Source: Ferruginibacter sp. (GTDB lineage: Bacteria > Bacteroidota > Bacteroidia > Chitinophagales > Chitinophagaceae). Taken from it: a stretch of DNA of 64,000 nt. This document shows positions 1-64,000 of this stretch, in pieces; the stretch's first letter is position 1, and the number at the start of each line of letters is the position of its first letter. The stretch is taken from the NCBI RefSeq assembly GCF_028288465.1, contig NZ_JAQBNR010000005.1, positions 62,001-126,000 on the forward strand. The letters run 5' to 3'. The translations under genes were made by a program, and so were the position numbers. Under the pieces are notes generated by a model. The model ran no database searches and had not been told where the DNA came from. It was given only the letters and a program-made list of their open reading frames with translations.

Positions 1-1008
1 TGTACGTCCTATACGATGCACATAGGTTTCAGGAACATTTGGTAATTCAAAGTTGATCACATGGGTGAGTTCATCAATATCAATTCCCCTGGCAGCAATA
101 TCTGTTGCCACCAATACGCGAAGGTTGCCGTTTTTAAAATTGGTAAGTGCATGCTGGCGTGCGTTCTGTGACTTATTGCCATGTATGGCCGCAGCCGTAA
201 TATTTTCTTTTTGCAGCAATTTTACCACTTTATCTGCACCATGTTTGGTACGGGTAAAAACCAATGCGGTAACAATTGCTTTATCTTTTAAAAGATACAA
301 CAACAGTCCCGGCTTGTTGGCCTTGTCAACCAAATACAAACTTTGTTCAATGGCGTCAACCGTAGACGAGACCGGAGTTACTTCTACTTTAGACGGATTG
401 GTGAGCAGTACATTCGCGAGCGTTTGAATTTCGGGCGGCATTGTTGCTGAAAAGAAAAGAGTTTGCCTTTTCGCAGGCAATTTTATTATCACTCTTTTTA
501 CATCATGGATAAAACCCATGTCAAGCATCCTGTCTGCTTCATCCAGTACAAATATTTTTAAATGCTGCAAGCCAATATAACCCTGGCTCATCAGGTCGAG
601 CAAGCGGCCGGGTGTAGCGATTAAAATATCCACGCCTCTTTGCAGCTGGTTGGTTTGATGCGTTTGAGATACGCCACCAAAAATCACAGTATGTGTTAAG
701 CCGGTATATTTTCCGTATGCAGCAAAGCTTTCACCAATTTGTATAGCCAGTTCTCTTGTAGGCGTTAATATCAGCGTTTTAATATGTTTTGGTCCACGAA
801 CGGCAGATTTTTCTTCATGTAAAATCTGCAGTATCGGGATGGCGAACGCCGCTGTTTTACCGGTGCCGGTTTGTGCGCAACCGAGCAAATCTCTTCTTTC
901 CAGTATCAACGGGATGGATTGCTGCTGGATGGGTGTTGGTGTAGTGTATCCTTCTTCAGCCAATGCTTTAAGGATAGGTTCAATTAATTCTAATTTTCTA
1001 AATGCCAT
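1..1008 (-). CDS. rhlE: DEAD-box ATP-dependent RNA helicase, RhlE type (3' end outside window)
   Basis: ATP-dependent RNA helicase that remodels RNA duplexes in the cytoplasm (ribosome assembly or RNA decay in characterised relatives). The 336 visible residues carry the family motifs in order: Q motif ([12 protein letters not shown], about 22-33), Walker A AQTGTGKT (45-52), PTRELA, DEAD (156-159), SATMPPE, ARGIDID, and HRIGRT, which is exactly at the window edge. The C-terminal tail that separates RhlE from other DEAD-box groups is therefore not visible. The ATG at 1008 begins [16 protein letters not shown], a normal start for this family. A TATCTTTG box about 110 bp upstream may be its promoter. 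The helicase call is certain; the RhlE subgroup is likely but not proven. Confidence 0.93.
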
Positions 1009-1120
1009 TAAATGGTTTTGATTTTTTTGAGGCTGGAAAGACGTTGCATTTTCTGAATCAGCGGAAATTTATGTACCACCCGGCTTACAACTTGCCGCAT
1101 CATTAAAGTGGAGTAGGCGG

Positions 1121-1128
1121 CAAAGATA
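1121..1128 (-). promoter_or_regulatory. Putative -7 box TATCTTTG for the helicase gene
   Basis: On the minus strand the bases read TATCTTTG, matching the Bacteroidota -7 consensus TAnnTTTG. It is 113 bp upstream of the helicase ATG, implying a leader of about 100 nt. The rest of the 325-bp gap at 1009-1333 shows no coding potential and no obvious structured RNA. Confidence 0.4.
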
Positions 1129-1333
1129 GGGGTTTTCCCGGTCTTTGCTGCTAAGGATGGTTATCAGGCTTGCGCATACTGCAGCATGCGTCTTCAAAAC
1201 AAACTGTTAAACCGCGTAATGATTCGGCTTTCTACCGCCAGTTATTAGGAAAATGGGAGACTAAAATTTAATATACTTGCATAGTGTATTGCATTAATAA
1301 CAAAATGGGTGTTTTAATTTCATCTAAAGGGTG

Positions 1334-2239
1334 CTATTGCTTACCATCAATGATCAAGGGTGTATTACCTTTACCCATTACGATTACTTTTGCGTTAGCG
1401 CTCAGGGCCAGTTCCTTCATTGCCTTGATTTGTTCATATTGCAATTGCTGGTCAGTAAGGCCGGTGTTGATGATCTTTTGGTAATCGGCAATGCCCTGTG
1501 CTTCTACTCTTTTTCTTTCTGCTTCCTGCTTTTCTTTTAATAAAACAAACTCCATTTTTTTTGCATCCTGCTCTGCATTTATTTTCGATTCAATAGATGC
1601 TTTTACTGAGTTGGGTAATGTTATATTTCTTACCAGTAATTGTTCCAGCATGAGCCCTCTTTTTTTAAAATCATCTTCAATGCTTTTATAAATGCGCTGC
1701 TGAAATTCATCTCTTTTTGAACCGAATAAATCGACGGCCTGGTAATACACGGCATTGTCGCGGATCTTGGTTCTTGTAATGGGCCGAACAATTTTGTCCC
1801 TGTAGTCATCACCAGTCTCTCTCAACAGCCTTGGTCCATCTGCGCCGACAACCCGATACAATACCGTCAAATCAATGGTTACTTCCAACCCGTCACTTGT
1901 CAGCACCTTTATAGCATCGTCGCCGGCTTTATTGCCTTCATCGTTCACGCCGCTCATGGTATAGTTCTGTGTTTTTACATCCAGTTTTTTTACATCCAGT
2001 AAAGGGTTGATAAAATGCAAACCACTACCCATGACATCATTCTGAATACTACCGAACAAAATCTTTACACCGATTTCTCCGGCATCTATCTGTTTAACAC
2101 AGGCAGAGGAGATGCCCAGCAAAACAAACACCAGTCCCAAAATCCGGCCGGCGCCCGTAAATTTTGCAGCCACCGGGTTGGTTTTTGCCACCACATTGAC
2201 GGCAATAAAGATGATGAATCCCAAAATGATTAATAGCAT
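1334..2239 (-). CDS. Prohibitin / SPFH (Band 7) membrane protein
   Basis: Membrane-anchored SPFH-domain protein of 301 residues. Members form large ring or cage assemblies on the inner membrane and often modulate membrane proteases such as FtsH. Two hydrophobic stretches at the N terminus (about 1-18 and 33-48) precede the SPFH domain (about 50-215), which contains the typical IKVLTSDGLEVTIDLTVLYR and VRPITRTKIRD segments. A Lys/Glu-rich coiled coil follows (about 215-265), and the tail ends in a segment like those of prohibitins (KVIVMGKGNTPLII). It lies downstream of dnaN on the same strand, but a strong hairpin separates them, so it is probably transcribed on its own. The family is clear; the cellular target cannot be read from the sequence. 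Confidence 0.88.
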   Translation of the reverse strand: MLLIILGFIIFIAVNVVAKTNPVAAKFTGAGRILGLVFVLLGISSACVKQIDAGEIGVKILFGSIQNDVMGSGLHFINPLLDVKKLDVKTQNYTMSGVNDEGNKAGDDAIKVLTSDGLEVTIDLTVLYRVVGADGPRLLRETGDDYRDKIVRPITRTKIRDNAVYYQAVDLFGSKRDEFQQRIYKSIEDDFKKRGLMLEQLLVRNITLPNSVKASIESKINAEQDAKKMEFVLLKEKQEAERKRVEAQGIADYQKIINTGLTDQQLQYEQIKAMKELALSANAKVIVMGKGNTPLIIDGKQ

Positions 2240-2343
2240 GGTTAGTTATTTTACGCAAGGTAAGGTAAAGAACTGCACCCAGCCTGAAATTCACCACGGC
2301 ATCCATTTTGAGGCAATCATTTTTTATCGTTTCTCAAAACGAA

Positions 2344-2373
2344 AACAGGATCTGCGCCTTTGCAGATCCTGTT
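2344..2373 (-). terminator. Rho-independent terminator after dnaN
   Basis: Perfect 12-bp stem AACAGGATCTGC / GCAGATCCTGTT with a 6-nt loop. On the minus strand it is followed by TTTTCGTTTT. It begins about 25 bp after the dnaN stop codon and lies upstream of the SPFH gene, so it most likely ends the dnaN transcript. Confidence 0.75.
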
Positions 2374-2397
2374 ATATCAAAAGACTTGATTGAGCGC

Positions 2398-3513
2398 TTA
2401 ATTATTCAACATAAGGGGCATCACCAGCATCAGCAGTTCCTCGTTTTCATCTACTTCAGTAGGTTTAATGATACCTGCTTTTGTTGGGGTGCTTAATTCA
2501 ATAACGATCTCCGGTGTTTCAGCAGCGTTCAGCATTTCAATTAAAAATTTAGCATTGAATGCAATCTGCAAATCTTCGCCATCGTACTGGCAGGCCATAC
2601 GCTCATTGCCTTCAAAACTAAAGTCAACATCCTGTGCCGCAAGCTGCAATTCACTGCCGCTGATACTTAACGCCACCTGGTTGGTACTTTTGTTACTGAA
2701 TACGCTTACCCTGCGCAGGGCGCTTTGAAAATCACTTTTATTAACAGTTAATTTATAAGGATTGTCAACAGGAATAACCACTTTATAATCGGGGAAACGG
2801 GCATCAATCAACCGGCAAACCAGTTCTGTTCCGCCATGCTTTACAAAAAGATGGTTGCTGTTATAAGATAAAGTCAGTTCATCTGCATTATCCGGCAAAG
2901 CGCTCTTTAAAAGATTCAAGGGTTTTTTGGGAACAATAAATGTATCCGTTTTAGGACAACTAACATCGCTTCTTTTGTATTTCACCAACCGGTGGGCATC
3001 AGTTGCTACACAGGTCAATCCTTTCTTATCCAGTTCGAAAAAAACTCCGGTCATGGCGGGTCTCAAATCGTCATTACTTACAGCAAACAAACTTTTGTTG
3101 ATGGCTGTAACGAGTGCTGTTGAGGTCATGGTAAAAGAGTTGGCATCATCGGCCAAAGGTTCTTTTGGAAAGTTATCGGGGTTTTCGCCCATTACCTTGT
3201 ACTTACCATTATCACTTGTAATTTCTACGCCAAAGTTTTTATCAATGGTAAAAGTAAGCGGTTGTTCAGCGATATTTTTTAGCGTATCCAGCAATATTTT
3301 TGCAGGTATACAAACTCTTCCACTGTCTTTAGCCTCAATATCCAAGTGTACTTTCATTACTGTTTCCAGGTCGGTGGCTACAACTGTTAGCTGGCTTTTA
3401 TCGATTTCAAACAAAAAATCTTCCAGAATGGGTAATACGGTATTGGCATTGATAACACCGCTGATCTGCTGCAGTTGTTTAAGCAAGGCGGAAGAAGAAA
3501 CAATAAACTTCAT
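2398..3513 (-). CDS. dnaN: DNA polymerase III beta subunit (sliding clamp)
   Basis: Replication clamp of 371 residues, the normal length for the family. Two of these proteins form a ring on DNA that tethers the polymerase. The sequence opens MKFIVSSSALLKQLQQISGVI and shows the three-fold repeat of clamp domains. It includes LPILEDFLFEI near residue 26, the segment TGVFFELDKKGLTCVATDAHRLV in the middle domain, and a C-terminal EELLMLVMPLML like the conserved end of beta clamps. The ATG at 3513 is preceded at 20 bp by a TATCTTTG -7 box. It is a single gene here, with no dnaA or recF beside it. That is not unusual in this phylum. Confidence 0.97.
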   Translation of the reverse strand: MKFIVSSSALLKQLQQISGVINANTVLPILEDFLFEIDKSQLTVVATDLETVMKVHLDIEAKDSGRVCIPAKILLDTLKNIAEQPLTFTIDKNFGVEITSDNGKYKVMGENPDNFPKEPLADDANSFTMTSTALVTAINKSLFAVSNDDLRPAMTGVFFELDKKGLTCVATDAHRLVKYKRSDVSCPKTDTFIVPKKPLNLLKSALPDNADELTLSYNSNHLFVKHGGTELVCRLIDARFPDYKVVIPVDNPYKLTVNKSDFQSALRRVSVFSNKSTNQVALSISGSELQLAAQDVDFSFEGNERMACQYDGEDLQIAFNAKFLIEMLNAAETPEIVIELSTPTKAGIIKPTEVDENEELLMLVMPLMLNN

Positions 3514-3532
3514 AATATATTTTATTAAAAAT

Positions 3533-3540
3533 CAAAGATA
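3533..3540 (-). promoter_or_regulatory. -7 box TATCTTTG of dnaN
   Basis: Minus-strand TATCTTTG matches the Bacteroidota -7 consensus TAnnTTTG and ends 20 bp before the dnaN ATG. The 280-bp gap up to recX is AT-rich with no further gene. Confidence 0.6.
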
Positions 3541-3819
3541 AAATAATGACGGTAATGAAACCAAGATATTATTTGTAACCGGTTATTCACAAGCGAACGG
3601 CTAAAAGTAGCTAAAAAAGAACAGCCGGTTAAATTACAGGAATAAACGAATGCATTTAACTTGGAACCACTTTAATTACTGCCAATATGATGACGGGCAT
3701 TTGGCAAATGGAAAAGATCGTATTGAAATATCGGACTGAGTTAATAATTTAATTGCGATTTAATATATCCAGCCTTTCCCAACAACATCGGTTTTAAATT
3801 TATTATTTTCGGGCTACGA

Positions 3820-4296
3820 ATGACAGATAAAGTACAGCAACGCCTTACGCCGCAACAGGCATTGCCAAAGGCAAAAAATTATTGCGCCTACCAGGAGCGT
3901 TGCCACAGCGAAGTGCAGGATAAATTATATGGCTATGGACTGAATAAAAATGAAGTGGAAGAAATTACCAGTATGCTTATTACTGATAATTATTTAAATG
4001 AGGAACGTTTTGCAGTGCACTATTCAGGGGGCCATTTTCGCACCAAAAACTGGGGCAGGGTAAAAATAAAATATGAATTAAAAAAGAAGCAGGTAAGCGC
4101 ATATTGCATCAAAAAGGCATTGAGCTCTATTGATGCCGATGAATACTTAAAAACCCTGGACAGGCTGGCAGAACTGAAGCTAAAAAGCCTGAAAGGGGAA
4201 AAAAACATCTTTATAAAAAAGAAGAAACTACAGGATCATTTGCTTCAGAAAGGGTACGAAAATGACCTGGTGAGATCTATCGTAAACAAGATCTGA
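3820..4296 (+). CDS. recX: RecX family regulatory protein
   Basis: RecX binds RecA filaments and limits recombinase activity. The 158-residue protein has the RecX-type three-helix repeats: the first contains AKNYCAYQERCHSEVQDKLYGYG (residues about 20-42), the second EEITSMLITDNYLNEERFAVHYS, and a third in the basic C-terminal part (LQDHLLQKGYENDLVRSIV). The motif around LITDNYLNEERFA corresponds to the conserved D-x-x-Y-L-(D/N)-(D/E)-x-R-(F/Y)-A signature. It is alone on the plus strand with no recA next to it. The reading frame starts at the only reasonable ATG. Sequence identity in this family is low, but length and signature fit well. Confidence 0.85.
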   Translation: MTDKVQQRLTPQQALPKAKNYCAYQERCHSEVQDKLYGYGLNKNEVEEITSMLITDNYLNEERFAVHYSGGHFRTKNWGRVKIKYELKKKQVSAYCIKKALSSIDADEYLKTLDRLAELKLKSLKGEKNIFIKKKKLQDHLLQKGYENDLVRSIVNKI

Positions 4297-4583
4297 ACCA
4301 ATTGGTTTTCCCATTAAACTATATCAGCAGATAAAATCTTTTAGCCGTTTAAAATTTTTTTCTGATCGGGAAAGAAACAGGTTACCGAAAAAAGTTGACA
4401 GCAATTGAATAAGCCTGAGCGCAACAGGCCGGGAGCTTGTTTTACTTTGCATAGGATAGGATTGAATTATAAAGATAGCAAATAGGCAAAGCCAAGCCTA
4501 GAGTGATTTTGCTTAAATTATAAACCGTAATTTCCGATGTTGTTGAGATGTTTCAAGCTGTAAATTACTAGCGTTGTTTATAC

Positions 4584-4620
4584 AAAAAAACTCCCTGCTG
4601 ACTGTAGCAGGAAGCTTTTT
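4584..4620 (-). terminator. Terminator of the TIGR03118 gene
   Basis: On the minus strand a stem CTTCCTGCT / AGCAGGGAG with loop ACAGTC is followed by a run of seven T. It lies 33-69 bp past the stop codon of the TIGR03118 gene. The rest of the 356-bp gap 4297-4652 between recX and that gene shows no coding potential. Confidence 0.7.
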
Positions 4621-4652
4621 GTATGGTATAATTACGCAATTAGATCCAACAG

Positions 4653-5816
4653 CTAATCATCTGTTTTTTTCTGAATGTAGCCGAAAATACCCTGGCTTTC
4701 TTCGTCAGGACCAGCTGTAAAATAAAGCCTGTTAGGGTCAATCGTGGTGGCTGTAACCGGTGGAAAAGAAAGCGCCCAAAGACCATCAATTACCAACGGT
4801 GCTTTATGAAGCGCCAGTTCACCTATAAACTTGCCGTCATTTCTGTATGCGTTGATATGCCCGTTGCCAAAGTTACCCACAAGCAAAACAGTATGTTCCG
4901 ATGCTTCCAGCTCATCGTCGTCATCTTCAAAAAAGCCTGCCGGTGCCTGCGCTATACCCCAGGGTGCATTTAGCTGGCCGCCGGAAACAAACCTTTTTAC
5001 GAATGAGCCGTCGTTGGTGAAAATACTCACGTAACCATTGCCCATTCCGGCTTCATCCCGTCCGTTGGATCCTACTTTTGCGTACATCACGTATAATTTG
5101 TCGCCTACGTTCTGAATATTAAAAGGAGAATAACCGGCCGGAAGACCCGGGTCGGTAAAGCTCATGGATACAGTATTGAAAGCATTATCAAAAACAGCAA
5201 TTTTGCCCGCCCTGAAATCAGCAGCGTATAAATAAGTGGCGCCATTACTTGCCGCTATTGCAAGACCAGTATAGGCGGAAGTAGCCACATTGTTTTTGAT
5301 CAGCACCGCATTATTACCTGCGGCTCCATTCCACCCGGAAAGCACACCATCAACACCAACAAAAAGAAAACGTGCCGGTTGATTATTGGGTGCCGGAAGT
5401 ACAAAACCAGTACCTCCGTTAAAAACAGTACCAGTCGGGTTGCCACCAGTTGGTCCGCCGGGAGAAGGGATATTTACGGCCGGCCGTACCTGCAAACCTT
5501 CGCTGCTATATACCGTGCTCACGTGGCCAGCCTGTGCGGCCACCCACGCAACACCCGTAGTGCTCCACGAAAGCCCCCAGGCATTTAGCAACAAAGGGTC
5601 TATCCTCCCGGGGCTATATTCAGCGGAGGAAGCAACCAGGTTGACCTGTGTAAAATTCTTTTTGGATTTTACATGTTTTGAAGATGCCTCCGAAAGGCCA
5701 TCCTGCTTTTTTAAATTGTTGGGATTTTTTTGACAGCCGGATGCAGCTGCTGCTGCAATAAAAATGACTGCAACATTCTTTACAAATAATGATTGATTGA
5801 TTAAAAAACGTTTCAT
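4653..5816 (-). CDS. TIGR03118-family secreted lipoprotein (beta-propeller-like)
   Basis: Extracytoplasmic protein of unknown role. The ATG at 5816 is preferred over an upstream in-frame codon at 5864 because it gives a clean lipoprotein signal: MKRFLINQSLFVKNV, a hydrophobic core, then the lipobox ASGC followed by QKNPNNLKK. The mature part has the TIGR03118 features IDPLLLNAWGLSWS, VNIPSPGGPTGGNPTGTVFN and repeated beta-strand blades such as LAIAASNGATYLYAADFRAGKIAVFD and HINAYRNDGKFIGEL. It also has a short acidic run (FEDDDDELEASE). The blade pattern suggests a propeller fold; no catalytic residues can be assigned. It lies downstream of the putative gamma-glutamyl ethanolamine genes on the same strand, but 124 bp away and without a known link to them. 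Confidence 0.8.
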   Translation of the reverse strand: MKRFLINQSLFVKNVAVIFIAAAAASGCQKNPNNLKKQDGLSEASSKHVKSKKNFTQVNLVASSAEYSPGRIDPLLLNAWGLSWSTTGVAWVAAQAGHVSTVYSSEGLQVRPAVNIPSPGGPTGGNPTGTVFNGGTGFVLPAPNNQPARFLFVGVDGVLSGWNGAAGNNAVLIKNNVATSAYTGLAIAASNGATYLYAADFRAGKIAVFDNAFNTVSMSFTDPGLPAGYSPFNIQNVGDKLYVMYAKVGSNGRDEAGMGNGYVSIFTNDGSFVKRFVSGGQLNAPWGIAQAPAGFFEDDDDELEASEHTVLLVGNFGNGHINAYRNDGKFIGELALHKAPLVIDGLWALSFPPVTATTIDPNRLYFTAGPDEESQGIFGYIQKKTDD

Positions 5817-5940
5817 ACGCAAGTTATTTAATTGTTTAAAAATTGAAATGCCCTTACAAAACATTCAATCGCAAAACAAGCCAATAACGTTGCTTTCTAT
5901 GCTGCCTTTTATATTGATCAATTTTCCAGTAATGGAGAAG

Positions 5941-7305
5941 CTATCCCCTGATATGGTATGCCTTTGGCTGAACAAATGCCCTGATACCCTGGTAAGATAA
6001 AGTAGCACCTAAACCGGAATGTTTTCTGCCCGACCATGGTAGAGAGGCGCTAACCCTGTCGCAGCAGTTCCAGTACACGCTGCCGGTGTTCATTTGCTGC
6101 ATGATGTTTTCCGCCCGTTCAAAGCTTTTTGAAAATACTGCTGCGGTAAGCCCGTAGCTGGTATCCTGCATCAACGCAATAGCCTCAGCGTCATCTTTTA
6201 CTTTTTGTATACCAACCACCGGTCCGAAAGACTCTTCCATCATCACCTTCATGTTGTGATTTACATTCACCAGCACTGTCGGTTCAAAATAGTAGCCTTT
6301 ACGATCCGGTATTTTTCCACCACATACTATTTGGGCACCCAAAATAACGGCATCATCTACCTGTGTTTCCAAAAAGGCTTGCTGTTCTTTTCTGCTCAAC
6401 GGACCAATATCTGTATCCTTATCCAGCGGATCACCGATTTTTAATTTTTTACACTCTTCAGCATAGGCGTTTACAAAATCATCGTAAATATTTTCCTGAA
6501 CATAAATTCTTTCCACGGCGCAACAGCTTTGACCGCTGTTATAGACAACGCCTTCCAACGCATCTGCCGCAGCTTTTTGAATATTGTCTACATCGTCAGC
6601 TACATACAAAGGATCTTTTCCTCCCAGCTCCAGCTGGCAGGGAACCATCTTGCCTGCTACTTTTTCAGCAATGTATTTTCCTGTGCGGTAGCTGCCGGTA
6701 AAAAAATAACCATTCAGCGGCAACAACAGTAACTGCTCACCAACAGAGCCTTTGCCGATGGCCATTTGAAAACAATTTTCAGGAACTCCGGCTTTATATA
6801 AGAGCGACTGTATGTGCAACCCGGTTAACGTGGCATACTCCGACGGTTTATAAAAAACAGCATTGCCGCTGATGAGCGCCGGAATAAAAACATTTACGCC
6901 TACAAGAAATGGATAATTCCATGCAGATATATTTGCAATCACACCCAGCGGTTCAAATACAATTTTTTCTTTGGTAGCGCCCTCTGTTGTAACCCATTCT
7001 TCTGCCAAATATTTGGCGGCATTGTCAATAAAATATTTAATGCGGCCACGGGCACCATTCAATTCGTTGTAAGATTGTTGCAAGGGCTTGCCCATTTCGC
7101 TGGTAAGCGTTGCTGCCAGTTCATCCTTATTTTCATCCAGCAAGTCGTAAAATTTTTGAATAGCAGCAATGCGGTCAGCAATATTTACTTTGGACCAGGC
7201 CTGCTGTCCTTTTGTTAGTAAATCAAATTTTTCAAGGATAGATTGATTGGTATCCTCGGCGATTTCTGTTATAACGGTTTCTGTTGCCGGGTTAATTACT
7301 TTCAT
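5941..7305 (-). CDS. NAD(P)-dependent aldehyde dehydrogenase (gamma-glutamyl pathway candidate)
   Basis: Oxidises an aldehyde to the acid. The 454 residues cover a full ALDH fold. Glu226 (in LELGG) and Cys261 (in NSGQSC) match the catalytic pair, and ISAWNYPF near 127-134 is the usual cofactor-site segment. The protein resembles the succinate-semialdehyde-type group. It is the last gene of a minus-strand set that also holds a permease, a glutamine-synthetase-like ligase, an iron alcohol dehydrogenase and a gamma-glutamyl amidase. By analogy with known gamma-glutamylation routes, its substrate would be gamma-glutamyl-acetaldehyde (to gamma-glutamyl-glycine). That substrate is inferred from context; succinate semialdehyde or another aldehyde is possible. 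A hairpin lies 33-54 bp upstream of the ATG. Confidence 0.9.
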   Translation of the reverse strand: MKVINPATETVITEIAEDTNQSILEKFDLLTKGQQAWSKVNIADRIAAIQKFYDLLDENKDELAATLTSEMGKPLQQSYNELNGARGRIKYFIDNAAKYLAEEWVTTEGATKEKIVFEPLGVIANISAWNYPFLVGVNVFIPALISGNAVFYKPSEYATLTGLHIQSLLYKAGVPENCFQMAIGKGSVGEQLLLLPLNGYFFTGSYRTGKYIAEKVAGKMVPCQLELGGKDPLYVADDVDNIQKAAADALEGVVYNSGQSCCAVERIYVQENIYDDFVNAYAEECKKLKIGDPLDKDTDIGPLSRKEQQAFLETQVDDAVILGAQIVCGGKIPDRKGYYFEPTVLVNVNHNMKVMMEESFGPVVGIQKVKDDAEAIALMQDTSYGLTAAVFSKSFERAENIMQQMNTGSVYWNCCDRVSASLPWSGRKHSGLGATLSYQGIRAFVQPKAYHIRG

Positions 7306-7337
7306 GATAGTGTTTTAGTGCTCTTTAATAATTGATA

Positions 7338-7359
7338 AGCCCTCCATTCCGGGAGGGCT
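7338..7359 (-). promoter_or_regulatory. Hairpin upstream of the aldehyde dehydrogenase
   Basis: Perfect 8-bp stem AGCCCTCC / GGAGGGCT with a 6-nt loop, 33-54 bp before the ALDH start and about 120 bp after the DUF2167 stop. No T-run follows on the minus strand, so it is not a standard terminator. It could be an mRNA-stability or processing hairpin inside the operon. Confidence 0.4.
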
Positions 7360-7481
7360 CACCAAGTTATTTATTTTAGCTGAAAAGTTGGCTATAAATT
7401 ATTATTCTGTCAGCTGTTTTAAATGCTGCATTTTATTTACAACTCTTGTGTAAAAATCATTTCGACAAAGCTTTTATTTTA

Positions 7482-8399
7482 TCAAACAGCATCTTCCTCT
7501 TTACGACTGCCGGTGATAAACCTCTTCACTGCGCCAAATGCAGCAACAGCGCCGATTGCTATAAATTTCCAGCCTGCAAGTAAAAACTTTCCAATCACTG
7601 CAAAGGCGCCCGTTTTGGCCAGTATTCCACCGGCTACCAATGCACCAATGCCATATTCTGCCACCTTATCTGTGCTTGAATTAAAGTCGCTGTACTTATT
7701 GCCTTCGGTAAAGCCGGGCATTTTTAACACGTCGTCGATGCTGGCTTTCACCAACGGCAGTTCTGCCATAGTTGCTACAGCGTTTAATGATAAAACACCT
7801 TTTCTTCCCAGTACCCTTACTTCGTAATTAAGGGTATTGTAATCAGCAGTTCCAAACTTAAACTCCTTTGCCCAGTGCAATACTTTATTGTTTTTATCAT
7901 AGTAAGGTTTTGCAGCCCAACCGATCACGTAAATAGGTTCGTATCCTGATTTTGCCCTTTCTTTATTTACATCAGCTTCACCCTTTTTCATCTCGGCGAG
8001 CATGTCATCGTAATTTATTTTATCAGCGTCATCGTCTTTTACAAAGCCCTCCTCTTCGTACGTTACAATAAATGCAAAACTGCTATCTGCATACGGGCCA
8101 CCACTGGCAGGAAAGATCATTCCCAGTACATCGGGCTTTGGTGGATTGCCCCACAAATCATGTAAGATATATTTGCTTTGTTCTGCGTTTAAAAACTTAA
8201 AGCCTTTGGAGAGGTTTATTTTTGCGATACCGTTGGCAATGGTTACCGAATTTGTTTCCCACTTTAAGGCGTTTTCTACAGAGTCGATGAGTTTTTCCTG
8301 GCGAATCATTTCTTTCACCGCAGAATCTTCGCCGCCTTTGGCAAATGTGCCGAAGGCACATAAAAATGTACAACAAATAATCAGGGTGATTTTTTTCAT
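7482..8399 (-). CDS. DUF2167 membrane-anchored exported protein
   Basis: A 305-residue protein with an N-terminal signal peptide (MKKITLIICCTFLCAFGTFAKG) and a hydrophobic C-terminal region (about 255-295, rich in Ala, Gly and Ile) followed by a charged tail (GSRKEEDAV). The middle part matches DUF2167: INLSKGFKFLNAEQSKYILHDLWGNPP, a GMIFPASGGPYADSSFAFIVTYEEEGF block, and VIGWAAKPYYDKNNKVLHWAKEF. The function of DUF2167 is unknown. It interrupts the gamma-glutamyl ethanolamine gene set between the amidase (104 bp upstream) and the aldehyde dehydrogenase (176 bp downstream), all on the same strand. It may therefore be co-transcribed, or it may be a passenger. Confidence 0.78.
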   Translation of the reverse strand: MKKITLIICCTFLCAFGTFAKGGEDSAVKEMIRQEKLIDSVENALKWETNSVTIANGIAKINLSKGFKFLNAEQSKYILHDLWGNPPKPDVLGMIFPASGGPYADSSFAFIVTYEEEGFVKDDDADKINYDDMLAEMKKGEADVNKERAKSGYEPIYVIGWAAKPYYDKNNKVLHWAKEFKFGTADYNTLNYEVRVLGRKGVLSLNAVATMAELPLVKASIDDVLKMPGFTEGNKYSDFNSSTDKVAEYGIGALVAGGILAKTGAFAVIGKFLLAGWKFIAIGAVAAFGAVKRFITGSRKEEDAV

Positions 8400-8503
8400 T
8401 TAAGCTGGTTTAAATATAAAGGGACAAAAATTTATCAGGGGTATTTAACCGGCCATCTCAGGATAGCCCTCAGCTTACAATCACAGCCTTCTTATCACTC
8501 TTA

Positions 8504-9220
8504 TCAGGCAACTTTTTTAATCTCTTTCAAAAAACGATCGCGGATGTTTTTGGCAGATGGCAATTCACTCAAATGAAATTTATACATCCGTTCAGGATGC
8601 CACTGTATTGCCAGGAAAAACGATTTGTTTTCTTTCTCAGTCCATTCAACTCCTTCGATAATGCCATCATCAGAACCGCAATTAATAGTAAGTCCTTCGC
8701 CGAGTAAATCAATGCACTGGTGGTGGGCACTATTGGTGATGGTTCTGGTAACACCGGTAATTTCGCTTAGCAAAGTGCCTTTAACGATATTAATACCGTG
8801 CGCCTTATCGTGTTCTTCAAAACGATGAATCGCATTAGAAATTGTGCCAATGTCTTGCCGCAAAGTGCCACCCTGTATGCAATTGATTAACTGCATACCG
8901 CGGCAGATGCCCAATAAGGGCAACTGGCATTGCTGGCTTTCGTGAAAAACAGCAATTTCAAACTCATCCCTTTTTTCATGAAAATGCAACGGTGCGTTTG
9001 GATATATAATATTGGGATTATTATAAAACCTGGGATGCATATCTACGCCGCCGGATAAAACGATGGCATCAAAATCTTTGATGCAACTTAAGTCGGTATG
9101 CTGCGGCTGCAGCGTAATTATTTCTATCGGGTCGCTGCCTTTTAACCATTGTACATAGTTGCTATGCTTTTCATCTGACCCGGTATAGGTGACGCCAATT
9201 TTTATTGCTGGATGCATCAT
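8504..9220 (-). CDS. Class I gamma-glutamyl amidase, PuuD-like (gamma-glutamyl-GABA hydrolase family)
   Basis: Hydrolyses a gamma-glutamyl amide to glutamate plus an amino acid. The 238-residue protein has the class I amidotransferase triad: Cys106 in LGICRGMQ, His208 and Glu210 in IQWHPE. The oxyanion-side motif LSGGVDMHPRFY (about 55-66) is typical of the PuuD group, which acts without a synthetase domain. The start overlaps the preceding alcohol dehydrogenase stop by one base (TAATG), indicating translational coupling. In the proposed route it would release glycine and glutamate from gamma-glutamyl-glycine. The amidase family is firm; the exact substrate is inferred from neighbours. A second ATG two codons in at 9217 is also possible. 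Confidence 0.88.
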   Translation of the reverse strand: MMHPAIKIGVTYTGSDEKHSNYVQWLKGSDPIEIITLQPQHTDLSCIKDFDAIVLSGGVDMHPRFYNNPNIIYPNAPLHFHEKRDEFEIAVFHESQQCQLPLLGICRGMQLINCIQGGTLRQDIGTISNAIHRFEEHDKAHGINIVKGTLLSEITGVTRTITNSAHHQCIDLLGEGLTINCGSDDGIIEGVEWTEKENKSFFLAIQWHPERMYKFHLSELPSAKNIRDRFLKEIKKVA

Positions 9221-10371
9221 TACAAAGCTTCGGTATACAATTGTTTAAAATCCGCTCTTGAGACGGGCTTAGGGTTATTGGGATGACAAAAATCTGCCAG
9301 CGCTAAATCGCTCAATGTTTCGATATGTTCTTCTTTAACTCCAATATCACGCAGTCTTACCGGCAAGCCGACCCGTTGGTTTAGTTCAAACAGATGATTG
9401 ACCACAGCTTCGCCTGTTGTTTTTTCCAGGTCCATTGCCAAAGCCATTCTTTTAAATTCAGTTTCCAAACCCGGGGCGTTAAAACGCATACCGAACGGCA
9501 AGTTGACAGCATTGGCCAAACCATGATGTGTATCTAGCAAAGAAGACAATGGATGCGCCAGGGAGTGCACCACACCCAATCCTTTTTGAAAAGCAACGGC
9601 CCCCATTAACGAGGCAATCATCATTTTACTTCTTGATTCCAGGCTGGGTTTATTAACGGCTTCGGCGATAGATTGGTTGATGAGTAATATTCCTTCCAGC
9701 CCGATGCCTGCTGCCATTGGATGAAAATTTTTGGCGATGAATGCCTCCATATTATGTGTCAGTGCATCCATGCCGGTAGCTGCGGTAACAAACGGCGGTA
9801 ATTCCATTGTAAGCAACGGATCTGCAAAAACTATTTTGGCCATTAGTTTAGGCGCAAATAAAATTCTTTTGCGGTGTGTATCATCTTCTGAAATGATGGC
9901 GCTTCTGCCTACTTCGCTTCCGGTACCACTAGTTGTGGGCACTGTTATAAAATAGGGAACGTCTTCAGTAACATATTGATCGCCGCCAATCAGGTCATCG
10001 TAATCAAATAAATCGCGGTGATGGTTGATGCGTAATACAATGGCCCTGGCCACATCCATTGCTGCACCACCCCCGATGCCAATGATACAATCTCTCCCCG
10101 TTTCGTTGTATGCTTCTCCCCCTTTTAATACATCACTCTTAACCGGGTTTTTATGAATATCGGCAAACACTTCTACAGAAATTCCTTTTGCAGCAAGACT
10201 ATCTTTTATCTCTTTGAAAAAGTCCAGTCCGCTTACCATTGGGTCGGTAACAAGCAACGGCCTGCTTAAGCCGTTGGCCAATAAATGATCCGGTAATTCT
10301 TTGATGGCACCGGCGCCAAATCGGACAATCGTGGGAAAATTAAATTGTCTTACTACATTAAAATCTGTCAT
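9220..10371 (-). CDS. Iron-containing (group III) alcohol dehydrogenase
   Basis: NAD(P)-dependent dehydrogenase of 383 residues with the complete metal site of the group III family: Asp202, His206, His269 and His283, set in MDALTHNMEAF and VVHSLAHPLSSLLDTHHG. The nucleotide-binding GIGGGAAMDVA (about 98-108) is also present. Its 3' end is coupled to the amidase gene (TAATG). In the gamma-glutamyl scheme it would oxidise gamma-glutamyl-ethanolamide to the aldehyde. That step is the reason to favour an amino alcohol as the pathway substrate, because a diamine such as putrescine would need an oxidase (PuuB type) here. The chemistry fits, but the substrate is inferred. Confidence 0.92.
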   Translation of the reverse strand: MTDFNVVRQFNFPTIVRFGAGAIKELPDHLLANGLSRPLLVTDPMVSGLDFFKEIKDSLAAKGISVEVFADIHKNPVKSDVLKGGEAYNETGRDCIIGIGGGAAMDVARAIVLRINHHRDLFDYDDLIGGDQYVTEDVPYFITVPTTSGTGSEVGRSAIISEDDTHRKRILFAPKLMAKIVFADPLLTMELPPFVTAATGMDALTHNMEAFIAKNFHPMAAGIGLEGILLINQSIAEAVNKPSLESRSKMMIASLMGAVAFQKGLGVVHSLAHPLSSLLDTHHGLANAVNLPFGMRFNAPGLETEFKRMALAMDLEKTTGEAVVNHLFELNQRVGLPVRLRDIGVKEEHIETLSDLALADFCHPNNPKPVSRADFKQLYTEAL

Positions 10372-10505
10372 ACAAATTATTTTTTTGATAGTAACGCTGA
10401 TGATACTGATTTGGACGGATCACCGCGAATTTTTAGTTTTTGAATTTTTCGAAAGCCAGGTAAAACCTCAAAGTTAGGAAGTGTACCATAAAGCTGAAAA
10501 AGTAA

Positions 10506-10558
10506 AAGTGTGCGACGCAACCAAAGATTCACACAGTTGTATTTGCCCGGACAAAAAA
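10506..10558. repeat. 53-bp dispersed intergenic repeat, copy 1
   Basis: Two conserved ends, AAGTGTGCGACGCAAC and TGCCCGGACAAAAAA, flank about 22 variable bases. A second copy with the same ends, order and total length lies at about 45632-45684. Both sit between two minus-strand genes, shortly after one stop codon. A 12-base fragment of the same motif (ATCGTTGCGTCG) occurs at 17423-17434 after the S46 peptidase gene. Function unknown. Confidence 0.6.
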
Positions 10559-10583
10559 CTTGACACTTAATAGCGAAATTTTT

Positions 10584-11957
10584 TTAAATAATTTCCAGGT
10601 ATCGTTTCAGTTCCCAATCGGTGACTACTTTAGAAAATTGTCTCCACTCCCATTCTCTTGTTGCGGTAAAATGCTCAACGAAAGTGGCACCGAATAATTC
10701 AGTTGCAATGGGTGAAGTTTTCATTGCCTGTGTTGCTTCCCATAAATTCCTGGGCAATGTACCATTCTTCGTGTCTGCGTAACCGTTACCAACTGTTGGT
10801 TGTGTTTTTAATTTCAGTTTATTGTTAATGCCATACAAACCAGCCGCAAGACAAGCTGCCATTGCGAGATAAGGATTGCTGTCGGAACCTACCACCCTTG
10901 TTTCCAGCCGCGTGCTGCTGCTGCTTCCGGGTAAAGCCCTCAAAGCCGTGGTACGATTGTCGATGGCCCAGGTTAAGGTTGTGGGCGCCCAGGCTCCTTC
11001 TACCAAACGCTTATAACTGTTAACAGTAGGTGCAAACATGGGGAGTATAAACGGCAGGCAGGCCAGCTGACCCGCCATATAACTTTCCATTAAATTGCTT
11101 ATGCCTGTTGCTTTTTTATTATCGTAAAAGAGGTTTTGTTTTTTTGCAGTGCTCCACAAACTCTGGTGCACATGCCCGCTGCAACCGGGTAAATTTTCGT
11201 TGAACTTGGCCATGAATGTGGCGATTACGCCATGCAGATGTGCTATCTGTTTTACCCCACTTTTAAAAAGTACGGCCCTGTCTGCAGCCTCCAGGACTTC
11301 TGAATAAGTGATGGCTGCTTCATATACACCCGGGCCGGTTTCTGTATGCAGGCCTTCGATGGGAACACCAAACTTTTTGAGCAAATCGAAGAGGTCGTTA
11401 AAATAATCATTTTTTTGTGCCACCCTTTGTAACGAATAACCAAACATACCAGGCGTCATCGGCCTTATGTCGCGGAATTTTCCGTTATATAATTCTTCTG
11501 TATTATCCTGCAGGTTGAACCATTCAAACTCCTGTGAAAAATACGGCGTGTAGCCGTTGCTGTTAGCCTGCCCGATAATTTTCTTTAATAAACTGCGGGG
11601 ACAAACTTCCAACCCTTTGCCTTTACTGTCGCAAAAATCTGCCAGGAAAAAAGGCGTTTCATTATCCCAGGGAACCTGGCGAAAAGTATTAAGGTCAACC
11701 ACTGCGGTAGCATCAGGATAACCCGAGTGCCAGCCGGTATACTGACTGTTATCGTATGCCACATCTGCCGAATCCCAGCCAAACACCACATTGCAAAAGC
11801 CAAATCCTTTTTCAACAATGCCGCTGAATTTTTCAAAGCTCATCAGCTTGCCGCGGAGTATGCCATCCATATCGGTGATGGCGAGCTTTACTTTTTCGGT
11901 ATTTTGTTCAGCTAACAGCCGCAACACTTTATCTATTAACTGTGGTTGATTGGACAT
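10584..11957 (-). CDS. Glutamine-synthetase-like gamma-glutamyl-amide ligase
   Basis: ATP-dependent enzyme of the glutamine synthetase I superfamily (457 residues) that would join glutamate to an amine. N-terminal beta-grasp segment KLAITDMDGILRGKLMSFEKF is of the kind seen in PuuA/GlnA4/IpuC-type ligases rather than true glutamine synthetase. The catalytic part has ETGPGVYEAAI, GCSGHVHQSLW (ATP site) and an Arg-rich NRTTALRALPGS followed by TRLETRVVGSDSNPYLAMAA. The length and the absence of an adenylylation-type tail also point to the non-housekeeping group. Its ATG lies inside the end of the permease gene (29-bp overlap), so ligase and transporter are translated together. Gamma-glutamyl-ethanolamide synthetase is the best guess; the amine substrate needs testing. 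Confidence 0.88.
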   Translation of the reverse strand: MSNQPQLIDKVLRLLAEQNTEKVKLAITDMDGILRGKLMSFEKFSGIVEKGFGFCNVVFGWDSADVAYDNSQYTGWHSGYPDATAVVDLNTFRQVPWDNETPFFLADFCDSKGKGLEVCPRSLLKKIIGQANSNGYTPYFSQEFEWFNLQDNTEELYNGKFRDIRPMTPGMFGYSLQRVAQKNDYFNDLFDLLKKFGVPIEGLHTETGPGVYEAAITYSEVLEAADRAVLFKSGVKQIAHLHGVIATFMAKFNENLPGCSGHVHQSLWSTAKKQNLFYDNKKATGISNLMESYMAGQLACLPFILPMFAPTVNSYKRLVEGAWAPTTLTWAIDNRTTALRALPGSSSSTRLETRVVGSDSNPYLAMAACLAAGLYGINNKLKLKTQPTVGNGYADTKNGTLPRNLWEATQAMKTSPIATELFGATFVEHFTATREWEWRQFSKVVTDWELKRYLEII

Positions 11958-13296
11958 CTGTTTTTCTTTTTACGATAAAATGAAACCAAATATAAGCAAG
12001 TGCAAGTATAGCAAAAAAGATCACGGCCAGTTTTATGTTGAGACTTGTCATTGCTATAAGAGAAATAACAGCAATGATCAGTGCTAGTACAGGAAACCAG
12101 GGATACAAGGGAACTTTAAAAGGCCTTGGCATTTGGGGCTCTTTTTTACGCAACACCAACACCGCTATCATGGCAAATATGTATAACACAATGGCGCCAA
12201 AGCAGGCGATGGTAATAATGTCGCCGGTTTTGCCCGTGAACAGGGCAATGATACCGATGGCCATATTCAGCAACAGCGCATTGACAGGTGTTTTAAATTT
12301 GGGATGAATTTTACCAAACACAACAGGAATACAACCGGTTTTACCAAACTCATAAGTGGCACGGCTTGCAGCCAGTATCAGTCCATGAAAGGAAGCAACC
12401 AGCCCCATTAAACCAATCGTAATCAGTAAATGATATAACCATCCGCTGTTACCGGTAATTTGTCCCAAAGCCAGTGGTAGCGGTGAATCAGAAGCATCTG
12501 CTCCGGGAGTTGTATAGACTATTTTTTCCCATCCCCCAACACCAACAGAGGAGATAAATACCAGCGCACATAAAATGATCAGCGTCAATAATGCAGAGCC
12601 AAAACCTTTTAGTACATTCTTCTGCGGATTCACTGTTTCTTCTGCTACATTCGCCACGCCTTCCAGCCCCAAAAAAAACCAAACGGCAAAAGGGGTTGCA
12701 GCCCAAACACCTTCCCATCCATTGGGAAAAGCATTTTGGGTAAGATTGGTCCAATGAAAATGCGGAAGGGTAACGCCGCTAAATAGTACCAGTTCAAAAA
12801 CAGCAAAGGCGGTAATGATCAGCTCAAAAGTAGCCGCTGCTTTTACACCATACATGTTAAGGCCGGTAAAAATAAAGTAGGCAACTACGGCTATGCTGGT
12901 AACAGAAAACTGTGGTAAAAAAATATGAAAATAAGCACCGATGGCCGCGGCAATAGCGGGTGGTGCAAAAACAAATTCTATGATCTGCGCCATGCCGGCT
13001 ACAAAGCCAATGTCTTTTCCCATCGCCCTGGTAGCATAATCAAATACACCCCCGGCCTTGGGTATAGCACAAGCCAGCTCTGTGTAGGAAAAGGTAAACG
13101 TAACATACATTATGATGATAAAAAAAGTGGCGATGGCCAATCCCAAAGTGCCACCAACCGGCAGCCCGAGATTCCAGCCAAAATACATTCCGGAGATAAC
13201 GTAACCAACGCCCAGCCCCCATAACATTACCGGGCCAAGTGTTCTTTTTAGTTCTGTTGCCGAGCCTTCATTTGGTGTAATTGGTTGTTGCGCCAT
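11929..13296 (-). CDS. APC-family amino acid/amine permease, ethanolamine permease type
   Basis: Integral membrane transporter with about 12 hydrophobic segments. The ATG at 13296 (MAQQPITPNEGSATELKR) is preferred to an in-frame codon at 13329 because it follows a near-consensus -7 box at the expected distance. The N-terminal part matches what I recall of the ethanolamine permease group (TIGR00908): LGPVMLWGLGVGYVISG, GWNLGLPVGG, ELACAIPKAGGVFDYATRA and VAGMAQIIEFVFAPPAIAAA. The C-terminal half has the GLEGVANVAEETVNPQKN segment common in APC carriers. It is the first gene of the set and overlaps the ligase gene. It would supply the amine that the ligase consumes. The transporter family is certain; ethanolamine specificity is likely. 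Confidence 0.87.
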   Translation of the reverse strand: MAQQPITPNEGSATELKRTLGPVMLWGLGVGYVISGMYFGWNLGLPVGGTLGLAIATFFIIIMYVTFTFSYTELACAIPKAGGVFDYATRAMGKDIGFVAGMAQIIEFVFAPPAIAAAIGAYFHIFLPQFSVTSIAVVAYFIFTGLNMYGVKAAATFELIITAFAVFELVLFSGVTLPHFHWTNLTQNAFPNGWEGVWAATPFAVWFFLGLEGVANVAEETVNPQKNVLKGFGSALLTLIILCALVFISSVGVGGWEKIVYTTPGADASDSPLPLALGQITGNSGWLYHLLITIGLMGLVASFHGLILAASRATYEFGKTGCIPVVFGKIHPKFKTPVNALLLNMAIGIIALFTGKTGDIITIACFGAIVLYIFAMIAVLVLRKKEPQMPRPFKVPLYPWFPVLALIIAVISLIAMTSLNIKLAVIFFAILALAYIWFHFIVKRKTDVQSTTVNR

Positions 13297-13313
13297 TGAA
13301 TTTTTATTATGCT

Positions 13314-13321
13314 TAAAGATA
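13314..13321 (-). promoter_or_regulatory. Possible -7 box TATCTTTA before the permease operon
   Basis: Minus-strand TATCTTTA differs from TAnnTTTG at the last base and ends 17 bp before the chosen permease ATG. It lies within the alternative longer reading frame, which argues for the shorter start. Confidence 0.35.
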
Positions 13322-13477
13322 AGCATCAAAGGAATACAATGATGATGAGCGAAGCAACGGATGCGTTACAAATTGGGAGATTGATTAAATAGAAGCGGCT
13401 TGCAGGAATTGTAGTTGCATCCGGTATTTGTATAAAAAGGATACGGTACCAACCTTCGCCATGCAAATTTAATTACA

Positions 13478-15034
13478 TCAGCCAAGTTCGGCATAAGCCG
13501 CAGCAGACATATTGTTTTGCAAAAACTTTTGCCAGTCTTCCAGCATCTTGCCTTTCAATACGCGGGGAAATTTATGTTGGCCGCCCACTTTGCCTTTGGA
13601 GTGCATAAACTCAAGAAAAGTATTTTCTGAAAGTACTGTTATCAGTACATCTTTCAAAGCATGCTTTCTCTCTACTTCATAATCGTCATTCAGTTCTTTT
13701 AGTTTTTCGTCTATGCGTAACCGTAATACATCTTTATCAATCACATCGTCTGTGGCAACATACCAGTGGTGAGCAAAAAATAATTCATGCGGTACGCCGG
13801 CCACCGTAAATTCGGGAATAGAAATATTCAACTCATCACTCACCATTTCAATGGCTTTGTTCATATTATCCACACTTAAATGTTCGCCCACCAAACTTAA
13901 AAAGTGTTTGGTTCTGCCAGTGATGATGATTTCGCTTTTTTCTTTATTGATTAATTTTACCGTATCACCAATGGCATAGCGCCAGGCTCCGGCGTTGGTA
14001 CTGATTAAGATAGAATAATCTTTGTTTTCTTCAATCTCATGTATCATCAATACTTCCGGATTGTCGAGCATGTTTCCTTCACTGTCAAAGTTATTTTCAT
14101 CAAAAGGAACGAATTCAAAAAAGATATTGTTATTCAGCGCCAGGTGCATTCCGGTTGAATCCTGACGGTTTTGATATGCTAAAAAGCCCTCGCTGGCAAG
14201 ATAGGTTTCAATGTAGGTGATTGGTTTGCCCAGTAGTTTTACGAATCCTTTTTTATATGGCTCCATCGCCACGCCGCCATGCACATAAAAGGCAAGGTTG
14301 GGCCACACTTCGTGAATATTTTTTAGCTGGTACCTTTCAATAATTTTTTCCATGCAGAGCTGCAGCCATGCAGGTACGCCTACTATAAAACCTATATCCC
14401 AGTTAGGGGCATTCTCTACTATTTCTTCCAGTTTCTTTTCCCAGTCCTTTTCCCTCGCAATTTTTTTCCCGGGTTTATATAAGCCCAACCCCTGGAACCA
14501 GAAAGGAATATTTTTTTGCTGAATACCGCTCAGGTCGCCTGCGTAATAGGTGGCGCCTTTTTGTAATTGTGTACTGCCACCGAGTAACAACCAACCTTTG
14601 CCGATGGCACTTTTGGGAACATCCTGGTATTTGGCTAAACTCAATAATTGTTTGAAACTTGTTATGGTGTTGCTGCGGATTAACTCTTTTGTAATGGGGA
14701 TATATTTACTGGCGGCTTCGCTGGTACCGCTGCTGAGCGCAAAATATTTTACCACGCCGGGCCAGCAAACATCGGAAGTTCCTTCCACGGCCTTATGCCA
14801 CCACTCCTTGTATATTTTGCTGTAATTGTAAGTAGGTACCAGTTGCTGAAACTTCTTACCGCTGTGCCTGCTCATTAAAATTTCATCAAACCTGTATGCC
14901 TGCCCAAACTGTGTGAACCTGGCCTTGCGCAACAACTTTTTAAGAACCCGTAATTGCTGACTCCGCGGCGTACTGATGGGCAGGTTGAGCGCCCTTGCAA
15001 TACTTGCCGGAAGTTTTAAATCAATAATTGCCAT
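13478..15034 (-). CDS. GH3-family acyl-amido synthetase
   Basis: Adenylate-forming enzyme of 518 residues related to plant GH3 proteins, which activate a carboxylic acid with ATP and link it to an amino acid or amine. Visible family features are the ATP-site motif FALSSGTSEAASKYIPITKEL (about 93-113), the YLASEGFLAYQ segment, EFVPFDENN, and the C-terminal GRTKHFLSLVGEHLSVDNM loop. Bacterial GH3 genes are common in Bacteroidota but their substrates are mostly unknown. It lies 181 bp upstream of the permease on the same strand. It is divergent from the S46 peptidase gene, so it probably has its own promoter. A role linked to the gamma-glutamyl set is possible but unproven. Confidence 0.85.
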   Translation of the reverse strand: MAIIDLKLPASIARALNLPISTPRSQQLRVLKKLLRKARFTQFGQAYRFDEILMSRHSGKKFQQLVPTYNYSKIYKEWWHKAVEGTSDVCWPGVVKYFALSSGTSEAASKYIPITKELIRSNTITSFKQLLSLAKYQDVPKSAIGKGWLLLGGSTQLQKGATYYAGDLSGIQQKNIPFWFQGLGLYKPGKKIAREKDWEKKLEEIVENAPNWDIGFIVGVPAWLQLCMEKIIERYQLKNIHEVWPNLAFYVHGGVAMEPYKKGFVKLLGKPITYIETYLASEGFLAYQNRQDSTGMHLALNNNIFFEFVPFDENNFDSEGNMLDNPEVLMIHEIEENKDYSILISTNAGAWRYAIGDTVKLINKEKSEIIITGRTKHFLSLVGEHLSVDNMNKAIEMVSDELNISIPEFTVAGVPHELFFAHHWYVATDDVIDKDVLRLRIDEKLKELNDDYEVERKHALKDVLITVLSENTFLEFMHSKGKVGGQHKFPRVLKGKMLEDWQKFLQNNMSAAAYAELG

Positions 15035-15225
15035 GCATATCGTGCTTGATGATACAACAAATTTACTGTTTACAATTGGCTTACGGGTAATAATTTACAA
15101 ACGGAAAATAGTGCCGGACAATGGTAACCCTTGCCGGAGAAATATGCAAAAGTACTATCAATAGATATCATAAAAACCGGGGTTAAATAATACAAATAAC
15201 TGATGTTTCATCCATCAATATGGCG

Positions 15226-15233
15226 TAGGTTTG
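15226..15233 (+). promoter_or_regulatory. -7 box TAGGTTTG of the S46 peptidase gene
   Basis: Exact match to TAnnTTTG, ending 19 bp before the ATG at 15253. A TTTC about 17 bp further upstream may serve as the -33 element. Confidence 0.55.
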
Positions 15234-15252
15234 TTCATTAAATTTAAACGAT

Positions 15253-17415
15253 ATGAAGAAAATTTTGGTGTTAATGCTGTTATCCTTCTCCCTGTTAAAA
15301 GCAAGTGCTGATGAAGGAATGTGGTTACCCATGTTGTTAGGCCAGCAGGTATACAATGACATGGTAAAGAAAGGATTGAAATTAACAAAAGAGCAATTGT
15401 ACTCAGTTAATAAATCATCTTTAAAAGATGCGATTTTAATTTTTGGCGGCGGTTGTACGGGTGAAATAGTCAGCAGCGAAGGGTTGATTTTTACCAATCA
15501 CCATTGTGGTTATTCTGCCATCGCCAATGCCAGTACAGTAGAGCACAATTACCTGCAGGATGGCTTTTACGCATTTAATAAAGACCAGGAAATAAAAAGT
15601 GAATTGACAGTGCAGTTTTTAGACAGGATTGTGGATGTAACCGCCGATGTGGAAGCTGCAGTAAAAGGACTGGCCTGGGCAGACAGGGTTGCAAAAATGC
15701 CGGAAGTATATAAATCCATTACCGATAAAGTATTGGATAAAGAGAATGCGCTGGCGGGAAGAATATACCCGATGTTTAAAGGCAACCAGTACATTATGTA
15801 CGTGTACAAAACATACCGGGATATCCGGCTGGTAGGCGCACCTCCGGAAACAGTTGGTAAATTTGGAGGTGATACAGATAACTGGGAATGGCCCCGCCAC
15901 ACAGGCGATTTTTCTATCTTCAGGGTATATGCAACAAAAGACGGCAAGCCCGCAGATTACAGCAAAGACAATACTCCGTTAAAACCCAAATACTTTTTGC
16001 CGGTAAGTATCAAAGGCATTAAAGATGGTGACTATGCAATGATTTACGGATACCCCGGCGGTACCAACCGGTACGAAACAAGCTATGGCATTAAATTAAA
16101 AAATGAAATTGAAAATCCTTCGCTGGTTAATTTGAGGGATGTGCGTTTAAAAATTATGCACGAACAGATGCTGAAAGATCCGGCCGTAAAATTGAAGCTG
16201 GCAAGCAGTTATGCCAGCATTGCCAATTACTGGAAATTTTTTGATGGCGAAACAAAACAGCTGATTAAGTTTCATACCCAGGAGCAAAAACAGGAGTATG
16301 AAAATAAGTTTGCCGCATGGGCAAAAGCCAAACCCGAATATGAAAATATTTTTGCAGACTATGCAAAAAACTATGCGGCATGGACACCTTATAGCAAACA
16401 ACGGCAGTACATTAACGAAGGTATCATGGGCTCACCACTTGCAGCTTTTGCAGCTTCATTAATCGGGGTCGAAACCAACCTTGTAAAGCAGGGTATTTCT
16501 TCTGCCGATATCAAAAAATCGGTTGATGCTGCGACTGCTGCACGGAAAATTTTTTTGGCTGCTGAAGACAGGCCAAGCGATGAAAAAATTATGGCTCAAA
16601 CAGCCCGGCTCTTTTATACAGACATAGATAAAAGCCAGCACCCGATTGGTTTTTATGATGGCATTAAAAATGGATTTGGCGATTTAAAAGAGGAGCTTAC
16701 ATTTAAAAAATGGGCCGGCAATGTGTTTGATAGAACAATGATTTTAGATGATGCCAAATGGGCCGCTTTTGTTGCTAACCCCGATGCTACTGTTTTACAG
16801 GCGGACCCCGCTTTTGCATATGCATCTGCCTTTATAAAAAACTACAATCTGAAATATGCGCCCTTGTATGCTGCGTTTAACAGTAACAATGCGGCACTGG
16901 GTAAAAGTTATATGAAGGGTATTATGGAAATGAATCCGGCAGCAGCCAGCAAAATGTATCCTGACGCCAACTTTAGCATGCGGGTAAGTTTTGGCAATGT
17001 AAAAAGCTACAATCCGCGGGATGCCGTGCATTATGATTATGTTACTACGGGTAGAGGCGTGATAGAAAAATACAAAGCAGGCGATTATGAATTTGATTTA
17101 CCTGCCAAACAAATTGAGCTGATGAAGAAAAAAGATTTTGGCCAGTATATTGATAAGGGCAGGAACGACCTGGTGGTAGATTTTATAACTACCAATGATA
17201 TTACCGGCGGTAACAGCGGTAGCCCGGTGATTGATGGCAGCGGAAATTTGATAGGCCTTGCATTTGACGGCAACTACGAGGCACTTAGCCATAAAATTGC
17301 GTTTGACAAGGATTTAAATCGTACTATCTGTGTGGATGTACGTTATGTACTGTGGTGTATTGACAAGCTTGGTGGTGCAAAAAATATCATCAGTGAGCTA
17401 AAGTTGATTAAGTAA
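15253..17415 (+). CDS. S46 family dipeptidyl peptidase, DPP7 type
   Basis: Periplasmic or surface serine exopeptidase of 720 residues that removes dipeptides from peptide N termini. A signal peptide (MKKILVLMLLSFSLLKASA) is followed by the S46 hallmark DEGMWLP. The catalytic His is in TNHHCGY and the catalytic Ser is Ser655 in GGNSGSPV. The residue that separates DPP7 from DPP11 in this family lies in GLAFDGNYEAL. Here it is Gly673, as in DPP7 (hydrophobic P1 preference), not Arg as in the Asp/Glu-specific DPP11. The substrate class is inferred from that single position. These enzymes let asaccharolytic or protein-using Bacteroidota feed on peptides. A good -7 box precedes the gene. Confidence 0.93.
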   Translation: MKKILVLMLLSFSLLKASADEGMWLPMLLGQQVYNDMVKKGLKLTKEQLYSVNKSSLKDAILIFGGGCTGEIVSSEGLIFTNHHCGYSAIANASTVEHNYLQDGFYAFNKDQEIKSELTVQFLDRIVDVTADVEAAVKGLAWADRVAKMPEVYKSITDKVLDKENALAGRIYPMFKGNQYIMYVYKTYRDIRLVGAPPETVGKFGGDTDNWEWPRHTGDFSIFRVYATKDGKPADYSKDNTPLKPKYFLPVSIKGIKDGDYAMIYGYPGGTNRYETSYGIKLKNEIENPSLVNLRDVRLKIMHEQMLKDPAVKLKLASSYASIANYWKFFDGETKQLIKFHTQEQKQEYENKFAAWAKAKPEYENIFADYAKNYAAWTPYSKQRQYINEGIMGSPLAAFAASLIGVETNLVKQGISSADIKKSVDAATAARKIFLAAEDRPSDEKIMAQTARLFYTDIDKSQHPIGFYDGIKNGFGDLKEELTFKKWAGNVFDRTMILDDAKWAAFVANPDATVLQADPAFAYASAFIKNYNLKYAPLYAAFNSNNAALGKSYMKGIMEMNPAAASKMYPDANFSMRVSFGNVKSYNPRDAVHYDYVTTGRGVIEKYKAGDYEFDLPAKQIELMKKKDFGQYIDKGRNDLVVDFITTNDITGGNSGSPVIDGSGNLIGLAFDGNYEALSHKIAFDKDLNRTICVDVRYVLWCIDKLGGAKNIISELKLIK

Positions 17416-17514
17416 AAGCAAAATCGTTGCGTCGAAAACTAAGATTTTTATTCTAGCCCAAAACAATCCGGCACAATTAATGTTTTAACATCCAATAATA
17501 AAACTAACACAACA

Positions 17515-18312
17515 ATGAAAAAAATTCAGATAATTGTAACAGCCATTTTTATGAGCACTGTATTGTCACTTTCAGCACAAAATAAACCGGGAATAAAAAC
17601 AGAAGAAGTATCCTATACTTCGGGCGGTGTTAATTGCAAAAGCTTTGTAGCATATGATGGCAGTCAAAAAGGAAAAAGACCGGCCATTGTTGTTATACCG
17701 GAATGGTGGGGTAACAATGATTATTCAAAATGGAGAGCCCGGCAACTGGCAGAGCTGGGATATATTGCCATTGCGGTTGACATGTATGGGGAGGATAAAA
17801 TAGCGGCTGATCCAAAACAGGCGCAGGATTACGCCACACCTTTTTATAAAGATCCAAAATTGGGTGAGGAAAGAATTACTGCAGCAGTGAATAAATTAAA
17901 AGAATACCCGGAGACAGACGCTACAAAAATGGCGGCGATTGGTTATTGTTTTGGAGGATCGATGGTATTGAATGCGGCCAAGCTGGGAATGGATTTTAAA
18001 GGCGTGGTAAGTTTTCATGGCGGGTTGGCAACAGTACCTGCAACGGCCGGTTCTACAAAGGCAAAAATTTTGGTTTGCCATGGTGCAGCTGACAAATTTA
18101 TCAGCGATGCGGATATAAAAAACTTTAAAAGCAATCTTGATTCTTTAAAAGTGCCCTACACTTTTATTTCTTATCCCGATGCTACGCATGCATTCAGTAA
18201 CCCGGATGCTACGGCCAACGGCAAAAAGTTCAATATGCCAATTGCCTACAATGAGGCGGCAGATAAAAAATCATGGAACGATATGAAGGATTTTTTTAAA
18301 ACAATATTTTAG
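17515..18312 (+). CDS. Secreted dienelactone hydrolase family protein
   Basis: Alpha/beta hydrolase of 265 residues with a signal peptide (cleavage near LSLSAQ). The DLH triad is visible: Cys145 in GYCFGGSM, Asp193 in GAADKF and His225 in DATHAFSN. The WWG segment (EWWGNNDY, about 63-70) is also typical. The family cleaves lactones or esters; the natural substrate of exported members is not known. It starts 99 bp after the S46 peptidase stop on the same strand, so the two may be read together, and it is followed by a strong hairpin terminator. Confidence 0.88.
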   Translation: MKKIQIIVTAIFMSTVLSLSAQNKPGIKTEEVSYTSGGVNCKSFVAYDGSQKGKRPAIVVIPEWWGNNDYSKWRARQLAELGYIAIAVDMYGEDKIAADPKQAQDYATPFYKDPKLGEERITAAVNKLKEYPETDATKMAAIGYCFGGSMVLNAAKLGMDFKGVVSFHGGLATVPATAGSTKAKILVCHGAADKFISDADIKNFKSNLDSLKVPYTFISYPDATHAFSNPDATANGKKFNMPIAYNEAADKKSWNDMKDFFKTIF

Positions 18313-18368
18313 TGAGTGGTCTGTGGTGAATAATGAATAACGAGCATTTATTTTTTTGACAGACTGGT

Positions 18369-18399
18369 AAAATGGCAATGGTTTAACCGTTGCCATTTT
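18369..18399 (+). terminator. Terminator hairpin after the dienelactone hydrolase
   Basis: Stem AAAATGGCAA / TTGCCATTTT with an inner GGT/ACC extension and a tiny loop, 57 bp after the stop codon. The 3' T-rich side runs into the promoter of the next gene, so terminator and promoter share bases. Confidence 0.65.
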
Positions 18400-18406
18400 G
18401 CTTTAT

Positions 18407-18414
18407 TAACTTTG
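18407..18414 (+). promoter_or_regulatory. -7 box TAACTTTG next to the msrC start codon
   Basis: Exact TAnnTTTG match ending only 4 bp before the ATG at 18419. A transcript starting at the usual distance would be leaderless or nearly so. Confidence 0.5.
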
Positions 18415-18418
18415 CGAT

Positions 18419-18892
18419 ATGGCAGAAGATTTACAATTATCAACCGGTTCCAAACAGGAAATGTATGAAACCTTGTTACCACAAATAAAAGCCCTGATTG
18501 AAGGAGAAGAAGATCTTGTAGCAAACATGGCCAATATTACAGCTGCATTAAAGGAACAATTCAACTGGCTGTGGGTTGGCTTTTATTTGGTTAAAAAAGA
18601 AGAGCTGGTGCTTGGGCCCTTCCAGGGACCGGTTGCCTGTACCAGGATAAAAAAAGGCCGTGGTGTTTGCGGTGCCAGCTGGCAGCAAGCGCAAACTATT
18701 ATTGTTCCTGATGTTGAAAAATTTCCCGGCCACATTGCCTGCAGCAGCTTATCTGTGTCAGAAATTGTAGTACCGGTTGTACGTAACAATGAAGTAATTG
18801 GCGTACTGGATGCAGATAGCGAAAAGAAAAACTGGTTTGATAAAACAGATCAGCAGTACCTGGAAGAAATTGTTGCTTCCATCGTTTTTTAA
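18419..18892 (+). CDS. msrC: Free methionine-(R)-sulfoxide reductase (GAF domain)
   Basis: Cytoplasmic repair enzyme that reduces free L-methionine-(R)-sulfoxide. The 157 residues form one GAF domain. Three cysteines, Cys74 (VACTRI), Cys84 (GVCGAS) and Cys108 (HIACSS), have the same spacing as the catalytic and resolving cysteines of the E. coli enzyme (84, 94, 118). The substrate-binding ending VVPVVRNNEVIGVLDADS is also typical. The gene follows directly on a -7 box, so its mRNA may be leaderless. It converges with the DNA glycosylase gene, and their 3' ends overlap by 4 bp. Confidence 0.92.
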   Translation: MAEDLQLSTGSKQEMYETLLPQIKALIEGEEDLVANMANITAALKEQFNWLWVGFYLVKKEELVLGPFQGPVACTRIKKGRGVCGASWQQAQTIIVPDVEKFPGHIACSSLSVSEIVVPVVRNNEVIGVLDADSEKKNWFDKTDQQYLEEIVASIVF

Positions 18893-19497
18893 ACTTTTGG
18901 CTCATTATCTTTCCAGCCCCACAAGTAGCGGCAGGCGTAAGTTCTGTAAGGACTCCATTTTGCTGAAATCTCCCGCATTTTTTCTTTTAGTGCTTTTTTA
19001 TCAGTCATATCCAGCTGGTATAACCGGGCAACTCCTTGTTGAATACCCAGGTCATCTAATGCAAAAACATCTTCTCTTCCCAAGGTAAACATCAGTATCA
19101 TTTCAACGGTCCATTGGCCGACACCTTTTATTGAGGAAAGATATTGTATCAGATCTTCATTACTCATTTTGTACAGCTTTGTATCCGTTATTTTTTCCTC
19201 AATAAAAAACCTGCATACATTCTGGACATACTGCGCCTTGGCATTGGACAGGCCAATGCTGCGCAGTGTTTCAACCGGCGTGTCAATAATTTGTCGCGGT
19301 GTGGGCTTTTTGTTTTTGTATAAATTTAAAAAGCGGTCGTAAATAACAGCAGCTACTTTGGTGCTTAGCTGTTGGCTCATGATGGAACTACACAAGTGCA
19401 GGTACACATTTTTTCTTTTTACCAGTACATATGGTTCCTGCAAGGCGATTATTTTTTTAAGCTTTTTGTCTTTATTAAGGTGAAGTATATGTTCCAT
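18889..19497 (-). CDS. DNA-3-methyladenine glycosylase (HhH-GPD, AlkA-like)
   Basis: Base-excision repair glycosylase of 202 residues that removes alkylated purines. It contains the HhH-GPD core: IMSQQLSTKVA near residues 39-49, the helix-hairpin-helix LSSIKGVGQWTVEMIL, and the catalytic Asp in DVFALDDLGI. Length matches the short bacterial AlkA group without the N-terminal Ada-like domain. The ATG at 19497 is the only clear start. Tail-to-tail overlap with msrC. The neighbouring msrC (oxidative damage) makes a small repair pair but the genes are on opposite strands. Confidence 0.88.
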   Translation of the reverse strand: MEHILHLNKDKKLKKIIALQEPYVLVKRKNVYLHLCSSIMSQQLSTKVAAVIYDRFLNLYKNKKPTPRQIIDTPVETLRSIGLSNAKAQYVQNVCRFFIEEKITDTKLYKMSNEDLIQYLSSIKGVGQWTVEMILMFTLGREDVFALDDLGIQQGVARLYQLDMTDKKALKEKMREISAKWSPYRTYACRYLWGWKDNEPKV

Positions 19498-19713
19498 CTT
19501 TAAATGTAAAACAAAGCTTTGAAAGGTGTGGACTTTAGCGGGTATTTTGTGTTTTTTGGAGTGCGTTTATCCATGGCTTTGAGCAGGAGTTGCAATACCT
19601 CATATAATACCCGAGCAGTGCTAAAGACTTTTCATTTTATGCCGGATTATTTAAGAAAGAGTCCCATTAAAAAAATGAATACCCTTTACCAAAACCAATG
19701 ACAGATAGCATTT

Positions 19714-22700
19714 TCAATTGATTTTTCTCCACACAGAGCCGTCTGATATTATTTCATACGTATTGCTCCCTGCTGTATTTGCAAGTGTTGTAGATGTTGT
19801 TCCATTGGCTGTGGTAACCGCCTGCGATAAGGTAACGCTGGTAGTACCGTGGTTTATTAACCGGTACACTCTGCCGGCATAACTGCTGGCTGCAGGTAAG
19901 GTCCAGGTAGGCGTGCTTCCACCGGTATTAATAATTACATAATCCGTATTTAAAATAGTATAGGCACCGGTACCACTCCTGTAGCTTACACTCTGTGAGC
20001 CTGTAACAGATAAAGTAGAATTTGGACTGGTATTGCCTATGCCAACATTACCACTACCATCAATGCGCATCCTTTCGTTGGTTGACTGCGATGTACCTCC
20101 TGTCATAAATATCAATGATTTTGAAACATTACCCGTGCCAATTAAAAAATTATTGCCCATGGTATACAGGTATCCGTCATCCGCGCCACCCATTATATTA
20201 CTTGTATTGCCGCTGCCGTTGATACCCATGTCCACGTAGTTGGTGGTTTCATCGCCATTGTTGGCTGTAGCTACCACGTCGGATGATGCGGCGGTGCCTG
20301 AGGAATTATTTTGGATATTTAATTGCAGATAACTGTTAATAGAACCTTTGCCTACGATGGCATTTACAGAAGTAGTAGTTCCGGCATCCACCAGCAATTG
20401 CTCAGGGTTGGTGGTATTTAAAGTAGTTCCACCTAAACTGGCATTGCCATTTTTATCTATAAAATCAAGTACAGCGCCACTGGAGTTTCTCCATTCCATC
20501 AGGTTGGCAGACTGGGTAGCGCTGTTACCCTGCACGGCTAAAGGAACACTTGCATCCCGGTACGATTGAGCTATTACACTGGTTCCGGAAATTCCGTTAA
20601 CGAAAGCCGGCAGTGTTCCTAATTGCCTGTCGCCACCGATGATGGTTGCCCAGTAAGATCCCATCTGCAAAGATCTTCCGCCACCACCCTGCCAGTAGAT
20701 ATCATTTCCATCGCCGCCAATTCTAAAGTCACCGGAGCCAGCAGTATTGGTAAAAAGCAACTGAGCTACGGAACCAACCCGTCTGATTTCCATACTGTCT
20801 TTAAGTACAAACCTGGCCCCCGGATTGGTTACGCCAAGGCCTACATTACCTACGCTGTCTATCACCATTCTTTCAGCATTGGCACTTCTCATTCTTAACG
20901 AAACATTATTGGTTGTACCTAAAAAATTTGATCCTGCGGTTGCAGCATTGCCCGTTAAACTCCAGGCCGAACCTGCAAGTGTATAGGAAGGGATATTCAG
21001 TGTGTTACCTACCAGGGTAGCAGCACCACTGCTTCCCGTTGTGGTAAGCGTAAGGGCCCCTTGTTTTGCATTAAAAGCAGTCCAGTCTGCGGCTGACAAA
21101 GCACCGCGGTTTGCCGCCGATGCGGTTGGTATATTCAGGGTAATAACAGGTGTGGTTGTTCCTGTGGCAACAGAAGAAGATATGTCTGTTCCGGTTGTGC
21201 CGAGCGATAATGCAGCAACGCTGGTCACAGTACCACCGCCTTGCTGATCCAGCTGGTATCTGGTAGATCCTATTGTTCCGTAAAAGTGGGTGCCATTGTA
21301 TTCTACTGCTCCATCTTCAGGAGTGGTAAGGTTTGTGCCTGTTGTAAATTTCAAGGGAGCTGTGTTTGCAGTTGCAGTACCTGCCCCGAGGTGCAATAGT
21401 GATGTCGGTGTTGTTTGATTAATGCCGAGCTTACCATTTGCTGAAATTTCAGCTAAAACAGTAGAGGATGAATTGCGCCATTCCTGTAAATTGGCGGATT
21501 GGCTTGTAAATCCCTGAACAACTATGCCAGGTATTGTTGCGGCATAAGGGTAAGCAGTCAATTGACCCAGGTAAGTATAACTATTTAATCCTGCTATAGA
21601 TTGCCCATTTGTATTTAATCTAAAAACATATCCAGGGCCAGCTCCACCATAGATGCCCAACTGACCAGCACCACCGCCAGCGGATGATCCTGTTGAGATT
21701 ATAGAGTATTTATAGCCGCCAGAAGCAGCTGTGTTATCAATAGTCAATGACGTTCCGACAGCGCCTTGCCCGGCCAGAGATTTTATTAATAAAGGGCCAA
21801 CCCCCGCGTTATCGCTTTCTCCCGCAACATGAAGAATTTGTGCCGGACTAGCTGTTCCCACGCCTACTTTACCTGTGCTGTCGACCACCATCCTTTCAAC
21901 ATTATTGGTTCTCATTCTAAGCGAAACATTATTTGTTGAGCCCAGAAACTGTGATCCTGCAGTAACTGCATTGCCCGTTAAACTCCATGCTGTAGCAGTA
22001 CCGCTGTTAACTGCGGCAGTTACAAACGCTGTAGTTGCAATTTGAGTAGTGTTAGTACCCGCCGTAGCGGTTGGTGCCGCCGGTATTCCTGTTAGCGTTG
22101 GTGAGGCTACGGGAGCTTTAGCTGCTAAGTCGGTAGTTAAATTGGTTACCTGGCTTTCAGCAATATTCGCTGATAATCCCGCTGCGGTTCCTGTGGTGTT
22201 TTGATTCAATGTAGGAAAATCTGCAGCTACAGCAATGGAGGGCACGCCGGTTGTTGTTGTATTTTTTAAAATACCGGTCGCTAATCCGGATAAAGCTGTA
22301 CCATTTATTTTTCCAACTACAGTTGCACTTTGCGTGCCAGTAACATCTCCTGCAAGGTTGCCTGTAAAATTGGTAGTTGTACCACCGCTGACGGCGGCTG
22401 TAACAAAAGCCGTTGTTGCAATTTGCGTGGTATTGGTGCCCGCTGTTGCTGTTGGTGCAAGCGGAGTTCCGGTTAATGATGGCGAGACAAGCGGTGCCTT
22501 TAAAGCATCATTTCCACTTAGTTTCTGGATGGCCTGTAAAATATTATCCGTTGCGGCAACTGTACCTGCACCGGAAGTATAGCCTGTCAATACTTTTGCG
22601 ATTACTGCAGCATTGGTTACTGTTGCAGCATTACCAATACTTGTGACTTCCCCGGTTAAATTGGCATTAGTAGTAACCGTTGCGGCATTTCCTGTTGTAT

Positions 22701-23958
22701 TTTGATTGAGGGTAGGAAAATCAGCGGCTACAGCAATAGAGGGTATGCCTGTTGTTGTAGTATTTTTTAATATTCCGGTGGCCAATCCGGCTAAAGCTGT
22801 ACCATTTATTTTTCCTACAACGGTAGCACTTTGTGTGCCTGTAACATCTCCTGCAAGACTGCCGGTAAAATTTGCTGCTGTACCACTGCTTACTGCAGTA
22901 GTTACAAAAGCTGTCGTCGCAATTTGTGTGGTGTTTGTACCTGCCGTTGCTGTTGGTGCTAGCGGAGTTCCTGTTAATGACGGCGAGGCAAGTGGTGCCT
23001 TTAAGGCATTATTGCCATTTAATTTCTGGATGGCTTGTAAAATATTATCCGTTGCTGCAACTGTTCCTGATCCAGAGGTATACCCTGTCAGTACCTTTCC
23101 AATTACTGCTGCATTTCCTACAACGGTAGCACTTTGCGTACCTGTAACTTCACCTGCCAGGCTTCCTGTAAAAGAGCCTGCACTACCTGTGATATTTCCT
23201 GAAGGAGTTACATAATCGGTACCCGCAACAGCGGCACTGATTGTAGTTCCGTTGCTCTTAACAATACCACTAATGGCCCTTACAATCGGATCTGTTTCCG
23301 TATAAGAACTCAGGAAACCAGGTGTTGTATTTACCCATTTGCCGGTAACGATATTGTATTGCAATATCTGGCCATTTGCGGGGGAGCTGATAGCCGCATC
23401 TGTTGCAGCGGATAAACTGGATGAGGAAATATATCCTGATGGGTTAGTTGCATTGTATGGGGTAAAGCCTAACGCAGCCTGCTTGCCGTTAAAAATGCTC
23501 CAGTCCGCGGCAGATAAAGCGCCCCTGTTGGTTGCAGAGGCGGTGGGTATATTGAACGTATGTATATTACCTGAGCTGCTGATTCCAAAATCACTTCCAC
23601 TTGTACCGGTTGCAAATGTTTGATTAGTACCTGTTAAACCGTTAATAGAGGTAATGGCATTTCCGCTGTATGATAAAGGCGTCCACACCGGTGCTTCAGG
23701 AGTGCCCGTATTCACTTTAAAAACATTGTCAGTTGTATTGAATATAAGCAGGCCGGTTGCCGGTGAGGGAATGGCATTTTGCTGCGTAGTCGTCATCCTC
23801 GGTAACAAAAAACCTTTGGTAGTACTTGCGATATCTACCATGGCACTGGCATCCGGTGTTGAACCATCTGTGTTAATTGCCATATTCTGGGCGCCAGCAG
23901 TGTGTGAAAGGGTTGCAAATGCAAACACAAAAATAACGGAGGTAAGGAATTGTTTCAT
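19714..23958 (-). CDS. Large secreted tail-fibre-like repeat protein, without S74 domain
   Basis: Exported protein of 1414 residues. A signal peptide (MKQFLTSVIFVFAFATLSHTAGAQ) is followed by a Bacteroidota N-terminal module (TDGSTPDASAMVDIAST, GFLLPRMTTTQQNAI). Then come at least three copies of a phage-tail-fibre repeat: LTGTPLAPTATAGTNTTQIA followed by TTAFV and about 100 residues including VTGTQSATVVGKINGTAL. The remaining part has repeated VSLRMRTNNVERMVVDSTGKVGVG blocks, as in triple-helical fibres. It ends DGSVWRKIN, with no S74 chaperone domain and no T9SS signal. Its 5' part is very similar in DNA to the neighbouring gene 24101-27262, so they are paralogues. Role probably adhesion or surface structure; not proven. 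Confidence 0.75.
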   Translation of the reverse strand: MKQFLTSVIFVFAFATLSHTAGAQNMAINTDGSTPDASAMVDIASTTKGFLLPRMTTTQQNAIPSPATGLLIFNTTDNVFKVNTGTPEAPVWTPLSYSGNAITSINGLTGTNQTFATGTSGSDFGISSSGNIHTFNIPTASATNRGALSAADWSIFNGKQAALGFTPYNATNPSGYISSSSLSAATDAAISSPANGQILQYNIVTGKWVNTTPGFLSSYTETDPIVRAISGIVKSNGTTISAAVAGTDYVTPSGNITGSAGSFTGSLAGEVTGTQSATVVGNAAVIGKVLTGYTSGSGTVAATDNILQAIQKLNGNNALKAPLASPSLTGTPLAPTATAGTNTTQIATTAFVTTAVSSGTAANFTGSLAGDVTGTQSATVVGKINGTALAGLATGILKNTTTTGIPSIAVAADFPTLNQNTTGNAATVTTNANLTGEVTSIGNAATVTNAAVIAKVLTGYTSGAGTVAATDNILQAIQKLSGNDALKAPLVSPSLTGTPLAPTATAGTNTTQIATTAFVTAAVSGGTTTNFTGNLAGDVTGTQSATVVGKINGTALSGLATGILKNTTTTGVPSIAVAADFPTLNQNTTGTAAGLSANIAESQVTNLTTDLAAKAPVASPTLTGIPAAPTATAGTNTTQIATTAFVTAAVNSGTATAWSLTGNAVTAGSQFLGSTNNVSLRMRTNNVERMVVDSTGKVGVGTASPAQILHVAGESDNAGVGPLLIKSLAGQGAVGTSLTIDNTAASGGYKYSIISTGSSAGGGAGQLGIYGGAGPGYVFRLNTNGQSIAGLNSYTYLGQLTAYPYAATIPGIVVQGFTSQSANLQEWRNSSSTVLAEISANGKLGINQTTPTSLLHLGAGTATANTAPLKFTTGTNLTTPEDGAVEYNGTHFYGTIGSTRYQLDQQGGGTVTSVAALSLGTTGTDISSSVATGTTTPVITLNIPTASAANRGALSAADWTAFNAKQGALTLTTTGSSGAATLVGNTLNIPSYTLAGSAWSLTGNAATAGSNFLGTTNNVSLRMRSANAERMVIDSVGNVGLGVTNPGARFVLKDSMEIRRVGSVAQLLFTNTAGSGDFRIGGDGNDIYWQGGGGRSLQMGSYWATIIGGDRQLGTLPAFVNGISGTSVIAQSYRDASVPLAVQGNSATQSANLMEWRNSSGAVLDFIDKNGNASLGGTTLNTTNPEQLLVDAGTTTSVNAIVGKGSINSYLQLNIQNNSSGTAASSDVVATANNGDETTNYVDMGINGSGNTSNIMGGADDGYLYTMGNNFLIGTGNVSKSLIFMTGGTSQSTNERMRIDGSGNVGIGNTSPNSTLSVTGSQSVSYRSGTGAYTILNTDYVIINTGGSTPTWTLPAASSYAGRVYRLINHGTTSVTLSQAVTTANGTTSTTLANTAGSNTYEIISDGSVWRKIN

Positions 23959-24100
23959 GGTAATATCGAATGTTTGGATGTAAGGATTTGTGTTTTATGT
24001 TTTGTACATTTTCTTTCTTTTTGATTTAATCAGCCGGAATCTTCTTTTTATTTGTTTTATCAATGCCGTTTTAAATTTCAATTCATCTGCGGAAAACCCG

Positions 24101-27100
24101 TCACTTTTTTTCCGCTGATTTTTCAATCATTTTCTTCAACGCTTCTATTTCCTTTTGTTGTTCTTTAACTGCATTGATCAATACAGGTACCAGTTCTGCA
24201 TAGTTTAATCCCAATGTTTCCTTTGTTTCATCTCCGCTTACCACTTCAGGTACGATGGCCTTTACTTCCTGCGCTATCAGGCCAACTTTGTTATTACTGC
24301 CAGGCGTTGTTTTCCAATTAAAGCTTACGGGCCGCATAGCCAGCACTTCTTTTAATCCATACTTTAAATCCAGGATATTTGTTTTCATTCTTCTGTCGGA
24401 TGTTTGTATTGTTCCATTGGTGGCGTATACCGCATTCCATTTGTAAGTAGATGTACCTATGGTGCCACTGCCGGAAGTTCTTGGAATGATATTACCTGAT
24501 ACTACTAATTTTTCCGGATTGGTTGTAGCTGTACCACTAACATTTCGGAAGGTACCGCCAATACCCACATTACCATTTGCGTCAATCCTCATTGCTTCAT
24601 TTCCGTTAGCAGTAACAGTACCTGCAGAACCATTGTTGGTAAAAAATATCATGTCCTGATTGGTGGCACCATTACCAATAAAAAAATCTGCTGTGGCGTT
24701 GGAATATAAATAACCGACGTTAACCCTGTTTAAAAGATTGGAATTGTTATTGGCATAAGATGAACTATTGATACCCATATCAATATAGTTGGTTGTATTA
24801 GTTCCATTATCTGCGGTAGCAACAATATCAGAACTGGCTGAATTACCACTGTTTCTGTTTTGAACACCAATCTGAACATAATTATTGATATCAGCATAAG
24901 CACCAATAAGATTGCTGGTGGAAGTAGTGCCTCCATCTACCAGTAATTTTTCCGGTTGACTAGCATCAAAACTGGTGCTGCCAATACCAATATTTCCATC
25001 CGCAGTAACTGTCATTTGGGTGGTATTATTTGTTATAAGAGGAAGGTCATAATTTCCAGTGGTACCGAGTTTTGTAGTGGCACTCCCTGTATTACCAACC
25101 AAAGCCCACGCATTAGAGGACGAAGTAGTCAATGAAGCCGGACTTAATCTTTTAACTACACCATTAGAAACTGTTAAAACACTATCGGTATTGGCACCCG
25201 TTTGAAGTCCTGTAAGCTGCAATGGATTAGAAGCAGCACTTACTTGTAATTTGTATGAAGGGCTGGTGACACCAATACCTACGTTTCCGTTACCATCTAT
25301 GCGCATCCTTTCATAGGTTGACTGTATCTGGCCTCCCGTCATAAACACTAAAGACTTCGAAGCATTAGCTGTACCCAATAAGAAATTATTACCCTTTGTG
25401 TATAGATAACCATCGTTAGCGCCTCCCATTACGCTGCTGGTATTACCACTGCCATTGATTCCCATATCAATATAGTTGGTAGTTTCATCTCCATTGTCGG
25501 CTGTAGCCACCACGTCAGAGGAAGCATTGGTACCTGAAGAATTATTTTGAATATTTAGTTGAAGATAATTATTGACAGAACCCTTACCTACTATGGCATT
25601 TACAGAAGAAGTGGTACCTGCATCTACTAATAATTTTTCAGGATTGGTGCTGTTAAAAATTGAACTGCCAATACCAACATTTCCTACGCTATCAATCATC
25701 ATTCTTTCAAGATTATTCGTTCTCATTCTCAGTGATACATTATTTGTGGAGCCAACAAATTGTGAACCAGCGGTAACGGAGTTTCCTGTTAAACCCCAGG
25801 CAAAAGCTGCGCCACCGTTAACCGCGGTATTAACAAAAGCCGTTGTGGCAATTTGCGTAGTATTGGTACCTGCGATCGCCGTCGGCGCTGCCGGAGTACC
25901 AGTTAGCGTTGGTGAAGCAAGTGGTGCTTTTAAAGCGTCATTTCCATTTATTTTTTGGATAGCTTGTAATATATTATCTGTCGCAACAACCGTTCCTGAT
26001 CCGGATGTATAGCCCGTCAATACCTTTCCAATAACGGCTGCGTTACCTACAACGGTTGCTCCTTGTGTACCGGTAACTTCTCCTGCCAGGCTGCCTGAAA
26101 AAGATGCTGAACTGCCTGCACTAATTGCTGCTTTTACAAAAGCAGTAGTAGCAATTTGAGTTGTATTGTTACCAGTGGCTGCTGTCGGCGCTACAGGCAC
26201 ACCTGTTAGCGCGGGTGAAGCAAGCGGAGCCTTGGCTGCCAAATCCGTTATCAAATTATTGACCTGACTTTCATCAATGTTCACTGATAATCCTGCAGCA
26301 GTTCCAGTTGTATTTTGATTTAAGGTTGGAAAATCAGCGGCTACTGCAATAGATGGAACACCTGTACCGGTGGTATTTTTAAGAATACCGGTCCCAAGTC
26401 CTGCCAATGAAGTGCCGTTTATTTTTTTCACAATGGTTGCACTTTGTATACCGGTCACATCACCTGCAAGGCTTCCAGTAAAAGAACCGGCGCTTCCTGT
26501 TATATTTCCCGACGGAATTACATAATCTGTTCCAGCGACAGCGGCACTAATGGTTGTTCCATTGCTTTTTACTATGCCATTAATCGCTCTTACTATCGGA
26601 TCAGTTTCTGTGTAAGAACTCAAAAAGCCGGGGGTTGTATTTACCCATTTGCCAGTAACGATATTATATTGCAATATCTGGCCATTGGCCGGGGAACTGA
26701 TAGTCGCATCTGTTGCACCCGCTAAACTGGATGAGGAAATGTAACCGGATGGATTAGTGGCGCTGTAAGGTGTAAACCCCAACGCAGTCTGCTTGCCGTT
26801 AAAAATGCTCCAGTCCGCGGCAGACAACGCTCCCCTGTTGGTTGCAGACGCGGTAGGTATATTGAACGTATGAGTACTGCCCGAGCTGGTGATGGTAAAA
26901 TCTGTTCCCGTAGCGCCCGTTGCAAATGTTTGAATAGTACCCGTTAAACCATTGATAGATGTAATAGCATTGCCACTGTATATTAAAGGCGTCCATACCG
27001 GTGCTGCCGGAGTACCTGTATTTACTTTAAATCCATTATCAGTTGTATTGAATACCAGCAAGCCCGTTGCCGGTAACGGGATGGCATTCTGCTGCGTTGT

Positions 27101-27262
27101 AGTCATCCTGGGTAACAAAAAACCCTTGGTAGTACTTGCAATATCCACCATAGCGCTGGCATCTGGTGTTGAACCATCTGCGTTAACTGCCATGTTCTGT
27201 GCCTGCACTGAATGAATCATGCAGGAAGTTCCACACAGCAAACCAAGGATAAAATGTTTCAT
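24101..27262 (-). CDS. Secreted tail-fibre-like protein with C-terminal S74 (endosialidase chaperone) domain
   Basis: Surface protein of 1053 residues from the ATG at 27262 (MKHFILGLLCGTSCMIHSVQAQ, a signal peptide). An in-frame codon at 27286 is less likely. It shares the N-terminal module and two fibre repeats (ASPALTGVPVAPT, ASPTLTGTPAAPT) with its neighbour. The last 100 residues are a peptidase S74 / intramolecular chaperone domain: SDRRMKTNI with the Ser-Lys pair used for self-cleavage (Ser at residue 955), then NNKVGLIAQEVKAIVPEVV and a coiled-coil tail (VKEQQKEIEALKKMIEK). In phage fibres this domain helps three chains fold and then cuts itself off. A trimeric fibre is thus a reasonable model here. 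Confidence 0.85.
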   Translation of the reverse strand: MKHFILGLLCGTSCMIHSVQAQNMAVNADGSTPDASAMVDIASTTKGFLLPRMTTTQQNAIPLPATGLLVFNTTDNGFKVNTGTPAAPVWTPLIYSGNAITSINGLTGTIQTFATGATGTDFTITSSGSTHTFNIPTASATNRGALSAADWSIFNGKQTALGFTPYSATNPSGYISSSSLAGATDATISSPANGQILQYNIVTGKWVNTTPGFLSSYTETDPIVRAINGIVKSNGTTISAAVAGTDYVIPSGNITGSAGSFTGSLAGDVTGIQSATIVKKINGTSLAGLGTGILKNTTGTGVPSIAVAADFPTLNQNTTGTAAGLSVNIDESQVNNLITDLAAKAPLASPALTGVPVAPTAATGNNTTQIATTAFVKAAISAGSSASFSGSLAGEVTGTQGATVVGNAAVIGKVLTGYTSGSGTVVATDNILQAIQKINGNDALKAPLASPTLTGTPAAPTAIAGTNTTQIATTAFVNTAVNGGAAFAWGLTGNSVTAGSQFVGSTNNVSLRMRTNNLERMMIDSVGNVGIGSSIFNSTNPEKLLVDAGTTSSVNAIVGKGSVNNYLQLNIQNNSSGTNASSDVVATADNGDETTNYIDMGINGSGNTSSVMGGANDGYLYTKGNNFLLGTANASKSLVFMTGGQIQSTYERMRIDGNGNVGIGVTSPSYKLQVSAASNPLQLTGLQTGANTDSVLTVSNGVVKRLSPASLTTSSSNAWALVGNTGSATTKLGTTGNYDLPLITNNTTQMTVTADGNIGIGSTSFDASQPEKLLVDGGTTSTSNLIGAYADINNYVQIGVQNRNSGNSASSDIVATADNGTNTTNYIDMGINSSSYANNNSNLLNRVNVGYLYSNATADFFIGNGATNQDMIFFTNNGSAGTVTANGNEAMRIDANGNVGIGGTFRNVSGTATTNPEKLVVSGNIIPRTSGSGTIGTSTYKWNAVYATNGTIQTSDRRMKTNILDLKYGLKEVLAMRPVSFNWKTTPGSNNKVGLIAQEVKAIVPEVVSGDETKETLGLNYAELVPVLINAVKEQQKEIEALKKMIEKSAEKK

Positions 27263-27319
27263 GTATTTAAATTTAGATACTGGCATATTTTGAAAACATG
27301 TAAGGGAAATTTAAACTGC

Positions 27320-29527
27320 TTATTGTTCTAGAATTAAGGATCGTGTTTCAATTGGCTTTGAAGAATCGACGGCAATTTGTAAGGTATACTGTCCCGCCGG
27401 CAATTGCTTTCCTGTCGTTAATTCCAGCGCTGTACTGCCGCTGCCTACGAATAATTCTGTGCTCCGGATTAACTGACCATTGCTGCTAATTAAACTAAAT
27501 TTATAATTACCGGCCGGCTGGTTGGCGAACTCAAGGTGGATGTTATTTCCCTTTACAGGATTCGGATATATAGTAAACGGAATCATTTTGCGCTCCATTA
27601 CTAAATGTACCAACTGGCTGTATTTCACGGTATCGTTCAAATCGTACCATTTAATTCTATAAAAATTATTTCCCTCGGTTACTTTGGTATCGATCCACTT
27701 GTAGACGTTTGCAGCATTTCTATCAGCTGTTGCCATTGTGGTATTCACAGACCTAAAAACCCTTCCATCAGTTGATTTTTCAACATCATATTTCACAATA
27801 TTGATCTCGTTTTCTACAGTCCACTCAACCGCTATATCGCCATTTTGATGATATGCCTTTACTGTTGTAACTGTTACCGGTAATACTACGGCCGGCTTAA
27901 ATACGATTTTAAAACGAGTTGGTGCGGCAGAGGCAGCAGCTGTGCCGACTGAAAAATTTACAGTAGTTGAGCCGTCAAGGCTGATCGTTTTAACGGTGCC
28001 GAGATAGTTGTCCACCAAATAACCAATCATATCCGGGTGTTGCAGGTTGGCTGCGTCAAAAACAAACTGGTAGGCTCTTTGGGTTGTTGTTGTGAGCTTA
28101 AGATATATGGTATCGTTTGAATGAAGTGCCGGTCTTCTTTCTGCAGCGAGAGAAATCGTATTTCTTACGATGCTTAAATTTTCGTTTGTATTGCCAAATT
28201 TTACTGCATCGTCCCGGTCTATTCCACTACTGAATATATTATTGAATTCTGCAAAAGTACCGTCGGCAAGCGTTGTAGTATTATCTGCATTTAACAAATT
28301 CAACTTCACTTTTAGTATCCCTGACGGAACGCCATATGGCCTGAATCCAACGTTACTTCTATTTGAAGATTTGCTTGATTCGTTAAAAGTGACAGATGCC
28401 TGGTTGTTATTTTTTGTTTCTACAAAAAACGCCTGACCAGATTGGATATCTGTTGTTTGGGCACTTGGTACGGACTGACTCCAGGTTCCTGTAAAAAGCG
28501 GGTCATCCATCATTACATAACCGCCTGTAAGGTTTAGCGCCGGATCCCATACATAAAAGCGGTTTACGAGATTGTTTAACGAAAGGTTCGCAAAATTTAC
28601 CGGAGAAGCATACGGATTGCCGATCAGTGTATATTTACCAGATACAGAAGAAGCAGGGAAAGTCTGCGTGCCTGTTTGTAGTGCACCAATGCTGCTAACT
28701 GTTGTGTTTGTAAAAGTGCAGGTACACGTATTGGCAGGGTTACGGTCACCCCTTATGAATATAAAATACCCGGTATTGTCGGCACTGCCGGTGTTACCGG
28801 CAGAAATAGGCACTTTGGTATTTAAGACATTTACTAAAGCCTGCGTACTGTAATTCCAGGTTTTCATTGAAACTGAATTTTGAGCACTTACATCCAACCC
28901 ATTTCCAGAAGCCCCGGTAGGATTTGGTCCTGTTACTAACAGCCCTATACCAGGATTATCGGCGCCACGATCCTGCCAAGTATTGTATATCGTATTTGAA
29001 CTGGTAACAGGTGCGGTCATCAACCTCCAGGCTCTTTTTCCGGGAATATATCTTTCTACAGTTGCTTTACCTATAATCTGACTTGTTGCTGCAACAGGCG
29101 CTACTCTTGCAGTAAGGTTGACATCCGATCTTAATGTTAGGTTACTGTCTGCATATAAATTGCCCCCATTTACCGTAAGGACGTTCGCAACAATTGCCTT
29201 TGATTTTAAAGCAACCCCGTAAGCGGATTTTATAACAGATAAATTATTAAATGTTGAAGTTGTATTTCCACCAACGTATGCAGTGGTAGTATCAGTACTA
29301 CCAGCGAAAACAACTGTACTGGCACCGGCAGCAAAAGTGCCATTATTTTGAAATGCTGCATTATTGATCACCAGTGACACCGTGCCATTTAAAACAAGAC
29401 TGCCGCCCGTGTTGATGGTTAGTTTTTGAGCATTGACAGTATCACATAACCCTACAACAATAACAAACGTGACAAAGAATGAATAATTTTTTAATGAAGG
29501 TCTGCTTATGGTTAAAAATGGTTTCAT
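27320..29527 (-). CDS. T9SS cargo protein with C-terminal type A sorting domain
   Basis: Secreted protein of 735 residues. After a signal peptide (to about CDTVNAQ) come beta-rich segments. The opening LTINTGGSLVLNGTVSLVIN resembles a filamentous, autotransporter-like adhesin. The C-terminal 90 residues form a type IX secretion sorting domain (FTIYPNPVKGNNIHLEF, YKFSLISSNGQLIRS, LPAGQYTLQI). Between them are low-complexity beta segments without enzymatic motifs. It is the most upstream of three consecutive minus-strand genes for surface proteins (with the two fibre-like proteins); 57 bp separate it from the S74 fibre gene. It may be anchored at the surface and work with them; this is inference from position. 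Confidence 0.82.
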   Translation of the reverse strand: MKPFLTISRPSLKNYSFFVTFVIVVGLCDTVNAQKLTINTGGSLVLNGTVSLVINNAAFQNNGTFAAGASTVVFAGSTDTTTAYVGGNTTSTFNNLSVIKSAYGVALKSKAIVANVLTVNGGNLYADSNLTLRSDVNLTARVAPVAATSQIIGKATVERYIPGKRAWRLMTAPVTSSNTIYNTWQDRGADNPGIGLLVTGPNPTGASGNGLDVSAQNSVSMKTWNYSTQALVNVLNTKVPISAGNTGSADNTGYFIFIRGDRNPANTCTCTFTNTTVSSIGALQTGTQTFPASSVSGKYTLIGNPYASPVNFANLSLNNLVNRFYVWDPALNLTGGYVMMDDPLFTGTWSQSVPSAQTTDIQSGQAFFVETKNNNQASVTFNESSKSSNRSNVGFRPYGVPSGILKVKLNLLNADNTTTLADGTFAEFNNIFSSGIDRDDAVKFGNTNENLSIVRNTISLAAERRPALHSNDTIYLKLTTTTQRAYQFVFDAANLQHPDMIGYLVDNYLGTVKTISLDGSTTVNFSVGTAAASAAPTRFKIVFKPAVVLPVTVTTVKAYHQNGDIAVEWTVENEINIVKYDVEKSTDGRVFRSVNTTMATADRNAANVYKWIDTKVTEGNNFYRIKWYDLNDTVKYSQLVHLVMERKMIPFTIYPNPVKGNNIHLEFANQPAGNYKFSLISSNGQLIRSTELFVGSGSTALELTTGKQLPAGQYTLQIAVDSSKPIETRSLILEQ

Positions 29528-30087
29528 AATTTGGGTACAGTTTTCCGGAGGTAATGGGTTGTAGTCTGTTTTTTAATTTGCTGGCATTTTTTCTAACAGC
29601 TTGTAGTTAAATTTCCACAAAAACTAAAATTTGTATTGTAAAACGCAATTCTACTTTTGAAATTGTGCCTGTGTTGTTGGTGCAGTTATTTGAAGAATTT
29701 GTTTTCATGGTAGGTTTACGTTTGTCACACATAGCGCATAACCATGCCGTGTTTATAAGGTATTTATAATCATTGAGTTACAACTATATTTGTCATACTC
29801 CTTTCCTGATTATGGAACTGAATTTCTAAAAAACGGAACGAAACAAAAATATTTTTTTAGTACTGCTGTAATAGAACTTCTACAAAAACAAGTACCTCAA
29901 CATAAAAAAGGGCATCCCATTATTTCTGTAAAATTGAAAAAAAGGCACATGGTTTATCAGGTTATAAAAACTGTGGTTAAAGTCTTTTTTTGAAAAGTGA
30001 ATCAATTTTGTAACTGCCTCAGTTTTTTTATTACCGTAAATCTGGCAAGGCTAAAGGCTTTCGCTTAAATTGTGCTAAATATGTAGC
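29528..30087. other. 560-bp non-coding interval between T9SS and amidohydrolase genes
   Basis: AT-rich region separating two divergent genes. A TATATTTG sequence at 29785-29792 matches the -7 consensus on the plus strand. It is 296 bp before the amidohydrolase ATG and may drive a long-leader transcript or a small RNA. The only frame after it, a 67-codon run starting at a TTG, has no similarity I recognise and is probably not a gene. Confidence 0.4.
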
Positions 30088-31545
30088 ATGAAATTGAATT
30101 ACCGGACAATATTTTTACTTCCAGCTGTTTTACTCACCAATTTTTGTACAGGTCAGAAAAAGGCTTCAGGTGCGGAATCATTTAAGAGCCAGGCGATAGC
30201 CGACATACAGGCGAAATACCAGGACTACCGTCAGACTGCCATGCAGATATGGAACTTTGCTGAGGTTGGTTACAAGGAAGAAAAAAGCACGGCATTACTG
30301 CAACAGGTATTAAGTGATAATGGCTTTACCATTCAAAAAGGCGTCGCGTCAATACCAACCGCCTTTGTTGCAAGCTATGGCACCGGGCAACCGGTAATCG
30401 CTATCCTGGCAGAGTTTGACGCTTTGCCCGGCTTGTCCCAGGAAGCCATTCCGGAAAAAAAGAGTATACCCGGCAAAGCTGCCGGCCAGGCATGCGGCCA
30501 TCATTTATTTGGAACTGCTTCAGTAGCTGCCGGCATTGAAATAAAAAAACTGATTGAACAAAAAAAGCTCACCGGTACAATCAGGGTTTATGGTTGCCCC
30601 GCGGAGGAGGGCGGTTCCGGAAAAGTATTTATGGTGCGGGCAGGTTTGTTTAATGATGTGGATGTGGCCATACATTGGCACCCGGGCGATAACAATAGTG
30701 TTACCATGATGAGCGCATTGGCAAACAAGTCAGCTAAATTCCGTTTTCATGGTATATCAGCACATGCTGCGGCTTCGCCTGAAAAAGGCAGGTCTGCCCT
30801 GGATGCAGTAGAAGCAATGGATAATATGGTTAATATGATGCGGGAACATATTCCGCAGGAAACCCGGATTCATTATGTAATTACCAATGGAGGTAAAGCC
30901 CCTAACGTGGTACCGGATTTTGCAGAGGTGTATTATTATGTACGCCATCCTAAGAGAGAGGATGTAGTGAAAATATTTGATCGTGTAGTGAAAGCTGCCA
31001 ACGGAGCGGCAATGGGAACTGAAACTACTGTTGACTACGAAATTATCGGCGGAACACACGACCTGCTTTTAAATAAAACACTGGCCGAAGACATGCAACT
31101 AAACCTGGAAAAAGTAGGAGGCGTGCATTTAAGTGCTGATGAAATTGAATTCGGGAAAAAATTGCAGATCAGCTTTGGTCCAGCGCCACCTGAAATTGCT
31201 ACCGCTGCCATTGTAAAACCGTTAAAGGCGGGAGATACCTCAGGTGGTGGTTCTACAGATGTTGGCGACGTGAGTTATGCTGTGCCTACGGTTGGTATGC
31301 AGGCCGCCACATGGATACCGGGCACTCCGGCACACAGCTGGCAGGCCGTTGCCTGCGGGGGAACTGAAATAGGAACAAAAGGTATGATGGTGGCGGCCAA
31401 AACAATGACGCTGACTGCCATTGATCTCTTTTTGAATCCTGCACTGATTGCAAAAGCAAAACAGGAATTTATACAGGATAAAGGCGATTACCAGTACAAA
31501 GCTTTGCTTGGGGATATCAAACCAGCTTTGAATTACAGGGATTAA
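30088..31545 (+). CDS. Exported M20-family amidohydrolase (AbgB-like)
   Basis: Metal-dependent amidohydrolase of 485 residues. An N-terminal signal-like segment (MKLNYRTIFLLPAVLLTNFCTG) suggests export. M20 features include AILAEFDALPGLS (about 110-122), GQACGHHLFG, EEGGSGKVFMVRAGLF, a dimerisation domain with ISAHAAASPEKGRSALDAV, and the C-terminal metal-site region (STDVGDVSYAVPT, GTPAHSWQAVACGGTEIGTKGM). Relatives cleave p-aminobenzoyl-glutamate or N-acyl amino acids. The substrate here is unknown. A perfect hairpin terminator follows 15 bp after the stop, so it is probably monocistronic. Confidence 0.88.
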   Translation: MKLNYRTIFLLPAVLLTNFCTGQKKASGAESFKSQAIADIQAKYQDYRQTAMQIWNFAEVGYKEEKSTALLQQVLSDNGFTIQKGVASIPTAFVASYGTGQPVIAILAEFDALPGLSQEAIPEKKSIPGKAAGQACGHHLFGTASVAAGIEIKKLIEQKKLTGTIRVYGCPAEEGGSGKVFMVRAGLFNDVDVAIHWHPGDNNSVTMMSALANKSAKFRFHGISAHAAASPEKGRSALDAVEAMDNMVNMMREHIPQETRIHYVITNGGKAPNVVPDFAEVYYYVRHPKREDVVKIFDRVVKAANGAAMGTETTVDYEIIGGTHDLLLNKTLAEDMQLNLEKVGGVHLSADEIEFGKKLQISFGPAPPEIATAAIVKPLKAGDTSGGGSTDVGDVSYAVPTVGMQAATWIPGTPAHSWQAVACGGTEIGTKGMMVAAKTMTLTAIDLFLNPALIAKAKQEFIQDKGDYQYKALLGDIKPALNYRD

Positions 31546-31560
31546 TTCATTTTAATAACT

Positions 31561-31597
31561 TAACAAAAAAGCTTCCTTTACGGAAGCTTTTTTGTTA
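31561..31597 (+). terminator. Perfect hairpin terminator after the amidohydrolase
   Basis: A 16-bp perfect inverted repeat (TAACAAAAAAGCTTCC / GGAAGCTTTTTTGTTA) with loop TTTAC, giving a T-run on both strands. It lies between two convergent genes and can end both transcripts. Confidence 0.8.
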
Positions 31598-31644
31598 AGT
31601 ATATATTTTTAGGTTGCAGGCAAAGCTGTTAAATTCCTTATGAT

Positions 31645-32142
31645 TTATTCGTGTATGAAATCAGTTCTTGAATAGGTGCCGGGCGAAGCATGCTCACCTT
31701 TTTGAAAACTAAAGTGCACAAAGTTGATGCCTTTTAGTTCGGTGAGATTATAAGTGACTTCTGCCATATAGGCCTCTGCGCCACTGGATCCTGTTTGGCT
31801 GGTTAAATAATTAGCGTTACCGACTTTTATAAAAATGCTGTCGTTGGAAACCTTGTTTAGACTGAGTTTCATCTCAGGATAAATTTCGTTGAAGGATTGA
31901 ATAATATGCTCTGCTGTTAAAGAGTCTGCAGGAATCGGCCTGTTTCTAACCATCGTAAAACCTTTTTTACCGGAAAAGTCAGCAAACCAAAAATAGTGCG
32001 TGTCTTTATAAATATTGGCGGTGTCAGTAGTTACAACAGTGGAGGTAGTGTCGACCACTGGTTGATTCTTCTCAGATTCTTTACTATGGCAGGAAAAAAT
32101 TACCGGCAACAAATAAAGAATAAATACAGCATACTTTTTCAT
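31645..32142 (-). CDS. Hypothetical lipoprotein
   Basis: A 165-residue protein starting MKKYAVFILYLLPVIFSCHSKES, a lipoprotein signal with the Cys at residue 18. A Thr/Asp-rich linker (TTSTVVTTDTAN) follows. The rest has a compact alpha/beta pattern (AEHIIQSFNEIYPEMKLSLNKVSNDSIFIKV, then FVHFSFQKGEHASPG) that faintly recalls GerMN-type domains, though I cannot confirm it. Converges with the amidohydrolase gene. No close functional neighbour. Confidence 0.65.
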   Translation of the reverse strand: MKKYAVFILYLLPVIFSCHSKESEKNQPVVDTTSTVVTTDTANIYKDTHYFWFADFSGKKGFTMVRNRPIPADSLTAEHIIQSFNEIYPEMKLSLNKVSNDSIFIKVGNANYLTSQTGSSGAEAYMAEVTYNLTELKGINFVHFSFQKGEHASPGTYSRTDFIHE

Positions 32143-32232
32143 GATTGTTTTTTATGGGTTACAAGTCAGCAATCTTTGTATCCAAAACCGTGCAAATTTG
32201 CCTTATTAAAAGTACTAAGCAATTTATAATAT

Positions 32233-32252
32233 ATAATGATAGTTGTCATTAT
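32233..32252. promoter_or_regulatory. Small palindrome ATAATGA-N6-TCATTAT
   Basis: A perfect 7-bp inverted repeat with a 6-bp spacer, 91 bp upstream of the lipoprotein gene. It could be an operator, but nothing else supports that. Confidence 0.25.
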
Positions 32253-32377
32253 CCCAGATGATTCTAGAAAGCAAAAAGCACTTGATCAAAATAAAAAAAT
32301 TACCAGTTCAAAAAAATACGGGATGTTATAGTTTGTTGACTGTTTCCATTCCGCATTTTTTGATAAGAAGTTATTTG

Positions 32378-34519
32378 CTATTTGTCCTTTGTAAAAATAT
32401 AACTGCCACCGCCCTGCGACAGGGAAAGTTCGTTTTTAACTAAATCGAAAACAATAACCAACCCCGCGGCTTCAAAACTAAAGCTGTCTTTGCCTGTATT
32501 ATTAAGAGCTATTTTCTCCTGACCTGTAGCTTCCAGTTGAAGGCTGTTATCTTCATTTGTAAAAGTCAGTTTAATCGGGATATTTTTGTTTGAATATACC
32601 CCGGTGTATTTATCAAAATTTATTGTTGCAACAGTATTTATCTTCTTTACACCCCATTTATTATTGCTCTCATCTGCATCCATGTAAATACCGCCATCCA
32701 GTTTTAAAAAAGCAATTTTCTTTTTAGTTTTAATGTTAATGATAGCGGCTTGCAGGTTCTTTTCCCAAATGCCGGCCGTTGCATGAATGGTTTCTTTTGT
32801 ACTATCAGTATACTCTACCAATACGTCTGTTGGTATTGCAAAGCCGCCAATGTTTTTTATGGTAAGAGAATAACCTCCGGCCACAGGAGCCAATTTATCT
32901 ACCGCAATATCCATGTAATAAGTACTCAAAAACCAGTTACTGAAAAACCAGTTCAGATTTTTTCCGGAGAAAGTTGAAAAGCTATTAAACATATCCCATG
33001 GAATTGGGTGCTTGCCATGCCAGCTATCCATAAATCCATGCAAAGACTTTTTGAATAATTCATCGCCGAGCATATCTTTTAACGCCAGGTAAGCAAGTGC
33101 AGGTTTACCATATTCATTATGTCCCATGGCTTGTCCGCTTAAAATATTTACCGGTGTAATGATGGGCACCTGTGTTTCATCTGATGGATTTAGAGCCCAG
33201 CCTGCAACCCTGAATTGTTTGAAAAAATTATTCGCTTTTTCTTTCCCAAGATCCACTTGGCCTATCAGGTTTTCGAATGCTGTTGTCCAGCCTTCATCCA
33301 TAAAACCATAGCGGTGTTCGTTGATGCCCATGTAAAAAGGAAAATAAGAATGTCCTACTTCATGCTCAGCAATAAAGCGTTGCATAATGTCGTCATCCTG
33401 GCGGCTGTCGTTGGCCATCATCGGATACTCCATATCCGCAAATCCTTCTATGATTGTGCTTTTGGGAAAAGGATATGCTACCCCTGGCCAGTTATTACTG
33501 TACCAGTCAAGTGAATGCTGAATGTGCTTTACCTGGTTATGAAAATTAGTGGCGCTATTTAAATAGGCGGACTGACAACTCGCCCTGCGACCGGTTTTTT
33601 TATCCACCAAAACACTTGCAGCATCCCATACATAATGGTCGCTTATGCAATATGCCATGTCACTGATATCAGTTGCTTTCCATTTCCATGTGTTGGTTGC
33701 ATTTTGTGTGGTTATATTCTTTGCTTCAATATCTTTTTGGGTAGCAACATTTATCACATCATCACTCGTAAAACTTTTATTGAATTTTTCGAGATAAACA
33801 GGTTGTAATACTTCCGCAGCATTTAATAAATCACCGGAGCCCCAAACCAAAAAGTTTTTAGGAACGGTAACGGCAACGGTGTAGTCATTAAAATCATTAT
33901 AAAACTCCTGAGCATCTGTAAAGTCCATTCTGTCCCAGCCAAACACATCGTCCATTACCGCAACTCTTGGGTAAAAATAAGCCAGGAAAAAACTGGTGCT
34001 GTCGAGTTTGCCTTCCCGGCCACTACGGTCACTTAAATCATAATGCCATTTAAAACTTAATTGTACGCTGTCGCCTGTGGCAACAGGTTTGGTAAGGCTT
34101 ACCCGTTTCCATGTTTCGCCACGGGCATCGCCAAAATTGGTAACCGTGCCGTTTTGAGTAAACTGATCAATATGAATACCGGTAGTTAAATAGTCTGCTC
34201 CGGTTGCGCTTTGCCTTTCTGCTCCCGGATTATGAATGTTCATGATCAGTTTAATTACAATGCTGCTGATTGGCTTTGGGCTGTTGTTGATATAGGTAAT
34301 GGTTTCATCACCGGTAACGGTTTTTGCAGGCGGTGCAACTGCAACATTAATGGTATACCGGCCATAGTTTTGCCAGTATTTTTTTCCGGGTCTGCCGTCC
34401 ATGCTGCGTGTTTCATTGGTGTATGCCTTTTTTATATTTTGTGGCATATATACAGGCTGCTGTGCATATACAATATTGGTTGCTGCGATCAGGCAGGCCG
34501 CCAAAAAGACTTTGTTCAT
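32378..34519 (-). CDS. Secreted M1-family zinc metallopeptidase
   Basis: Aminopeptidase-type protein of 713 residues from the ATG at 34519 (MNKVFLAACLIAATNIVYAQ signal peptide); an in-frame upstream codon at 34552 would bury the signal. The zinc motif HEVGH lies at residues 386-390 and the third ligand Glu at 409, the exact HExxH-18-E spacing of M1 enzymes. The usual GxMEN exopeptidase motif is modified to GFADMEYP, as in a large Bacteroidota subgroup. N-terminal beta domain (TVTGDETITYINNSPKPIS) and a C-terminal beta region are present. It probably degrades extracellular or periplasmic peptides. No T9SS signal is visible. Confidence 0.9.
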   Translation of the reverse strand: MNKVFLAACLIAATNIVYAQQPVYMPQNIKKAYTNETRSMDGRPGKKYWQNYGRYTINVAVAPPAKTVTGDETITYINNSPKPISSIVIKLIMNIHNPGAERQSATGADYLTTGIHIDQFTQNGTVTNFGDARGETWKRVSLTKPVATGDSVQLSFKWHYDLSDRSGREGKLDSTSFFLAYFYPRVAVMDDVFGWDRMDFTDAQEFYNDFNDYTVAVTVPKNFLVWGSGDLLNAAEVLQPVYLEKFNKSFTSDDVINVATQKDIEAKNITTQNATNTWKWKATDISDMAYCISDHYVWDAASVLVDKKTGRRASCQSAYLNSATNFHNQVKHIQHSLDWYSNNWPGVAYPFPKSTIIEGFADMEYPMMANDSRQDDDIMQRFIAEHEVGHSYFPFYMGINEHRYGFMDEGWTTAFENLIGQVDLGKEKANNFFKQFRVAGWALNPSDETQVPIITPVNILSGQAMGHNEYGKPALAYLALKDMLGDELFKKSLHGFMDSWHGKHPIPWDMFNSFSTFSGKNLNWFFSNWFLSTYYMDIAVDKLAPVAGGYSLTIKNIGGFAIPTDVLVEYTDSTKETIHATAGIWEKNLQAAIINIKTKKKIAFLKLDGGIYMDADESNNKWGVKKINTVATINFDKYTGVYSNKNIPIKLTFTNEDNSLQLEATGQEKIALNNTGKDSFSFEAAGLVIVFDLVKNELSLSQGGGSYIFTKDK

Positions 34520-34673
34520 ACTATATTTTTTAATGAAAATAAGAAGCGGCAATGTACCAACTATTTATTTTACATAAGTGGTAATAATATTTATAAAGGT
34601 ATAACTCCGTAATCTTGTTTACAATTTACGTCGCGTCAGCCGAATTTTATTTATTCAGAAAAAAACAAATGCG

Positions 34674-35184
34674 ATGAATAAAATTTATAACCCCGATGAT
34701 GGCTATGATGTATTTTATCAGCCTTATATAAACAGTATGCTGCAAGATGGAAACCGGTTGCAGCCTTTAAAGAATATAGTGGAAGAGACCCCCAGCATGG
34801 TAGTAAACCTTTCCGAAGAAAATTTAATCACTGGTACAGTCAAGGTACGTGGATCCTTAAAGATATTGTTCTGCACCACTCCGATTGTGAAAGAATCATT
34901 ATCTATCGTGCATTAAGAATTGCCAGAAGCTATGACACCAATCTGCCTGGATTTGATGAAAATCTTTTTGTTTCAACTACCAGTAGCGGTAGCAGAACTA
35001 CCCAAAAAATGTTATGGAACAATTACACTTGTACCGAACAGCTGGCGTTTTTTTATTGTAAGATTAAGTGCTGGATACTATAGGAACTGCAAATGGTTTT
35101 GCTTTAACCTAAAGATTATTAATTAATCATTTGTATGGCCATCATCTAGACCATCTCAATGTTACCAGGGAAAGATGTTTATAG
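34674..35184 (+). pseudogene. Decayed DinB-family protein gene
   Basis: Fragments of one DinB/YfiT-like protein appear in order in different frames. Frame A from the ATG at 34674: NKIYNPDDGYDVFYQPYIN to NLSEENL. After a one-base loss near 34817-34825, a second frame reads WILKDIVLHHSDCERIIIYR, ALRIARSYDTNLPGFDENLF and EQLAFFY, then a stop near 35082. A third frame reads IGTANGFALT, a stop, then HLYGHHLDHLNVTRER to 35184. The intact family has four helices and a three-His metal site (part of which is visible in HHLDHL). The order and spacing match a complete gene, so it is a pseudogene with at least two frameshifts and two stops. A terminator still follows it. Confidence 0.78.
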
Positions 35185-35224
35185 TGAGTTTTTTAGAAAA
35201 GGTTTAAGACAAATTTTAAAAAGA

Positions 35225-35256
35225 GAAGCCAGGATAAAAATCCAGCTTCGTTTTTT
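35225..35256 (+). terminator. Terminator behind the DinB pseudogene
   Basis: Stem GAAGC/GCTTC extended by GGAT/ATCC with a small loop, followed by GTTTTTT. Lies 41 bp past the last recognisable pseudogene codon. The rest of the gap up to 35575 shows nothing else. Confidence 0.6.
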
Positions 35257-35575
35257 GTCCAATATCCTATGAAAAACCTATTCATCTAGTTGTAATAACT
35301 GTGCCAATGTGTTTTACGTTATTACTTAACCATGGTCGGGAATAATTTTCCTCACATACAAAAATGAAGTTTTGCGTCTTTGGTAATTCTGTAGAGATCG
35401 TTCCCTGTATCTATTAAGTTACGATCATATATTATTAACATGCATCGTATAAACATTACCACACTTAAATTGCAAATGTGATATCAGAAAGAAAATGACA
35501 GACCTGTTTTTTACGACTTATTTTTGCAGGCTTAATTTGTATAAACGATCCTTTTAAGGACAGCATTCACCATAC

Positions 35576-35583
35576 TAAATTTG
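35576..35583 (+). promoter_or_regulatory. -7 box TAAATTTG of the GH92 gene
   Basis: Exact TAnnTTTG match ending 10 bp before the GH92 ATG. A TTTT about 20 bp upstream may be the -33 region. Confidence 0.55.
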
Positions 35584-35593
35584 TAAAAAATAC

Positions 35594-37912
35594 ATGAACA
35601 TTTATTTGAAAATAGCTAACTGTGTTGTTACACTTTCTTTTTTATCATTTAATTATTTTGCAGCTAAAGCCCAGTCGCAGCCTGACCTTGCACAATATGC
35701 CAAACCCATTATCGGCACTCAAAAAATGGGGCACACTTTTCCGGGCGCCACTGTACCTTTTGGTGCCGTGCAGTTAAGTCCTGATACAGACACATTACCC
35801 TATGAATATAACAACCGTTACAATAAAGACGTATATAAGTATTGCGCCGGCTACCAGTATGATGATAAAACGATTGTTGGCTTCAGTCATACACACTTCA
35901 GCGGTACCGGCCACAGTGACCTGGGCGACTTTTTAATTATGCCAACTGTTGGTGCATTGCAATTAAATCCCGGTACAGCTGATCATCCTGAAAGTGGCTA
36001 CCGGTCGGTTTTTCATCATGAAACAGAAGTAGCAGAACCTGGCTATTATAAAGTAAAATTAGAAGATGATAATATCCTTGCTGAAATGACAGCCACCACG
36101 CGGGTAGGCTTTCATCAATATACTTTTCCTAAATCAGACCAGTCGCATATTATACTGGACCTGATGGCTGGTATCTATAATTATGATGATAAAAATGTCT
36201 GGACATTTGTTCGCGTAGAGAACGATACGTTAGTTACCGGTTATCGCCAAACCAACGGGTGGGGGCGCACCAGAACGGTTTATTTTGCCATGTCTTTTTC
36301 AAAGCCAATGGCTGCTTATGGTTGTAAAGATTATTCTAAAAGACAGGTTTACCGTGGCTTCTGGGGTAAATTCAACCAGTCAAAAAATTTCCCTGATTTA
36401 GCCGGCAAGCAATTGCGTATGTATTTTGATTTTGCAACCGCAGCCAATGAAACGATGAAAGTAAAGTTTGCCTTGTCTCCGGTAAGTACCATCAATGCAC
36501 TGGAAAACATGCGTACCGAATTACCGCATTGGGATTTTGAAAAAACAAAGCAACAGGCAAAACAAGCCTGGAATTCAGAGCTTGGCAAAATTGTGATTAC
36601 TTCAACCAGCAATGAAGAAAAAATTAATTTTTATACCGCCATGTATCATGCAGCTTTAATGCCAACCGTGTACATGGATGTAAATGGTGAATACAAAGGT
36701 CTTGATCAGAATGTACATAAAGCAACAGGCTTTACCAACTACACTTCTTTTTCTTTATGGGATACTTATCGTGCCTTTCATCCTTATCAAAACATAGTTA
36801 ATCCAACCCGCAATGCGGATATGGTAAAATCTATGCTGGCGCATTATGATCAGAGTGCTTTGCACATGCTGCCCATCTGGTCGCATTATGCAAATGATAA
36901 CTGGTGTATGAGTGGCTACCACAGTGTTTCAGTGATTGCTGAAGCAATTATAAAAGGCACTGTTACGACAGATTTAGATAAGGCACTGGATGCATGTATT
37001 GCAACAGCCAATCATAAAGAGTATGATGGTATCGGTTATTTTATAGACAAGGGTTACATACCACAGGATAAAAATGGTGTCTCTGTTTCTTCAACGCTGG
37101 AATACGCGTTTGATGACTGGAGCATTGCACAACTGGCAAAAAAATTAAACCGGCAGGATGTGTTTGAAACTTTCAGCAGGCGTGCGCAAAACTGGCGCAA
37201 TGTATATGATTCTTCCATTGGTTTTATGCGACCACGCTTAAGTGACGGCAGTTTCAAAAAAGAATTTGATGTATTGAAAACAGATGGCCAGGGGTTCATT
37301 GAAGGCAACACCTGGAACTACAGTTTATATGTGCCGCAGGACCCTGTAGCCATGATACAATTAATGGGAGGTAAAAAAAGATTTACAGCACATTTGGATT
37401 CATTATTCACCATGCATTTACCCGATGAATTTTTTGCAGAAACAGAAGATATAACCCGTGACGGAATCATAGGAAATTATGTACATGGCAATGAGCCGGC
37501 GCATCACGTAGCTTATTTATACAACTGGACTGATGCACCATGGAAAACACAGGAGCGGGTGCGTATGATTCTTAAAAACCAATACCACAGTGGATCTTCT
37601 GGCCTCGGTGGCAATGATGACTGCGGTCAAATGAGTGCCTGGTATATTTTTAGTGCGCTTGGGTTTTACCCTGTAGCACCTGCATCAGGGCAATATTGGT
37701 TAGGTAGTCCCGCTATACAAACAGCCAGTGTTCATTTGGAAAATGGAAATACTTTTTCAGTAACCGCCATTGATCAAAGCGATAAAAATGTGTATGTAAA
37801 AAAAGTGCTGCTGAACGGTCAGTTACTCAACCGTCGCTATATTACGCATGATGAAATTATGAAGGGAGGTAAGCTTGAATTTTTTATGAGTGCGAAGCCG
37901 GTTAAAAAATAA
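35594..37912 (+). CDS. GH92 family glycosidase (alpha-1,2-mannosidase type)
   Basis: Exported glycoside hydrolase of 772 residues with a signal peptide (ending near FAAKAQ). Family 92 enzymes are calcium-dependent exo-alpha-mannosidases acting on N-glycans. The N-terminal domain shows YAKPIIGTQKMGHTFPGATVPFG and GYQYDDKTIVGFSHTHFSGTG. The catalytic domain has WDTYRAFHPYQNIVNP, EGNTWNYSLYVPQD, the acid/base region TEDITRDGIIGNYVHGNEP and the closing GNDDCGQMSAWYIFSALGFYP. No SusC/SusD pair or other glycan genes lie next to it, so it is not part of a classical polysaccharide-utilisation locus in this window. Confidence 0.93.
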   Translation: MNIYLKIANCVVTLSFLSFNYFAAKAQSQPDLAQYAKPIIGTQKMGHTFPGATVPFGAVQLSPDTDTLPYEYNNRYNKDVYKYCAGYQYDDKTIVGFSHTHFSGTGHSDLGDFLIMPTVGALQLNPGTADHPESGYRSVFHHETEVAEPGYYKVKLEDDNILAEMTATTRVGFHQYTFPKSDQSHIILDLMAGIYNYDDKNVWTFVRVENDTLVTGYRQTNGWGRTRTVYFAMSFSKPMAAYGCKDYSKRQVYRGFWGKFNQSKNFPDLAGKQLRMYFDFATAANETMKVKFALSPVSTINALENMRTELPHWDFEKTKQQAKQAWNSELGKIVITSTSNEEKINFYTAMYHAALMPTVYMDVNGEYKGLDQNVHKATGFTNYTSFSLWDTYRAFHPYQNIVNPTRNADMVKSMLAHYDQSALHMLPIWSHYANDNWCMSGYHSVSVIAEAIIKGTVTTDLDKALDACIATANHKEYDGIGYFIDKGYIPQDKNGVSVSSTLEYAFDDWSIAQLAKKLNRQDVFETFSRRAQNWRNVYDSSIGFMRPRLSDGSFKKEFDVLKTDGQGFIEGNTWNYSLYVPQDPVAMIQLMGGKKRFTAHLDSLFTMHLPDEFFAETEDITRDGIIGNYVHGNEPAHHVAYLYNWTDAPWKTQERVRMILKNQYHSGSSGLGGNDDCGQMSAWYIFSALGFYPVAPASGQYWLGSPAIQTASVHLENGNTFSVTAIDQSDKNVYVKKVLLNGQLLNRRYITHDEIMKGGKLEFFMSAKPVKK

Positions 37913-37926
37913 ACCTTTAAAGTTAA

Positions 37927-38358
37927 TCAGGTTTTTTCTACCGTTATTCCCTCATGGGTTAGCACCAGTGTTTCCATGGCAACGCCACTATCGGCTGCAT
38001 TCAGCACAGGTCCCTGGTATTTAACAGGAAAGGCGTTTTTTAATCGCCAGACAACTATCTGGGCGTGGCTTTCATCCAATAAAGAAATGGTTACATCCCT
38101 TCTCTCAACTGTGCCAATCTTTTCTGTATTCAGCCATTCAAACAATTCATTGTCGCCTTTTACAATAGCCCGTTTCAGCGTGATATCTGTAAACTTTCTC
38201 AAGCCGGGGATTTTGCGGAAACTATTGTCAGGATCAGCGCCATCTCTGAATGAAACAGCTTCAATCTCAATATCCAGTCCGCTTACTTCTGTAAAGCCAA
38301 TTCTTGTACCGCCCCATTGTACACTAAAATGGTAACGACTGATCGCATTGTGTGACAT
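37927..38358 (-). CDS. Orphan contractile-tail tube protein (gp19 / TIGR02241 type)
   Basis: Tail tube protein of 143 residues from the ATG at 38358 (MSHNAISRYHFSVQWGG). A longer frame to 38433 would add an implausible hydrophobic leader. Family features: FTEVSGLDIEIEAVSFRDG, KIPGLRKFTDITLKRAIVKGDNELFEW, and DVTISLLDESHAQIVVWRLKNAFPVKY. In phages and in extracellular contractile injection systems this protein stacks into the inner tube. No sheath, baseplate, spike or ATPase gene is near, so it is isolated. Convergent with the GH92 gene, with 14 bp between stops. Likely a component acting with a system encoded elsewhere, or a domesticated protein. Confidence 0.82.
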   Translation of the reverse strand: MSHNAISRYHFSVQWGGTRIGFTEVSGLDIEIEAVSFRDGADPDNSFRKIPGLRKFTDITLKRAIVKGDNELFEWLNTEKIGTVERRDVTISLLDESHAQIVVWRLKNAFPVKYQGPVLNAADSGVAMETLVLTHEGITVEKT

Positions 38359-38535
38359 AAATAAAGGTTTTATAATAAAGAAGAAAATTAGCAGTAATGA
38401 AATCAGCAGTAACAATACTTGTATAAAAAGCATCTGGTAAGTTTTAGTCTGTTAAAATAAAAAAAAATTACCAGGAAGTGAAACAAAAAAAACCATCACA
38501 ACAACTTACCTCTGCTTCGCATCATTGTTCCTATT

Positions 38536-39399
38536 TTATAGTACGCTCTTAAAAAACTCCCAGGCATACAGATATACATCTATATCGCCGGGATAATCGT
38601 GATGGCCGCCGACAACTTTCAGCAAGGCGACAGGTGGTTTATTCGGAGCATTGTAAGAATAACGCTCAATCGTTTTATGATCTGCGGTATCTGTGTCGGG
38701 CAATAGTGTTTTAGTTGGTTCACCTTTATAACCCGCCAGCGAAGCCCAGTATGCGAATGAATTTCCCGAACTGCGTACCACTCCAAAACTAGCATTGTTT
38801 ACAAACATCTCACCACCGTTGTAAGGATTTGTTTTATCATCGGTGCCGTTGATGATCATTACCGGCAAAGCCTTGTTTGCTAGGGTACAATCGCAGCTTG
38901 CTGAGTCGGGCATATTGGCAACGATGGCCGTGATGGCTTTTATTTGATCCGGCATGGTCATGGCTAATTTGTATGACATTTGACCGCCTCCGGAAAACCC
39001 GGCAGCAAAAACATTTTCCTTACTGATGCCATATTTTTTCACGAAGTATCCGATCATTGCTTTGAAAAAAGCTTCTTCATTAATGTTCTCCTTATTGGCG
39101 GCGGCGGTAGAATACTTACGGCATTCATTCCAGAAATGCTGGTAACCTTCAGGATAAACTACCAGTAATTTGTCTTTACCTGCAATGGCTTCGAGTTGGC
39201 CTGTTTTGGAGATGATGTCACTGCTGTTGCCGCCAGATCCGTGCATCAGAAACAGCAGGCTGCCACCTTTTATGTCCGTTTCAGGCTGATGAAAAGTAAA
39301 GGTTCTGTAATGACCTTCTATTAAAACAGAATCCTTTATCCACTGGCTTTTGGTGTTGCATGAAATCAGGAGTAAAAGTGCAGGCAGTAATAGTTTCAT
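38536..39399 (-). CDS. Lipoprotein esterase of the PHB depolymerase / LpqC group
   Basis: Alpha/beta hydrolase of 287 residues. Lipoprotein signal MKLLLPALLLLISC places the modified Cys at residue 14. The oxyanion segment LLFLMHGSGGNSSD, the nucleophile in AAGFSGGGQMSYK, an acidic region INGTDDKTNPY and a C-terminal GGHHDYPG give the catalytic set. The protein resembles exported feruloyl/PHB-type esterases. The substrate is unknown; candidates are plant cell-wall esters or polyhydroxyalkanoate. Head-to-head with the D-amino-acid gene set across 139 bp. Confidence 0.82.
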   Translation of the reverse strand: MKLLLPALLLLISCNTKSQWIKDSVLIEGHYRTFTFHQPETDIKGGSLLFLMHGSGGNSSDIISKTGQLEAIAGKDKLLVVYPEGYQHFWNECRKYSTAAANKENINEEAFFKAMIGYFVKKYGISKENVFAAGFSGGGQMSYKLAMTMPDQIKAITAIVANMPDSASCDCTLANKALPVMIINGTDDKTNPYNGGEMFVNNASFGVVRSSGNSFAYWASLAGYKGEPTKTLLPDTDTADHKTIERYSYNAPNKPPVALLKVVGGHHDYPGDIDVYLYAWEFFKSVL

Positions 39400-39538
39400 T
39401 TGAAAAAAATGTTGAATGAATGTTGCATAAAGATATCAAAATACAACGGCTGTTGAAACAAACAATTTTACTGAAACCGGGAGGGATCAAAAGTAAATTG
39501 ATGCAATATTCCCCTAACTTTAACGCAAACCTTTCAAC

Positions 39539-42049
39539 ATGGCAAAGCAGGTAATTTTTTTATTTTTTATTGCGATCGCTTCCACAACACAGGCACAGCA
39601 ACTGGACGTAAAAAAACTGGACAGCGCATTTACAGGGTTAAATAAAACGCATCGTTTCAATGGTACGGTGTTATATGCAGAAAAAGGGAAAGTGTTATAC
39701 AGCAAGGCTTTTGGCGTAACCGACTGCCGCACGAATGAGCCGCTTAAAACTACATCTTCGTTTAACCTGGCCTCTGTTACCAAGCAGTTTATTGGCATGG
39801 GTATTATGATATTGAAAGAAAGGGGGCAACTGCAGTTTGATGACGATTGCAAAAAATACATTCCTGAATTACCATATGATGGCATTACGATCCGCAACCT
39901 GATGACACATACTTCGGGTATCCCGGAATATTTTGATCTGTTTAAAATGTATAAAACGCCGCTGGATACACTTACCAATGAAAAACTGATTAGTCTTTAT
40001 GGTACTTATAAGCCGGTACTCGACTTTGCTACCGGCAGCAAATGGAATTACTGTAACACTAACTATGTTTTGCTGGTAAGTATTATTGAGCGCATCAGTA
40101 AACAAACCATTGACGTGTTTGTAAAAAAGAATATCACTGCTCCACTGGGCCTGAAAGACACCTACGTGTATCATGTATTGATGCCTGCAGTACCAGCCAA
40201 TCATGTGTATGGGTTTGAGGAAACAGGGGAGAAGAAAAAATTAAATGACCTGACTCCGTTTGACGGCGTGGTAGGAGATGGCAACATCTATTCATCTGTG
40301 GAAGATTTGTATAAATGGGAACAAAGCTTAGGTACCGGTAAATTGGTAAAGAAAGAAACTTTTACAGAAGCACTTTTGCCAGTCAAATTGAAAGATGGTA
40401 CTACCTATCCATATGGCTTTGGATGGTTCATCGAAAAAGATAAAGAAGGTGCTTATTCACATACCGGCGGCTGGGTTGGCTTTGCCAATTTAATTTACAG
40501 GGATACAAAAAGTAAGCGCACCATCATTCAGCTAAGCAGTGGCAGCAATGGCTGGGGCATTCGCACAGCAAGAAATTTTATACAGGGAAAGCCACTGGAT
40601 ATCGCACCAACAATGCTGATAAAAAATGTAGCCGTAATGGATGGTACGGGTGCACCTGCAAAGAATGAATCGGTGAGGATACAAGGGAAAAAAATTATTG
40701 CCGTTGGAAATTTGCAGCCTTTTGAAGGCGAAGAAATCATCGATGGCGAAGGAAAGATTTTATCGCCGGGTTTTATAGACAGTCACAGCCATGTAGAAAG
40801 TTCATTGAAAAACTACCCTGAAGGGATTGCAGCTTTGAACCAGGGTATTACTACCATCGTTGGCGGACAAGACGGCGAAAGTGATCCGGTAGACAGCCTG
40901 AAAGCTGAAATAAAAGCTACGCCCATTGCCATTAACCTGGCTACTTATACAGGGCACGCAACCATCCGGCAACAGGTGATGGGCGCCGCCAATTTATCAA
41001 GACCAGCGAAGCCGGAAGAGTTGGAAAAAATAAAACAAATCTTAAAAGCAGAATTACAAAAAGGCTCACTTGGTTTATCTACAGGCCTGGAATATGAAGA
41101 AGGATTTTACAGCAACCGCTTTGAAGTGATTGAACTCGCTAAAACTGCAGCGGCAGAAAAAGGAAGATACATCAGTCATATCCGGAGCGAAGATATTAAT
41201 ATGACTGATGCCATTGATGAGATCATCCAGATTGGCAAAGAGGCGAAATTACCAGTGCAGATTTCACACATGAAAATCGCATTAAAAGATGACTGGGGTA
41301 CCGCCAATAAATTATTGGCAACTTTGCAACATGCAAGGGCGGAAGGCATAGACATTACTGCTGACTGCTATCCTTACGATGCCTGGCATAGCACTATGCG
41401 GGTGCTGTTTCCCAAAAAAGATTTTACGAGCCTGGCAAGTGCTACCTATGCAACGGATCATTTGTTTGATGCAGATGGATCGGTGCTGGTACATTTTGCA
41501 GCTGATACATCCTACAATGGAAAAACGTTTGGCGCCATTGCCAGGATCAGGAAGGAGACGGCAGCTCAAACGCTGCTGTACCTGGTGGGCACTGCAGAAG
41601 CTTACCAGCGGCAGCATCCCGGCGAATCGGGAGAAGATATCATGGGGAAGTCGATGGCTGACGAAGACATCCGGACTTTGCTTGCATGGCCGCATACCAA
41701 TTTGTGCTCAGACGGCGCCAACGGCGGCCATCCGCGGGGATATGGCAGTTTTACAAAGTTGTTAAACCAATATGTAAAGCAACAAAAAATCATGAGTTGG
41801 GAAGCCGCCATTAATAAAATGACCGGGCTTGCTGCAGAACATACAGGCATCACTAACCGCGGTATAATTGCGCCCGGTTACTATGCAGACCTGGTGTTAA
41901 TCGATCCCGATACTGTAAAGGATAATTCGACAATTCAAAATTCAAAAGCATTGAGTGATGGCATAAAAAAAGTATGGGTAAATGGTGTGCTGGTATACAT
42001 TGATAAAACATTTTTAAATAAATACCCGGGTGAGTTTGTGGGCAGGTGA
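39539..42049 (+). CDS. Fusion of a class C beta-lactamase-type serine hydrolase and an N-acyl-D-amino-acid deacylase
   Basis: An 836-residue exported protein (signal peptide to about TTQAQ) with two full enzyme domains. Residues about 25-350 form a penicillin-binding/class C type serine hydrolase: SVTK (79-82), YCN (171-173) and HTGG (308-311). Residues about 357-836 form an amidohydrolase of the D-aminoacylase group. It has metal ligands in FIDSHSHVE (His416, His418), GLSTGLEYEEGFY, SHIRSED, ISHMKIALKDDWG, DCYPYDAW and a final GIIAPGYYADLVLIDPDTV. It is the first of three plus-strand genes with dgcN and dgcA. The N-terminal domain could remove D-residues from peptides and the C-terminal domain could deacylate N-acyl-D-amino acids. 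Both activities are inferred from families. Confidence 0.88.
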   Translation: MAKQVIFLFFIAIASTTQAQQLDVKKLDSAFTGLNKTHRFNGTVLYAEKGKVLYSKAFGVTDCRTNEPLKTTSSFNLASVTKQFIGMGIMILKERGQLQFDDDCKKYIPELPYDGITIRNLMTHTSGIPEYFDLFKMYKTPLDTLTNEKLISLYGTYKPVLDFATGSKWNYCNTNYVLLVSIIERISKQTIDVFVKKNITAPLGLKDTYVYHVLMPAVPANHVYGFEETGEKKKLNDLTPFDGVVGDGNIYSSVEDLYKWEQSLGTGKLVKKETFTEALLPVKLKDGTTYPYGFGWFIEKDKEGAYSHTGGWVGFANLIYRDTKSKRTIIQLSSGSNGWGIRTARNFIQGKPLDIAPTMLIKNVAVMDGTGAPAKNESVRIQGKKIIAVGNLQPFEGEEIIDGEGKILSPGFIDSHSHVESSLKNYPEGIAALNQGITTIVGGQDGESDPVDSLKAEIKATPIAINLATYTGHATIRQQVMGAANLSRPAKPEELEKIKQILKAELQKGSLGLSTGLEYEEGFYSNRFEVIELAKTAAAEKGRYISHIRSEDINMTDAIDEIIQIGKEAKLPVQISHMKIALKDDWGTANKLLATLQHARAEGIDITADCYPYDAWHSTMRVLFPKKDFTSLASATYATDHLFDADGSVLVHFAADTSYNGKTFGAIARIRKETAAQTLLYLVGTAEAYQRQHPGESGEDIMGKSMADEDIRTLLAWPHTNLCSDGANGGHPRGYGSFTKLLNQYVKQQKIMSWEAAINKMTGLAAEHTGITNRGIIAPGYYADLVLIDPDTVKDNSTIQNSKALSDGIKKVWVNGVLVYIDKTFLNKYPGEFVGR

Positions 42050-42056
42050 GATGATC

Positions 42057-42107
42057 AACCTATGGGATTTTTTGAAAGCCGACTGAGCGAAGAAAATCCC
42101 ATAGGTT
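42057..42107 (+). promoter_or_regulatory. Long hairpin between the hydrolase fusion and dgcN
   Basis: A perfect 15-bp inverted repeat, AACCTATGGGATTTT / AAAATCCCATAGGTT, with a 21-nt loop. It begins 8 bp after the fusion-gene stop and ends 54 bp before the dgcN ATG. No T-run follows directly. It may be a partial terminator, a processing site that sets different expression of the two genes, or a mobile palindromic element. Confidence 0.5.
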
Positions 42108-42160
42108 TACCGAAGGGTTTGCAAAAAGAATTATTGTTTAATAAAAAACAGATTTAATAA

Positions 42161-43225
42161 ATGATGACTGAAACAAAACCTAAAGCCATTGTATTAACAG
42201 ATGGCCTGTTACAAACCGCAGATGCTAAAACAGCTCATGGCCTTATCCGTGGCACAGAACGGTACGAAATCGTGGGTGTAATCGATAGCCAGTTTGAAGG
42301 ACGGGATGCAGGCGAAGTGCTGGATGGCATTCACCGCAACATTCCGGTGCTGGCCAGTGTGGAAGCAGCAATACAATCAATACAGGATATACAATTTTGT
42401 ATTATTGGCATTGCAACAGTAGGCGGAAAACTGCCGGCGCATTTTATGCCCATCATACAATCCTGCATACAAAATAAAATCTCAATGGTCAATGGCCTGC
42501 ACGATTTTTTAACCGGCATGCCGGAATTGGTAAAAATGGCAAATGAATTTGGCGTTACACTTACCGATGTAAGAAAGCCCAAAGAAAGAAAAGACCTGCA
42601 CTTTTGGAAAGGCGACATATTTAATTTGAAGGCTCCGGTGATTGCTGTGATAGGAACCGATTGTGCGCTGGGAAAACGCACCACTTGCCGAATGGTGAAG
42701 CATGCATGTTTAGAAGCAGGCATCAATGCACAAATGATTTATACCGGGCAAACGGGCTGGCTGCAGGGCGGTCAATATGGATTTATTTTCGACAGCACTT
42801 TAAATGATTTTATTTCGGGTGAACTGGAACATGCCATTCTTTCCTGCGCTGAAAATACACATCCAGAAGTGTTGTTGGTAGAAGGGCAATCCGCCTTACG
42901 CAACCCTAGTGGGCCTTGCGGCTCTGAGCTGTTGGTTTCGGGCAATGCAAAAAATGTGATACTGGTACATGCACCCAAGAGAAAATATTATGATGGGATA
43001 CCAGAATGGGGTACAATACATTCACTCGCTTCTGAAATTGAACTTATCAAATTGTACGGTTCTGCTGTAATTGCCGTGGCTATTAATACAGAGCATTGCA
43101 CAACCGAAGAAGCATTGGAATTTCAAAAAAAGTATGAAGCAGAATTACAATTGCCTGTGCTGCTGCCTTTACAGCAAGGCGTTGGAAAAATAATTCCCAT
43201 CATCAAAACCCTTATAAAAAACTAA
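42161..43225 (+). CDS. dgcN: DUF1611 family protein, DgcN-type (D-glutamate N-acetyltransferase candidate)
   Basis: Protein of 354 residues with a P-loop GTDCALGKRTT at 165-175 and DUF1611 segments: LTDVRKPKERKDLHFW, YTGQTGWLQGGQYG, LVEGQSALRNPSGPCG and APKRKYYDG. The family was long of unknown role. It is now annotated as DgcN, which N-acylates D-glutamate and works with a racemase DgcA. Here the dgcA homologue starts 2 bp after its stop (TAATCATG), a strong sign of joint function. The ATG at 42161 is followed by a second ATG one codon later. The acetylation role rests on the family and neighbour, not on a motif that proves the substrate. Confidence 0.85.
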   Translation: MMTETKPKAIVLTDGLLQTADAKTAHGLIRGTERYEIVGVIDSQFEGRDAGEVLDGIHRNIPVLASVEAAIQSIQDIQFCIIGIATVGGKLPAHFMPIIQSCIQNKISMVNGLHDFLTGMPELVKMANEFGVTLTDVRKPKERKDLHFWKGDIFNLKAPVIAVIGTDCALGKRTTCRMVKHACLEAGINAQMIYTGQTGWLQGGQYGFIFDSTLNDFISGELEHAILSCAENTHPEVLLVEGQSALRNPSGPCGSELLVSGNAKNVILVHAPKRKYYDGIPEWGTIHSLASEIELIKLYGSAVIAVAINTEHCTTEEALEFQKKYEAELQLPVLLPLQQGVGKIIPIIKTLIKN

Positions 43226-43227
43226 TC

Positions 43228-44295
43228 ATGAAAATTAAATCAGTAAAAGCGTGGCTGCAACACTTGTCGCTCACAAAGCCTTATACCATTGCCTACAAAA
43301 CAATAGCGGATACTGAAATTATTTTTCTGGAAATTGTTTTGGAAAATGGCATTGTTGGTCTTGGTGCATCCAACCCTTTTGCAGAAGTAGTAGGAGAGAC
43401 GCCTGCCATGGCACTGGCCAACCTGCAAAGCGATTTTGTACAGCAACTAACAGGCAGGGATATACGCCATTTCAATCAGCTGATTGACGAAGCACTGGTG
43501 AAGTTCCCGCATTTGCCCGGTACCATTGCAGCTATTGACATTGCATTGCATGATGCCTTCTGCCAGCTGATCGGTATTCCTGTGGTTGATTTATATGGAC
43601 GCAAGATGAATGCATTGCCAACATCCATCACCATTGGTATAAAAGATACTGCCGCTATGCTGGAAGAAGCCAAAGCAAACTATGCTGCTGGCTTTAAAGT
43701 AATCAAAATAAAAACCGGGCTGGATGTGGAGGAAGATATTGAAAGGGTAACAAAACTTACGGAGCAATTTGGCAACAACATGCTGATAAGAGTAGATGCC
43801 AACCAGGGCTATGATTTGAAGCAACTGCAACAGTTTATACATAAAACAAAAGACCTTTCCATAGAGCTGATTGAACAGCCAATGAAGGCGGGCAAGGAAA
43901 GTGATTTGGCCGGACTCGATTCAGCTGATAGGAAAAAGCTGGCTGCGGATGAATCCCTGCTGGATGCAACATCAGCTTTGCAACTGTCGCACCCGCCAGC
44001 ACCGTTTGTTATTTTCAATATCAAACTGATGAAATGCGGCGGTATAAGAGGCGCCAGGGAAATCGCTACCATCGCAGCCGCAGCCGGTATTGATTTGTTT
44101 TGGGGATGCAATGATGAAAGCATTGTAAGCATAACCGCAGCGTTGCATGCGGCCTTCAGTTGCAGCAACACCAAATACCTTGATTTGGATGGAAGCTTTG
44201 ACCTGAGCAGTGATTTGGTTAAGGGCGGTTTTATTTTAAAAGATGGTGTGATGTATTGTAGTGATGAGGCTGGGCTGGGCTTGCATAGGTTATAA
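43228..44295 (+). CDS. dgcA: Enolase-superfamily racemase/epimerase, DgcA-type (or dipeptide epimerase)
   Basis: Protein of 355 residues in the muconate-lactonising subgroup of the enolase superfamily. Catalytic features: the KxK pair in VIKIKTG, metal ligands in RVDANQG, ELIEQP and AADESL, and a second Lys in NIKLMKCGG. In the DgcN/DgcA pathway it interconverts N-acetyl-D-glutamate and N-acetyl-L-glutamate. Close relatives are L-Ala-D/L-Glu epimerases that recycle murein peptides. The two activities cannot be separated by reading alone. Linkage with dgcN (2-bp gap) and the deacylase fusion supports D-amino-acid metabolism either way. Confidence 0.87.
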   Translation: MKIKSVKAWLQHLSLTKPYTIAYKTIADTEIIFLEIVLENGIVGLGASNPFAEVVGETPAMALANLQSDFVQQLTGRDIRHFNQLIDEALVKFPHLPGTIAAIDIALHDAFCQLIGIPVVDLYGRKMNALPTSITIGIKDTAAMLEEAKANYAAGFKVIKIKTGLDVEEDIERVTKLTEQFGNNMLIRVDANQGYDLKQLQQFIHKTKDLSIELIEQPMKAGKESDLAGLDSADRKKLAADESLLDATSALQLSHPPAPFVIFNIKLMKCGGIRGAREIATIAAAAGIDLFWGCNDESIVSITAALHAAFSCSNTKYLDLDGSFDLSSDLVKGGFILKDGVMYCSDEAGLGLHRL

Positions 44296-44327
44296 CATGG
44301 AAATAGTCTTGCAGCATCAAAAGTTGT

Positions 44328-44373
44328 ATAAAAAGAAAAGATGCATTGGTTTAAATGCATCTTTTCTTTTTAT
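44328..44373. terminator. Bidirectional terminator between dgcA and an oxidoreductase gene
   Basis: A 20-bp perfect stem whose core is AAAAAGAAAAGATGCATT / AATGCATCTTTTCTTTTT with a 6-nt loop, and T-rich ends on both strands. It lies between two convergent genes, 32 bp after the dgcA stop and 17 bp after the oxidoreductase stop. Confidence 0.8.
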
Positions 44374-44390
44374 TAATTGTTTAATTTATT

Positions 44391-45584
44391 CTATTCAATT
44401 ACCTTCTCCTCAATTTTACCGGTCGCCTTATTTTTTAAAATCACTTTTTTGGCACCGTAGTGCGTTGTTTCTTCTTTTATTAAATAATGATCCGCATCGT
44501 ATTCTACCAAATGGCTTTCTTTGCTAAGACCGCTTTGCCCACGCCAGATATCCAGTTGTACCGGTTCCCATAATTTTGTTTTGGCAGATTTATAGGCGGC
44601 ATCAATTACCGCATTTACCACATAGCCATCATAGAAAGTTTCTCTTGGTTCAGTGCCGTTTTCCATGCAATTAAACATCTCGGCAAACATGTGGTTGTAA
44701 CCCAGGTCATTTATTTCATCACCTACCGGGAACAGCCAGCCGGCATTGCTTTCAGATTTTTCGGCAACATAGTCCGTTGCTTTTCCGGTAGTAAACATTT
44801 CCAGGCCGGTGCGTAAAAAATTATTGATCCAGATGGTGCCTTCGGTGCCCATTACTTCATCCCTTAAATCAAGGCCGCCACGAAAAGTCCAGCTTACTTC
44901 AAACTGGGCTATGGCGCCATTTTCATACTTCACGAGGCCAATCGAATGGTCTTCTGCATCAATGGGTTTTACCTGTGTATCGGCCCAGCACATCACTTCA
45001 ATGGGCTTAATATCTTTACCAATAAATGTCCGGGTAATTTCAATACAATGGCAACCTAAATCTAAAATACAACCGCCGCCGGCCTGTTCAATATCCCAAA
45101 ACCAATCACTGTGCGGACCAGGATGTGTCTCCCTTGATTTGGCCCATAAAATTCGGCCCAATGCACCATTCTTTACACTTTCATAAGCCTTTAAAAACTT
45201 AGGTGTATAAACAAGATCTTCCAGGTAGCCGTTAAAAATACCTGCCTCTTCCACAGCCAAAAGCATGCGTTTTGCTTCGGCTGCGTTGCGGCCCAAAGGT
45301 TTGGTAGTAATGACCGCTTTTTTATGTTTGCAGCAAAGCATAACAGCTGCTTCATGTAAATTATTAGGCAGCGAAATACAGACTACATCTACATCTGCAC
45401 CGGCGATGGCTTCTTCCATATCTGTTGTAAAACGCTCGCAGCCGTAATCTTCTTTAAATTTTTTGGCCGCTTCCTCCCTGCGGGAATACACGGTAATAAT
45501 TTTGTCTTTACTTCTTTGTCCGTGTAATGAATCTGCATAAAATCTCCCGATAAAACCGGAGCCAAGCATAGCAATCTTTTTCAT
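44391..45584 (-). CDS. Gfo/Idh/MocA family oxidoreductase
   Basis: NAD(P)-dependent sugar or cyclitol oxidoreductase of 397 residues, cytoplasmic (no signal). N-terminal Rossmann fold MLGSGFIGRFYADSL; the usual EKP motif is changed to TTKPLGRN. The substrate region has DLGCHCIEITRTF with the conserved His. It follows a NupG-type permease gene on the same strand (111 bp apart, with a copy of the 53-bp repeat between), so import and oxidation of a sugar or nucleoside are plausible. The exact substrate cannot be told. Confidence 0.85.
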   Translation of the reverse strand: MKKIAMLGSGFIGRFYADSLHGQRSKDKIITVYSRREEAAKKFKEDYGCERFTTDMEEAIAGADVDVVCISLPNNLHEAAVMLCCKHKKAVITTKPLGRNAAEAKRMLLAVEEAGIFNGYLEDLVYTPKFLKAYESVKNGALGRILWAKSRETHPGPHSDWFWDIEQAGGGCILDLGCHCIEITRTFIGKDIKPIEVMCWADTQVKPIDAEDHSIGLVKYENGAIAQFEVSWTFRGGLDLRDEVMGTEGTIWINNFLRTGLEMFTTGKATDYVAEKSESNAGWLFPVGDEINDLGYNHMFAEMFNCMENGTEPRETFYDGYVVNAVIDAAYKSAKTKLWEPVQLDIWRGQSGLSKESHLVEYDADHYLIKEETTHYGAKKVILKNKATGKIEEKVIE

Positions 45585-45631
45585 GGTTGTTGTTTACTGT
45601 GTTTTTGTTGTTGAAATATATTTTGCAGTAC

Positions 45632-45684
45632 AAGTGTGCGACGCAACGATGTTTAATAGTTATTCAACTGCCCGGACAAAAAAA
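45632..45684. repeat. 53-bp dispersed intergenic repeat, copy 2
   Basis: Ends AAGTGTGCGACGCAAC and TGCCCGGACAAAAAA at the same spacing as copy 1 (10506-10558); the middle 21 bases differ. Coordinates may be off by one. Located between the permease stop and the oxidoreductase start. Confidence 0.6.
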
Positions 45685-45695
45685 TAGTTTGTTGT

Positions 45696-46892
45696 TTACC
45701 CGGCTGCGGCTATTTGCTTTTTCTCCCTGAAAAATAAAATAAAATATACTACTACAGCTGCCGCAATATAGGCTGGTACAAACCATATTTTTAACCAGTT
45801 GTGGTTTTCTCCCACCTGGTACAGGTCAACTATACGGCCAGAGAACCAGGTGCCGATGAACATGCCCACACCATAGGTTGCAAAAGTGAAGAGGCCCTGC
45901 GCAGAGTTTTTTATTTTTTCGCCAGCTTTTTTTTCTGTGTACATATAACCAGTTACAAAAAAGAAATCGTAACACACGCCATGTAAAATAATGCCGGCAT
46001 ACAACATCCATGCATTGGCGCCGGTATCACCATAGGCAAAACAAACGTAGCGCAATATCCAGGCGGCCATACCCATCAGCAACATATTTTTTACCCCGAT
46101 ACTGTTGAATAAAAATGGAATGGCTAAAATAAATACGGCTTCCGAAACCTGTCCCAGCGTCATTTTGCCGGCAGCATTATCAAAATTTAATTCATTTAAA
46201 AACTTATTGGCAAATCCATAATAAAACGACAACGGTATACACACCAGGATGGCGGCGATAAAAAATATGAGATAGGGTTTTTCCTTAAACAATACAAAGG
46301 CATCGGTGCCAAGTGCCTTTGATGCGGTAACATCAGCATTTTTTTGCGGCGGCGTATCAGGTAAAATAAAGCTCATTAAACCCAATACTACCGAAACCGC
46401 TGCGGCCATATAAAATGTAGACGAAGTTTTTTCTATTCCAAGTGTACCAATAAGCACTCCGGCCACTATCCAGCCCAATGTGCCAAATACACGTACCCAT
46501 GGAAATTGTTTACCAGGGTCTGTCATTTGATGAAAGGCAATACTGTTGCTTAACGCAATGGTGGGCATGTATAACAATGAGTAAAATAAAATAACCCAAT
46601 AAAAAGTCGCACTGTTTTCGATTGTTGTTGCCAGTAACAAAAGGGCACCACCAACAATATGCAGCATACCCATAATGCGCTGTGCGGCGAAGTATTTATC
46701 AGCTATCATGCCCACAAAAAAAGGTGATATCATGGTGGCGATTGCCAGGGCACTGTAGGCCGCACCTATCTGGACGCCTGTTGCGTGGAGATGTTCGCCC
46801 ATGTATGTTGCCATCGTTACATACCATGCGCCCCATACAAAATATTCAAGGAACATCATTACCGAAAGCTGCACTCTTATTGTTGATTTCAT
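45696..46892 (-). CDS. MFS permease of the nucleoside:H+ symporter (NupG) type
   Basis: Membrane transporter of 398 residues with about 12 hydrophobic segments. It opens MKSTIRVQLSVMMFLEYFVWGAWYVTMATYM, the pattern of the NupG/XapB group, with SPFFVGMIADKYFAAQRIMG as the loop 2-3 signature. In Bacteroidota such carriers often sit beside sugar genes and may move sugars or nucleosides. It precedes the Gfo/Idh/MocA gene and is divergent from the esterase/SMP-30 gene. Confidence 0.83.
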   Translation of the reverse strand: MKSTIRVQLSVMMFLEYFVWGAWYVTMATYMGEHLHATGVQIGAAYSALAIATMISPFFVGMIADKYFAAQRIMGMLHIVGGALLLLATTIENSATFYWVILFYSLLYMPTIALSNSIAFHQMTDPGKQFPWVRVFGTLGWIVAGVLIGTLGIEKTSSTFYMAAAVSVVLGLMSFILPDTPPQKNADVTASKALGTDAFVLFKEKPYLIFFIAAILVCIPLSFYYGFANKFLNELNFDNAAGKMTLGQVSEAVFILAIPFLFNSIGVKNMLLMGMAAWILRYVCFAYGDTGANAWMLYAGIILHGVCYDFFFVTGYMYTEKKAGEKIKNSAQGLFTFATYGVGMFIGTWFSGRIVDLYQVGENHNWLKIWFVPAYIAAAVVVYFILFFREKKQIAAAG

Positions 46893-47143
46893 TAAGCTGA
46901 TTTTAGATAAATACCATTCGTAAGTCCTGCACCGTAAATTAAGGATTGTTATTTATTTTCAGCAAGCTTTTTTAATTGATTTAGAGTGCCCGGGATGTAT
47001 TGCCGGCAATGTGAATAATTTTTGAGTGGTGATATCATTGTCGTTCACGAACACTTAAACAAGATGAATAGGAAAAATATATTATCAAGGCAATACTATT
47101 TATGCTGATATTGCATCAACGAATATCTAAAACTGCCTCGTGT

Positions 47144-48898
47144 ATGAACAAACTACTGATTGCTTTGCTGCTGCTTATTTCAGCTAGTCAAATTTTCGCA
47201 CAACCTGCCGCCATTTCATATCCTGTTGATTCGGCTTCCATAGAACAACCTGGTGTACCTAAAGGCGAGGTATTGAAATTTACTTTTGAAAACTCAGCAA
47301 TTTTTCCCGGTACCTGGCGGGAGTATTGGGTATATGTACCGGCACAATACCGTGCAGACAAACCTGCCTGTGTGTATGTGGGCCAGGATGGTATTCAATG
47401 GAAGGCGCCCACCGTTTTTGACAACCTGATTTATCGTAACGAAATGCCTGTTACCATTGGTGTTTTTGTAATGCACGGCAGGGTTCGGGCAGCCAATGGC
47501 ACAGTTGCCAACGACCGCTTCAACAGAAGTTTTGAGTATGATGGTTTGGGCGATGCCTACGCCCGTTTTATTTTAGAAGAAATTTTACCTGCCGTTGAAA
47601 AGCAGAAAACAACTGATGGGCGTGCGATACATTTATCCAAAAATGGTAATGACCGTGCGATCGGCGGATTGAGCAGCGGGGCGGTTTGTGCCTTTACAGC
47701 GGCATGGGAAAAACCTGCTGAATTTTCGCGGGTATTCAGCGCCATCGGTACTTATATTGGTCTTCGCGGTACTGATGACTATCCAACTTTAATTAGAAAA
47801 TACGAGCCTAAACCACTCCGGTTTTTTTTACAGGATGGCAGCAACGATTTAAATATTTATGCCGGTGACTGGTGGATGGCCAACCAAACAATGGAACGGG
47901 CGCTCACTTTTAGCGGGTATGAAGTAACGCATGTTTGGGGAGAAGACGGGCACAATGGCAATCACGGCACATCCATTTTTCCGGCAGCCATGCGTTGGTT
48001 ATGGAAAGACTGGCCGAAACCAATTACCACAGGGGCATCTAAAAATAAATACCTCAGCGAATTGCTGATACCGGGACAGGATTGGGAACTCGTTGGTGAG
48101 GGATATGGATTTACGGAGGGCACTGCTGCTAACGCAAAAGGAGAAGTTTTTTTTCAGGATATTCCCGGATCAAAAACGTATAAAATTGGCTTAGACGGAA
48201 AAGTAACAATGCTGCCGCTGGATGCGAAGAAAGCCAGCGTCAACTGCTTTGATGCGGATGGTAAACGATACACTACTGCCGCTGCAACCAAACAAATCAT
48301 TCGCTATGATGCCAATGGTAAAGCAACCGTTGTTGCCAATGATATTGATGGCAACGACCTGGTAGTGGCGAAGAATGGCAACATATATGTCACAGCTCCT
48401 GACGGATCGGAAAAACCTGGTAAACTTATTTTGATTCGTCCCAATGGCGAAAAAGTGATTGTGGATGAAGGGATCAAATATCCGAACGGGGTTGCGCTCA
48501 CACCGGATCAAACGCAATTGTATGTTACAGAATCAGCTTCGAAATGGGTATGGATTTATAGTATCAATGCAGATGGAACACTAACGAATAAGCAACGCTA
48601 TGGCTGGCTGCATGTACCGGATGATGCTGGGAATGCATGGAGCGACGGATTAAAATCAGATACAGCCGGAAGAGTGTATGTTACCTCCCGTTTGGGGATA
48701 CAGGTAATGGATCAGCTCGGCCGGGTAAATGCCATTATCCCCATACCCGGCGGACAGGCCAGTAATGTATGTTTTGGTGGCCCGGGCTTTGACGTTTTGT
48801 ACGTCAGCAGCCGAGATAAAATTTACCGCCGTAAGCTGAAAACCCGTGGCATCAACCCTTTTGAAATGCCCTATAGGCCAATGCAGCCGGGGCTTTAG
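47144..48898 (+). CDS. Exported esterase fused to an SMP-30/gluconolactonase-type propeller
   Basis: Two-domain secreted protein of 584 residues from the ATG at 47144 (MNKLLIALLLLISASQIFAQ signal); an upstream in-frame codon at 47102 would hide the signal. Residues about 25-300 are an esterase-D-like alpha/beta hydrolase: YWVYVPAQYRADKPACVYV, the nucleophile in AIGGLSSGAVCAF and the His in GEDGHNGNHG. Residues about 310-570 are a six-bladed SMP-30/lactonase propeller (GFTEGTAANAKGEVFFQD, YPNGVALTPDQTQLYVTES, NAWSDGLKSDTAGRVYVTS). It may hydrolyse sugar esters or lactones. It ends 12 bp before the convergent second Gfo/Idh/MocA gene. Confidence 0.85.
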   Translation: MNKLLIALLLLISASQIFAQPAAISYPVDSASIEQPGVPKGEVLKFTFENSAIFPGTWREYWVYVPAQYRADKPACVYVGQDGIQWKAPTVFDNLIYRNEMPVTIGVFVMHGRVRAANGTVANDRFNRSFEYDGLGDAYARFILEEILPAVEKQKTTDGRAIHLSKNGNDRAIGGLSSGAVCAFTAAWEKPAEFSRVFSAIGTYIGLRGTDDYPTLIRKYEPKPLRFFLQDGSNDLNIYAGDWWMANQTMERALTFSGYEVTHVWGEDGHNGNHGTSIFPAAMRWLWKDWPKPITTGASKNKYLSELLIPGQDWELVGEGYGFTEGTAANAKGEVFFQDIPGSKTYKIGLDGKVTMLPLDAKKASVNCFDADGKRYTTAAATKQIIRYDANGKATVVANDIDGNDLVVAKNGNIYVTAPDGSEKPGKLILIRPNGEKVIVDEGIKYPNGVALTPDQTQLYVTESASKWVWIYSINADGTLTNKQRYGWLHVPDDAGNAWSDGLKSDTAGRVYVTSRLGIQVMDQLGRVNAIIPIPGGQASNVCFGGPGFDVLYVSSRDKIYRRKLKTRGINPFEMPYRPMQPGL

Positions 48899-48910
48899 CT
48901 TATTTGTGTA

Positions 48911-50026
48911 TTACAGTTTAATGTCAACTTTCTGTCCTGTTTTGGCAGCAAGAAAAATAGCATCAATAATTTTTAAATCTTTTACGCCTTCCTCGCCATC
49001 CACAGGCACGGGAGGTTGTTTTCCTTCCAAAATAATACCCGCCATTTCATCCATTTGTACTGTTTGATGCGTAACATGTGGCTGGGTTAATTCGCCTTTG
49101 CTGGTGCGCCCCTGTATGGGGCCGTAGCCGGTTGAAGGATACAATTCTGCATATCCTTTTTCAGCATCCAGGAAAAAACGATCTAAATTATTCATGCTGT
49201 AGGTAGATAAACAAGAGGCAACTGCGCCGCCTGGAAAACCAAATTGAAACTGGATCGTTTCATCTACACCTTCTTTGAATTTTTCAGGATTTGTTTTTGT
49301 TTCCTGGGCGGTTACCCAAATGGGTTCTTCGCCTACCATATAACGTGCACCATTGATCGCATAAATACCAATATCCATCATCGCACCACCGCCAGCCAGC
49401 TGTTTATTTAAACGCCATTGTTTTGGGTCGCCGATGGTAAAGCCACACAGCCCCTGAAAAAACAATACTTTACCCAACTCGCCGGCTTTGCGCATGCGGA
49501 TAATCTCCAGTGTTTTTGGTTCAAAATGCATGCGATAACCTACCAGTAATTTTACATTGGCTTTTTTACAGGCATCTACCATTTCCTGTCCGTCCTTCGC
49601 ATTGATTGACATTGGCTTTTCACAAATCACATGTTTGCCTGCCTTTGCAACACGTATCACCTGGTCGTGGTGCAGGGCATTGGGGGTGATAACATACACC
49701 GCATCAATGTCCGGATTGCTTTTTACCTGGTCGAATGTTTCATAATTATAACAGTTTTTTTCTGGTATGTTATACTTCGCCTGCCAGTCTTTTATCTTAG
49801 AGGGTGTGCCGCTGATAACGCCCACCAGCTTTGCTTTCTTGCAATCTTTCATAGCTTCTGCTACCCGTGTGCCGTAGCTGCCAAGCCCCATAATAGCAAC
49901 ACGCAAAACAGGACCATCGTAATAAGAGGTAGCATTACTGCAACTGGCAGCAATAATGGCGGGAGATATTTGTAAAGCGATAACTGAGCCGGTAAGCTTT
50001 TGTAAAAAGTCGCGACGTGATTGCAT
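48911..50026 (-). CDS. Exported Gfo/Idh/MocA oxidoreductase, GFOR-like
   Basis: Glucose-fructose-oxidoreductase-like protein of 371 residues from the ATG at 50026. The start MQSRRDFLQKLTGS carries a twin-arginine signal (SRRDFLQ), implying export with bound NAD(P). An upstream codon at 50152 would give a meaningless leader. The Rossmann segment IMGLGSYGTRVAEAM, the EKP motif ICEKPMSIN and GGGAMMDIGIYAINGARYM are intact. Together with the esterase/SMP-30 protein it suggests extracytoplasmic processing of a sugar. The substrate is unknown. Confidence 0.87.
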   Translation of the reverse strand: MQSRRDFLQKLTGSVIALQISPAIIAASCSNATSYYDGPVLRVAIMGLGSYGTRVAEAMKDCKKAKLVGVISGTPSKIKDWQAKYNIPEKNCYNYETFDQVKSNPDIDAVYVITPNALHHDQVIRVAKAGKHVICEKPMSINAKDGQEMVDACKKANVKLLVGYRMHFEPKTLEIIRMRKAGELGKVLFFQGLCGFTIGDPKQWRLNKQLAGGGAMMDIGIYAINGARYMVGEEPIWVTAQETKTNPEKFKEGVDETIQFQFGFPGGAVASCLSTYSMNNLDRFFLDAEKGYAELYPSTGYGPIQGRTSKGELTQPHVTHQTVQMDEMAGIILEGKQPPVPVDGEEGVKDLKIIDAIFLAAKTGQKVDIKL

Positions 50027-50253
50027 AAATAATTTATTAAAAAATGATTGAAACGATGAAGGCTTTGGCGATGTGGTGGAATTTAAAATAGTCCGCCCTT
50101 GACCGCAGGCCGATAAAAATACAAAAGATGAATGGAACGAACAAAAGCTCAACAGAATAACGTTTGCCTAAACTACGGCTGATAGTGATCAGCCTGGGTG
50201 CAGTATATAGCACTTAAACGAAGCATATTTCTTATCCGGCATTAGGTTAGCCT

Positions 50254-50604
50254 TCATTTTTTACTACCAGAAGGCATCAGTTTAAAATAGGTAGCCTTAA
50301 ACCTATTGCCTGTAATTTGTCCCTGCACCTCTGCAGTGCGTACTGCTTCGCAAAAGCCATCCTTTGCATGTGCATCGCCAAAAGAATCTATGTGGGCGCC
50401 ATCAACAAAATAAGCCTTTCCATTAATGCGTATTGCGAGGTCACAACTTTTACCGTGTAGTCCAAGCTGGCATTCGCCGCAGGCGGTTTCAACAAGCATT
50501 GTTTTTTTTGACGGATCGGGTTTACCAATAATGCTGTTAGTATGTTGGGCCAGCAACGGTAAAAGAAATAACGAAGAAATAAGAAGGCAGATACAACTTT
50601 TCAT
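50254..50604 (-). CDS. Small secreted Cys-rich protein (DUF6370)
   Basis: 116-residue exported protein from the ATG at 50604 (MKSCICLLISSLFLLPLLAQ signal). The mature part has a CGECQLG motif, then KSCDLAIRINGKAYFVDG and KDGFCEAVRTAEVQGQI. This Cys and Gly pattern is that of DUF6370, whose role is unknown. Four cysteines (CGEC, SC, FC) could bind metal or form disulfides. Stands alone. Confidence 0.7.
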   Translation of the reverse strand: MKSCICLLISSLFLLPLLAQHTNSIIGKPDPSKKTMLVETACGECQLGLHGKSCDLAIRINGKAYFVDGAHIDSFGDAHAKDGFCEAVRTAEVQGQITGNRFKATYFKLMPSGSKK

Positions 50605-50841
50605 ACAATACAATTATTATGGTAAGTTAATCATTTTTCCGGTGTCCGTGTCAACAGGTAACTTTTATAAATGTAGCCAACAAAACCCTTTTCAAAAAAT
50701 CGGCAGATTGTACAAATGAAATGGTAATATAAACGAAAGGTGATCAAAGCTGAATTTTATATTACCTTACAATGATTATTGTTTGTTTGATATGGAGGCG
50801 GTTATTATCGCAGCATTACTGCCATTGCTTTAATTGAAAAT

Positions 50842-51519
50842 ATGAAATTATTCCTGTTTATTTTTGTTAGCTGTTTTAATGTTGCTATTGCCCAGCAGTC
50901 AGATTTTTACCCGGTAAAAATGGGCGAAATTCCTACCCGGGTGCTCCCCAATGAGGCGATGTATGCCATGCCTGCCTTCACCCGTGGCACAGCCTTTTTC
51001 AGGGACGGTACAGCATCTGAACAAAAGTTTAATTATAATTTCCTGCTGGATGAAATGCATTTTATTGGCGCTGCCGGTGATACCCTTGCCATAGCTGACC
51101 CCGTCTTGTTGAAATCGATCGTAATTGATTCAAACGTCTTTTATTATGAAAAAGGATATGTACAGGAGATATTGAAAGCAGGAAATTATATCCTTGCAGT
51201 AAAGCGTCAAACGTTGCAGGTAGTCAATCAAAAAAGGGGAGGATACGATGCCACCTCAGAGACCGGCGCTATTAAAACCTTCAACTCTGTGATTCTTAGT
51301 AACCAGAATTATAAGCTGCAGGTTAGAACGGATGTATTGTTTCAGCAACAGTTTGCCTACTATCTCGGCACATCCGGCAACTCTTTTGTTAAGGCCAGCC
51401 GTAAAAATTTTCACCTGCTTTTTCCTGACAAAGATCTTAAAACCTACCTGAAAGAGAATAGCATCAATTTTAACCGCCCGGCTGACCTGAAAGCGTTACT
51501 GCAGTTTTGTACCAGGTAG
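50842..51519 (+). CDS. Hypothetical exported protein
   Basis: 225 residues with a signal peptide (MKLFLFIFVSCFNVAIAQ). The body is a mixed alpha/beta protein with FNYNFLLDEMHFIGAAGDTLAIADP near the middle and a basic C-terminal part (NFHLLFPDKDLKTYLKENSINFNRPADLKALLQF). The last segment looks like a conserved helix-loop-helix tail seen in other secreted Chitinophagaceae proteins. I do not recognise a function. Confidence 0.6.
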   Translation: MKLFLFIFVSCFNVAIAQQSDFYPVKMGEIPTRVLPNEAMYAMPAFTRGTAFFRDGTASEQKFNYNFLLDEMHFIGAAGDTLAIADPVLLKSIVIDSNVFYYEKGYVQEILKAGNYILAVKRQTLQVVNQKRGGYDATSETGAIKTFNSVILSNQNYKLQVRTDVLFQQQFAYYLGTSGNSFVKASRKNFHLLFPDKDLKTYLKENSINFNRPADLKALLQFCTR

Positions 51520-51595
51520 ATTCTTACAAAACCTAAACGCCGGCTGAAGCTGACTGCTTATTTGCACATCTGGAGGCAGCGCAATATACAAATGA

Positions 51596-54500
51596 CTAAT
51601 GTTCAGCCAACTTGATTTTTTTAACTGTTATGGTATCGCCGCAAGTTATTCTTAAAAGATATTGCCCCGACGGGTAATGACTTACATCGATGTTTTCTAC
51701 CCTGGTAAAATTGTTGATTTTCTTTTGCGTTAATAGTTTTCCATCCATGCTCAAAAAGCTGATGGTGCCCTGCCTGGTAAAAAAGCTGCCCGTTAAAACA
51801 TTCACCAGGCTGTTTGCCGGGTTCGGGTAGATTGTTACCGGTATATTTTTACTAAAGTTGATGATTTGCAGGGCGCTGTAGCGGATTGTTTTGTCCTTAC
51901 CGGTAATTTTTAAACGGTAATAATTAACACCCGTAAAAGGGTTTACATCAAGCCAGCTATACCGTAACTTATCATTTGCTGAAAGGGTGCCAATTTTTTT
52001 AAAATCAGTTATGCCGGTTCCCCTTTGTATTTCGTATTGCGCAACATCGTTTCCGGAGCTCACCAGCCAGTTCAGTAGTACGTTTTCATCCTGCGGAGTT
52101 GCAGTAAACTTTTGCAAAAAAACCGGCAACAGCAGGGTTTGTAAAGCAACATAATCTTCCACTTCCCCTTTACCAAAAGAGCCTGTAGCTGCCGACGATG
52201 CCAGGGGTACATTGGCAATACGTACACGTAAATAGGTAAGGCCGGTTGTTGTTGTAAAGGCTGGTAAACCTGTAAAATTTAACACCAATGTTTGTTGCAC
52301 AGTACTACTGGCAACAGTTACGGATGCATATTCGTTGGTATCGAAAATTCCGTTACCGTCCGTATCTATCCAGCCAGCCAGGTACACCGGAGACCCCGTA
52401 TTATTAAATACAGACACGGTTACCGAATAAGTTGTTGCGCCGGTGGCGATAGGAGGAACAAAACTGATTCCGTCTTCATCGTCATCGGAGCCGTAATTTT
52501 GCAGGTCATCTCCATTGGCCAAAACGGAATTGTTGGCTTCATGCTCCGCATCTGTTTCTGCACCGATACGGATATTAAAAAACGACACTGCCGAGCTTGC
52601 GGCAGAAGCTCCGTCATAACTGAGCGGGGCATCTCCAAAATCATCCGTATTTGGATTCATTGAAAAAATAAAATGGCTGTCCTTACTCTTAGTTGCTGCT
52701 GGTATTGATTTGTCAAAGCCGGGTATGTCACTCATCCATTGAGTGGGAAGCGTGGTTTCATCTGAGTGTATGGTGGTACCTATATAGGTTAGACCGTTTG
52801 TGGGGTTATACTGAAAATGACCGGCTCCCTTTAATTTTCCAGTGCTCCCCAGGTAGTCATTTTGAGCGCCACCTATAAAGCTGGAAAATTTCCGGGTGGT
52901 TAAACCATTGGCAAAAACGGTATAGCTGATATCCAGTAACCCATCCGTTGTTGCTCCATGAATATCCTGGTAGAACGGACTGTACAGTGACGTATTGAAT
53001 ACGGGAAAATCTGTGGATTCGGTGGAACCAAACAGCAATACATCTTTGGTGCGCAGATCAAGCACAAGCCCACCGACAATATCATTGGCATCACCCCCGT
53101 TGTAAGTAGAAATAAAACCTGTGCTGGCACTGCCAGGCAGCGGAATTTGCGAAAGAAACTGATCATACAATGTTGCATTTGTACCGTGTACACTTTGAAC
53201 TCCGGAAGCTTTGCCGGGAAAATCTGTGGAAGTGGTATTACCAGCAACGTAAAAGAAGTTATTGTCTGCTGTGACCAGTGCGGCATTGGTGCCTGTGGCC
53301 AATTTACCCTCGTTGGAACTACCCCCGAGGAATGATAACATGTTGAATTTGGTAGGAGCCGCAGCAACATCAAAATTTCCTATCAATAATTCACTTCCCG
53401 CTATAATATTATCTATAGGTTTTACCAGCGATGGAAAGCTGTTGCCTCCCCCGTCGATATGTACGGCAAAAGCTATTTTTGTTTTATCGGGTGTTGCGGC
53501 AATAGCCGTAAAGGTTTCATTGGTAGACCCCCCTGCATAGGTACCCCAGGCTGCAACAGGGGTGCCTGTAGCGCCAGTAATGCGTAATATTATTCCTTCA
53601 TCCTGTAACAGGGTGTTATCCGGTGCATTGGAAGGTACAATGGAAAGCGGCAGCGCAGTGCCTGCAACTCCCCCCAGGTAAAATACATCGTTGTCGATGA
53701 TGGTTTGCGACTGGTAGGAAGTTACATTGTTTGCTACATCGGCCGAAATGTCACCATTGTAGTAGCGTGTGGTTAAGTCGCCGGAATATATCTGTACCGT
53801 GTCCGTCTGGTAAACAATCAATACCCTGTTGTTCGGAAAAATTCCCATGTCTACAGGTACATTGTTGGTCATTCCGGTATAGGTCCATGCGGTAATAAGC
53901 GTTCCTTTCGCATTTAATTTATACAGAATTCCGGATTGTTGTGCACCGGAGGGTTTCGCTGCATAGTTATAGGTACTTAAAAATCCAGGTGCTACGCCGC
54001 TTAAATAACTGTTGTTCATTGTCTCGCTGGTAAGGCCGCAGGCATATACTTCACTCGCCGTATTTACTGCAATGGTATAAAGGTATTCATCAAAAGTACT
54101 GGTGTTATTGTGCATGTAAGTAGACCACATCATCACCGGGTCGATAACCAGCGGCAAAGCAGTGTTAATCTTACCTGCGATATCATACTGAAAAGTATTC
54201 GCTTCTTTTGCCTCCACCATGCCCGTTTCAAAAACAGCTTTATGCCCGTTAGTTACCTGGTAAGTTTCAGGCACCAGGATGGTCATGTCTTCGTATTTCA
54301 TATTCAGTACAACACTGCCATGTTCATTCAATGTAACGCTGTCTTGCCCCGTAAAATGTAGTTTTATTTTTTTATAATCGTCCGCCCGGGAAATCAGCCA
54401 GTCAAATTCAAGGGCACCTTTTTCGCCGGCGTATAACCGAAGGTTGATACCCGGGTACACATTTTTCAATGTTATTTCATTGAATATGGGTGCAACAATG

Positions 54501-54967
54501 GTGGAGTCTTTTGTGTTGTACGAACCTTTTACAGCTGAAATCATTCCTGGTTGCACTGTCCAGGCTGGCAATGACCCTGGAAAAGTAATGTCAACGATTT
54601 GCTTACCTTTTTCTTTTGAATCAGCCACTTGACGGGTAACCACTCTTAGCTTATTGTTGTACACACCCATTGATCCAAAAGATGTGAGAAAACCGTATAA
54701 AATGTCATTGCTTCCAAATTGCCCCGCATTTTTTTGAAACCAGATGGTATTCCGGCTTGTTTTAAGGGTATGTAAGGCTGTTTGCCTTATTTTGGCAATA
54801 CTACTTTTACCGGTTGTTCTTTTATTTTGGGCAACTGCAGCCGCTTTAATATTAACCAGCAAAACCAGCAAAAAGCCAGCCCTAAAAAGCCTGCCTGCGT
54901 TTTGAAGTCTCGAACTACATCCATGACTCTGCGGGTAAAAAATTGTGCTCATAAAAATAAATTTCAT
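51596..54967 (-). CDS. Large surface protein with DUF7948, GEVED and T9SS sorting domains
   Basis: Secreted protein of 1123 residues. The ATG at 54967 gives MKFIFMSTIFYPQS; an internal ATG at 54952 is also possible. The hydrophobic signal region is GFLLVLLVNIKAAAVAQ. Residues about 70-280 match the DUF7948 module (WFQKNAGQFGSNDILYG, TLKNVYPGINLRLYAG, LVIDPVMMWSTY). The middle is a set of SBBP-like propeller repeats. A GEVED domain (DTDGNGIFDTNEYASV ... GKGEVEDY) precedes a fibronectin-like segment and a type A sorting domain (PVTIYPNPANSLVNVL, LLTQKKINNFTRVENIDVSHY). It is thus a T9SS-exported surface protein. No enzymatic site is seen. Confidence 0.85.
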   Translation of the reverse strand: MKFIFMSTIFYPQSHGCSSRLQNAGRLFRAGFLLVLLVNIKAAAVAQNKRTTGKSSIAKIRQTALHTLKTSRNTIWFQKNAGQFGSNDILYGFLTSFGSMGVYNNKLRVVTRQVADSKEKGKQIVDITFPGSLPAWTVQPGMISAVKGSYNTKDSTIVAPIFNEITLKNVYPGINLRLYAGEKGALEFDWLISRADDYKKIKLHFTGQDSVTLNEHGSVVLNMKYEDMTILVPETYQVTNGHKAVFETGMVEAKEANTFQYDIAGKINTALPLVIDPVMMWSTYMHNNTSTFDEYLYTIAVNTASEVYACGLTSETMNNSYLSGVAPGFLSTYNYAAKPSGAQQSGILYKLNAKGTLITAWTYTGMTNNVPVDMGIFPNNRVLIVYQTDTVQIYSGDLTTRYYNGDISADVANNVTSYQSQTIIDNDVFYLGGVAGTALPLSIVPSNAPDNTLLQDEGIILRITGATGTPVAAWGTYAGGSTNETFTAIAATPDKTKIAFAVHIDGGGNSFPSLVKPIDNIIAGSELLIGNFDVAAAPTKFNMLSFLGGSSNEGKLATGTNAALVTADNNFFYVAGNTTSTDFPGKASGVQSVHGTNATLYDQFLSQIPLPGSASTGFISTYNGGDANDIVGGLVLDLRTKDVLLFGSTESTDFPVFNTSLYSPFYQDIHGATTDGLLDISYTVFANGLTTRKFSSFIGGAQNDYLGSTGKLKGAGHFQYNPTNGLTYIGTTIHSDETTLPTQWMSDIPGFDKSIPAATKSKDSHFIFSMNPNTDDFGDAPLSYDGASAASSAVSFFNIRIGAETDAEHEANNSVLANGDDLQNYGSDDDEDGISFVPPIATGATTYSVTVSVFNNTGSPVYLAGWIDTDGNGIFDTNEYASVTVASSTVQQTLVLNFTGLPAFTTTTGLTYLRVRIANVPLASSAATGSFGKGEVEDYVALQTLLLPVFLQKFTATPQDENVLLNWLVSSGNDVAQYEIQRGTGITDFKKIGTLSANDKLRYSWLDVNPFTGVNYYRLKITGKDKTIRYSALQIINFSKNIPVTIYPNPANSLVNVLTGSFFTRQGTISFLSMDGKLLTQKKINNFTRVENIDVSHYPSGQYLLRITCGDTITVKKIKLAEH

Positions 54968-55182
54968 CAACACTCCAAATCAAAAGAGCTTTATAGGTGG
55001 TCCGGGTGATCTCACTTGTCTGCAGTCTTTTTCCTGGAGATTAAATCTGCCTTATGAACGTTTAATTGTAGATTTTATTCTATTAAAATAAGTTGAGATG
55101 TAAAAAACAGGAAAAGGCGTGGCTTTTACCGGGCACACGCCATGAAACTGATTGAATAAAAGGCTGCCGCAAACTGCTAAGC

Positions 55183-55764
55183 CTAATCATGTAATACTTT
55201 ATTTTGTTTATCGATATAGAATACCTTTTCTCCTTTGATAACCCTGGCCTCCCCGTTTTCAAAATTATCAGTAAAATCGTACATCGGCTTAACTACCCAA
55301 TTCCCTTTCAGATCTATATATCCCCAAAAACCTTTGGCGTTGGCAGCCGGAGCAAGGCCATCTGCAAAGCCTCTTGCATTGGAAAATTCAAACGGTATCT
55401 CCGTTTCCCCTTTGATGTTGATGTAGCCGTACTTTCCATTTTTAGATGCAGGTGCAATACCGTTGGAAAAGTTCAGCGCATCATCAAAAATGGCGTCAGT
55501 AATAGCTTTTCCGGTGCTGTCGAAGTAGCGCCATTTTGGCCCATCTTTTACAGCCGCATATCCTTCGTTGAACGTCAATCCGTCTTCAAATTGGGGTTTA
55601 ATTACTTCTACACCTTCCTTGTTGACATAGCCAATTTTTCCATCTTTTTTTACTTTCGAAAGTCCACAGGTGCAATTGTCTACGTAATCATATTTTTTCT
55701 CCCATTTCTGGGCTACGCAACTCAGCGCAGGTAAAACAAACAGTATAACCAGTAACTTTTTCAT
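55183..55764 (-). CDS. Exported WG-repeat protein
   Basis: 193 residues from the ATG at 55764 (MKKLLVILFVLPALSCVAQ signal). The mature protein is made of about five WG-type repeats: GKIGYVNKEGVEVIKPQFED, KWRYFDSTGKAITDAIFDD, GKYGYINIKGETEIPFEF, GFWGYIDLKGNWVVKPMYD and KVFYIDKQNKVL. WG repeats form beta structures in cell-surface or binding proteins; no partner is known here. Confidence 0.8.
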   Translation of the reverse strand: MKKLLVILFVLPALSCVAQKWEKKYDYVDNCTCGLSKVKKDGKIGYVNKEGVEVIKPQFEDGLTFNEGYAAVKDGPKWRYFDSTGKAITDAIFDDALNFSNGIAPASKNGKYGYINIKGETEIPFEFSNARGFADGLAPAANAKGFWGYIDLKGNWVVKPMYDFTDNFENGEARVIKGEKVFYIDKQNKVLHD

Positions 55765-55937
55765 GATCTTTAATTTTATAATGAAAGATGATTTGATTAA
55801 CAAAATAGCGCAGATGACAATCAATAAATATGATCCCGGCCTGTCCATAATATGATTTTGGTTTGTATGGTTTGCAGTGGTTAACTTCACTGTTTAAGCC
55901 ATAAGCGAATTGCAACTGTTACTACAAAAAATGCTGA

Positions 55938-56933
55938 ATGAAAAAACTAAGTATTCTCCTGTTACTGTTTTTTAGTTTTACAGGTACTGCCCAGCAGCGT
56001 ACAGCCGTACCCATCATTTTCGATACTGATATAGCCCCTGACTATGACGATGTTGGTGCGATGGCTTTGCTGCATGCTTTTGCCGACAAGGGAGAGGCCC
56101 GGATTTTGGCAACAATTTCAAGCAACGCCTTTGAAACTACGGTACCTACATTGAGCGTACTCAATGCTTATTTTAAAAGACCCGATATTCCGGTAGGAGT
56201 TGTAAAAGCTGACAAGCCTGACAAGGATTGTTCGCAACAATGGGCTCAGGCAATTATTGCCAAATATCCGCATGCATTACAATCAAATGATCAGGCGGTT
56301 GATGCAGTGAAATTGTACCGCAAAATATTGGCGGCCCAGCCTGATAAAAGTGTGACGATTGTAAGTGTAGGTTTCTTTACCAACCTCGCCGGTTTACTTA
56401 ATTCCACCGCAGACGGGTATTCATTGCTTGATGGAAAATCATTGGTTAAAAAGAAGGTGAAGCAGTTGGTCTCAATGGCAGCAAGAATAGGCGAGGATGG
56501 TAAAACAGGTTATGAATTTAATGTGATGGTAGATGCGGCAGCCACTAAAAAAGTATTTGCAGAATGGCCCACGCCAGTAATTATCAGTGGCTTTGAAATT
56601 GGAGAAAAAATATTAACCGGCATAGGCCTGATTCATAATGAAAAGATACAAAACAGCCCTGTAAAAGATGCATTTAGTGTGGCGCTTGCAAAAGACAGCA
56701 ATACGGTTGGCCGCAACAGCTGGGATGAAACAGCCGTGCTGGTAGCAGTGCGTGGTATTTCGCCCTGGTTTGGCAGCCGGAAATTAAATTTTGACGTGGA
56801 GGCCGATGGAAAGAATGTACTGATACCGGGAGAAAAATTCACTTATCTGACCTTTAGACAAACACCTGCCCAGATTGCGATAGTGATAGAAGATTTAATG
56901 ATGCATCAGCCGGGAAGAGGAAGTAAAAATTAA
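55938..56933 (+). CDS. Exported nucleoside hydrolase
   Basis: Hydrolyses the N-glycosidic bond of nucleosides. 331 residues with a signal peptide (to about GTAQQ). The metal site DTDIAPDYDDVGAMALLHAF begins at residue 29; the loop is two residues longer than in the common DTDxxxDD form. EFNVMVDAAATKKVF and VISGFEIGEKI are also conserved. Probably scavenges extracellular nucleosides. It is divergent from the WG-repeat gene, and its 3' flank carries short GTATC repeats. Confidence 0.85.
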   Translation: MKKLSILLLLFFSFTGTAQQRTAVPIIFDTDIAPDYDDVGAMALLHAFADKGEARILATISSNAFETTVPTLSVLNAYFKRPDIPVGVVKADKPDKDCSQQWAQAIIAKYPHALQSNDQAVDAVKLYRKILAAQPDKSVTIVSVGFFTNLAGLLNSTADGYSLLDGKSLVKKKVKQLVSMAARIGEDGKTGYEFNVMVDAAATKKVFAEWPTPVIISGFEIGEKILTGIGLIHNEKIQNSPVKDAFSVALAKDSNTVGRNSWDETAVLVAVRGISPWFGSRKLNFDVEADGKNVLIPGEKFTYLTFRQTPAQIAIVIEDLMMHQPGRGSKN

Positions 56934-56988
56934 AAAAGTAAAAATTCAAAATTTAAAAAATATCAAGTTTCAAATAGACTGGCTTATC

Positions 56989-57040
56989 CATCAGTATCAA
57001 GTATTTAGTATCCGGTATCCAGCCTTAAGCATCCTGTATC
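56989..57040. repeat. Short degenerate tandem repeats of the GGATAC type
   Basis: On the minus strand the region reads repeated GATAC/GGATAC/GGATGC units, about every 6-9 bases. It covers the nucleoside hydrolase/DUF779 intergenic space and the last codons of the DUF779 gene. Looks like a decayed microsatellite. Confidence 0.45.
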
Positions 57041-57402
57041 TCCTTCAAAGGTTCCAGCAGCTCCAGTTCTTCATCCGTAAACATTCTTGACTGAATATAG
57101 AAACGAACGCCGAGTGGGATTTCGAGCGAGAAACTGCTGCCACGGCCCGGCGTAACATCCAGAATCAGTTGCGTGTGTTTCCAGTATTCAAACTGATCGG
57201 CGCCCATATAAAATTTGCAATCACTGATAGTACCCATCCATACATCGCTGCCGCCGACTTTAAATTCGCCTGCGTTGAAACACATGGGCTGGCTGCCATC
57301 ACAGCAACCACCACTTTGATGAAACATCAGCGGGCCATGCAATTGTTTTAATTGTTCTATTAACGCAAGCGCCTTGTCTGTTGCCGTTATTCTTGGTATC
57401 AT
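57025..57402 (-). CDS. DUF779 domain protein
   Basis: 125-residue cytoplasmic protein. DUF779 features: MFHQSGGCCDGSQPMCFNAGEF with paired cysteines, MGADQFEYWKHTQLILDV and GVRFYIQSRMFTDEELELL. The function is unknown, but genes of this family are often beside NAD-dependent aldehyde dehydrogenases, as here. A hairpin with a T-run lies between the two genes, so DUF779 gets either read-through or its own transcript. Confidence 0.85.
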   Translation of the reverse strand: MIPRITATDKALALIEQLKQLHGPLMFHQSGGCCDGSQPMCFNAGEFKVGGSDVWMGTISDCKFYMGADQFEYWKHTQLILDVTPGRGSSFSLEIPLGVRFYIQSRMFTDEELELLEPLKEIQDA

Positions 57403-57420
57403 ATCGTTATACTATTTGTA

Positions 57421-57456
57421 GAAAAAAAGGCGGCAATAAATACGCCGCCTTTTTTC
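57421..57456 (-). terminator. Terminator between aldehyde dehydrogenase and DUF779 genes
   Basis: Stem GGCGGC / GCCGCC extended by A/T pairs, with a 9-nt loop and a T-run on the minus strand. It is 18 bp after the aldehyde dehydrogenase stop and 19 bp before the DUF779 start. Confidence 0.7.
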
Positions 57457-57473
57457 TTTAGGTTTTCCAAATA

Positions 57474-59006
57474 TTAAAAGAAGCCCAGTTTACTTTTACT
57501 GTAACTGATAAGCATATTTTTAGTTTGACGGTAGTGGCTCAGCATCATCAAATGATTTTCTCTTCCGAAACCAGATTTTTTGTAACCGCCAAAAGGAGCA
57601 TGGGCAGGATACGCATGATAGCAGTTTACCCAAACACGGCCAGCTTTAATGGCTCTTGGTACCTGGTATACTTCATGGGCATCTCTTGTCCAAACACCGG
57701 CACCCAGACCGTATAAAGTATCGTTGGCAATAGCAATAGCTTCTTCGGTTGATTTAAAAGTGGTAACTGATACAACCGGCCCAAAAATTTCTTCCTGGAA
57801 AATGCGCATCTTATTATGGCCTTTAAAAATCGTCGGCTTAATGTAGAAGCCATGTTCCAGCCCGCTGTTTTGATGAAAGGCTTCACCACCACATAGCACT
57901 TCGGCACCTTCTTGTTTGCCGATATCCAGGTAACTTAAAATTTTATTGTACTGGTCTTCGGAGGCCTGTGCACCCATCATGGTATCAGCCGCCAGGGGAT
58001 TGCCAAGCTTAATGGAACGGGTGCGCTGCACCACACGATCCATAAATTTCTGGTAGATATTTTCGTGTACCAATATCCGGCTTGGGCAGGTGCAGACTTC
58101 GCCCTGGTTCAATGCAAACATCACGGCGCCTTCTATTGCTTTGTCGAAAAATTCATCGTCAGCTTCAGCCACACTTTCAAAAAATATGTTCGGGCTTTTG
58201 CCTCCCAGTTCCATGGTTACAGGAATCAAATTTTCGGAAGCGTATTGCATAATCAAACGGCCGGTAGTAGTTTCTCCGGTGAAAGATACTTTATTGATCC
58301 TGGGTGAGCTGGCCAGGGGTTTACCTGCTTCCGGGCCAAAGCCTGTTACAATATTTAATACGCCGGGCGGCAATAAATCACCAATCAGTTCCATTAAACA
58401 CATGATGCTGGTAGGCGTTTGTTCTGCCGGTTTTACCACCACGCAACAGCCTGCAGCCAGTGCGGGTGCAATTTTCCAGGTAGCCATCAGCAAAGGAAAA
58501 TTCCATGGGATGATCTGGCCCACCACACCAATGGGTTCATGAACATTCAGGCAAACGGTGGTGTCGTCATGTTCACTCATGCTGCCTTCTTCTGCACGGA
58601 TTACACTACCAAAATACCGGAAATGATCAATTACGAGCGGCAAATCTGCCAGCCTTGTTTCGCGGATGGCTTTACCGTTATCAATGGTTTCCACCACGGC
58701 GAGGTATTCCAGGTTATCTTCAATTACCTGTGCAATTTTAATTAGAAGATTGCTGCGGAAAGTGGCGGAACTCTTTCCCCATGTTTCAAAAGCGGTCTGC
58801 GCTGCATCAATGGCCAGGTCAATATCCTTTGCATTGCCACGTGCCGCTTTGGTAAAAACTTTCCCGTCAATGGGAGAAGAATTGTCAAAATATTCACCGC
58901 TGGAGGGGGCAACCCATTTGCCACCGATGTAATGCTCGTATTGTTGTTTAAAAGTAGGGCGTGCAGCCACATTACTAACCGGTGCTGCGGTTGTAGTTGT
59001 ACTCAT
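57474..59006 (-). CDS. NAD-dependent aldehyde dehydrogenase (acetaldehyde dehydrogenase-II type)
   Basis: Full-length ALDH of 510 residues. Catalytic Cys305 in [11 protein letters not shown] and Glu266 in MELGG are present, with [14 protein letters not shown] as the cofactor region. The first 20 residues are a short Thr/Ala-rich extension. It belongs to the group that oxidises acetaldehyde and related short aldehydes and travels with DUF779. A divergent AraC-type regulator starts 151 bp away, probably controlling it. Confidence 0.92.
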
Positions 59007-59156
59007 AATGGAAGCGTTTTTTTTTCGTTAATTAATAACTAAATGTGGAACTAATTCGGTACAACCTGCTGTACGATCGTGTCTTTAAATAGCACAATTG
59101 TACCTAACATTTTAAAGAATGCCCAAAGCACATTAACTTACAATCAAACGAATGCC

Positions 59157-60095
59157 ATGGCAGCAAAAAATAACCTGCACCATATTGACCTTACCCAACC
59201 CAGATACCTGCAAACGCTGGTAGAAAACCGCCGTATTTTCAACCTCAATAATTGCGAACTGAATGTTTTTGAAAGTTACCAGCAAGCCTACAGGGTGCCT
59301 TTGACTTTTAGTGATTTTGTAATTACCAGTATGATCCGCGGAAAAAAAATAATGCACCTGTTTGATGAGCCCGCCTTCGTTTATTTGCCCGGTGAAACGG
59401 TGATTGTGCCTGCACACCAAACCATGGTAATTGATTTTCCGGAAGCGTCGGCAGCAACACCTTCGCAATGTATAGCACTGGCAGTGGATGCTGAATACAT
59501 AACCGGCACACTTGATTATCTGAATAATTTTTACAACAACAAGCAGGATTTGCATGAATGGAAACTGCAGTTTAATCAATATCATTTTGACAATGACAAC
59601 GAAGTAAGCGACCTGATCAATAAACTGATAAGGATTTGCAGCAGTGCAGAAACTACTAAAAATATTTATGCCGATCTTAATTTAAAAGAACTGTTGATAA
59701 GACTGGTGCAGAGTCAGCACCTGCAGCAGGTAAAAACAGAAATTACTCACAACGGCAACCAGACCCGTTTACAGTATGTGATGCATTTTATTCATGAAAA
59801 TCTGACGGATAAAATTTTGATCAATAACCTGTGCCGGAAAGCCTACCTGAGCCGGAATCATTTTTTCAGGTGGTTTAAGGAACAGTTTGGTGTTACGCCG
59901 GTAGAATACATCAACCAGGAACGCATTAAGCTGGCCAAACAATTACTGGCCGAACAACAGAAAAGCATCACCTCCGTAAGTTCACTGTGCGGTTTTACAG
60001 ATGTGAATTATTTTGTCCGGATTTTTAAAAAGATAGAAGGCATTACTCCGGGTGCCTACCAGGGCTGTTTAAAATCAAGCAGCAGTATCAATTAA
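59157..60095 (+). CDS. AraC-family transcriptional regulator
   Basis: 313 residues from the ATG at 59157 (MAAKNNLHHIDLTQPRYLQ); an upstream in-frame codon at 59079 is unlikely. An N-terminal cupin-like sensor region (about 20-190) is followed by the AraC DNA-binding domain, with two helix-turn-helix units: NNLCRKAYLSRNHFFRWFKE and the second around GFTDVNYFVRIFKKIEGITPGAY. Divergent from the aldehyde dehydrogenase gene and the likely regulator of it. The inducer is unknown; an alcohol or aldehyde is a fair guess. Confidence 0.9.
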   Translation: MAAKNNLHHIDLTQPRYLQTLVENRRIFNLNNCELNVFESYQQAYRVPLTFSDFVITSMIRGKKIMHLFDEPAFVYLPGETVIVPAHQTMVIDFPEASAATPSQCIALAVDAEYITGTLDYLNNFYNNKQDLHEWKLQFNQYHFDNDNEVSDLINKLIRICSSAETTKNIYADLNLKELLIRLVQSQHLQQVKTEITHNGNQTRLQYVMHFIHENLTDKILINNLCRKAYLSRNHFFRWFKEQFGVTPVEYINQERIKLAKQLLAEQQKSITSVSSLCGFTDVNYFVRIFKKIEGITPGAYQGCLKSSSSIN

Positions 60096-60158
60096 AGAGG
60101 TATCACCAACCCCCGAGCCTAACGTTTTTTGTTCATTCGCCATTAAAAAATTATTATT

Positions 60159-60195
60159 AAAAGATGATCTGTTGTAATACAGGTCATCTTTTTTA
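60159..60195 (+). terminator. Terminator of the AraC-type gene
   Basis: Stem AAAAGATGATCTG / CAGGTCATCTTTT with one wobble pair and an 8-nt loop, followed by T residues. The T-run merges with the next gene's promoter. Confidence 0.75.
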
Positions 60196-60201
60196 ATTTT
60201 G
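60194..60201 (+). promoter_or_regulatory. -7 box TAATTTTG of the three-domain phosphoesterase gene
   Basis: Exact TAnnTTTG match 12 bp before the ATG at 60214, overlapping the end of the preceding terminator. Confidence 0.45.
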
Positions 60202-60213
60202 ATAAACTTCATT

Positions 60214-63200
60214 ATGAAATTACTTTTTGCTTCTCTATTGTTTTTAATCAGCAGTTTTTTTATGGGTGTGTTTGCGCAGCCCGTTATCTACACGGCAGCC
60301 AATGCACATTCGCACAACGATTACCACCAGCGCAGTCCTTTCTTCCAGGCATATGCTGAGCAATTTGGTTCAATAGAAGCAGATATCCATTTAAGAAACG
60401 GCAGTCTTGTAGTGGGCCATGATTCTGATAAACTGGTGCTGGCAAATACACTTGAGTTATTGTATCTCGATCCATTGGTAAAAAGTATTGCAGCCAATAG
60501 TGGCACTGTTTATAAAGATATCAACCGCAAACTGCAATTGCTCATTGACATCAAAACACAACCTGAACCAACCTTAAAAGCATTGGTTGAATTGCTTCAA
60601 AAATATCCTGGCATTATTCGCAATAAAACTGTGCGCATTGTAATTACGGGCAACAGACCGGATGTAAAAACATATAAAAATTATCCTTCTTTTATTTGGT
60701 TTGATGGGGATGCCAATAAAACTTATAGTAAAGATGCACTGGCAAAAATCGCCATGCTGAGTGAAGATTTTGAAGACCACACCAAATGGAGAGGGATGGG
60801 TGAACTGCCTGATACCGCCCGCACAGCGCTGAATGAAATGATTGCAAGAGCCCATGCAGCACATAAGCCAATTCGCTTTTATGCCTGTCCTGATTTTGCC
60901 GCAGCGTGGAAAACAATGGAGCAACTGAAAGTGGATTATCTCAACACAGATCACATTGAAGCATTGGGTGATTTTTTAAGGCGGCGCAATGATTCCTTAC
61001 GGTTAATGCCTTTTAACCGCATACTCCATTCTGCAGGAGAAGTCATTCGTTTCGGCGATCCAAACCAGGAAAATCATGCGCTGGATGCGGCCACCATTAC
61101 CAGCGATGGTAAACTGGTTATTGAAGACCGCTATGGCGTTGTAGTGCTGGATGCTGTTAACAAGAAAATTGTTCAACGCTGGAGTTATTCAGACCTGCCT
61201 GCGTATAAAAATTATATCAGCACTTATTCCGGCATCACGTCATTTATGTGGAAAGGGCAAACATGGATTTTATGGAGTGCAACGGAAACAGACAATGGCA
61301 ACTCTGCCATCATGATGGCAGAATGGAAAAATGGATTACAGGATATATCGGCTGTTTCAATCGATAAAGCAGCACCTGCAGCAACGGCCATACCCAACCA
61401 GGTAATTGTATCCATAGAAAAAGGCGAACCATATTTTTATACCGTATTAAACGGTAACAATGAACTACTGAAATTTCGCTGGAGCGATAAAAGTATTATT
61501 TGGAGAAGCCCAACCGGCGTAGCTCCGTACGGAGTTGTAATGGCCGGTAACAAACTTTATGTTTCCAACTGGGCGGGTAATACAGCAACAGATAGTTTGA
61601 AGGAAAGAGCGGGCGTTCCATGGGGGTTGGCGTATACGGATCCACGTACCGGCGCCACCGCCGGGGGAAGTGTTTCGGTATTTGATGCTGGCGGAAAAAA
61701 GGTGCAGGACATTACGGTGGACCTGCATCCCAATGCAATTATTGCTTCAAAAGACGGACGGTTTGTGTATGTGTCCAATGCATCCAGCGATGTTGTCAGC
61801 GTAATCAGCACAAAGACAAATACAGTCATCGGTAAAATTGATGTGGGATTGCTGAAAGGTAAAAACAGTCTGCAGGGCAGCAGTCCCAATGCACTGGCTT
61901 TAAGTAATGACAATACGATTTTATATGTTGCCAATGGTTTTGATAACGCCGTGGCAGTTGTTGCGCTTGGAGCTAAATTGTCCACTTACGGCAAGGGCAA
62001 CGGTCATGTGACTGGCTACATTCCAACAGAAGCTTATCCCGGCGGTTTGGCTTTATCAGGAAACAAACTAATCGTCACCAACCTGGAATCTGATGGATCT
62101 AATGTAATTAGCGCCACAAAAGGCGCAAGACAAATTCATAACCAACTGGCTTCTGTCAGCATAATTCCGTTGCCGGATAAAACTGTATTGGCAAGATATA
62201 CCCAGGAAGTGGCACAGCTCAGTCTGTTAAGCAGAACGGAACAACTACAGTTAATGCCGAGAGAAGGCATTGCTTCGGTGCCGGTACCGGAGCGGCTTGG
62301 CGAGCCTTCGGTGTTTAAACATGTTATTTATATTATCAAGGAAAATAAAACGTACGACCAGGTTTTTGGTGACATGCCTGCCGGGAAAAATGATTCCTCG
62401 CTGTGTATTTTTGGTGAAAGAGTAACACCCAACATGCATGCACTGGCAAAAAAATATGGCTGGATGGATGATTATTACGCCTCCGGTAAATCATCTGCCG
62501 AAGGGCACCAATGGACGGATGCTGGGATGGTATCTGATTATGTGGAGAAGAATGTGAGGGCATGGATAAGAAGCTATCCTCACCGCCAGGAAGATGCGCT
62601 GGTGTACAATAAAAATGGTTTCATTTGGAACCAGGCACTTGATCATGGAAAGACGGTGCGTATTTATGGCGAAGCCTGTAAAACAGAATATGATGAAAAG
62701 AGAGACTGGCTTAGTTTGTATACGGATTACACAGCCGGCAATAAACCCAACTGGCACAACGGTAGCACCATTGCGAGAGTTCGCCCGGTAATTCATCCAA
62801 CTTATCCCGATTGCGACAATATTAATTTTACTGATCAGCAGCGGGCGGATTTATTTATGGAGGAGTGGAAACAATTTGACTCGGCAGGCCAGTTGCCCAA
62901 CCTGATGGTGTTGAGTTTACCCAACGACCACAGCGCCGGCACATCTCCTTCTTTTCCCACGCCCAGCGCCATGGTGGCCGATAATGACCTGGCTGTCGGC
63001 CGCATTGTTGATATGGTTAGCAAAAGCAAATTCTGGGATTCAACTGTTATTTTTATTACGCAGGATGATTCGCAAAGTGGCTGGGATCATATCTCTGCCT
63101 ACCGAACCATTGGTTTAACCATCAGCCCTTACAGCAGTGGAAAACTCGTGACTGCCAACTACAATCAAACCTCTATGCTGAGAACGATAGAGCAAATACT

Positions 63201-63480
63201 GGGCGTGCCGCCCATGAATATTATGGATGGTACGGCCCGCCTGATGATGGATTGTTTTACCACTCAAAAAGATACCTCAGCTTATACTTATTTACCTAAC
63301 AATATTCCCTTGAACCAGATGAATAAAGACCTTAAAACCTTACAGGGAAAGGCAAGAAAATACGCATTGCAATCGCAGGAAGAAGTGTTTAATGAAGTGG
63401 ATGGGGGAGAAGATGATGCGATGAACCGCATTCTTTGGTTTTATGCAAAGGGAGAGGAGAAGTATCCGGGGACGAAGTGA
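60214..63480 (+). CDS. Secreted three-domain protein: PI-PLC/GDPD-like, beta-propeller, C-terminal phosphoesterase
   Basis: 1088 residues from the ATG at 60214 (MKLLFASLLFLISSFFMGVFAQ signal); an in-frame ATG at 60199 is less likely. N-terminal domain (about 24-270): PLC-like fold with SHNDY (His34), EADIHL (Glu56, Asp58) and VVGHDS (His69), as in AIM6-type proteins. Middle (about 280-690): propeller with YVTN-like blades (DGRFVYVSNASSDVVSVISTKTNTV, ILYVANGFDNAVAVVAL). C-terminal (about 700-1085): phosphoesterase / phospholipase C-like domain with FKHVIYIIKENKTYDQVFGD, GKSSAEGHQWTDAGM, LSLPNDHSAGT and TQDDSQSGWDHIS. It could strip phosphate from phospholipid head groups. No T9SS signal is seen. 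Confidence 0.82.
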   Translation: MKLLFASLLFLISSFFMGVFAQPVIYTAANAHSHNDYHQRSPFFQAYAEQFGSIEADIHLRNGSLVVGHDSDKLVLANTLELLYLDPLVKSIAANSGTVYKDINRKLQLLIDIKTQPEPTLKALVELLQKYPGIIRNKTVRIVITGNRPDVKTYKNYPSFIWFDGDANKTYSKDALAKIAMLSEDFEDHTKWRGMGELPDTARTALNEMIARAHAAHKPIRFYACPDFAAAWKTMEQLKVDYLNTDHIEALGDFLRRRNDSLRLMPFNRILHSAGEVIRFGDPNQENHALDAATITSDGKLVIEDRYGVVVLDAVNKKIVQRWSYSDLPAYKNYISTYSGITSFMWKGQTWILWSATETDNGNSAIMMAEWKNGLQDISAVSIDKAAPAATAIPNQVIVSIEKGEPYFYTVLNGNNELLKFRWSDKSIIWRSPTGVAPYGVVMAGNKLYVSNWAGNTATDSLKERAGVPWGLAYTDPRTGATAGGSVSVFDAGGKKVQDITVDLHPNAIIASKDGRFVYVSNASSDVVSVISTKTNTVIGKIDVGLLKGKNSLQGSSPNALALSNDNTILYVANGFDNAVAVVALGAKLSTYGKGNGHVTGYIPTEAYPGGLALSGNKLIVTNLESDGSNVISATKGARQIHNQLASVSIIPLPDKTVLARYTQEVAQLSLLSRTEQLQLMPREGIASVPVPERLGEPSVFKHVIYIIKENKTYDQVFGDMPAGKNDSSLCIFGERVTPNMHALAKKYGWMDDYYASGKSSAEGHQWTDAGMVSDYVEKNVRAWIRSYPHRQEDALVYNKNGFIWNQALDHGKTVRIYGEACKTEYDEKRDWLSLYTDYTAGNKPNWHNGSTIARVRPVIHPTYPDCDNINFTDQQRADLFMEEWKQFDSAGQLPNLMVLSLPNDHSAGTSPSFPTPSAMVADNDLAVGRIVDMVSKSKFWDSTVIFITQDDSQSGWDHISAYRTIGLTISPYSSGKLVTANYNQTSMLRTIEQILGVPPMNIMDGTARLMMDCFTTQKDTSAYTYLPNNIPLNQMNKDLKTLQGKARKYALQSQEEVFNEVDGGEDDAMNRILWFYAKGEEKYPGTK

Positions 63481-63537
63481 CCCAATCACTTATGCCATAG
63501 AAGTCTTCAGGAATAGCCCATAAACTTCTTCGAACAG

Positions 63538-63885
63538 CTAGATTATGGAGCTTAAAATGCCAGGATAATAACAATCATTGTGGAATTGCAGCAAGCATTC
63601 TGCCATTTTGATTTTACAAGCGTTTAACTGAAAATCCTTTTGCCAGTAATTTAAATCTTTTCTAACAACATACTCGTCAATACATTTCTTTTCATCATTT
63701 GTTAGAGCCGTGAATTTATCTACCTCATTTGGCAAAGGATATTTATAATGTGCCTGATTAATAAGATTAACTATCTCATCAATTTTTTTAGGTAAAATAT
63801 CTGAGAAAAATTTCGAATTGTTTTCAAAATTTAGCTTTTAAAAGTTGGTGTTTAATGCGATAATCGCCTGTTGTACGGATTGCAT
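63538..63885 (-). pseudogene. Hypothetical reading frame with one internal stop
   Basis: An ATG at 63885 reads MQSVQQAIIALNTNF, then a TAA at 63838-63840, and then continues in the same frame for about 100 codons (KLNFENNSKFFSDILPKKID ... CLLQFHNDCYYPGILSSII) to 63538. The downstream part lacks its own ATG near its start. Either the gene has a nonsense mutation or it starts at a non-ATG codon (for example TTG at 63735). I do not recognise the family; the acidic, aromatic-rich composition resembles small immunity-like proteins but this is weak. Confidence 0.4.
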
Positions 63886-63970
63886 GGCTGATAATTTATT
63901 TTCAAAATTCCAGCATTTTATTTACTTGAAAAAATTAAAAAACGTTTTTAAAAGCGCAATATGTCTATAC

Positions 63971-64000
63971 TTATTGGTCAGAAACTATTTCTTCAAATAA
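63971..64000 (-). CDS. Possible 3' end of a gene entering from the right
   Basis: On the minus strand the last bases read LFEEIVSDQ and a stop. Nine codons are too few to judge; it may be the tail of a gene outside the window. Confidence 0.2.
   Translation of the reverse strand, partial: LFEEIVSDQ

Follow-up and report, generated by a model that had tools for sequence, protein, structure and literature searches.

Three neighbouring plus-strand genes in a 64,000-nucleotide stretch of Ferruginibacter sp. DNA (the window) encode a fusion of an S12 SxxK hydrolase with a D-aminoacylase-type amidohydrolase, a DUF1611 protein and an enolase-superfamily epimerase. This Bacteroidota trio looks like a kit with which D-amino acids are freed from peptides and converted to ordinary ones, and the partnership recurs in several phyla. 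We put the probability that the three genes form a D-amino-acid salvage cassette at roughly one half. Gene content, linkage, conserved catalytic residues and clades are observed here, and they are presented in turn.

The three genes and the fusion protein

The fusion gene (39539..42049, plus strand, 836 aa) is followed after 111 bp by the DUF1611 gene (42161..43225, plus strand, 354 aa) and, after a further 2 bp, by the epimerase gene (43228..44295, plus strand, 355 aa). The open reading frames were re-found at exactly the coordinates given in the first-pass annotation, and the protein families named there were confirmed by Pfam domains over cut-off in all three proteins, namely Beta-lactamase (residues 28-337) and Amidohydro_3 (399-820) in the fusion, DUF1611_N and DUF1611 in the second protein, and MR_MLE_N and MR_MLE_C in the third. 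Between the first two genes lies a hairpin with a 17-pair stem (42057..42107, plus strand; -29.5 kcal/mol, z -5.2), possibly an attenuator or terminator, which may uncouple genes 1 and 2 and in this respect counts against the salvage model. An origin from a repeat family was discarded because the hairpin is present as a single copy in the genome. A consensus scan placed a terminator-like hairpin after the epimerase gene (44328..44373, plus strand), a weak call because the scan finds fewer such sites than in shuffles.

The N-terminus of the fusion, MAKQVIFLFFIAIASTTQAQQ, resembles by eye a Sec signal peptide of about 20 residues (39539..39598, plus strand), so that the protein is probably exported, as had been claimed earlier. 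The AF2 model of the fusion has a pLDDT of 85.4, and both halves gave Foldseek matches. The S12 domain (residues 28-337; 39620..40549, plus strand) carries the motifs of a serine D-peptidase, SxxK (S79/K82), YxN (Y171/N173) and H-T-G (H308-T-G310), and Foldseek matched it to, among others, ClbP, R61 DD-peptidase, alkaline D-peptidase and a D-stereospecific hydrolase. From fold and motifs, this half would be a D-specific serine peptidase. It shares the fold, SxxK, YxN and HTG with R61 DD-peptidase, alkaline D-peptidase, ClbP and dHy1, from which it differs in being joined to a deacylase, at 21-28% identity. The third motif of class C beta-lactamases is KTG; such an identity is not supported, since the motif here is HTG and the protein reaches 57.3 bits with the NCBIfam class C model, whose cut-off is 415. 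Of 25 fused members, 24 keep an intact SxxK, with HTG as the third motif. Two observations count against the salvage model: the S12 half is catalytically broken in one member, and the deacylase tree (a quick IQ-TREE run) implies at least five gains or losses of this half.

The best Foldseek matches of the deacylase half (residues 359-836; 40613..42046, plus strand) were N-acyl-D-amino-acid deacylases and OngB. With PMC12017989 as reference for the catalytic residues, this half (H416, H418, Asp445, H547, H577, K579, Y613, D725, R733) was found by alignment and Foldseek to share with D-aminoacylase and N-acyl-D-amino-acid deacylases (1m7j, 9g5m, 3gip) and OngB the fold, four His, the catalytic Asp and the carboxylate-binding Lys, Tyr and Arg. 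It differs from them in the fused S12 domain, in its probable export and in the Cys/His/His metal site, where both His are kept but Asp445 stands in place of the expected metal-binding Cys. Asp occupies this position in 41 of 48 aligned members; the carboxylate-binding Lys and Arg are present in 48/48 and the Tyr in 46/48. We do not downgrade a D-aminoacylase-like working on account of Asp445, because the fold and the remaining residues match.

Linkage across genomes

The linkage of the three genes is not due to chance. Among 147 genomes of the same family, including that of the window, DUF1611 is present in 27 and an orthologue of the deacylase (at least 52% identity) in 20. Both occur in 16 (Fisher p 5e-11, related genomes being treated as independent) and stand side by side in 11 of these 16, that is, in 11 of the 27 DUF1611-bearing genomes, from 10 genera. 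Counting against the salvage model, four of the 147 genomes have the fusion without DUF1611 and five more have both genes apart. DUF1611 was absent from both same-genus genomes examined (n=2).

A second set of named loci comprised the best 80 of at least 592, leaning towards the window; up to 9 kb on each side of DUF1611 were covered, with the best match per locus only, and some loci end at contig edges. In these best 80, which span three phyla, 72 have a close enolase next to DUF1611 and 26 have a deacylase there, all 26 deacylase and all 72 enolase best matches of at least 150 bits lying within 2.4 kb of DUF1611. The linked deacylase is a fusion in 10 of the 80 and a standalone protein in 16, and the refuting case named in the first-pass annotation, a fusion gene unlinked in relatives, did not arise. 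Several genomes occur in both sets (the deacylases of L087 and L080, for example, are identical), and the family and named-locus counts are therefore not independent. In high-GC Planctomycetota, adjacency rests on tblastn because ORF calls are poor there.

The earlier D-amino-acid theme is supported, and peptidoglycan-type hydrolases neighbour the gene set in relatives. Further neighbours speak for the salvage model: a class-A-like SxxK hydrolase was found in 12 and an amino acid permease in 9 of the best 80 loci, an M55 D-aminopeptidase in one locus and S66 and M14 peptidases together in one. Against the salvage model, 29 of 57 Bacteroidota loci have no nearby deacylase or class-A-like hydrolase, and in the window itself a Pfam scan of the adjoining genes found no amino acid permease. 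NlpC/P60 is present in Halorussus; with the Halorussus query, no 150-bit match was obtained in the best 80 loci, and NlpC/P60 is not a general neighbour there.

Similar gene sets occur in Desulfobacterota and in a haloarchaeon, where a D-aminoacylase adjoins DUF1611 and dipeptide epimerases. In Desulfospira and Desulfopila, an SBP_bac_5 protein and an oligopeptide-type ABC ATPase adjoin the set. Their linked deacylase is without an obvious signal peptide and could therefore undo N-acylation in the same compartment, which counts against the salvage model. On plasmids, 12 DUF1611 regions were taken from 102 records with DUF1611; a racemase or epimerase adjoins DUF1611 in 10 of them (in one case it was detected by tblastn, the record being unannotated), and the two regions lacking one again count against that model.

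Relation to DgcN-DgcA and to dipeptide epimerases

The DgcN-DgcA D-glutamate pathway was reportedly first studied in Pseudoalteromonas. It is mentioned in PMC10845958 and PMC12363236. As in the window pair, a DUF1611 protein comes first and an enolase-superfamily racemase second; the core residues of both are shared, and an amidohydrolase lies nearby in two annotated dgcN-dgcA records, from Pseudoalteromonas and Sphingobium. The earlier statement that no described pathway joins these parts stands insofar as we found no description of the triad of fusion, DUF1611 and epimerase in the open-licence literature, and is weakened by these amidohydrolases.

The names dgcN and dgcA given in the first-pass annotation could not be upheld. 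The second protein belongs to DUF1611 (PF17396, 75.3 bits, cut-off 22.6; PF07755, 196.1 bits, cut-off 25), but scores 133.1 bits with the DgcN equivalog model NF041892, whose cut-off of 480 is passed by three annotated DgcN (493.1, 524.7 and 523.4). Similarly, the epimerase reaches 142.5 bits with the DgcA model NF042940 (cut-off 400), and two annotated DgcA pass at 402 and 436.3. In the FastTree trees, five DgcN rows, four of them annotated and the fifth taken from a record without annotation, group together at 100 and the window protein falls into another, epimerase-linked clade at 97; the epimerase lies outside the DgcA clade. Both proteins differ from DgcN and DgcA in clade-specific residues, and the LysR regulator gene dgcR was not among the genes annotated in the neighbourhood in this analysis. 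The proposed route from D-Glu through N-acetyl-D-Glu to N-acetyl-L-Glu is unsupported, as is D-Glu as a substrate.

The window protein has the DUF1611 core residues in common with DgcN, whose solved relative 7xrj carries the title N-acetyltransferase DgcN. DgcN is said to have a GNAT fold; this fold was set aside for DUF1611, because among the structural matches listed P-loop enzymes come nearest once DUF1611 entries are passed over, although the lack of GNAT rows in that list proves nothing. The P-loop half of DUF1611 is similar to dethiobiotin synthetase, CbiA-type enzymes and CTP synthases, all of them ATP-dependent. After the GK of a P-loop normally comes Ser or Thr, binding Mg-ATP; here the residue is Arg in 88/88 non-DgcN rows and Met in 5/5 DgcN rows.

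The epimerase has KxK, the D/E/D metal ligands, the second Lys and DxD, and the enolase catalytic residues are kept in 73/73 locus enolases, of which 4 carry the Arg that is invariant in five DgcA rows. DxD was tried as a means to separate dipeptide epimerases from DgcA and is found in both. The protein falls into a clade of 74 rows (72 loci, the window and 3RIT; FastTree local support 98) with no other groups inside. It shares this clade, the catalytic residues and Asp296 with the Methylococcus capsulatus dipeptide epimerase (3RIT/3RO6), at about 46-49% identity. The gene of a 90%-identical 3RIT homologue adjoins a DUF1611 gene that shows the same signatures, and no S12-deacylase fusion was found in the stretch around that Methylococcus-like gene. 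We take the 3RIT/3RO6 ligand to be L-Arg-D-Lys and the specificity of 3RIT to be for cationic dipeptides. Together, both cytoplasmic proteins have extra acidic clade-specific residues compared with DgcN and DgcA, a hint at cationic substrates; D296 of the epimerase and E221 and E256 of DUF1611 are the candidate determinants of any such preference.

YkfB and YcjG epimerise L-Ala-D-Glu in murein recycling (PMC5808125). These L-Ala-D/L-Glu epimerases resemble the window epimerase in superfamily, catalytic lysines and DxD, and have peptidase neighbours, as do relatives of the window locus; however, the window epimerase is not in the 1JPM clade and scores 196.8 and 83.5 bits with the NCBIfam models NF041118 and PRK15129 (cut-offs 500 and 343).

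These results set a multi-phylum DUF1611 clade apart from DgcN and link it with an enzyme whose structure has been solved. A DUF1611-enolase pair alone calls for caution before a D-glutamate pathway label is applied, and surveys of dgcN in Bacteroidetes (PMC12363236) may include the DUF1611 clade of the window.

Proposed pathway and alternatives

The reactions, export, transport and a substrate other than D-Glu are what we infer. Outside the cytoplasm, the S12 half would cut C-terminal to a D-residue, so that an acyl- or peptidyl-D-amino acid remains, whose N-acyl bond the fused amidohydrolase half would then cleave, the product of the one being the substrate of the other. The fusion would be a testable example of two D-specific hydrolases in series. 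A permease would import the freed D-amino acids or D-containing dipeptides. In the cytoplasm, DUF1611 would N-acylate the D-amino acid, dependent on acyl-CoA as reported for DgcN, the epimerase would invert the N-acyl or dipeptidyl residue at its alpha-carbon, and a housekeeping L-specific amidase or dipeptidase would release the L-amino acid. As substrate we would first suspect a cationic D-residue (Lys, Orn, Arg). More specifically, we venture, as a rather doubtful proposal, a second DUF1611-epimerase pathway parallel to DgcN-DgcA that N-acylates cationic D-Lys, D-Orn or D-Arg and inverts the product with the Methylococcus-type epimerase, the Bacteroidota version being fed by the secreted two-step S12-deacylase enzyme. 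If true, the crystallised 'dipeptide epimerase' would gain a physiological role, since it would invert the N-acyl product in that pathway.

Imported L-X-D-Y dipeptides might instead be epimerised directly, as L-Ala-D-Glu is by YkfB and YcjG, and DUF1611 would then not be an N-acetyltransferase but, for example, a P-loop ligase for the synthesis or modification of dipeptides. We consider this conceivable, if somewhat unlikely. The clade shared with 3RIT, named a dipeptide epimerase, the SBP_bac_5 protein and oligopeptide-type ABC ATPase in Desulfospira and Desulfopila and the likeness of the P-loop half to ATP-dependent enzymes argue for it, and no futile cycle would arise in Desulfobacterota. 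However, Arg follows GK in all 88 non-DgcN rows where Ser or Thr is normal, a new DUF1611 function is required although the core residues match DgcN, and DxD fails to separate a dipeptide epimerase from DgcA. The earlier model, with DgcN and DgcA acting on D-Glu supplied by the exported fusion, draws on the matching superfamilies and gene order, the core residues common with DgcN and the amidohydrolases near true dgcN-dgcA; it is nevertheless improbable given both equivalog scores far too low with passing controls, the separate clades in both trees, the DgcA-invariant Arg in just 4/73 locus enolases and the extra acidic residues in both proteins.

We regard as quite improbable a role in detoxification, with the exported fusion destroying antibiotics that contain D-residues (beta-lactams or nonribosomal peptides) and the cytoplasmic pair removing their fragments. 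The S12 fold is indeed common to D-stereospecific peptidases, ClbP and beta-lactamases, and a class-A-like SxxK protein substitutes in 12 of the best 80 loci, but HTG instead of KTG, the low class C score and the general peptidases and transporters as neighbours elsewhere disagree with this role. Finally, the fusion might serve another process, with the DUF1611-epimerase pair alone as a unit. Orthologues of the fusion without DUF1611 in four of 147 genomes, the hairpin and 111-bp gap, and DUF1611 in 0/2 same-genus genomes examined would agree with it; it is made hardly credible by the deacylase orthologue adjoining DUF1611 in 11/27 family genomes and by the adjacent deacylases in 26 of the best 80 named loci, in three phyla, and in one archaeon.

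The three-gene cassette and its linkage

Three genes follow one another on the plus strand of the window: a fusion gene of 836 residues (39539-42049), a DUF1611 gene (42161-43225) and an enolase-superfamily epimerase gene (43228-44295). Open reading frames and Pfam domains bore out this arrangement, already seen in the first-pass annotation. The fusion combines a Beta-lactamase/S12 domain (residues 28-337) with an Amidohydro_3 domain (399-820) behind an N-terminus that, judged by eye, resembles a signal peptide, while the second and third products carry both DUF1611 and both MR_MLE domains, respectively. The latter two genes are separated by 2 bp. The 111 bp between the fusion and DUF1611 genes contain a strong hairpin (42057-42107; 17-pair stem, -29.5 kcal/mol, z -5.2), of which one copy was found in the 6.88-Mb genome and which is possibly an attenuator or internal terminator; a terminator-like hairpin also lies 3' of the epimerase gene. 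Genes for peptidases S46 (15253-17415), M20 (30088-31545) and M1 (32378-34552) are possible partners in peptide use. A T4 gp19-like tail-tube protein is encoded at 37927-38433 (minus strand), with phage tail region and CIS5 tube adaptor as nearest NCBIfam models; no match to other tail or injection-system genes was obtained among the window ORFs scanned.

Named genome contigs were scanned, and the best 80 of at least 592 DUF1611 loci were kept. A close epimerase was located within 1.6 kb of DUF1611 in 72 of these 80, and 26 had a deacylase no farther than 2.4 kb away, distributed over Bacteroidota (17/57), Planctomycetota (7/12) and Thermodesulfobacteriota (2/3), with none in the remaining loci (0/8). 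Of the eight loci without an epimerase, two (L099 and L127) are on contigs that stop less than 400 bp from DUF1611, and six are without explanation. All strong best matches in the 80 loci were close to DUF1611, with the sole exception of a permease at 2406 bp. In 63 loci an ORF was called for DUF1611 as well as for the epimerase; the two shared a strand in all of these, with a gap of at most 30 bp in 52.

Within the family set of 147 genomes, the window's own included, DUF1611 was present in 27 and a close epimerase in 24, every one of them also with DUF1611; apart from the window's own, these epimerases showed 49-75% identity. The two genes adjoin in 23 of the 24, and are on separate contigs in the remaining genome (G124). 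Deacylase orthologues (at least 52% identity) occurred in 20 genomes, 15 of them as full-length fusions. Deacylase and DUF1611 were found together in 16 genomes, adjoining in 11 (10 genera, divergent orientation in two) and separated in five, one of these deacylases being at a contig end. Four genomes had the fusion without DUF1611, and no DUF1611 was found in the two same-genus genomes examined. The linkage of the three genes is not due to chance. In one family genome (G075; locus L050, 4238-6214), the DUF1611 frame is 658 aa long, about 300 residues of it being an in-frame extension at the N-terminus.

Relation to DgcN and DgcA

The first-pass annotation had read these genes as a D-amino-acid set containing dgcN and dgcA. 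The D-amino-acid theme is supported; the DgcN/DgcA identity was contradicted by NCBIfam scores and trees. The DUF1611 protein scored 133.1 bits against a DgcN cut-off of 480, and the epimerase 142.5 against a DgcA cut-off of 400, while annotated controls reached 493.1, 524.7 and 523.4 bits (DgcN, n=3) and 402 and 436.3 bits (DgcA, n=2). The DUF1611 tree (93 proteins) set DgcN apart with support of 100 (five rows, one of them labelled from an unannotated record and the other four annotated) and placed the window protein inside a clade of 81 (support 97). In an enolase tree of 87 rows, 72 locus enolases, the window epimerase and PDB 3RIT formed a single clade (local support 98) excluding DgcA, haloarchaeal enolases and the other three PDB epimerases. 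The best solved match of the window epimerase was 3RIT/3RO6, named dipeptide epimerase (335 bits; next match, 178 bits), a Methylococcus capsulatus enzyme reportedly crystallised with L-Arg-D-Lys and assigned to cationic dipeptides. G147, a genome labelled gammaproteobacterial, is already among the 80 loci; when 369 genomes from its class were searched, five gave 3RIT matches at E ≤1e-60. DUF1611 lies beside the epimerase in three of them, G147 included, and was not found in the stretch fetched for the other two. One of the five has an epimerase 90% identical to 3RIT, preceded on its strand, at a distance of about 10 bp, by a DUF1611 gene whose product is 46% identical to the window's and bears GWxQGG and RNPSGPCGxE, signatures of the clade.

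All 73 epimerase-group rows retain the catalytic set of the enolases (KxK, D, E, D and K). Asp296 was present in 70 of the 72 having a residue there and in 3RIT; in its place DgcA (five rows) has V/L/I, the haloarchaeal enolases (five rows) have Leu and 1JPM has Ile. An Arg invariant in the five DgcA occurred in 4/73. All 93 DUF1611 rows share H114, D136, R138, the GxxxxxGK loop, TGQ, E223 and Q243. Glu221 and Glu256 were each found in 81/81 proteins of the epimerase-linked clade, the DgcN equivalents being A/S at 221 and, at 256, either G/A or L/M according to the alignment; Glu221 is also present in the three PLP-racemase-side rows. After GK, Arg occupies 88/88 non-DgcN rows and Met the five DgcN. 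An AF2 model of the DUF1611 protein (pLDDT 92.8) matched 2obn, 2g0t and 7xrj ('N-acetyltransferase DgcN-25328') at Z 33-39, followed by dethiobiotin synthetases (Z 15), the latter covering only residues from about 151 onward. The new acidic residues in both cytoplasmic partners may point to a cationic ligand. D-Glu is disfavoured as substrate.

The fusion protein and a working scheme

The S12 half shows the motifs S79xxK82, Y171xN173 and HTG. Of 25 fused rows, among which two are identical, 24 retain SxxK. In the Arsenicibacter fusion (L096, 6325-8946, minus strand), AVSR replaces SxxK and the deacylase residues are intact. An alignment of 48 deacylases, DUF1611-linked and others, was compared with reference residues drawn from PMC12017989. 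Four His, Lys, Asp and Arg were conserved in 48/48, and Tyr in 46, with Trp in the two dgcN-linked members. The metal-binding Cys position is Asp in 41, both dgcN-linked ones included, and Cys is kept in seven (two Desulfobacterota, four Planctomycetota and Haladaptatus). In an AF2 model of the fusion (pLDDT 85.4), the predicted deacylase half matched N-acyl-D-amino-acid deacylases (9gv8, 9g5m) and OngB (E about 4e-40), and the predicted S12 half a Pyrococcus PBP homologue, ClbP, the R61 DD-peptidase, alkaline D-peptidase and the D-stereospecific hydrolase dHy1. Among the 26 linked deacylases, 10 were S12 fusions, from Bacteroidota only, and 16 had no visible S12 part. Since the fused state requires at least five changes on the deacylase tree, the S12 part is optional.

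S12 D-peptidases generally cleave C-terminal to a D-residue. Such cleavage would yield an acyl- or peptidyl-D-amino acid, which belongs to the substrate class of D-aminoacylases and would be taken by the deacylase half, so that D-amino acids would be released by the fusion in two successive cuts. In the cytoplasm, DUF1611 would N-acylate the D-amino acid and the epimerase would invert the acylated residue. This is probably how the three proteins work together. A weak point is that the linked deacylase of Desulfobacterota, which is without an obvious signal peptide, could undo the acylation. This speaks for one of two alternatives: another substrate for the deacylase in that group, or a dipeptide route, which we rank second behind the acylation scheme. 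The three-gene set is a D-amino-acid cassette that is widespread. It is of a general kind already known, DUF1611 with an enolase racemase, and belongs to a distinct clade, the window having the variant with a two-domain hydrolase, predicted to be secreted from its signal-peptide-like start. No description of the triad was found among the papers listed from the open-licence PMC literature.

Other neighbours and plasmid regions

A second type of SxxK hydrolase (PF13354, class-A-like) was near DUF1611 in 12 of the 80 loci (11 Bacteroidota, one Balneolota), never at the same locus as the deacylase. Polaribacter has an M55 D-aminopeptidase immediately upstream, and Agaribacillus an S66 LD-carboxypeptidase and a protein matching PF13354 and M14. 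An amino acid permease was near DUF1611 in nine of the 80 loci, downstream in eight. In Desulfospira and Desulfopila, epimerase, DUF1611 and deacylase stand in this order, with an SBP_bac_5 protein among the genes that follow; Desulfopila also has an ABC ATPase bearing oligo_HPY.

Twelve plasmid regions were examined out of 102 DUF1611-bearing records, and a racemase or epimerase adjoins DUF1611 in 10; none was beside it in Vibrio coralliilyticus and a Streptomyces plasmid region. A 'dipeptide epimerase' occurs with NlpC/P60, DacB and a dipeptide ABC protein in Halorussus, with a D-aminoacylase in Haladaptatus caseinilyticus, and alone in another haloarchaeal region. An amidohydrolase lies close to the annotated dgcN-dgcA of Pseudoalteromonas (32% identity to the window's deacylase half) and Sphingobium, and none was found in the stretch examined for Pantoea and Vibrio pelagius. 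On Vibrio lentus and Phaeobacter plasmids (loci L040, 6872-9210, and L041, 6953-9204), DUF1611 overlaps the gene for an alanine/ornithine-type PLP racemase. Since a PLP racemase requires a free amino group, DUF1611 may act after it there. In three Maribacter loci (L157-L159, about 7900-11120), a PLP fold-II (PALP) enzyme is directly upstream of DUF1611 and the epimerase, and in L158 a CitMHS-type transporter lies behind them.
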